From positions 1-20,627 of IMG/VR virus record IMGVR_UViG_3300025030_001289: a stretch of DNA of 20,627 nucleotides; one strand, 5' to 3'. Both the position numbers and the translations under genes were made by a program. Below, piece after piece: positions 1 through 20,627 of the stretch (within the stretch, counting starts at the first letter, position 1; every line of letters starts with the position of its first letter). Origin of the DNA: a virus. The notes beneath the pieces were generated by a model. That model saw nothing but the letters and a program-made list of their open reading frames with translations, was not told the DNA's origin and did not search any database.

Positions 1-77
1 TAACCCGAATTAACGCTTCTGGAGAGCAGACAGTAGTCACTCAAAGAAAGAAGAAGAATCAAGTTCAAACTTTATAA
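1..77 (+). CDS. 3' end of an upstream CDS, possibly the tail of a split N-intein
   Basis: The frame beginning at base 3 is open from the window edge and stops at TAA 75-77, giving 24 residues that start TRINASGEQTVVTQ and end in a basic tail, KKKNQVQTL. I do not recognise a gene from so little. Its position, 24 bases before a free-standing homing endonuclease gene that is itself followed by a C-intein, is where the N-intein half of a fractured gene normally ends. The text TRINASGEQ resembles the stretch that follows the first ten residues of many inteins (T-R-x-x-x-G-E/K). No cysteine 1 and no Walker A residues are visible, so the exon end would have to lie just before base 1. It could equally be an unrelated gene such as a gp47-like neighbour. 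Confidence 0.45.
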   Translation, partial: TRINASGEQTVVTQRKKKNQVQTL

Positions 78-90
78 GTTTTTATAAGAT
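71..90 (+). promoter_or_regulatory. TTTATAAG direct repeat ahead of the endonuclease gene
   Basis: TTTATAAG occurs twice exactly ten bases apart (71-78 and 81-88), 13 bases before the ATG at 102. The AT-rich element resembles phage late-promoter TATA boxes and may drive the endonuclease gene. It overlaps the stop codon of the upstream CDS. Function is inference only. Confidence 0.25.
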
Positions 91-101
91 TTATCATTAT
101 A

Positions 102-1385
102 ATGCTACAATGTAAAAAATGTGAATTTAAAGGATCTAATCTATATGAACATATAGTTAATGACCACAAAATGATGTTTAATGATTACGTGGGCCTCTAC
201 GGAAAAGAGTGCACAATGACCCCACCAAAACCACCAAAAAAGAAACGTACTGATGGGTATGTAAGTGTGTTTAGTAAAAAATATTGGTTAGACAAAGGAT
301 TTACAGAAGAAGACGCAATATACCAAATTAAGATTCGTCGACCAAGTAATACAGAATATTGGATAAATAAAGGGTTCGACATGAAAGCTGCTATTATCAA
401 AGTTTATGAATTTGGTCAGTCTGGATTTAATAAAGATAAATTAATAGAAAAACATGGAATTGTAAAGGGAACTTTATTATTTAATGAACGAAAGGAAAAA
501 AAGAAACTTTCAGGAAGAACTGTTCAGTATTGGTTAAACCGTAACTTCAGTGAAGTTGAATCAATAAAAAAAGTTCATGATACTCAAGACACTACCTCAC
601 TGTCATATCATATAAAAAAATATGGAAAAAAGAAAGGAACTAAAAAAAGGGAGGAATTGACTAATAAATGGCAATCAACATTAAATAATAAATCAAAAAA
701 AGAAAAAGCTAGAATTAATAAATTAAAAATATCAAATGGAGTTAAATTTATAAAAAGTCAACACCCAGAAAATTGGGCAGAACTTTGTCTGGAAAAACAT
801 TTTGGTTACTGTAAAAACGGAAAGCATTCTCATTACACATTATTAAAAGAGATTATCAATAGTGCTCAATCAAAGGAGCAATTAATTATTTTTTTACAAA
901 AAAAAGATGTTGAAATTCGAGATTTAAAATTTATTCTTAAAAATGAATTAATTACTGAATTTTATAATATAGCTGATCAAACCGAACAACAATATATATT
1001 TAATAAAATTTGTCAACATAAAGGAATGAAACTAATGCCAAAAGTGGCATATGGCACACGAATAACATTTAATGGAATTTTATATAAATCAATACCAGAA
1101 TATAGTATAGCAAAATATTTAACTGATAATAATATAAAATTTGAATATGATTTACAATACCCATATCAAAAAAAGAAATGGCCAGCAGGATTTCGGTATG
1201 ATTTTTATATACCATGTATTAATTTGTATATTGAATACGCTGGATTGGCGGGTAGAATTGAATATGATAAAAAAATGATTAAAAAAAGAAATCATTGCAT
1301 TGCACATAATCTTAGTGTGTTTATATCGAATGATCATCCTGTGATAATTAAATTAATTGAAAATGAAATTAAAAAAAACAATTAG
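102..1385 (+). CDS. Free-standing homing endonuclease, PD-(D/E)xK/Vsr-like, with N-terminal zinc finger
   Basis: The 427-residue protein has three visible parts. Residues 1-35 form a C2H2-like finger (CKKC, then H and H) followed by a DYVGLYG-type tail, as in MucR/Ros-like fingers of phage homing endonucleases. Three imperfect repeats start at Y61, Y86 and Y143 (YWLDKGF, YWINKGF, YWLNRNF), probably DNA-recognition modules. The C-terminus, about 325-420, has a nuclease core: a YKSIPEYSIAKYL helix, then D367 in RYDFYIP and E378 in LYIEYAGL. The family pattern supports DNA cleavage at an intein-less allele. It lies directly upstream of a C-intein and ends 23 bases inside that ORF, which is the known fractured-gene layout. 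The start ATG has no clear Shine-Dalgarno site. The third catalytic residue is uncertain. Confidence 0.8.
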   Translation: MLQCKKCEFKGSNLYEHIVNDHKMMFNDYVGLYGKECTMTPPKPPKKKRTDGYVSVFSKKYWLDKGFTEEDAIYQIKIRRPSNTEYWINKGFDMKAAIIKVYEFGQSGFNKDKLIEKHGIVKGTLLFNERKEKKKLSGRTVQYWLNRNFSEVESIKKVHDTQDTTSLSYHIKKYGKKKGTKKREELTNKWQSTLNNKSKKEKARINKLKISNGVKFIKSQHPENWAELCLEKHFGYCKNGKHSHYTLLKEIINSAQSKEQLIIFLQKKDVEIRDLKFILKNELITEFYNIADQTEQQYIFNKICQHKGMKLMPKVAYGTRITFNGILYKSIPEYSIAKYLTDNNIKFEYDLQYPYQKKKWPAGFRYDFYIPCINLYIEYAGLAGRIEYDKKMIKKRNHCIAHNLSVFISNDHPVIIKLIENEIKKNN

Positions 1386-1740
1386 TATAGGAGACATATA
1401 TACTTTATTTAAAAAGTATGGTGATCTAAATTTAGATGTGCTTACACCTTACGGGTATAAACATATTGAAGCCTGTGAAATTACTGCAAAAAACTCTCCG
1501 GTAATTAAATTAACAACTGACAATAGCTTAGAATTATTATGTTCTCCTGACCATAAAATTAAAACTTTAAATGGTAGATTTGTAAGTGCAAACAGATTAT
1601 TACCTGGCCACAAAATTTTATCACAAGAATCTTCGACAACAATAAAAACAGTTCAATTAATGCCATATCGGCAAGATTTACTAGACATTCAAGTATCAGA
1701 CGTGCGTCAATATTACTCAAACGGTATAGTTTCGCATAAT
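1363..1740 (+). other. C-intein of an atypically split intein in the gp46-like gene
   Basis: The 126-residue region has the late intein blocks: SPDHKI (block B, with Ser in place of the usual Thr of TxxH), LLDIQVSDVRQYY (block F) and NGIVSHN followed by Ser (block G). It also holds nearly all of the N-terminal Hint core (ISIGDIYTLF, VLTPYGYKHIEAC), so only a short first segment with Cys1 is missing. This matches the atypical split of phage TerL-type inteins, which have tiny N-inteins. The insertion point is the GK/S junction of the Walker A P-loop. Confidence 0.88.
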
Positions 1741-3654
1741 TCAGCGATATTAGATTCTTTAGCATATTGTATTTTTGACAAGTCGTCACGTGGTACAAAG
1801 GGGTCACATATAATGAATAATAAAAAAGATTTTTTTGAATGTAAATTTAATTTTGAAATTAAAGGAGTAAATTACCATATCCACCGCACAGGAAAACGAA
1901 AAGACAACGGTAGTTCGGTAAAGGGTGATGTTGACTTTTATAGAATAGTCAACGGACAAACAGAATCACTAAATGGAGAAGAGCGTGATGAAACAAATAA
2001 AATAATTCGTTCGTATTTAGGAACATATGATGACTTTATTTTAACGGCTTTATCGCTTCAAAATAATAACACTGGATTTATCGACATGGTTCAAAGCCAA
2101 CGAAAAGATTTATTGTCGAAATTTTTGGACATTGGTATTTTCGAAGATTTATATGAAATTGCAGCACTTGAAATATCCGACACAGCTTCAGCTCTTCGCC
2201 GTCTTAAGAAAGAAGATTGGTCACAACTATTATCAGATACACAAACTCAAATAGGAGCAAGTGAAGGTGAATTACAAATACTAAATGAGCAAAAAGATAA
2301 TAGTAGCAAAGAACTTTTTAATGTAAACGAAAAACATACCACACTATTATCACAATACAAACCAATTGATTCAGGTGTTATTAACCTTACCAAACTAACA
2401 AATCAAAAACTCGAACTAAATAAATTACTGAAAGATCAGGCTACCAATTTAATCACTGCCAGTGAGCAGATTAAAAAATACACCGACAAATTAAACGGGC
2501 TTTTAGATTTATATCCAAAAGTTCCAGATAATATTCAACAGGGGATTGAAAATTTAATATTGTTAGAAACTAAATTCGAAAAAAATAAACAATTAATTTC
2601 GCGGTTGTTAATTGATTTAAAACATAAACAAGAAAAACTTAAAAAGTTAGAAGAGCATAAATACGACCCAGATTGCAAATTTTGCATGGATAATGTTTTT
2701 GTTAAAGATGCTATAGAAACAAAAAAAACTATCCTTGTAGATGAAACAAAACTAATTGACACAAAAGTAATTTCCGATAATCTTAAGAAAGAAATCGCCG
2801 AACATTTGTATTACCGCACTTTGCAGGAAGCCCTTGAGGCGAGTGACATTAAAATAAAAGAAGTGAAAGACACCCTTCAGAAAATATCAACTTCTCAAGA
2901 AATAACATCATTACAAATTAAATCAAATGAATCACAATTATTAATCATTGAACAAAAAATAAAGGATTATCATTTAAATGAAACGGCAATAAAGCACAAT
3001 ATAAAGTTAGATGAAAAAGTATTAGGAATTAAAAAAATACTTAGTAGTATTACCATTACGCACAATGAAACACTTGAAAAAATATTACATCTTAACGGGC
3101 AATACCAAGTACAACTCAAAACAAAAACTGATATTTTAGATAAAATAAAAGAACTGCAGGACCTTGAAACATACTATGAAGCATATGAACGATACCTTGC
3201 TGCAGTTAGTCGTGATGGTATTCCATATGATTTAATTTCGTCGACACTACCAAAAATTGAACATGAAGTAAATAACATTCTGTCACAAATGGTAGACTTT
3301 ACCATAACATTTAATACAGATGGTAAAAATATCAATGCCTATATTGTATATGATGATACAAACTTTTGGTTATTGGAATTGACATCTGGAATGGAGAAAT
3401 TTATATCATCGTTGGCTATACGAAACGCCCTTATATCAATATCAAACTTACCCAGACCAAACTTTTTGGCAATTGATGAAGGCCTAGGAGCACTTGACGC
3501 AGAACATTTAAGCCAAATGTTTTTAATGCTCGACTACCTTAAAGACCAGTACGAGTTCATAATTATGATCAGTCATCTTGACTCGACCAAGGATATGGTG
3601 GATAAATTAATGGAGATACAAAAAGAGGGCAGCTTTTCCAAAATAATTCATTAA
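1363..3654 (+). CDS. C-intein plus C-terminal half of a gp46/SbcC/Rad50-like recombination nuclease subunit
   Basis: This 763-residue ORF begins with a C-intein (residues 1-126) and continues from S127 as an SbcC/Rad50 ATPase lacking its first P-loop segment. S127 starts SAILDSLAYCIFDK, which fits the serine of the Walker A motif GxxGxGK-S and the helix after it. Visible landmarks are a long coiled coil (about 270-620), a CxxC zinc hook at C438/C441, the ABC signature LTSGME at 673-678, Walker B with D705-E706 in FLAIDEGLGALD, and a SHLD switch near the end. With a gp47-like Mre11 partner this family resects DNA ends for recombination-dependent replication. The N-half (Walker A to GK) is absent from the window, so activity would require trans-splicing. 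I prefer ATG 1363 to the in-frame TTG at 1357. It overlaps the upstream endonuclease by 23 bases, suggesting translational coupling. Confidence 0.9.
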   Translation: MKLKKTISIGDIYTLFKKYGDLNLDVLTPYGYKHIEACEITAKNSPVIKLTTDNSLELLCSPDHKIKTLNGRFVSANRLLPGHKILSQESSTTIKTVQLMPYRQDLLDIQVSDVRQYYSNGIVSHNSAILDSLAYCIFDKSSRGTKGSHIMNNKKDFFECKFNFEIKGVNYHIHRTGKRKDNGSSVKGDVDFYRIVNGQTESLNGEERDETNKIIRSYLGTYDDFILTALSLQNNNTGFIDMVQSQRKDLLSKFLDIGIFEDLYEIAALEISDTASALRRLKKEDWSQLLSDTQTQIGASEGELQILNEQKDNSSKELFNVNEKHTTLLSQYKPIDSGVINLTKLTNQKLELNKLLKDQATNLITASEQIKKYTDKLNGLLDLYPKVPDNIQQGIENLILLETKFEKNKQLISRLLIDLKHKQEKLKKLEEHKYDPDCKFCMDNVFVKDAIETKKTILVDETKLIDTKVISDNLKKEIAEHLYYRTLQEALEASDIKIKEVKDTLQKISTSQEITSLQIKSNESQLLIIEQKIKDYHLNETAIKHNIKLDEKVLGIKKILSSITITHNETLEKILHLNGQYQVQLKTKTDILDKIKELQDLETYYEAYERYLAAVSRDGIPYDLISSTLPKIEHEVNNILSQMVDFTITFNTDGKNINAYIVYDDTNFWLLELTSGMEKFISSLAIRNALISISNLPRPNFLAIDEGLGALDAEHLSQMFLMLDYLKDQYEFIIMISHLDSTKDMVDKLMEIQKEGSFSKIIH

Positions 3655-3670
3655 TAACTTTTTTACTTTC

Positions 3671-3685
3671 CTATAATTATACTAT
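3671..3685 (+). promoter_or_regulatory. Possible late promoter upstream of the large virion gene
   Basis: CTATAATTATACTAT lies in the 48-base gap before the ATG at 3703. Its TTATACTAT part (3677-3685) resembles the 12-mer TTATACTTATAT found before two later genes. The similarity is partial. Confidence 0.3.
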
Positions 3686-3700
3686 GAGAACGCCTCATAG
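3682..3700 (+). promoter_or_regulatory. Perfect 7-bp hairpin directly before the start codon
   Basis: CTATGAG (3682-3688), loop AACGC, CTCATAG (3694-3700) form a perfect stem ending two bases before the ATG at 3703. No T-run follows, so it is not a standard terminator. It occupies the ribosome-binding position and could regulate initiation or stabilise the late mRNA. Confidence 0.55.
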
Positions 3701-3702
3701 CT

Positions 3703-6700
3703 ATGATTAAACAAACCCGACCTTACCTAGGACTAAAAGATTATCCAGTTTACATCGAAGACAGTAGTGACCTGTCACCTGATTTATTTGTCATAACATC
3801 ATTACCAAAAACACTTACCACAGGAGTCAATGCTGTATTTTTAAAGGTAGATTCAGACAATTTCACTCCGGAAACTCCGCTGCTCGTCGAAGTATTAGAT
3901 TCCACAAATAACCCGATATATTACGAAGTGCCTGATTGGTTGTCGAAAGACATGGAACGCATGATTGCAATTCATATTCACGATGACACTCCTCCAGGTA
4001 ATGCCACAATTACATTAATTGGTCAAACAGATAAACTTTACCGTAACGAAGAAATTCCTTCGTTATTAGTTGGAAAACCAAATGTTCGATGGTCACATAC
4101 ATTTTTTGTAGATATTACAAAAAGAAATAATACCAACATATATTTTGAAGATGATGTTGAACCACAAATAACAATCGAAGAAAAAATTCGACCGTATATG
4201 TTGCGTTCATTTTCAACTACACAATTTGTAACGCAAAGTAATGCAATATCATATAAACTATCGGGCATAACACCGACTATTGAAATCACAGGGGCAACTA
4301 CATTTTTACCAGAACATTTAGGAGCTAGAATAAAGTTGACACCTGCAAATGCCATTCCGGCTTCGGGTAGTTCATTTGATTCAATGGACAAAGTTTATTA
4401 TGCAAACATAGAGTCAATTGAAACTTCAACGAAGGCAACATTGTCATATAGATATTATGTGACAAATACGTCAACGCTCATGACGTATGTGCCAAAAACA
4501 TTTACCGACGCTGCATGTGAAATACATTATGAAGCTCTTCCAACTTATACTTTAACACAGAATTCAAGGTCACTTGCACTAATAACCGTAAATGACTTAC
4601 TTCCAATATGTGGAGAAGTCGAACGAATAAAATCATTTTATAAAAGCAACGGATCGGCTGCAGGTTGGGAAGTGATTGATGACTCTGTTATAAAAGAATC
4701 TGAGTATAATGAAATATTAATTGATACAAGTTCAATTGATGTAAAAACTCGTCTAGGAACGATTGTGGATAGCAATACGATTTCTAATTATTGGACCGCA
4801 CAATTATACACACGATATAATGGTGTTAATGTTATTGACCCTCCTACTTATGAAGGCGATGAACCAATGGCATATGATCAGGGGACAATTTTATTCCGTT
4901 CATTTTATCCATATCATACATCGACCGTCACACACCCAACACAATTTTTAAAAATAACACCCGTCGGAACATTAGGAGAATTTCATGGAATGTTTGACGA
5001 GTGTGGAGAATATACACTTCAATTAAATTTATTGGGACGCACATCCACTTCAATTGGCTCCGGGGTACTACCACACATTGAATTTTATATGTCGGGTTCT
5101 GCATTTGACTATAAAGCAAACGAAAGTGGGTTAGGAAAAAAGATTGGCGAAATTAATGTCGGAGAATTATTACCCGGAACCCGTGGAAATAGTTTTCGAT
5201 ATATGAAACAAAAGTTTTCATTTATTGCCGACCGACAAAATACAGGAATGTTGCTTATTAAAGTTAATTCAGGTGATTGGTACTTTTCAGACATATCGAT
5301 TAAGCCAACTGCCGATTTAGGATATACTCCGTGTCAAACAAAAATGCTTATTCCAATTCCAACTAATCATATTAATGACCAATTAGATTTTAAATTTGAA
5401 TATTACAATCATGAAAATGCTCCGTCAAAAGTAATAAGCTATGTAAATAATATTTCTTTTGCAGGTGGCAATACATACATAGGCGGCTCTAATAATATGC
5501 TTACAGGTTCTTTACATATTGGTAATCAAATAGGAACTGGGCTGGAAATAATTGGACTTTCCGGTGGCGGACTCATACGAACATCAGGATATCGAGGATA
5601 TGTATCGGCAAGCGCCGGAACTGCCCCACCGGGATTTGCCATATGGTCGGGAAGTGCCATGGCAAATTATTCAGGGGAAGATTATAACGGTGTTGGAATT
5701 GAATTTCATGGTGGCGGGACAAGCGGTTCATTTAAGTTTCGTGGTAGTAAGACACCGGAATTTGAAATAGCCGCCCCAACATTTTATTTTGGAAACTCAA
5801 TACAATATATCAGTGGAAGTAACGGAATTTTATCCTTACAGACGCCGAATTTTTCTATAGACGAAAATAGTACCGTATGGATATCAGGTTCATTTAGTGG
5901 GAGTATTTCTCCCGGTTCATTACCATCTGGAATCCTGAGCGGAAGTGCCCAAATTGCAACAGATATTTCCGGTGCGTTTACAAGTGTAAGTTCAAGTTAT
6001 TCCACGCGAATTACATCTAATGAAGTTTCAATTATCACACTAAATTCAAAAACAGGCTCATACGCAACAACCGGTTCAAATACTTTTATTGGTAATGAAA
6101 TTATAAGTGGGTCATTAAATGTGTCCGGCTCTACTACTACTCCTGTGGTCATTGGAGCATCTGCTCCTGCCGGTACATTAACACTTAGGGCAACAAGTCA
6201 CTCAACAGATGGTAATATAATATTTGAAAGTGATCCGACAACAGAGAGACTTCGAATAAAATCAACCGGAGAATTATTAATAGGAATAACGTCATCACTA
6301 AGTGCTGCATATTCTATACAAACCGCACAAGGCGCGCAGGGTACAGGAATATTACTTCAATGTTATTCTACAACCCCTACCCATCAAGTAGTAATTGACG
6401 GACTGAAAAGTGCATCAGACACAATAGGAACTCGTATAGCAACAGCTGATAATGAATCAATTCTCGTCCTAACAGGATATGGGATAAATTCTTCTAACGG
6501 AACGGCTGCAGCAGGTAGTATTCATTTTGAACAGCACGGTGCCGCAGGAGCTACTTTTATTCCATCACGAATAACATTTAAGACCGGTGGCGCTGGCGGT
6601 CTTAAAACTGAAAAGATGCGTATTACTCCACAAGGAGTTATTAAGTTTGCAGGAACTGCAGAGCGTTCAGCTGAGGGCACTTCATATCTAGATTTGTTCA

Positions 6701-7899
6701 ACTCAGGCACTCCGCCGGCCGGCACTCTTGCCAATGGTATATCATTGTATTCAGCAGCAGGGATTTTAAAAGTTATGAACGCTGCGGGTCTTGCAGGAAT
6801 AGTAACCACTCAACCTTCAGCCATAAACAATACGCAATTATTCTTCGCGGACACCAACGGTCAAGCAATAGGCAACGCAGCACTAACTTTTAATAGTGGT
6901 TCCGGCCAATTATCATCAACTTCTTTTAATGGTATTTTTAATGGAGCATTAAGTGGTTCAGCACAAATAGCCTCTGAAATATCAGGAGCATTTACAACAG
7001 CATCAGGTTCTTTCAGCACTCGAACAACCAATCTAGAAAGTGCATCGGGTTCTTTCAGCACTCGAACAACCAATCTAGAAAGTGCATCGGGTAGTTTTTC
7101 AACAAGAGTCACTTCATTAGAAACTGCTTCTGGAAGCTACTCGACAAGATTGACAAACGATGAAGTTTCGATTACTTTATTAAATTCAAAAACTGGTTCA
7201 TATGCAACAACCGGTTCAAATACCTTTAACGGAAATCAAGTAATAACCGGCTCACTTAGTATAGGGACAACCGGTACCGGTAAACAAGTCGAAATTAATT
7301 CAGTAGACGGAAATTGCTTGCGATTGACATATAATGACCCAAACGGTAATGCAACTAACTATGTTGATTATACCGTGTCTTCTACGGGTAACGCAACAAT
7401 TTCCGCATCTGGAGCCGAAATAAATTTTACAAATGATATTATTTATACGGCTTCAAGCTCCGGTGTACCATATGGATGCTGTTATGGAACTAACCTAGGA
7501 TGGACACAAGGTACCCCTGCTGTTGGTACATGGTATGAAATATCTGATGCTAAGATGTCTGACGGTCCTCTTAATTTGGTAAGTCATGACGGAAACGGAA
7601 AATTAACCGTTTCAAAAGCAGGTACATATTTAATAACCTATACCGTAGCATGTGGTGCGAATGTCATAGGTTCCTATTTATCCACTGCAATAAGCTTGTC
7701 AGGTACAGAGCAGGAAGCCGGCTATGTAAGTGTAGAAGTTCCTGCGGCAAATTATACCTGTGCCTCGGCGGGCCAGGGAATATTTACAGTTCCTGTAGGT
7801 CGTACTATTGAGGTGTCAATCCGATTTACAGGTGCAGTAACACCGACAGGTCTAGGAGTTGACGATTTAACAATAACCTGCACTATGATCGGTGGATAA
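3703..7899 (+). CDS. Large virion surface/fibre-like structural protein
   Basis: The 1398-residue protein has modular phage adhesin architecture. Residues 1-180 look like beta-sandwich attachment domains. About 370-540 resembles a carbohydrate-binding jelly roll (FDECGEYTLQLNLLG, then FRYMKQKFSFIADRQNTGMLL). A glycine/serine-rich beta region follows. Two related modules, GSAQIATDISGAF at about 745 and GSAQIASEISGAF at about 1085, each lead into a TRxTxxE coiled-coil and then KTGSYATTGSNTF. The last 150 residues (WTQGTPAVGTWYEI to the end) read like a C1q/TNF-type trimeric head (KAGTYLITYTVACG, YTCASAGQGIFTVPVG). No catalytic motif was seen. It sits between the recombination gene and the nucleotidyltransferase gene behind a hairpin and a possible late promoter. 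A tail fibre, whisker or capsid decoration role is inferred; the exact location on the virion is unknown. Confidence 0.72.
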   Translation: MIKQTRPYLGLKDYPVYIEDSSDLSPDLFVITSLPKTLTTGVNAVFLKVDSDNFTPETPLLVEVLDSTNNPIYYEVPDWLSKDMERMIAIHIHDDTPPGNATITLIGQTDKLYRNEEIPSLLVGKPNVRWSHTFFVDITKRNNTNIYFEDDVEPQITIEEKIRPYMLRSFSTTQFVTQSNAISYKLSGITPTIEITGATTFLPEHLGARIKLTPANAIPASGSSFDSMDKVYYANIESIETSTKATLSYRYYVTNTSTLMTYVPKTFTDAACEIHYEALPTYTLTQNSRSLALITVNDLLPICGEVERIKSFYKSNGSAAGWEVIDDSVIKESEYNEILIDTSSIDVKTRLGTIVDSNTISNYWTAQLYTRYNGVNVIDPPTYEGDEPMAYDQGTILFRSFYPYHTSTVTHPTQFLKITPVGTLGEFHGMFDECGEYTLQLNLLGRTSTSIGSGVLPHIEFYMSGSAFDYKANESGLGKKIGEINVGELLPGTRGNSFRYMKQKFSFIADRQNTGMLLIKVNSGDWYFSDISIKPTADLGYTPCQTKMLIPIPTNHINDQLDFKFEYYNHENAPSKVISYVNNISFAGGNTYIGGSNNMLTGSLHIGNQIGTGLEIIGLSGGGLIRTSGYRGYVSASAGTAPPGFAIWSGSAMANYSGEDYNGVGIEFHGGGTSGSFKFRGSKTPEFEIAAPTFYFGNSIQYISGSNGILSLQTPNFSIDENSTVWISGSFSGSISPGSLPSGILSGSAQIATDISGAFTSVSSSYSTRITSNEVSIITLNSKTGSYATTGSNTFIGNEIISGSLNVSGSTTTPVVIGASAPAGTLTLRATSHSTDGNIIFESDPTTERLRIKSTGELLIGITSSLSAAYSIQTAQGAQGTGILLQCYSTTPTHQVVIDGLKSASDTIGTRIATADNESILVLTGYGINSSNGTAAAGSIHFEQHGAAGATFIPSRITFKTGGAGGLKTEKMRITPQGVIKFAGTAERSAEGTSYLDLFNSGTPPAGTLANGISLYSAAGILKVMNAAGLAGIVTTQPSAINNTQLFFADTNGQAIGNAALTFNSGSGQLSSTSFNGIFNGALSGSAQIASEISGAFTTASGSFSTRTTNLESASGSFSTRTTNLESASGSFSTRVTSLETASGSYSTRLTNDEVSITLLNSKTGSYATTGSNTFNGNQVITGSLSIGTTGTGKQVEINSVDGNCLRLTYNDPNGNATNYVDYTVSSTGNATISASGAEINFTNDIIYTASSSGVPYGCCYGTNLGWTQGTPAVGTWYEISDAKMSDGPLNLVSHDGNGKLTVSKAGTYLITYTVACGANVIGSYLSTAISLSGTEQEAGYVSVEVPAANYTCASAGQGIFTVPVGRTIEVSIRFTGAVTPTGLGVDDLTITCTMIGG
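7009..7134 (+). repeat. Tandem 42-bp repeat coding a 14-residue coiled-coil unit
   Basis: Bases 7009-7050 and 7051-7092 are identical, each coding SFSTRTTNLESASG. A diverged third copy follows at 7093-7134 (SFSTRVTSLETASG), then a partial fourth (SYSTRLTNDEV). The 14-residue (two-heptad) period suits a trimeric coiled-coil stalk, and the perfect identity of the first two copies suggests recent duplication. Confidence 0.9.
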
Positions 7900-7909
7900 T
7901 CTAAAATCA

Positions 7910-7921
7910 TTATACTTATAT
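7910..7921 (+). promoter_or_regulatory. Putative late promoter motif TTATACTTATAT (copy 1)
   Basis: This 12-mer lies seven bases before the ATG at 7929 and is repeated exactly at 11996-12007. It is flanked by an inverted repeat, AATCTA (7898-7903) and TAGATT (7923-7928). It resembles T4-type late promoters in composition and position, but its role is inferred. Confidence 0.4.
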
Positions 7922-7928
7922 GTAGATT

Positions 7929-10013
7929 ATGACACAAATCAAAACCATAATAGCAATCTTTCCGGGACGTTTCCAACCGTTTCATAAAGACCACTTTACC
8001 AAATACAAATGGGCAGTACAACAGTTCGGTGCAAAAAATACATTTATAGGAACATCAAATGTAGTAACTCCTCCAAATTCACCATTGTCTTTTAAAGAAA
8101 AAAAAGCAATAATAAATCACTATGGTATTAAAAATGTCGTTCAAATAAAAGATCCATATAAAGCCGTTGAAATTGTATCAAAATTCGACCCCAAAACAAC
8201 CGCCGCTGTTTTTATATTAGGGGCAAAAGACGCTGCACGACTCGGCGGACCATTTTTTAGAAAGTGGGCAGGCAAAGCAGATGTTGGTTATCGTGATGGT
8301 GCCTATATTTTACTTGCACCACAATTAGCCTCCGACGAATTATCCGGCACAATGGTAAGAAAAGCACTTAGTTCTAAATTATCACCAGAAAAGAAAAAAC
8401 AAGAATTTAAAAAAATATTCGGTTGGTATGACCAATCAATTTTTAATTTACTTGTTAAAAAATTCGAAATCACAGAATCAACTATAAAGGAATCAACAGG
8501 AGCAGACGGACTAACCGGACAAACTGTTGATGCAAATTGGCTGGCACCGGGTAAGGAATTACATATTCGTAGAGGTAAGTGGATGGACGGATGGAAGCAA
8601 GTTGAATTCCCCACTGCGGATAATCCATTTGACAAAGATTCAACCGAAATAAGAATACGTACAGACACTATTACTAACACTCCTGATATGCTTGATAAAC
8701 TATATGCAGAACTACAAAAGGCAGTGCCACTCGGAGCACTATCAGAAGCCATTACAATTCCTATTGAAATTGGCGACCTTATTTTGGGCGGCAAATTTAA
8801 AAATAAGAAAATCATTGTAAAAACAATTGGTAAAAACGAGAAAGGTGACCTTACAATAAACGGCAGCCCAATATTGCGAGTACGCATAACAAAGAAAGAA
8901 GTTGAAGAAATGGTCGATGAAATAGTTAATGGCCCAAGTGAAATTAAGGAAGGATTAGTTGACCACGCTGAATCTGAAGTGAAACGTGCAGGACTTTTAG
9001 ATAAAGATGCTGATTACGGAGGTATGATTGGTAAAGCTGTATTGGAATTAATGGACACTTTTTCTAAACAAGGTCATTCCGGATTTTCGGCTCAATGGGT
9101 ACGAGAATTATTTAATAAATTATCAAACTATGAAACACTCACACCACTTACAAACGAAAGTGATGAATGGAATGACGTATCTGAAATGTTAGATAAACCA
9201 TTTTGGCAAAATAAAAGAAATCCTGCTGTATTTTCTATAGACGGCGGTAAAACAATGTATCACGTAGATGGTAAAACAATTAAAAATGGTATTGTAGAAG
9301 GCATACGATTATTCCAATCAAAAAAGAAATTATTTGAGGGAAAAGATTATGTTGTATGTGAAATTTGTAAAAAGAAACTTAAAAGGATACACTCATTCCA
9401 TCTCAACACCCATAATTTGTCAATATCTGAATACTTAAATAAATTTCCCTGCGCATTACTTCTATGTGAAAATACACGTAAATTGTACTCTGAAAACAAC
9501 TCAATGAACGACAAGCAATCAATTGAAAAGATTAAAGCTACAAAAGTTGATATAAAAAATTCAAAGTCACCTCTTAATTTAATTTCTGAAGGGGGCGGTT
9601 TCGGCCACGTTAGTCATCCATTTGAAGAGTGGGATTTAACATTCAATGATTTAAAAACTTTAATTGAAGGTGGATTATCCGGAGAACTTTCAAAGCATAC
9701 GACCGTGCTTGAAAAATGCATTGAAGGCGATTCAATAGTTACTTTAGAAAGTGCAGGAGAAACGAAAATTTCTGACGTCGTTGATAAAAATATTGACGAT
9801 AATATATTGGCGTTTAACGAGGAAACACAAAAAAATGAATTTTTACCCATTCAAAATAAATTTAATAATGGAATTCATGATGAATGGCTCAAAATTGAAC
9901 TTGAAGACGGCAGAACAATTTGTGCTACCCCCAATCACAAATTTTATATCGAAGGAATTGGATATATACGAGCAGATCAATTATCCGTTAATGATGATTT
10001 AAAAATAATTTAA
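7929..10013 (+). CDS. N-half of split cytidylyltransferase/ligase-like protein with N-intein
   Basis: Residues 1-170 form a nucleotidyltransferase (cytidylyltransferase/NMN adenylyltransferase-like) domain: FPGRFQPFHKDH with H19 and H22 (HxDH in place of HxGH), and SGTMVR at 139-144 as the ISSTxxR-like motif. A middle region of unknown function follows. A zinc finger with C477, C480, H491 and H495 (VCEICKK, HLNTHNLSISEYLNKF) is next, then GHVSHPFEEWDLTFNDLK, and the protein reaches K596. That lysine is the first residue of KxDG, the covalent nucleotidyltransferase (DNA/RNA ligase) motif I. An N-intein (597-694) follows and the ORF stops. Trans-splicing with the product of 10764-11978 would give about 965 extein residues. 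A role in nucleic-acid end repair or NAD/nucleotide chemistry is inferred; the substrate is unknown. No Shine-Dalgarno site is evident. Confidence 0.85.
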   Translation: MTQIKTIIAIFPGRFQPFHKDHFTKYKWAVQQFGAKNTFIGTSNVVTPPNSPLSFKEKKAIINHYGIKNVVQIKDPYKAVEIVSKFDPKTTAAVFILGAKDAARLGGPFFRKWAGKADVGYRDGAYILLAPQLASDELSGTMVRKALSSKLSPEKKKQEFKKIFGWYDQSIFNLLVKKFEITESTIKESTGADGLTGQTVDANWLAPGKELHIRRGKWMDGWKQVEFPTADNPFDKDSTEIRIRTDTITNTPDMLDKLYAELQKAVPLGALSEAITIPIEIGDLILGGKFKNKKIIVKTIGKNEKGDLTINGSPILRVRITKKEVEEMVDEIVNGPSEIKEGLVDHAESEVKRAGLLDKDADYGGMIGKAVLELMDTFSKQGHSGFSAQWVRELFNKLSNYETLTPLTNESDEWNDVSEMLDKPFWQNKRNPAVFSIDGGKTMYHVDGKTIKNGIVEGIRLFQSKKKLFEGKDYVVCEICKKKLKRIHSFHLNTHNLSISEYLNKFPCALLLCENTRKLYSENNSMNDKQSIEKIKATKVDIKNSKSPLNLISEGGGFGHVSHPFEEWDLTFNDLKTLIEGGLSGELSKHTTVLEKCIEGDSIVTLESAGETKISDVVDKNIDDNILAFNEETQKNEFLPIQNKFNNGIHDEWLKIELEDGRTICATPNHKFYIEGIGYIRADQLSVNDDLKII
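9717..10010 (+). other. N-intein (98 residues) of the split ligase-like gene
   Basis: It begins at Cys (TGC 9717-9719) with CIEGDSIVTL (block A) and includes ATPNHKFYIEG (block B, TxxH), then ends at a stop after ADQLSVNDDLKII. Length and break point match canonically split inteins (about 100 + 35 residues). The preceding extein residue is the predicted catalytic lysine K596. Confidence 0.93.
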
Positions 10014-10018
10014 TAAAT

Positions 10019-10783
10019 ATGAAAGGTAAAAGAATATTTTATTGTGAGCATTGCAAACGATCAATTAAAATCAAATCTAAATATGATATTTCAGTGCATA
10101 AGAAATTTTGTAATGCTTATAAATCATATAGAGATAAAATTTTAACTAAGAAATTTTTGGTAAAAGAATATATTAAAAATGGTAGATCTGCAAAAGAAAT
10201 TTCAACTAAACATGGTATTCCAGTTGGAAGAATTATCAAAATGATTAGTAATTTTAAATTAAAAACACGAACGTTGAAAGAAAGTATATTAATGCCCAGA
10301 TGTAAAAAACGCACTGAGAATACAAATTTAAAAAGATATGGTGCAATTAATCCATTATCAAAAAATACAATTCCATATAATAAGCGCAATGAAACGGTTA
10401 AGAATAAGTATGGAGTGGACAATGTATTTCAGGTACCTGCGATTATTAAAAGAATACAAAAGACTGTTAGTAATTGGCGAATTCCAGGAGTACACAAACT
10501 AAATTTTAATCCAAAGGCGATTCCGATAATAGAGGCATACGGTAAAGAACATGGATGTAATTTTCGACATGCACAAAATCATTCTAAGGGAGAGTTTTCA
10601 ATATTAGGATATTTTGCAGACGGATATGATGAGAAAAATAATGTTTGGATTGAGGTAGACGAGAAACATCATTTTTATAAAAATGGAAAATTGAAACGTA
10701 AAGATGTTCGTCGCCAAAAAGAAATACAAAAATTTTTAAAATGTAAATTTATACGAATTAAATATGAAGATAAAAAGCATTAA
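10019..10783 (+). CDS. Free-standing homing endonuclease, EDxHD/PD-(D/E)xK-type, between split-intein halves
   Basis: The 254-residue protein begins five bases after the N-half stop codon. Residues 9-31 hold a putative zinc knuckle (C9, C12, H27, C31). Residues 44-85 look like a helix-turn-helix of the kind common in phage homing enzymes (YIKNGRSAKEISTKHGIPV). Two LKRYGAINP / NKYGVDNVFQ repeats follow at about 105-140. The C-terminal nuclease core shows D201 in FADGYDE, E212 and D214 in IEVDEKHHF, then KDVRRQKEIQKFLKCKFIRI. It is expected to cut the uninterrupted ligase-like allele and spread the intein-endonuclease unit. It is a different protein from the endonuclease at 102-1385 in its recognition modules, though both end in a restriction-like fold. 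Codon use is more A/T-biased than in the exteins. Confidence 0.87.
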   Translation: MKGKRIFYCEHCKRSIKIKSKYDISVHKKFCNAYKSYRDKILTKKFLVKEYIKNGRSAKEISTKHGIPVGRIIKMISNFKLKTRTLKESILMPRCKKRTENTNLKRYGAINPLSKNTIPYNKRNETVKNKYGVDNVFQVPAIIKRIQKTVSNWRIPGVHKLNFNPKAIPIIEAYGKEHGCNFRHAQNHSKGEFSILGYFADGYDEKNNVWIEVDEKHHFYKNGKLKRKDVRRQKEIQKFLKCKFIRIKYEDKKH

Positions 10784-10868
10784 AAAATCCAACAAGATCT
10801 TGACAAGATATGATATACAGGTCAAGGGCAGAAAATGTTATTATGCAAACGGTATTTTAATTCACAAT
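10764..10868 (+). other. C-intein (35 residues) of the split ligase-like gene
   Basis: TRYDIQVKGRKCYYANGILI is block F running into block G, and HN is followed by Thr at the +1 position (ACC 10869-10871). The length is typical of naturally split C-inteins and pairs with the N-intein at 9717-10010. Confidence 0.93.
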
Positions 10869-11978
10869 ACCGACGGCCAACAGCTTTCAATTTCATGGCA
10901 TGACAATAAATTAGTAGGTGCAAGAAATAAAAGTGAATTATCAGGATATGGAAAAAATGCACTTTCAGTCTCTGAAATTATTTCAAAGTTTAAAGGCCGC
11001 GGAGAAATAACAAAGGCAATGAAAGACATGGAAAGTGCAATAAAATCATTATCAAAAGATTCACGAGAAAAAATATTTAAGAACGGTAAGATATTTTTAT
11101 CAATGGAAATTATATGGCCGGCAACTACCAATGTAATTAATTATGGCAAAGCCCTGTTGGTTATTCATGGAACACAAATTGAATATGATGAAACCGGTAC
11201 GGCAGTACAATATATTAAAGGTCAGGCAAGTGAATTGGTTTCTGCAATTAAAAAAGTCAATGCAAATCTTCAAAAACACTTTGAAATTATAGAACAGCCG
11301 GTAATTGACTTACCAAAAATTTCAGATTTTTCAAAAAAGAAATCTTATTTTCTTGGCAAATTAAATAAATTAAAAGGTGAATTTGGATTAAAAGATACCG
11401 ACCAAGTTACAATTTATCATCAGCGTTGGTGGGAGAATTTTATTGGTAAAAATGCAAATAAATTCAAGTATGGTGTTCCAAGTAACATATCAACCGAACT
11501 TGTAAATCGTTGGGCATTTGGTAATAAAAGTTATTCAGTTGCATTGATGAAATCACAAATAAAAAATGCAGAATTTTTAACATGGGCACTTGATTTTGAT
11601 AAGAATAAACACACCGAGCAATTAAAGAAAAATATGTGGCCGTTTGAAAGTTTATTTCTGGAACTTGGTGCGGAAATATTAAGTAATTTAAAAACCTTCC
11701 TAACAGCATCCCCCGACAAAGCAGTACAAGATATACAAAAATCACTGGCGAGCACAATTTCAACAATTAAAGCAAGTGATAATGTAAGAAATATTACGTT
11801 ATTAACCAAACAATTAGAACGAATAAATGCAATTGGAGGACCAGATAAAATAATACCTTCAGAAGGACTTGCATTTTTATATTATCCTCCAGGAGCAACC
11901 GAGCCTAAGATGCTTAAGCTCACCGGAAAATTCGCTCCCCTTAATGCTTTGTTGGGAATCTTAAAGTACGCACGATAA
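10764..11978 (+). CDS. C-intein plus C-half of the cytidylyltransferase/ligase-like protein
   Basis: Residues 1-35 are a C-intein ending ILIHN; the extein starts at T36. After splicing, K596 of the N-half joins TDGQQLSISW, giving EKTDGQ, a KxDG adenylation motif. Downstream ARNKSEL fits the conserved arginine region after motif I. FLSMEIIWP suits motif III, EGLAFLYYPP motif IV and LKLTGKFAP motif V of the covalent nucleotidyltransferase fold. The extein part is 369 residues. ATG 10764 lies 20 bases inside the end of the endonuclease gene, so the two are probably translationally coupled. Motif matching is by eye; whether the domain is an active DNA/RNA ligase or another nucleotidyltransferase is open. 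Confidence 0.83.
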   Translation: MKIKSIKKSNKILTRYDIQVKGRKCYYANGILIHNTDGQQLSISWHDNKLVGARNKSELSGYGKNALSVSEIISKFKGRGEITKAMKDMESAIKSLSKDSREKIFKNGKIFLSMEIIWPATTNVINYGKALLVIHGTQIEYDETGTAVQYIKGQASELVSAIKKVNANLQKHFEIIEQPVIDLPKISDFSKKKSYFLGKLNKLKGEFGLKDTDQVTIYHQRWWENFIGKNANKFKYGVPSNISTELVNRWAFGNKSYSVALMKSQIKNAEFLTWALDFDKNKHTEQLKKNMWPFESLFLELGAEILSNLKTFLTASPDKAVQDIQKSLASTISTIKASDNVRNITLLTKQLERINAIGGPDKIIPSEGLAFLYYPPGATEPKMLKLTGKFAPLNALLGILKYAR

Positions 11979-11995
11979 CGGAATTCTAATTATTC

Positions 11996-12007
11996 TTATA
12001 CTTATAT
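11996..12007 (+). promoter_or_regulatory. Putative late promoter motif TTATACTTATAT (copy 2)
   Basis: This is an exact copy of the 12-mer at 7910-7921, here 13 bases before the ATG at 12021 in a 42-base intergenic gap. Both copies are preceded by a similar ATYMTTATAC context. It probably drives the small-gene/terminase cluster. Confidence 0.42.
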
Positions 12008-12020
12008 TAAACATTTAGTT

Positions 12021-12674
12021 ATGTCAAAAAAGCGTCCAAAAGCAAACGAAAAGTTACAAAATAATAAGGCAGTACGCGACATGTTGCAGGGCTCACATAA
12101 GAGCCAAACAAAAACCGTAATTGGATATCAATCAGATACCAATACAAAAAAGCGTGAAATCGGTGAACGATGGACCGATGCAAATGGTACAATTTGGGAA
12201 CAGAGAGATGGATATCGTATAAAGGACGCCGAGCGTGGCGATTTGTTAAAAGAAATACAAGACATGATTCGCATGCCGAGTCATTGTCCAAAATGTAACA
12301 AACCACTTGACCACCGGCTCGACAAGAAATTTTGGAATCTTGAAAAACAATGTTTTAATTGCCAGGTCGAATATGAGACGAAATTAAGAATTAAAGGTAC
12401 ATACCAAGAATACGAAAAAAATAAAATGCTCGCCAACGTAAAGGCATGGTTGATAGATGCGGCAAGAGAAAAGGAAGTGGTCAAACACGAAATAACCAAA
12501 AATACTTTTGTCAATTCAAATGGCATACTTGAAAAATGGACACTACCATATGATCCGGAAGTTATGAAAAAACAAATAGATGAAAATTTTGAAAAGTTTA
12601 AAAAGGATTTATTATCTAAATATGGAGAAAATTATGAAACCAAAACAACCGACAAAAATGAAAACATTATTTAA
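12021..12674 (+). CDS. Zinc-ribbon phage protein of unknown function
   Basis: The 217-residue protein has a basic N-terminus, a GERWTDANGTIWEQRDGYR segment at about 50-70, and a four-cysteine zinc ribbon (C89, C92, C111, C114). A charged, helical C-terminus follows. I do not recognise the family. It opens the small-gene cluster before the terminase and overlaps the next gene by 41 bases, so it is probably a late gene concerned with virion assembly or structure. Confidence 0.75.
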   Translation: MSKKRPKANEKLQNNKAVRDMLQGSHKSQTKTVIGYQSDTNTKKREIGERWTDANGTIWEQRDGYRIKDAERGDLLKEIQDMIRMPSHCPKCNKPLDHRLDKKFWNLEKQCFNCQVEYETKLRIKGTYQEYEKNKMLANVKAWLIDAAREKEVVKHEITKNTFVNSNGILEKWTLPYDPEVMKKQIDENFEKFKKDLLSKYGENYETKTTDKNENII

Positions 12675-12867
12675 AACAACCGGGTTCTACAAACCAACAC
12701 CAAAAATATATCGTAAATTAGGCGACGCACTTTTGGCAGTATCAACCATGATAACCACGTACGCAATTGCCGATGAGTGGTCAAAATATATAGCACTTGC
12801 AGCACTTATAATCGGTGTTGCAGGCAAATTCCTATCTAACTTTTTCACAGACGAAACGACAGTATAA
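12634..12867 (+). CDS. Small two-helix membrane protein, holin-like
   Basis: The 77-residue protein has a basic N-terminus and two hydrophobic segments (about 29-44, LLAVSTMITTYAIAD, and 49-66, IALAALIIGVAGKFLSNF). ATG 12634 is chosen over upstream in-frame starts because GGAG at 12624-12627 stands six bases before it, one of the few clear Shine-Dalgarno sites here. Size and topology suit a class II holin, but no endolysin is in the window, so another membrane role is possible. Confidence 0.7.
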   Translation: MKPKQPTKMKTLFKTTGFYKPTPKIYRKLGDALLAVSTMITTYAIADEWSKYIALAALIIGVAGKFLSNFFTDETTV

Positions 12868-13109
12868 AACTAAAAAATTTAATCAAGGAATCATCTAACG
12901 AGCAGCAGGCTGAAAAGCTAGCAGAGGCTAAAAAAATGGCACAAAAAGCCATATCACATTTAATATCGGCAAATGGTGAACTATCTCATTCGTTACGAGT
13001 CTTACCAAAAGACACAATTAAATTTAATGGATTGATATCAAAAGTACACAAATTAGATGATGCAATTGTTAGGATACAAGAGCAAATTAAAAAACTATAT
13101 GAAATATAA
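12864..13109 (+). CDS. Small helical protein, possibly started at ATA
   Basis: The frame ending at TAA 13107-13109 reads as a coherent helical protein from IKLKNLIKESSNEQQ onward, through QKAISHLISANGELSHSL, to VRIQEQIKKLYEI. The first ATG (12936) would discard 24 apparently coding residues. No ATG, GTG or TTG exists upstream within the coding-like stretch, but ATA 12864-12866 overlaps the TAA of the preceding gene as ATAA, the geometry of ATGA coupling. From ATA it has 81 residues, from ATG 57. It overlaps the next start by 11 bases. Function is unknown. Confidence 0.6.
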   Translation: MKLKNLIKESSNEQQAEKLAEAKKMAQKAISHLISANGELSHSLRVLPKDTIKFNGLISKVHKLDDAIVRIQEQIKKLYEI

Positions 13110-13599
13110 TAGGAAAACAATAAAAGAAGGCAACCACAATTTCAATTCAGGTGATAAAGTTCGTATTGCAAAAGAATACGGCGGAGGAACCGGTATTGTT
13201 GCAGATGGAAGCCACGATTCTTTTATCATTGTTAAAGTTAAAGGACAAAACAAATCATACCACTTATCAAATTTAAAAAATTTATCGGAAGCCATGAAAC
13301 CAATTAAAGAAGCAACAAAAAAGTCAGTATCAAAGGCAGCAATTGCACTTGAGAAACTTACCGACGAAATGCGTAAGCACGTAAAGGAATGGAAAGCCGC
13401 TACTGAAAAAGACAAACCAAAACATCTTACAATTCTTAAACAAATGACCATCAAGAAAAAACAACTTGAAAAAGAAGTCGAAACATCTTTATTGGACTTA
13501 GATAAAGATGTAGAACTTAAAGTCACTGCCGATATGGAAGAAATGAAAACTTTGATTCGTGGAATGATTTTAGGTGAAGTTAAAAAACTTAAAAAATAA
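13099..13599 (+). CDS. KOW/SH3-like plus coiled-coil hypothetical protein
   Basis: Starting at ATG 13099 gives 166 residues and a natural N-terminus, MKYNRKTIKEGNHNFNSGDK; an upstream in-frame ATG at 13057 would overlap the previous gene heavily. Residues 15-50 (GDKVRIAKEYGGGTGIVAD, then SFIIVKV) resemble a small KOW/SH3 beta-barrel. Residues 70-165 are a highly charged coiled coil. I do not recognise the family. Its place in the cluster before the terminase suggests a late structural or accessory protein. Confidence 0.75.
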   Translation: MKYNRKTIKEGNHNFNSGDKVRIAKEYGGGTGIVADGSHDSFIIVKVKGQNKSYHLSNLKNLSEAMKPIKEATKKSVSKAAIALEKLTDEMRKHVKEWKAATEKDKPKHLTILKQMTIKKKQLEKEVETSLLDLDKDVELKVTADMEEMKTLIRGMILGEVKKLKK

Positions 13600-13610
13600 A
13601 AAGGAACCCA

Positions 13611-13940
13611 ATGACAATTTTTTGGAATTTTATCAAAAAATACTGGTTTATTATAGTATCATTTTTAGGTACATTATTAGCCGTTTTTGTAATGACAAAA
13701 GATAAAGACAACCGTGGTGATGTAAAGGTCATTAAAAAAGATATTAAGCAAACCGATAAAGATATTAAAGATGTTAAACAACGTCAAGATAAAATAAAAA
13801 AAGACCAAGAAGAAGAAAAATTTTTACTTGAAGCATTGAAACAGCGCGCCCACGATTTAGAAAATCAAAAAGGCAAAGCCCCAAAAAACACCAATGCACA
13901 AAAGGCAAAGGACAAACTTAAAAAAATAGCCCGTGGATAA
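13611..13940 (+). CDS. Membrane-anchored coiled-coil protein (Rz/i-spanin-like topology)
   Basis: The 109-residue protein has one N-terminal transmembrane helix (about 11-29, YWFIIVSFLGTLLAVFVM) and then a charged coiled coil (DIKQTDKDIKDVKQRQDKI). AAGGA stands shortly before the ATG as a Shine-Dalgarno site. Inner-membrane anchor plus periplasmic coiled coil is the layout of Rz-type spanins, and the next gene, overlapping by 8 bases, encodes an exported protein. The spanin assignment is inference from topology only. Confidence 0.7.
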   Translation: MTIFWNFIKKYWFIIVSFLGTLLAVFVMTKDKDNRGDVKVIKKDIKQTDKDIKDVKQRQDKIKKDQEEEKFLLEALKQRAHDLENQKGKAPKNTNAQKAKDKLKKIARG

Positions 13941-14325
13941 AATAAAAAAATGGTTACTTATATTATTTGTATGTTTTTCTGTGCAATTACCTGCACAAAA
14001 TGATACCACATGCCTTACCGACGCAGAAGTAATAAAAATCACAAACCACATCGATTCGTTGGTATATGAAGATTCGTTGAAGGCAAAAATAATATATGAA
14101 TATAAAAATCAAATTGCAATTTACGAAACATTGTTTATGCAGGATAGTATTTATATTTCATTGAAAGACGAAGAGATTAAACTTAAAGACCACCAAATAC
14201 AATCATACAAAGAGTTATACGAAGTGACAAAACCAAAGTGGTATAATTCAAGAATAATATGGTTTGGTATAGGAGCCGCAACAATTATCACAAGTAGCTG
14301 GGTGGTATCAATTACTATTCCATGA
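13933..14325 (+). CDS. Exported protein with signal peptide and C-terminal membrane helix
   Basis: The GTG start at 13933 yields 130 residues. Residues 1-21 are a signal peptide (basic start, WLLILFVCFS core) ending LPA/QN, a cleavage style common in Bacteroidota. A helical, charged middle (SLKDEEIKLKDHQIQSYKEL) is followed by a C-terminal membrane helix (about 107-127, RIIWFGIGAATIITSSWVV). The topology, next to the membrane-anchored coiled-coil protein, would suit a spanin partner or unimolecular spanin, though no lipobox is evident. The stop overlaps the terminase ATG as ATGA. Confidence 0.7.
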   Translation: MDKIKKWLLILFVCFSVQLPAQNDTTCLTDAEVIKITNHIDSLVYEDSLKAKIIYEYKNQIAIYETLFMQDSIYISLKDEEIKLKDHQIQSYKELYEVTKPKWYNSRIIWFGIGAATIITSSWVVSITIP

Positions 14326-15911
14326 GCGTAGCACCGACAAAGACCCTCAAGGAGATTATTGCCGAGGAGTATAAAAAATCGGCAGCGGACCCAATTCATT
14401 TCATGCGGCGTTACGGATTAATCCAACATCCACAGCGTGGTAAGGTTCTTTTTAATTTATATCCGTTTCAAGCAAAAGTACTTACCGAATTTCAACAGCA
14501 TCGATTTAATATAGTCCTAAAATCACGTCAGCTTGGTATCTCAACATTGTGCGCTGCATATGCTTTGTGGTGCATGACATTTAAAAGTGATTTTAATGTA
14601 CTTGTCATTGCAACAAAACAAGATGTAGCAAAAAACATAGTTACCAAAGTAAAAGTAATGCAAGAAGGATTGCCATCATGGTTAAAAGTAAATGAAGTTG
14701 AATTTAATAAATTAGGAGTACGATTAAAAAACGGATCTCAAATCAAAGCAGTATCCGCAACATCAGATGCAGGACGGAGTGATGCAATTTCGTTGCTCAT
14801 AATCGACGAAGCTGCGTGGATCGACGGAATCGAAGATATTTGGACAGCGTCACAATCGACTTTATCAACCGGTGGAAAGGCTATTATATTAAGCACTCCG
14901 GCAGGAGTTGGTAATTTTTTTCACAAAACATGGCAAAAAGCAGAATATGGTGGAGAGTGGAATCCAATTAAATTAAAATGGGATCTCCACCCTGAAAGAA
15001 CTATCAAATGGCGTGAAGAACAAGATGCATTACTCGGCCCGCGGCTAGCCGCCCAGGAATCTGATTGTGATTTTTTAACATCAGGAAATAGTTTTATATC
15101 ACAAGATATATTAAAATGGTATTCCGAAACATACGTGCAAGAGCCAACTGAAAAAAGAGGAATAACATCAGATTATTGGGTATGGGAAGGCCCAGATTAT
15201 AATAAATCATACATGGTTATTGCAGACGTTGCCCGTGGCGACGGTAAAGATTTTAGTGCCTGTCATGTAATTGAAATTGAAGGACTGCGGCAAGTGGCAG
15301 AATATAAAGGGTTAATTGGTACAAAAGAATACGGCAACATGCTTGTCAGTATAGCAACAGAATACAATGATGCTTTACTTATAATAGAAAATGCAAACAT
15401 TGGTTGGGCGGTCATTCAACAGGCCATTGACCGTACCTATCGAAATTTATATTACACTTACAAAGATGACGCTTACCAAGATCCCGAAGTTTATTATAGA
15501 AAGGGGTATGATTTAAAAGACAAATCTCAAATGGTTCCAGGATTTACCACATCGTCTAAAACCAGACCATTGGTATTATCTACATTGGATATGCTCATGC
15601 GCGAAAAATCACCAATCATCCGAAGCAAACGGTTAATAGACGAATTAAGTGTATTTATATGGAATGGACAAAGACCTGAAGCACAACATGGTTACAATGA
15701 TGACTTGGTTATGTCATGGGCGATTGGACTAAGGGTACGTGACACAGCAATAAAATTAAGAACTCAAGGTATAGAACTCTCCCGCGCAGCTGTTTCAAAC
15801 GTATCACGGCAAACCGGTGTCTATACAAATAAAACAGCCGACCAAAGCAAAAAATTTGGATGGACGCAACCAACTCGCGACGGAGATTCCGACCTAAAAT
15901 GGTTGTTATAA
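14322..15911 (+). CDS. Large terminase subunit, T4 gp17-like
   Basis: The 529-residue packaging motor has both expected domains. In the ATPase, KSRQLGIST (K67-T75) occupies the Walker A position but lacks the usual lysine before Ser/Thr (T4 has SRQLGKT). Walker B is LLIIDEAAW (D162, E163) and LSTPAGVGNFF is the coupling motif. In the RNase H-like nuclease, D302 (IADVARGDGKD), E356 (IIENANIG) and D460/D461 (GYNDDLVMSW) form the acidic site. It cuts concatemeric DNA and pumps it into the prohead through the portal encoded next door. The gene overlaps the upstream one as ATGA and carries no intein, unlike its neighbours. Confidence 0.96.
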   Translation: MSVAPTKTLKEIIAEEYKKSAADPIHFMRRYGLIQHPQRGKVLFNLYPFQAKVLTEFQQHRFNIVLKSRQLGISTLCAAYALWCMTFKSDFNVLVIATKQDVAKNIVTKVKVMQEGLPSWLKVNEVEFNKLGVRLKNGSQIKAVSATSDAGRSDAISLLIIDEAAWIDGIEDIWTASQSTLSTGGKAIILSTPAGVGNFFHKTWQKAEYGGEWNPIKLKWDLHPERTIKWREEQDALLGPRLAAQESDCDFLTSGNSFISQDILKWYSETYVQEPTEKRGITSDYWVWEGPDYNKSYMVIADVARGDGKDFSACHVIEIEGLRQVAEYKGLIGTKEYGNMLVSIATEYNDALLIIENANIGWAVIQQAIDRTYRNLYYTYKDDAYQDPEVYYRKGYDLKDKSQMVPGFTTSSKTRPLVLSTLDMLMREKSPIIRSKRLIDELSVFIWNGQRPEAQHGYNDDLVMSWAIGLRVRDTAIKLRTQGIELSRAAVSNVSRQTGVYTNKTADQSKKFGWTQPTRDGDSDLKWLL

Positions 15912-15940
15912 TCGGTGAAAATTCAAAATTTTGATATTTA

Positions 15941-15950
15941 TTATAAATTA
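15941..15950 (+). promoter_or_regulatory. Possible late promoter before the portal gene
   Basis: TTATAAATTA lies seven bases before the portal ATG at 15958 and resembles the T4 late promoter TATAAATA. A 12-base palindrome, TCAAAATTTTGA, lies just upstream at 15923-15934. No Shine-Dalgarno site is visible. Inference only. Confidence 0.35.
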
Positions 15951-15957
15951 ATATAGC

Positions 15958-18900
15958 ATGGCAGATACATCATTCTTTGCAAGGCTTGCTCGCCTTTTTT
16001 CGACCAACGTCATTGTCCGACGTATTGGTAAAAATCGTTTAAAAGTAGTTGACACTTCCCGTCTTCAATCCACCGGAAATGTCGATAATACAAGGTATGT
16101 CGACAGATATTCCCGCATGCATGGTTCTAATTCCAATGCAACTGCAATCAATCAAAACTACAATTATCAAAGCTCGCGCATACAATTATTCGGTGATTTT
16201 GAATGTCTTGCCGGTGAAACAAAAATTCCACTTCCAGATGGATCTCACCCTACAATAGCAGAACTTGCATTGAAATATCCAGGGAACTCGTCTAAATTCT
16301 ATGTGTTTTCATATGATCATGAAAACGATTGTATTAAATTAGGAGAAGCCCATTCAGTAAGAAAAACCAAAACTGAAATGACATATAAAGTTACATTTGA
16401 TAATGGCGAATATTTAATTGCAACAGACAATCATCCGTTTTTAATGCGAACCGGTAAATATACTCCGGTTCAGGAGTTAAAGGTCGGCGATTCTTTAATG
16501 CCTTTCTACAGAAAGAATTTTTATTCCGAAAAATACAATTTTGTTTATAATTTTTCAAAAAAATGGCAGTCTGAACATAAAATTGTTGCGGAACAATTTC
16601 ATAGAGAAATGCTTCCTGGGGAAGTAGTACATCATAAAGATTTTCAAAAATATAATAATTTACCTGATAATTTGCAAATTATGTCTGATCATGATCATCG
16701 GCACTATCATAGTGTTATCATGAATAAAAATCATAAATGGTCACCGGAAAATAGAGAACGGCAAATAGCAGCACAAACAGCCGGTAACAAAAGATTTAGG
16801 GAAGAAAATCCTGTTCGATATGCCCAAATTTGTAAAGAACAAAGTCGGATGATGAAAGAAAAAAACCCAAATTTTACCCATCCAATTACAGAAGAATCAC
16901 GAGTTAAAAAATCAAACTCTTTAAAGAAATTTTATAAAACTCATCCAAATTATAATGCAAACGAAAATAATGGTAATTGGAAGAATGGATTAACTTATCA
17001 AATAATCGAAAATACTGCTATTGAATTGTATAAAACTACCGGAAAAATTACAAAAGCACAAATAAAAAATAAATTAAAAGGAATAGGGCAAGGAATTGAA
17101 CCTCGAATAAAACAAGCCGGATTTAATAGTTATGTTGATTTTAAAAATCATATTAAAAATACATTAAATCATAAAATCACTTCTATAGAGCCATATGAAG
17201 TTTTAGATGTATATGACATGACAGTTGACAAATATAATAATTTTGCAACCGAAAATGTTTTTGTTCATAATAGTATGGATACCGATGCCCTTATCAGTTC
17301 TGTCCTCGACATTTGCTCAGATGAATCAACACTGAAGAACTCCTATGATGAAGTATTGGCAATTAAATCTTCCAATGAAAATGTAAGAAAAATCCTATAC
17401 AATTTATTTTATGATATTCTAAATATTGAATTTAACTTATGGCCATGGATACGAAATATGTGTGTAGACGAGAATACTATAATTCCATTGTTAGATGGAA
17501 GATCTTTAACTATAAAGGACCTAAGCAATGAAATGAAATTAAACCCTAGCAAAACATATTGGGTGTATTCAAACCACGAACAAACGCAACGAACCGTACC
17601 AGGTAAAATAAAATGGTGTGGTATAACACAAAAAAATGCCAAGATAGTACGTGTTAGATTAGATGATAATACATATATCGATACCACTCCTGACCATAAG
17701 TTTTTACTGAGAAATGGAAGCAAAAAGGAAGCGCAAGAATTAACATCTGGGGATAGTTTGATGCCGTTATATACTAAATTAACCACTAAAACTAATCGCA
17801 ACAAGGAAGGTTATGAAAAAGTTTATAACCCAGCATCTAACAGGTATAATGTAACGCATCGATTGGTTGCGTATGAATGTGGAATAAGTAATGTCAAAGA
17901 AGAACGAAAAACCGGGCAAATTTATCATACACATCATGTAAATTTTGATAAAAAGAATAATTTACCTGAGAACTTAAGAAGGATGACTGCAAGTGATCAT
18001 GCAATATTGCATTCTACTGGCTCGAAAATTTTTGCAAGACCTGATATTGTTAAAAAACGGATGGTAGGTATAGATAAATGGCTACGATCAGAAAAACATA
18101 GTAAAATGGTATCCGGAAGACAGAAAGGCATTTATCCAAAACATTTTCAGGAATATAATAACAGTATGTTGCATAAAGAGCATGATAAAATTAAATCTGA
18201 TCTAATAAAGGAATATTGGAAGAATGGTAGATTAAAGCCTCGACCAAAATTAATTTTAGATGAACGCTGTTTAAGTATTATCACCAAAACCGTTAAAAAT
18301 CATTCGGCTTATATAGGTTTAGAAACCCTAGCTAATATTTTAAAACTCGATGATAATTTTTCAAAATATTTCCAGGAAGCAAATAAATCACATAAATATA
18401 ATGTATTAAAATCAATTAATCTCGCAACATTAAAGGTCATGATAAAGAGGGATACTGGTATGTATTATTGTGACTTTTTAATGTCAATACTCCCCACACT
18501 TGTGACGGACCCTAAATTTAAACGTGCCAAATCAATAACTGATCTTTCAAAGAAAATAATAAATCATAAAGTAACATCAATCGAATTTCTAGACACTACA
18601 TCTGATGTTTATTGTATGGAAGTTGTTGGCCCAAATAATGAAGAAGATCGACATAACTTTGCAGTGTGTAGTAAAAATTCAGACGGTTCGTATAGCAGGA
18701 ATGGCGTGTTTGTTTCGAATTGCAAGTACGGCGATCATTATCTTTGGCTTCACATTCAAGAAGGAGTTGGTATTGTAAATGTACTACCAATATCGGCATA
18801 TGAAATGGTCAGAGAAGAAGGAATGGACCCAAAAAACCCATATGAAGTTAAATTTTATCGTCAAGGTATTATGGGACAAAAGGAGTCACTTAAAAATTAT

Positions 18901-20627
18901 GAAGTGGCCCACTTCAGATTACTTTCTGACAGTAATTTCTTGCCATACGGTAAAAGTTATATTGAAGGAGCACGAAAAACATGGAAGCAACTTGTTTTAT
19001 TAGAAGACGCCATGCTTATTCACAGAATAATGCGCGCGCCAGAAAAAAGAGTATTTAAAGTTGATGTTGGTAATATTCCACCAAACGAAGTTGACCAACA
19101 TATGAAAAATATTATTGACGGAACCAAGAAAATACCGTTTGTTGATGAAACAACCGGAGAATACAACCTCAAATATAATATGCAAAATATTACAGAGGAC
19201 TGGTTTTTACCAACCCGTGGCACCCAAACTACAACGGATATCACTACCCTTCCTGGATTACAATATCAAGCAATTGACGATGTCACTTATCTTAAAGATA
19301 AAATGCTTGCCGCATTAAAAGTACCTAAGGCGTTCTTAGGAATGGAAGAAAAAATGGAATGTATTTCACCTGATACATTAATACCACTACTTTCAGGTGA
19401 AACCAAATCGGTTTCTCAATTAATTGATGATTATGAGCATAATATTAAAAATTATGTATATTCTATAGACGAAGCTTCATATGAAATAGTGCCCGGTGAA
19501 ATAACATGGGCCGGAATTACAAGGAAAAATGCAACCATTGTACGAGTTCATTTAGACAATAAAAAATATATTGACTGTACTCCTGATCATAAGTTTTTAA
19601 CTCGTAATGGGAAGTGGGTAGAAGCACAAAGTCTGACCATTGGTCAATCATTAATGCCATTATACACACGACCCTCGACAAATAAAAAAATATCAAATTA
19701 CACTGAAGTATATCATCCAGGAAGCGGAAGGTGGGAAATGGTTCACCGTTTAGTTGCTAATTATTATAATATAAAGCAGAAAGGTAAAGTAATTCATCAC
19801 ATAGATATGAATAAATGGAATAATGTACCAAATAATTTGGATAGTTCTATGACGTTCATGGAACATCGGTTTCATCATGTAGAATTAGCTAAATTAGGTA
19901 ATGTATCAAAAGCAATGCAAATATACAGAGCATCTGACCAATGTAAACATAATGCATCTGTAAACGGGCGTAAAGGTGGAATTAAGTCAGGAAAAAAATT
20001 AGGCGAATGGGTTCAAAAACATGGTCCATGGAATAAAGGAAAACACACATCAATAGCACCTCCAAATAAAGGGCAACGTACTTTACCGTATTACGAATGC
20101 CCAACGTGTAAAACTTCAAATTACAATAAACATTTTTGTAATAAACAATGTGAGGCAAAATATAAAATTGGTAATACATATAATTGTAAATATACCAATA
20201 TTACATTTGATACTCTAACCGCTGCAGCTGCAGTAAGTAAATCTTTTAGAGAATTAAGTAGTGAATTACAGACCACTCGAAATACATTATTTCGCATTTT
20301 TAATAAGTTTGACATTAACGAAAATAATATATTCCAATTTATTAAAAAATATATGCCATTGGCATTAAAAAACAGGGGCTTCATCAATAATTTTTCTGGT
20401 GAATATAAAAACCATATAGTAAATGCTATTGAAATTCTCGAAAATAAAATTGATACGTGTGATATTCGGGTATTGAAATATCATAACTTCGCAACTGACG
20501 CAGGTGTTATCATTCATAATTCTGGTAAGGCAACACTCGCAGCCCAAGACATTCGTTTTGCCCGTACAATTGAACGTATCCAACGAATTGTCTGTTCGGA
20601 ACTTACCAAGATTGCAGTAGTACATTT
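15958..20627 (+). CDS. Portal protein, T4 gp20-like, carrying three inteins; 3' end outside the window
   Basis: One frame stays open from ATG 15958 to the window end (1556 codons). Removing three inteins leaves exteins 15958-16203 (82 residues), 17272-17460 (63), 18721-19359 (213) and 20521 onward (35 and continuing). The joined exteins read as a gp20-like portal: LFGDFE + SMDTDALISSVLDICSDEST, LWPWIRNM + CKYGDHYLWLHI, and AFLGMEEKME + SGKATLAAQDIRFARTIERI, with the family's LKVPKAFLGMEE and RTIERIQRIV stretches. The portal is the dodecameric ring at the capsid vertex through which the terminase packages DNA. Three splicing events are needed for a working protein. It lies 46 bases after the terminase; the tail sheath and tube genes that separate gp17 and gp20 in T4 are not between them. 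Confidence 0.93.
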   Translation, partial: MADTSFFARLARLFSTNVIVRRIGKNRLKVVDTSRLQSTGNVDNTRYVDRYSRMHGSNSNATAINQNYNYQSSRIQLFGDFECLAGETKIPLPDGSHPTIAELALKYPGNSSKFYVFSYDHENDCIKLGEAHSVRKTKTEMTYKVTFDNGEYLIATDNHPFLMRTGKYTPVQELKVGDSLMPFYRKNFYSEKYNFVYNFSKKWQSEHKIVAEQFHREMLPGEVVHHKDFQKYNNLPDNLQIMSDHDHRHYHSVIMNKNHKWSPENRERQIAAQTAGNKRFREENPVRYAQICKEQSRMMKEKNPNFTHPITEESRVKKSNSLKKFYKTHPNYNANENNGNWKNGLTYQIIENTAIELYKTTGKITKAQIKNKLKGIGQGIEPRIKQAGFNSYVDFKNHIKNTLNHKITSIEPYEVLDVYDMTVDKYNNFATENVFVHNSMDTDALISSVLDICSDESTLKNSYDEVLAIKSSNENVRKILYNLFYDILNIEFNLWPWIRNMCVDENTIIPLLDGRSLTIKDLSNEMKLNPSKTYWVYSNHEQTQRTVPGKIKWCGITQKNAKIVRVRLDDNTYIDTTPDHKFLLRNGSKKEAQELTSGDSLMPLYTKLTTKTNRNKEGYEKVYNPASNRYNVTHRLVAYECGISNVKEERKTGQIYHTHHVNFDKKNNLPENLRRMTASDHAILHSTGSKIFARPDIVKKRMVGIDKWLRSEKHSKMVSGRQKGIYPKHFQEYNNSMLHKEHDKIKSDLIKEYWKNGRLKPRPKLILDERCLSIITKTVKNHSAYIGLETLANILKLDDNFSKYFQEANKSHKYNVLKSINLATLKVMIKRDTGMYYCDFLMSILPTLVTDPKFKRAKSITDLSKKIINHKVTSIEFLDTTSDVYCMEVVGPNNEEDRHNFAVCSKNSDGSYSRNGVFVSNCKYGDHYLWLHIQEGVGIVNVLPISAYEMVREEGMDPKNPYEVKFYRQGIMGQKESLKNYEVAHFRLLSDSNFLPYGKSYIEGARKTWKQLVLLEDAMLIHRIMRAPEKRVFKVDVGNIPPNEVDQHMKNIIDGTKKIPFVDETTGEYNLKYNMQNITEDWFLPTRGTQTTTDITTLPGLQYQAIDDVTYLKDKMLAALKVPKAFLGMEEKMECISPDTLIPLLSGETKSVSQLIDDYEHNIKNYVYSIDEASYEIVPGEITWAGITRKNATIVRVHLDNKKYIDCTPDHKFLTRNGKWVEAQSLTIGQSLMPLYTRPSTNKKISNYTEVYHPGSGRWEMVHRLVANYYNIKQKGKVIHHIDMNKWNNVPNNLDSSMTFMEHRFHHVELAKLGNVSKAMQIYRASDQCKHNASVNGRKGGIKSGKKLGEWVQKHGPWNKGKHTSIAPPNKGQRTLPYYECPTCKTSNYNKHFCNKQCEAKYKIGNTYNCKYTNITFDTLTAAAAVSKSFRELSSELQTTRNTLFRIFNKFDINENNIFQFIKKYMPLALKNRGFINNFSGEYKNHIVNAIEILENKIDTCDIRVLKYHNFATDAGVIIHNSGKATLAAQDIRFARTIERIQRIVCSELTKIAVVH
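16204..17271 (+). other. Portal intein 1 (356 residues) with HNH homing endonuclease
   Basis: Cys1 begins CLAGETKIPLPDG (block A); ATDNHPFLMR is block B and VLDVYDMTVDKYNNFAT is block F. NVFVHN followed by Ser is block G. The inserted endonuclease region has SEHKIVAEQF, then VVHHKDFQKYNNLPDNLQIM with H143/H144 and a later H-x-x-x-H, an HNH/beta-beta-alpha metal site. DNA-binding segments follow (ESRVKKSNSLKKFY, NNGNWKNG). All splicing residues look intact. The DNA is more AT-rich than the exteins. Confidence 0.93.
17461..18720 (+). other. Portal intein 2 (420 residues) with HNH homing endonuclease and Ser-Asn C-terminus
   Basis: Block A is CVDENTIIPLLDG and block B TTPDHKFLLRNG. Block F is DVYCMEVVGPNNEEDRHNFAV and block G NGVFVSN before Cys. 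The penultimate residue is Ser instead of His. The HNH region reads HRLVAYECG, then HHVNFDKKNNLPENLRRM (H158/H159) and SDHAILHS. It inserts between RNM and CKYGDHYL. It shares long stretches with intein 3 (IPLL-G, TPDHKFL-RNG, SLMPLYT, NNLPENL/NNVPNNL). Activity is likely but the Ser-Asn ending is unusual. Confidence 0.92.
19360..20520 (+). other. Portal intein 3 (387 residues) with HNH homing endonuclease
   Basis: Block A is CISPDTLIPLLSG and block B CTPDHKFLTRNG. The ending IRVLKYHNFATDAGVIIHN before Ser gives blocks F and G. The endonuclease region has MVHRLVANYY and VIHHIDMNKWNNVPNNLDSS (H146/H147), then EHRFHHVE. It has a NUMOD3-like segment (GPWNKGKHTSIAPPNKGQRT) and a small cysteine cluster (CPTC, then CNKQC) not seen in intein 2. 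It inserts after EEKME, close to the conserved portal arginine-rich helix. Confidence 0.93.

What the first reader, a model, noticed from the sequence alone, without database searches (positions are those of the whole stretch)
1363..10783. In both split genes the C-half starts inside the nuclease gene
ATG 1363 lies 23 bases before the end of the first nuclease gene, and ATG 10764 lies 20 bases before the end of the second. The nucleases differ in domain order and the inteins differ in split point, so this shared overlap looks selected. It would tie translation of the essential C-half to that of the nuclease, making loss of the nuclease costly to the phage.
Basis: partly seen in the sequence, partly recalled or inferred. 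Interest (0 to 1): 0.72.

Follow-up and report, generated by a model that had tools for sequence, protein, structure and literature searches.

The report
Nuclease gene carries next gene's start
In two phage genes that are cut in half by a selfish DNA-cutting (homing) gene, the second half starts inside the end of that selfish gene; a survey of about 60 independent cases shows this is the rule, because the invader appears to bring in the start signal for the half-gene behind it, although translation itself was not tested.

Summary
In detail: both C-halves start inside the nuclease gene (23-nt and 20-nt overlaps). It is not a coincidence. Across 61 independent clusters of split-intein genes with a nuclease between the halves, the C-half start overlaps the nuclease end in 54 (49 by the strictest start choice). 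Controls are far lower: 26-30% for ordinary neighbouring genes in the same contigs, 16% for the N-half/nuclease junction, 40% for genes behind free-standing nucleases. Uninterrupted copies of the same inteins show why: DNA matching the intact intein begins about 3-17 nt after the C-half ATG, so the start codon belongs to the nuclease cassette. Ten loci that have lost the nuclease still keep a nuclease tail overlapping the C-half ATG. Best reading: the nuclease's last codons double as the C-half's ribosome-landing site and start codon. Kind: Dassa-type fractured genes; I found no report of the overlap rule in the papers I could search.

The parts
1..77 (+). Start of the record, open in frame 3 to a stop at 75-77; no N-intein motif recognised. 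N-half of gene 1 is off the record
   Evidence: relatives' N-inteins end ...LGFLPDELK
102..1385 (+). Nuclease 1, 427 aa, N-terminal zinc-finger-like motif, helical middle, C-terminal PD-(D/E)XK-like domain (about residues 317-426)
   Evidence: relatives L197 (phmmer 1.8e-63), L242, L203, all inside fractured genes; model pLDDT 77 with C-terminal strands and helices of a PD-(D/E)XK-like domain; weak Foldseek hits to BstEII, PvuRts1I, AbaSI
1363..1385 (+). Overlap 1: ATG of C-half 1 to stop of nuclease 1; encodes the last turn of the nuclease's last predicted helix
   Evidence: no Shine-Dalgarno core upstream
1363..3654 (+). C-half of gene 1: atypically split C-intein (1363-1740) plus C-extein of an SbcCD/MRE11-RAD50-like protein, junction in Walker A
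   Evidence: phrog_77 SbcC-like 9.5e-38; 38.7% identity to Mel-JY01 over the C-extein
7929..10013 (+). N-half of gene 2: cytidylyltransferase-like and Tad3-like domains, then N-extein ending EK and N-intein (9717-10010)
   Evidence: PF01467 2.2e-6, PF25185 1.4e-32, PF14890 4.5e-7; homologue L010
10019..10783 (+). Nuclease 2, 254 aa, DUF7487 region and C-terminal PD-(D/E)XK-like tail
   Evidence: PF24308 4e-8, RAP 0.0047; homing-endonuclease phrog 2e-7
10764..10783 (+). Overlap 2: ATG of C-half 2 to stop of nuclease 2
   Evidence: no Shine-Dalgarno core upstream
10764..11978 (+). C-half of gene 2: canonical 35-aa C-intein (10764-10868) and C-extein starting TDG (nucleotidyltransferase motif I)
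   Evidence: PF14890 0.004, profile positions 122-155; C-extein 30-37% identical to LR756508, Mel-JY01 and LR756500

Best explanation
Each locus is a Dassa-type fractured gene: N-half, homing nuclease, C-half, to be rejoined by protein trans-splicing. The nuclease sits flush against the C-intein, and the DNA coding for its last codons also contains the start codon, and in hosts that use it the Shine-Dalgarno site, of the C-half. An uninterrupted intein has no start codon at that place, so the invading nuclease cassette supplies it, while the nuclease reading frame runs on to the first stop, giving an overlap of about 4-50 nt. The C-half therefore depends physically on the nuclease gene's 3' end, and that end is usually kept even when the rest of the nuclease is deleted. 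Shown: the overlap rule, its excess over controls, the junction position against intact inteins in two intein families, and the retained tails. Inferred: that ribosomes load on these sites largely independently, with some help from ribosomes finishing the nuclease.
For: Overlap in 54/61 (first ATG) or 49/61 (last plausible ATG) clusters versus 30% of 1130 background pairs (OR 17.9, p 3e-20) and 26% of 459 pairs in contigs holding such loci (OR 21.8, p 2e-21). N-half/nuclease junctions overlap in only 16% of 51 clusters, median gap 47 nt. Nuclease-like ORFs elsewhere overlap the next gene in 22/55, and several of those next genes look like unflagged C-halves. DNA homology to intact inteins begins about +3 to +17 nt from the C-half ATG where flanks align well, e.g. 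NrdA ATGCTA|AAGATTGAATAT and gp46 ...LPDE|ITIGEL. Nuclease tails overlap the C-half ATG in nuclease-less loci L067 (1e-12), L187, L217, L035, L042, L130, L210, L065, L229 (1.5e-3) and Aeromonas phage Aes516. In Shigella phage JK32 and Vibrio phage K469 the nuclease is fused to the N-half and the C-half still overlaps it by 20 and 14 nt. Shine-Dalgarno and openness data.
Against: The two window loci have no Shine-Dalgarno core, though most genes in this window also lack one, so independent initiation there is assumed. Seven of 61 clusters have gaps of 1-34 nt, and L231 and L241 have larger gaps. In L194 the nuclease 3' end is gone and the C-half has a 32-nt gap, so the tail is not indispensable. 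Overlaps are slightly shorter than synonymous shuffles predict (17.7 vs 23.1 nt, p 0.001), a hint of selection for a nearby stop, as coupling would want. Junctions could be compared directly only for two intein families, and fission of a contiguous intein by frameshift gives a similar picture. The survey motifs favour certain C-intein endings.
Confidence: 0.66

Rival explanations
1. Obligatory translational coupling and addiction: ribosomes must translate the nuclease to its stop and re-initiate at the overlapping C-half ATG, so any mutation that stops nuclease translation starves the phage of an essential protein.
For: Overlap is the rule; stops lie within a few codons of the start, slightly nearer than synonymous shuffles predict; tails overlapping the start persist after nuclease loss, and in Aes516 the tail is fused in frame to the N-half so ribosomes still reach it; short 3' ends of an upstream gene suffice for re-initiation in E. 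coli (PMC10666635).
Against: C-half starts are open and carry Shine-Dalgarno sites above average. Few 1-4 nt overlaps, and long overlaps couple poorly according to the review PMC12548453. Nuclease bodies deleted in at least ten loci, some tails without an in-frame ATG. Damaged nucleases in L127, L148, L162, L192. Nuclease starts are more structured than average, so dependence on them would starve the C-half.
Confidence: 0.22
2. Origin by fission: a contiguous intein with an in-frame nuclease domain was broken by a frameshift at the nuclease/C-intein boundary; the overlap is the leftover of that frameshift and no separate cassette insertion took place.
For: JK32 and K469 still have N-half and nuclease fused with only the C-half out of frame; both possible out-of-frame phases occur equally, 22 and 22.
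Against: In three-part loci the nuclease has its own start, typically some 25-76 nt after the N-half stop, and diverse unrelated nucleases occupy the slot; related inteins exist without any nuclease domain. Not exclusive with the functional part of the best explanation.
Confidence: 0.2
3. Ordinary phage gene packing: overlaps are common in compact genomes and the two cases are coincidence.
For: Background overlap is 26-30% in the same contigs; T4 homing genes overlap upstream genes by 11-24 bp (PMC2988022).
Against: 80-89% versus 26-30%, and the opposite at the N-half/nuclease junction.
Confidence: 0.04
4. Programmed frameshifting fuses the nuclease to the C-half through A-rich slippery runs in the overlap.
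For: A-runs lie in both window overlaps.
Against: Overlap frames are split 22/22 across clusters, so no common frameshift type would serve; C-halves have a start codon of their own at the C-intein's first residues.
Confidence: 0.02

Closest known systems
Fractured genes with split inteins and an intervening homing endonuclease gene (Dassa et al. 2009, NAR; recalled, paper not held)
   Same: N-half + IntN, free-standing nuclease, IntC + C-half, same strand, insertion in conserved active-site motifs
   Different: Here two in one 20.6-kb record, one atypically split at Walker A of an SbcCD-like gene; the start-codon overlap was examined across about 60 clusters, which I could not find reported
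T4 free-standing homing endonucleases segC, segF, mobA, mobC, mobE (PMC2988022)
   Same: Overlaps of 1-24 bp between a homing endonuclease gene and a neighbour, with translational coupling or re-initiation proposed
   Different: There the nuclease start overlaps the upstream gene and the proposal is to limit nuclease synthesis; here the nuclease end overlaps the downstream half-gene
Atypically split inteins with a very short N-intein (AceL-TerL, VidaL type; recalled)
   Same: Gene 1 C-intein is about 126 aa and holds most of the fold; its phage hits are mostly TerL inteins, some of them split
   Different: Host gene and insertion site differ (Walker A of an SbcCD-like protein); N-intein of the window copy not seen
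mobE insertion in nrdA of phage Aeh1 and mobA in gene 60 of T4 (PMC2988022)
   Same: A homing nuclease gene splits an important gene into two
   Different: No intein there; the halves associate without splicing
Termination-reinitiation coupled gene pairs (PMC10666635, PMC6728339)
   Same: Stop and start codons overlap
   Different: Typical coupled overlaps are 1, 4 or 8 nt; here the median is 11 nt and 24 of 54 are 17 nt or longer

Membership tests
Fractured gene with split intein (Dassa type) | C-half ORF begins with a C-intein followed by a +1 S/T/C and the C-extein | tested here: met
   Both C-halves
Fractured gene with split intein (Dassa type) | N-half ORF ends in an N-intein, upstream, same strand (gene 2) | tested here: met
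   PF14890 at residues 604-691 of 694
Fractured gene with split intein (Dassa type) | N-half ORF ends in an N-intein, upstream, same strand (gene 1) | not testable with these tools
   The record starts 101 nt before the nuclease; relatives L197, L242, L203 meet it
Fractured gene with split intein (Dassa type) | Homing endonuclease ORF between the halves | tested here: met
   Nuclease 2 matches homing-endonuclease phrogs; nuclease 1 by relatives in the same setting and predicted fold
Fractured gene with split intein (Dassa type) | Halves trans-splice to a functional protein | not testable with these tools
   Needs expression
EDxHD / Vsr-like PD-(D/E)XK nuclease | PD-(D/E)XK-like fold with conserved acidic residues | tested here: inconclusive
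   Nuclease 1: invariant E333, D367, E378 in five sequences, fold pattern in the model, but Foldseek best E 0.017 to BstEII
Translationally coupled gene pair | Stop and start overlap or lie within a few nt | tested here: met
Translationally coupled gene pair | Downstream translation depends on upstream translation | not testable with these tools
   Indirect evidence leans against strict dependence

The most novel reading that the evidence does not exclude
Homing nucleases in fractured genes have convergently evolved to hold the host gene hostage at its start signal: the nuclease 3' end is a mandatory leader for the C-half, so the element can be lost only by precise reversal to an intact intein or by leaving its tail behind as a permanent, translated leader. 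That would be an addiction device made of an initiation site instead of a toxin.
Probability: 0.27. Interest if true: 0.78.

Novelty: new member of a known kind. Interest (0 to 1): 0.6.

Why it matters
How a homing gene can sit in the middle of an essential gene and not be purged is an open question for these elements. The survey turns a two-case hunch into a general rule with a concrete anatomical cause: the invader brings the second half's start codon inside its own coding sequence. The retained tails in nuclease-less loci are natural deletion experiments that make the idea testable. They also give a sequence marker (a nuclease tail in front of a C-intein) for recognising where a homing nuclease used to be.

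Tried and rejected
Searches with nuclease 1 and C-half 1 as single proteins found nothing in viral contigs. Nuclease 2 found only free-standing relatives. Megablast of the whole window against phages: no match. A first reading of bases 3-77 as an atypical N-intein tail was dropped when relatives' N-inteins (...LGFLPDELK) did not resemble it. My first impression that nuclease-less loci never overlap was wrong: at least nine hold nuclease tails that do. Occlusion of the C-half start by RNA structure, which would have supported coupling, was tested and the opposite was found. In-frame nuclease/C-half fusions with a separate N-half were sought; L044 is at most one unverified candidate. The similar lengths of the two window overlaps (20 and 23 nt) and their shared frame were considered and judged unremarkable. 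Foldseek on nuclease 1 gave only weak hits.

Full report
What is there. The window is a whole 20,627-base virus record. Two genes in it are interrupted by homing-type nuclease genes. Gene 1 is an SbcCD (MRE11-RAD50-like) protein, uninterrupted in Microcystis phage Mel-JY01; its intein sits in the Walker A motif. Gene 2 combines a cytidylyltransferase-like domain, a Tad3-like domain and a nucleotidyltransferase whose motif I (EK|TDG) holds the intein. The N-half of gene 1 is not in the record; that it is split is inferred from its C-half and from relatives L197, L242 and L203, whose N-halves lie 40-73 nt upstream of a related nuclease. The two nucleases are not detectably homologous, yet both seem to put the catalytic PD-(D/E)XK-like part at the C-terminus, so 'different domain order' is not supported.

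Is it more than chance? I scanned viral contigs for two C-intein end motifs and kept ORFs in which a C-intein lies at the very start, giving 127 loci in 85 clusters at 50% identity. With a nuclease between the halves, the C-half start lies inside the preceding ORF in 54 of 61 clusters using the first ATG, or 49 of 61 using the last plausible ATG; the median overlap is 11 nt. Controls: 30% of 1130 co-directional neighbour pairs in the same loci (OR 17.9, p 3e-20); 26% of 459 pairs when limited to contigs that hold such a locus (OR 21.8, p 2e-21); 16% of 51 N-half/nuclease junctions, median gap 47 nt; and 22 of 55 genes behind nuclease-like ORFs elsewhere, several of which look like C-halves missed by the motif. 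The nucleases are GIY-YIG, NUMOD3, HNH, MTES_1575, TnsA-like, DUF559, DUF7487 and Vsr types, so the rule is not one lineage's history.

Why the overlap exists. Some inteins have close uninterrupted relatives. For the NrdA intein (intact L077, L119; fractured L138, L123 and others) DNA similarity to the intact intein begins mostly 6 nt after the C-half ATG (3-9 nt over all such loci): ATGCTA|AAGATTGAATAT. For the gp46/SbcC-type intein (intact L235) it begins about 4-17 nt after the ATG; the intact protein reads ...GVLPDE|ITIGEL..., the fractured halves end ...LPDELK* and start M(n)-ITIGEL. An intact intein has no start codon there. So the start codon, and everything upstream of it, belongs to the inserted nuclease cassette, and the nuclease frame simply runs on to the first available stop. 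Synonymous shuffling of the C-half's first codons predicts overlaps only a little longer than observed (23.1 versus 17.7 nt, p 0.001). In nuclease 1 the overlap encodes the last turn of the last predicted helix.

Natural deletions. Distances between N-half and C-half are sharply two-sided: up to about 200 nt without a nuclease, or mostly over 500 nt and filled by one ORF. In the nuclease-less class the short gap often codes, in another frame, for the end of a nuclease that still overlaps the C-half ATG: L067 (phmmer 1e-12, overlap 8), L187 (6e-12, 14), L217 (5e-11, 25), L035 (7e-8, 37), L042 (1e-7, 11), L130 (5e-5, 35), L210 (1.6e-4, 25), L065 (5e-4, 43) and L229 (1.5e-3, 35). In Aeromonas phage Aes516 a nuclease tail is fused in frame to the N-intein and overlaps the C-half by 17 nt. 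L192 has an in-frame deletion, and L127, L148 and L162 have interrupted nuclease frames, all with the overlap kept. L194 is a counter-example: only the nuclease's front remains and the C-half has a 32-nt gap. So the nuclease body can be lost, but its 3' end usually stays.

Coupling or landing site? Overlapped C-half starts have a Shine-Dalgarno core in 49% of clusters, C-halves without nuclease in 48%, nucleases in 34%, all genes in 33%, random positions in 8%. They are less structured than other gene starts (unpaired 0.55 versus 0.48, p 7e-4), whereas nuclease starts are more structured (0.42). Only 9 of 54 overlaps are 1-4 nt, against 154 of 340 in background overlaps. In the literature, re-initiation favours overlaps of 1, 4 and 8 nt (PMC10666635), and one reporter series quoted in the review PMC12548453 lost coupling by 25-nt overlap. 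These facts favour an initiation site embedded in the nuclease's coding end over strict dependence on nuclease translation. They do not exclude partial coupling, and in the window itself neither start has a Shine-Dalgarno core, as is true of most genes there.

Relation to known things. These loci are fractured genes in the sense of Dassa et al. 2009 (recalled; the paper is not in the library). T4 homing genes overlap their upstream neighbours by 11-24 bp and coupling has been proposed to limit nuclease synthesis (PMC2988022); here the overlap is on the other side. I found no paper stating the overlap rule for split-intein genes, but the key 2009 paper could not be read, so priority is open.

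Verdict. Nuclease and N-half labels for the clusters were assigned by reading the ORFs and by profile matches, so individual cases may be wrong; the contrast is large enough to survive some errors.

Noticed in passing
window 15958-20625: One long ORF (portal-like host gene, open at the record end) appears to contain three contiguous inteins, beginning near CLAGETKI, CVDENTII and CISPDTLI, so this phage carries at least five inteins in 20 kb.
   Followed up: no
window 7929-10013 (residues 343-452): The N-half of gene 2 matches Pfam Tad3, a type I Thoeris inhibitor (1.4e-32), between a cytidylyltransferase-like domain and the ligase-like part; a defence-inhibitor-like domain inside a split-intein gene.
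   Followed up: no
L230 and L008: The MRE11-like part of the SbcCD gene seems interrupted by a nuclease ORF just before GSL(I/L)Q(Q/N)N.GE without any intein signature, resembling the mobE/nrdA type of split or an intron.
   Followed up: no
L209, L220: A terminase large-subunit gene seems to be broken twice: a middle ORF looks like one split intein's C-part at its start and another's N-part at its end.
   Followed up: no
L202, L216, L208, L231, L143: An extra small gene lies between nuclease and C-half; in L231 and L216 the C-half start overlaps that extra gene by 11 and 8 nt.
   Followed up: partly
survey loci, nuclease starts: Homing nuclease start regions are more structured than other gene starts (unpaired 0.42 versus 0.48), in line with translational damping of such genes.
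   Followed up: partly
L249 (Shigella phage JK32), L254 (Vibrio phage K469): TerL N-halves fused in frame to a TnsA-like/Phage_endo_I or GIY-YIG nuclease, with the C-half overlapping by 20 or 14 nt; annotated only as terminase or hypothetical protein.
   Followed up: partly

What the first reader, a model, noticed from the sequence alone, without database searches (positions are those of the whole stretch)
7929..11978. Complete fractured gene: split intein with a nuclease gene between its halves
The sequence shows an N-extein plus 98-residue N-intein ending in a stop, then a free-standing nuclease gene, then a 35-residue C-intein plus C-extein, within about 4 kb. This matches the 'fractured gene' arrangement described from marine metagenomes, here in a nucleotidyltransferase/ligase-like gene. 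The three open frames are intact, so a trans-splicing system with its own mobility gene is likely live.
Basis: partly seen in the sequence, partly recalled or inferred. Interest (0 to 1): 0.88.

Follow-up and report, generated by a model that had tools for sequence, protein, structure and literature searches.

The report
Split-intein fractured phage ligase-like gene
A phage gene is broken in two exactly beside the predicted catalytic lysine of a ligase-like enzyme by a split self-splicing protein element with its own DNA-cutting gene in the gap, and the same lineage of elements turns up at that one catalytic motif in many different DNA and RNA ligases of uncultivated phages.

Summary
N-extein (596 aa) plus 98-aa N-intein, a free-standing 254-aa nuclease gene, and 35-aa C-intein plus 369-aa C-extein lie intact at 7929-11978. 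The junction K596|T is right: all 91 fetched homologues with an empty site read straight through as EK-xDG, 88 of them EKTDGQ. The nuclease belongs with EDxHD/Vsr-like homing endonucleases. So this is a "fractured gene", a kind described in 2009, in a host gene I could not find recorded as fractured.

The extein is probably a ligase-superfamily nucleotidyltransferase. The intein cuts its KxDG motif right after the predicted adenylated lysine, so the enzyme should be dead until trans-spliced.

Intein-only searches gave a wider pattern. Of 71 distinct paired split loci, 70 are in proven or apparent ligases (DNA and RNA, ATP- and NAD-dependent), 65 of those at motif I. Contiguous relatives from the same scans mostly sit in terminases and other genes. 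Nuclease lineages track the insertion site, nucleases are often decayed or deleted, and two copies appear re-fused into contiguous mini-inteins.

Splicing and DNA cleavage are inferred, not shown. Whether ligases were among the eight enzyme types of the 2009 paper could not be checked.

The parts
7929..9716 (+). N-extein, 596 aa: CTP_transf_like domain, Tad3-like domain, zinc-finger segment, start of ligase-like domain; ends ...TTVLEK
   Evidence: (PF01467 E 2.2e-6 at aa 10-145; PF25185 E 1.4e-32 at aa 343-452)
9714..9716 (+). Codon of K596, predicted motif I (KxDG) catalytic lysine, last N-extein residue
   Evidence: E59/K60 and D62/G63 invariant in 27 intein-less homologues
9717..10010 (+). 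N-intein, 98 aa (C1, TPNH block B); stop codon 10011-10013
   Evidence: nearest solved intein NrdJ-1 8ubs (E 3.5e-9; family profile 3.3e-14)
10019..10783 (+). Free-standing homing-endonuclease gene, 254 aa: Cys/His zinc finger, DUF7487-like region, EDxHD/Vsr-like C-terminal domain
   Evidence: profile match to the related nucleases A8 99.9%, E 9e-32, which match I-Bth0305I 3r3p E 5.6e-8
10764..10868 (+). C-intein, 35 aa, MKIKSIKK...YYANGILIHN; overlaps nuclease 3' end by 20 nt
10869..11975 (+). C-extein, 369 aa: TDG of motif I, then the rest of the ligase-like domain (EGLAF / MLKLTG resemble motifs IV and V); stop 11976-11978

Best explanation
The locus is a mobile fractured-gene element, a 1,152-bp cassette (9717-10868) made of N-intein, nuclease gene and C-intein, inserted in a phage cytidylyltransferase/ligase-like gene exactly between the predicted catalytic lysine and the TDG of motif I. 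The halves are made as separate proteins, associate through the split intein, and trans-splice K596 to Thr, which rebuilds EKTDGQ and so creates the active site. Until then the nucleophilic lysine and the rest of the active site are on different chains. The EDxHD/Vsr-like nuclease cuts uninterrupted alleles at this conserved stretch, and repair copies the cassette in (homing). The element belongs to a lineage of split inteins that has colonised the same catalytic motif in several ligase families. SHOWN by sequence: anatomy, junction, families, motif position, recurrence, site-linked nuclease lineages, decayed and deleted nucleases. INFERRED: splicing, ligase activity of the extein, DNA cleavage, homing.
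For: Junction: 91 intein-less homologues read EKTDG (88) or EKLDG (3) across the site; 31 fetched loci, many near-copies, carry the intein exactly there (alignment). Intein catalytic residues present. Nuclease: profile match to 18 nucleases of sister loci, which match I-Bth0305I (5.6e-8) and Vsr (4e-4). Extein fold: AlphaFold2 model of an intein-less homologue, pLDDT 86.5, pTM 0.81; the first 21 Foldseek PDB matches are all RNA or DNA ligases. Lineage: junction 0, 3 or 5 residues after the KxDG/KxHG lysine in 42 of 45 non-identical split loci in the first set and in 63 of 70 in the enlarged one, plus L287, which was missed because its N-half has a long tail. Pfam: RNA_ligase, RNA_lig_T4_1, ATP DNA ligase or NAD DNA ligase domains in 9 of 9 spliced exteins of other site groups. 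Tree: all ligase-site inteins on one side of the RNR inteins (100/97), window site group a clade (97/87). Nuclease tree nearly site-sorted (7 changes, minimum 6) and correlated with the intein tree, r 0.82, 0 of 2000 permutations. Occupied and empty alleles interleave on the host-gene tree, 9 changes, at least 5 forced by well-supported branches. Nuclease frames broken (L120, L127, L130, L136, L139) or gone (L024, L119, L123, L043, L135) in relatives.
Against: No splicing, cleavage or ligase data. The window's extein has no Pfam or PDB sequence match to ligases, and the Foldseek E-values are only 6e-3 to 0.4. The nuclease model is mediocre (pTM 0.43) and its own Foldseek matches are weak. The block-F histidine of many inteins is absent here. 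The test for separate ancestry of the window's host gene and those of its closest inteins is not significant (p-AU 0.467), so recent horizontal arrival in this phage is not shown. The intein queries came from ligase loci, so kin in other genes may be under-sampled.
Confidence: 0.87

Rival explanations
1. The split intein is a relic: the halves no longer splice and serve as two separate proteins, or the gene is dead.
For: No activity data; block-F histidine replaced; nuclease genes of some relatives are decayed.
Against: C1, TxxH, HN and +1 Thr are kept in the window, and C1, HN and a +1 Cys, Ser or Thr in relatives at 24-51% N-intein identity; both long frames are open; without splicing motif I would be destroyed although the C-extein keeps the residues invariant in empty homologues.
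Confidence: 0.08
2. Assembly error or frameshift: really a contiguous intein with an in-frame nuclease domain.
For: Single environmental contig; contiguous inteins exist at the same residue (L050, L108).
Against: The same split layout recurs in 70 distinct paired loci, with separate nuclease genes of different lengths in about 30 of the first 45; the two contiguous copies lack the nuclease altogether (136 aa).
Confidence: 0.02
3. The nuclease is an unrelated gene that landed in an already split intein and does not drive its spread.
For: Several loci have the split intein without a nuclease (L024, L119, L123, L043, L135); free-standing EDxHD-type nucleases outside inteins are known (from memory of Dassa 2009).
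Against: Nuclease lineages sort by insertion site and follow the intein tree; the nuclease always lies at the intein break; a remnant-like nuclease 3' end is left in L024.
Confidence: 0.1
4. Clustering at ligase motif I reflects the general tendency of inteins to persist at conserved active sites, not motif-directed spread between paralogous ligase genes.
For: Inteins generally sit in conserved catalytic motifs (established knowledge); most site groups form their own clades, so jumps between ligase families are few.
Against: One lineage, 70 of 71 split loci in proven or apparent ligases, while the contiguous relatives in the same scans lie mostly in terminases and other genes.
Confidence: 0.45

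Closest known systems
Fractured genes (Dassa et al. 2009, doi 10.1093/nar/gkp095; not held here, known from memory of its abstract)
   Same: Conserved enzyme gene broken by a split intein with a free-standing endonuclease gene between the halves, mainly phage, Vsr-related endonuclease in about half of the loci
   Different: Host here is a cytidylyltransferase/ligase-like fusion cut at the motif I lysine; a whole intein lineage at the catalytic motif of ligases. Whether ligases were among the eight enzyme types of that paper could not be checked
AceL NrdHF split intein (PMC7891396)
   Same: Fractured-gene organisation in a phage-like contig, 98-aa N-intein, typical break point
   Different: Class 3 intein (no Cys1), GIY-YIG nuclease, ribonucleotide reductase host
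NrdJ-1 split intein (PDB 8ubs)
   Same: Nearest solved intein by sequence; naturally split, fast trans-splicer
   Different: Ribonucleotide reductase host; falls outside the ligase-site clade
EDxHD homing endonuclease I-Bth0305I (PDB 3r3p) and Vsr
   Same: Catalytic-domain family of the nucleases in the gaps
   Different: I-Bth0305I is an intron-associated phage enzyme (PMC3943268); here free-standing inside a split intein
Pseudaeromonas phage KLEP7 'intein-containing RNA ligase' (OM654377.1)
   Same: Intein in a phage RNA ligase
   Different: Contiguous intein, at GEWAG|..SN rather than motif I

Membership tests
Fractured gene | Conserved coding region broken in two by a split intein | tested here: met
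   Continuous in 91 homologues, broken with both intein halves here
Fractured gene | Free-standing endonuclease gene between the halves | tested here: met
   10019-10783, own start and stop, nuclease family match
Fractured gene | Host is a DNA synthesis or repair enzyme | tested here: inconclusive
   Ligase-like by motif and predicted fold only
Fractured gene | Halves trans-splice into one protein | not testable with these tools
   Splicing residues present; needs expression
Class 1 intein | Cys1, block B TxxH, C-terminal HN and C/S/T at +1 | tested here: met
   CIEGDSI, TPNH, IHN, +1 Thr
EDxHD/Vsr-like homing endonuclease | Homology to the I-Bth0305I/Vsr catalytic domain | tested here: met
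   Indirect: A6 to A8 99.9%, A8 to 3r3p 5.6e-8 and to Vsr 4e-4; direct Foldseek weak
EDxHD/Vsr-like homing endonuclease | Site-specific cleavage of the intein-less allele | not testable with these tools
   Occupancy pattern fits homing
Ligase / nucleotidyltransferase superfamily (window extein) | KxDG motif I | tested here: met
   E59, K60, D62, G63 invariant in 27 homologues
Ligase / nucleotidyltransferase superfamily (window extein) | Sequence-level match to a ligase family | tested here: not met
   No Pfam match for the joined domain, no meaningful PDB sequence match
Ligase / nucleotidyltransferase superfamily (window extein) | Ligase fold | tested here: inconclusive
   First 21 Foldseek matches all ligases, but best E 5.7e-3

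The most novel reading that the evidence does not exclude
A lineage of fractured split inteins specialised on one catalytic motif: elements with lineage-matched EDxHD nucleases that spread by targeting the DNA encoding the adenylated-lysine motif (KxDG) and have crossed between paralogous ligase families (ATP DNA ligases, NAD DNA ligases, several RNA ligase types, the window's fusion), with occasional nuclease loss and re-fusion into contiguous mini-inteins.
Probability: 0.5. Interest if true: 0.75.

Novelty: new member of a known kind. Interest (0 to 1): 0.6.

Why it matters
It offers a trans-splicing/homing element in a gene where splicing should be an on-switch: the predicted nucleophilic lysine and the rest of the active site are made on separate chains. 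The family-wide pattern (70 of 71 split loci in proven or apparent ligases, 65 of those at motif I) makes a general question testable: do inteins cross between paralogous genes because their nuclease reads a shared catalytic motif? It also gives some 70 natural split inteins with +1 Thr, Ser or Cys for protein-ligation work, and apparent cases of a split intein returning to a contiguous one.

Tried and rejected
Sequence searches for the window's ligase domain in Pfam, PHROGs and PDB gave nothing useful, so the fold of an intein-less homologue was predicted instead. The grouping of window, L028 and L032 inteins against their host genes looked like horizontal transfer, but the AU test does not support it; claim dropped. 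L287 first looked like a contiguous intein with a nuclease inside; it is split with a long N-tail. Bacterial and archaeal genomes: no relative of the N-intein. Cultured phages: no motif I ligase intein found with four N-intein queries, though not every hit was opened. Dassa 2009 is not held, and the papers looked through that cite it do not list its host enzymes in the passages seen.

Full report
Observation. The window is a whole 20.6-kb IMG/VR record from a tailed phage with T4-like terminase, portal and SbcC/gp46 genes. The N-half is 596 aa of extein followed by a 98-aa N-intein (TIGR01445 E 8e-10, Pfam Intein_splicing 4.5e-7). The C-half is a 35-aa C-intein and 369 aa of extein. A 254-aa ORF lies between, and the C-half start overlaps it by 20 nt.

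Junction. Relatives of the C-half were fetched from viral contigs. Most of the homologues L003-L020 run straight through the site, and the spliced window protein aligns with EK joined to TDGQ. Over all fetched loci there are 91 empty sites (88 EKTDGQ, 3 EKLDG) and 31 loci with the intein exactly there, many of them near-copies. Three large-phage records, one of them a cultured Microcystis phage, have an uninterrupted form.

What the host gene is. The N-extein carries a CTP_transf_like domain and a Tad3-like domain. The domain that spans the junction has no Pfam or PDB match by sequence. An AlphaFold2 model of the intein-less homologue L018 is good (pLDDT 86.5, pTM 0.81). Its first 21 PDB matches are RNA and DNA ligases, with T4 RNA ligase 1, a Palaeococcus RNA ligase and a fungal tRNA ligase at the top, E 5.7e-3 and upward. 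With the invariant KxDG, this makes a ligase-superfamily nucleotidyltransferase the best reading; it is inferred, not shown. The intein then lies between the lysine that would carry the nucleotide and the rest of motif I.

The nuclease. PHROGs calls it a homing endonuclease. Ten same-site nucleases (A6) match 18 nucleases of other split loci (A8) by profile at 99.9%. That set matches the EDxHD enzyme I-Bth0305I at 5.6e-8 and Vsr at 4e-4. The A8 set keeps an invariant D, E, H, D series, and the window enzyme has a comparable series (D201, E212, H218, D229). Direct structure matching of the window nuclease is weak.

The lineage. The first scan also brought in L021, L022 and L024, which share only the C-intein. 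Their exteins proved to be an RNA ligase, another RNA ligase and an ATP DNA ligase, all broken at motif I. Scans with intein sequence alone then gave 45 and finally 71 distinct paired split loci. In the enlarged set 64 have the junction 0, 3 or 5 residues after the lysine of KxDG/KxHG (63 counted, plus L287), one is a KLEG variant (L266), five are at a KTDEER-type site (L064, L132, L263, L264, L317), and one is a ribonucleotide reductase (L104). Pfam confirms RNA_ligase, RNA_lig_T4_1, ATP DNA ligase or NAD DNA ligase domains in all nine spliced exteins of other site groups that were tested, among them L064 for the KTDEER-type site; the remaining loci are assigned by motif and similarity only. 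In contrast, C-intein matches inside contiguous frames lie mostly in terminases and other genes, with two ligases among 37 rows. Caution: all queries came from ligase loci, so kin elsewhere may be under-sampled.

History. On the intein tree the ligase-site elements lie on one side of the two reductase inteins (100/97), and the window's site group is a clade (97/87); the NrdJ-1 row used as outgroup was entered from memory of its published sequence and its N-part agrees with PDB 8ubs. The nuclease tree is nearly sorted by site (7 changes, minimum 6) and follows the intein tree (r 0.82, 0 of 2000 permutations). On the host-gene tree occupied and empty alleles interleave, with 9 changes and at least 5 forced by starred branches. 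Nuclease genes are intact, broken into pieces, or gone. Two contiguous 136-aa mini-inteins at the same residue (L050, L108) nest among split ones with support 96/87, which suggests re-fusion. A specific horizontal transfer into the window's phage is not shown.

Mechanism. Halves translated separately, intein halves associate, trans-splicing rebuilds EKTDGQ and with it the active site; the nuclease cuts empty alleles and the 1,152-bp cassette is copied in. The anatomy is shown; splicing, cleavage and enzyme activity are inferred.

Known or new. The arrangement is the fractured gene of Dassa et al. 2009, which I know only from memory of its abstract; a further fractured-gene split intein with a 98-aa N-part is AceL NrdHF (PMC7891396). 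EDxHD enzymes are described in PMC3943268. I found no held paper describing fractured ligases, but the key paper is not held. I therefore file the window as a new member of a known kind, and put the motif-specialised lineage forward as the novel case.

Noticed in passing
window 1-3654: A second fractured gene: an SbcC/gp46-like ATPase C-half (1357-3654) begins with a C-intein of about 126-128 aa ending VSHN|S, preceded by a free-standing ORF (102-1385). The first bases (TRINASGEQTVVTQRKKKNQVQTL*) look like the end of a very short N-intein cut off by the window edge. Relative L226 holds the whole arrangement..PNFGGK, ~29-aa N-intein (CIRYNTKIDIEYDLDFIIKKLGFIPDELK), EDxHD-like nuclease 4928-5977, C-half from 5974.
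   Followed up: partly
window 15958-20625: The T4-like portal protein carries three contiguous inteins with HNH endonuclease domains in one frame, so a 20-kb fragment holds five intein insertions.
   Followed up: no
window 8955-9284: A Tad3-like domain (PF25185, type I Thoeris inhibitor, E 1.4e-32) lies inside the N-extein; similar segments occur in unrelated phages.
   Followed up: no
window 9342-9446: ROS/MucR-like zinc-finger segment (weak, E 0.0065) in the N-extein, in a variable region where homologue L005 has a metallopeptidase-like insert.
   Followed up: no
L050, L108: Contiguous 136-aa mini-inteins without nuclease at the same EK|TDG site, nested among split inteins on the tree: apparent re-fusion of a split intein.
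   Followed up: partly
L024 5929-6000: The gap between intein halves keeps what reads like the 3' end of a nuclease gene (..GYNVEVVWDDEITSKRIQEILNKYEN), a likely deletion remnant.
   Followed up: partly
window 7910 and 11996: Identical TTATACTTATA motif just upstream of the N-half gene and of the gene at 12021, possibly a phage promoter; no copy inside the cassette.
   Followed up: no
L228 2605-4728: Pseudaeromonas phage KLEP7 RNA ligase has a contiguous intein at GEWAG|..SN, a site other than motif I.
   Followed up: partly
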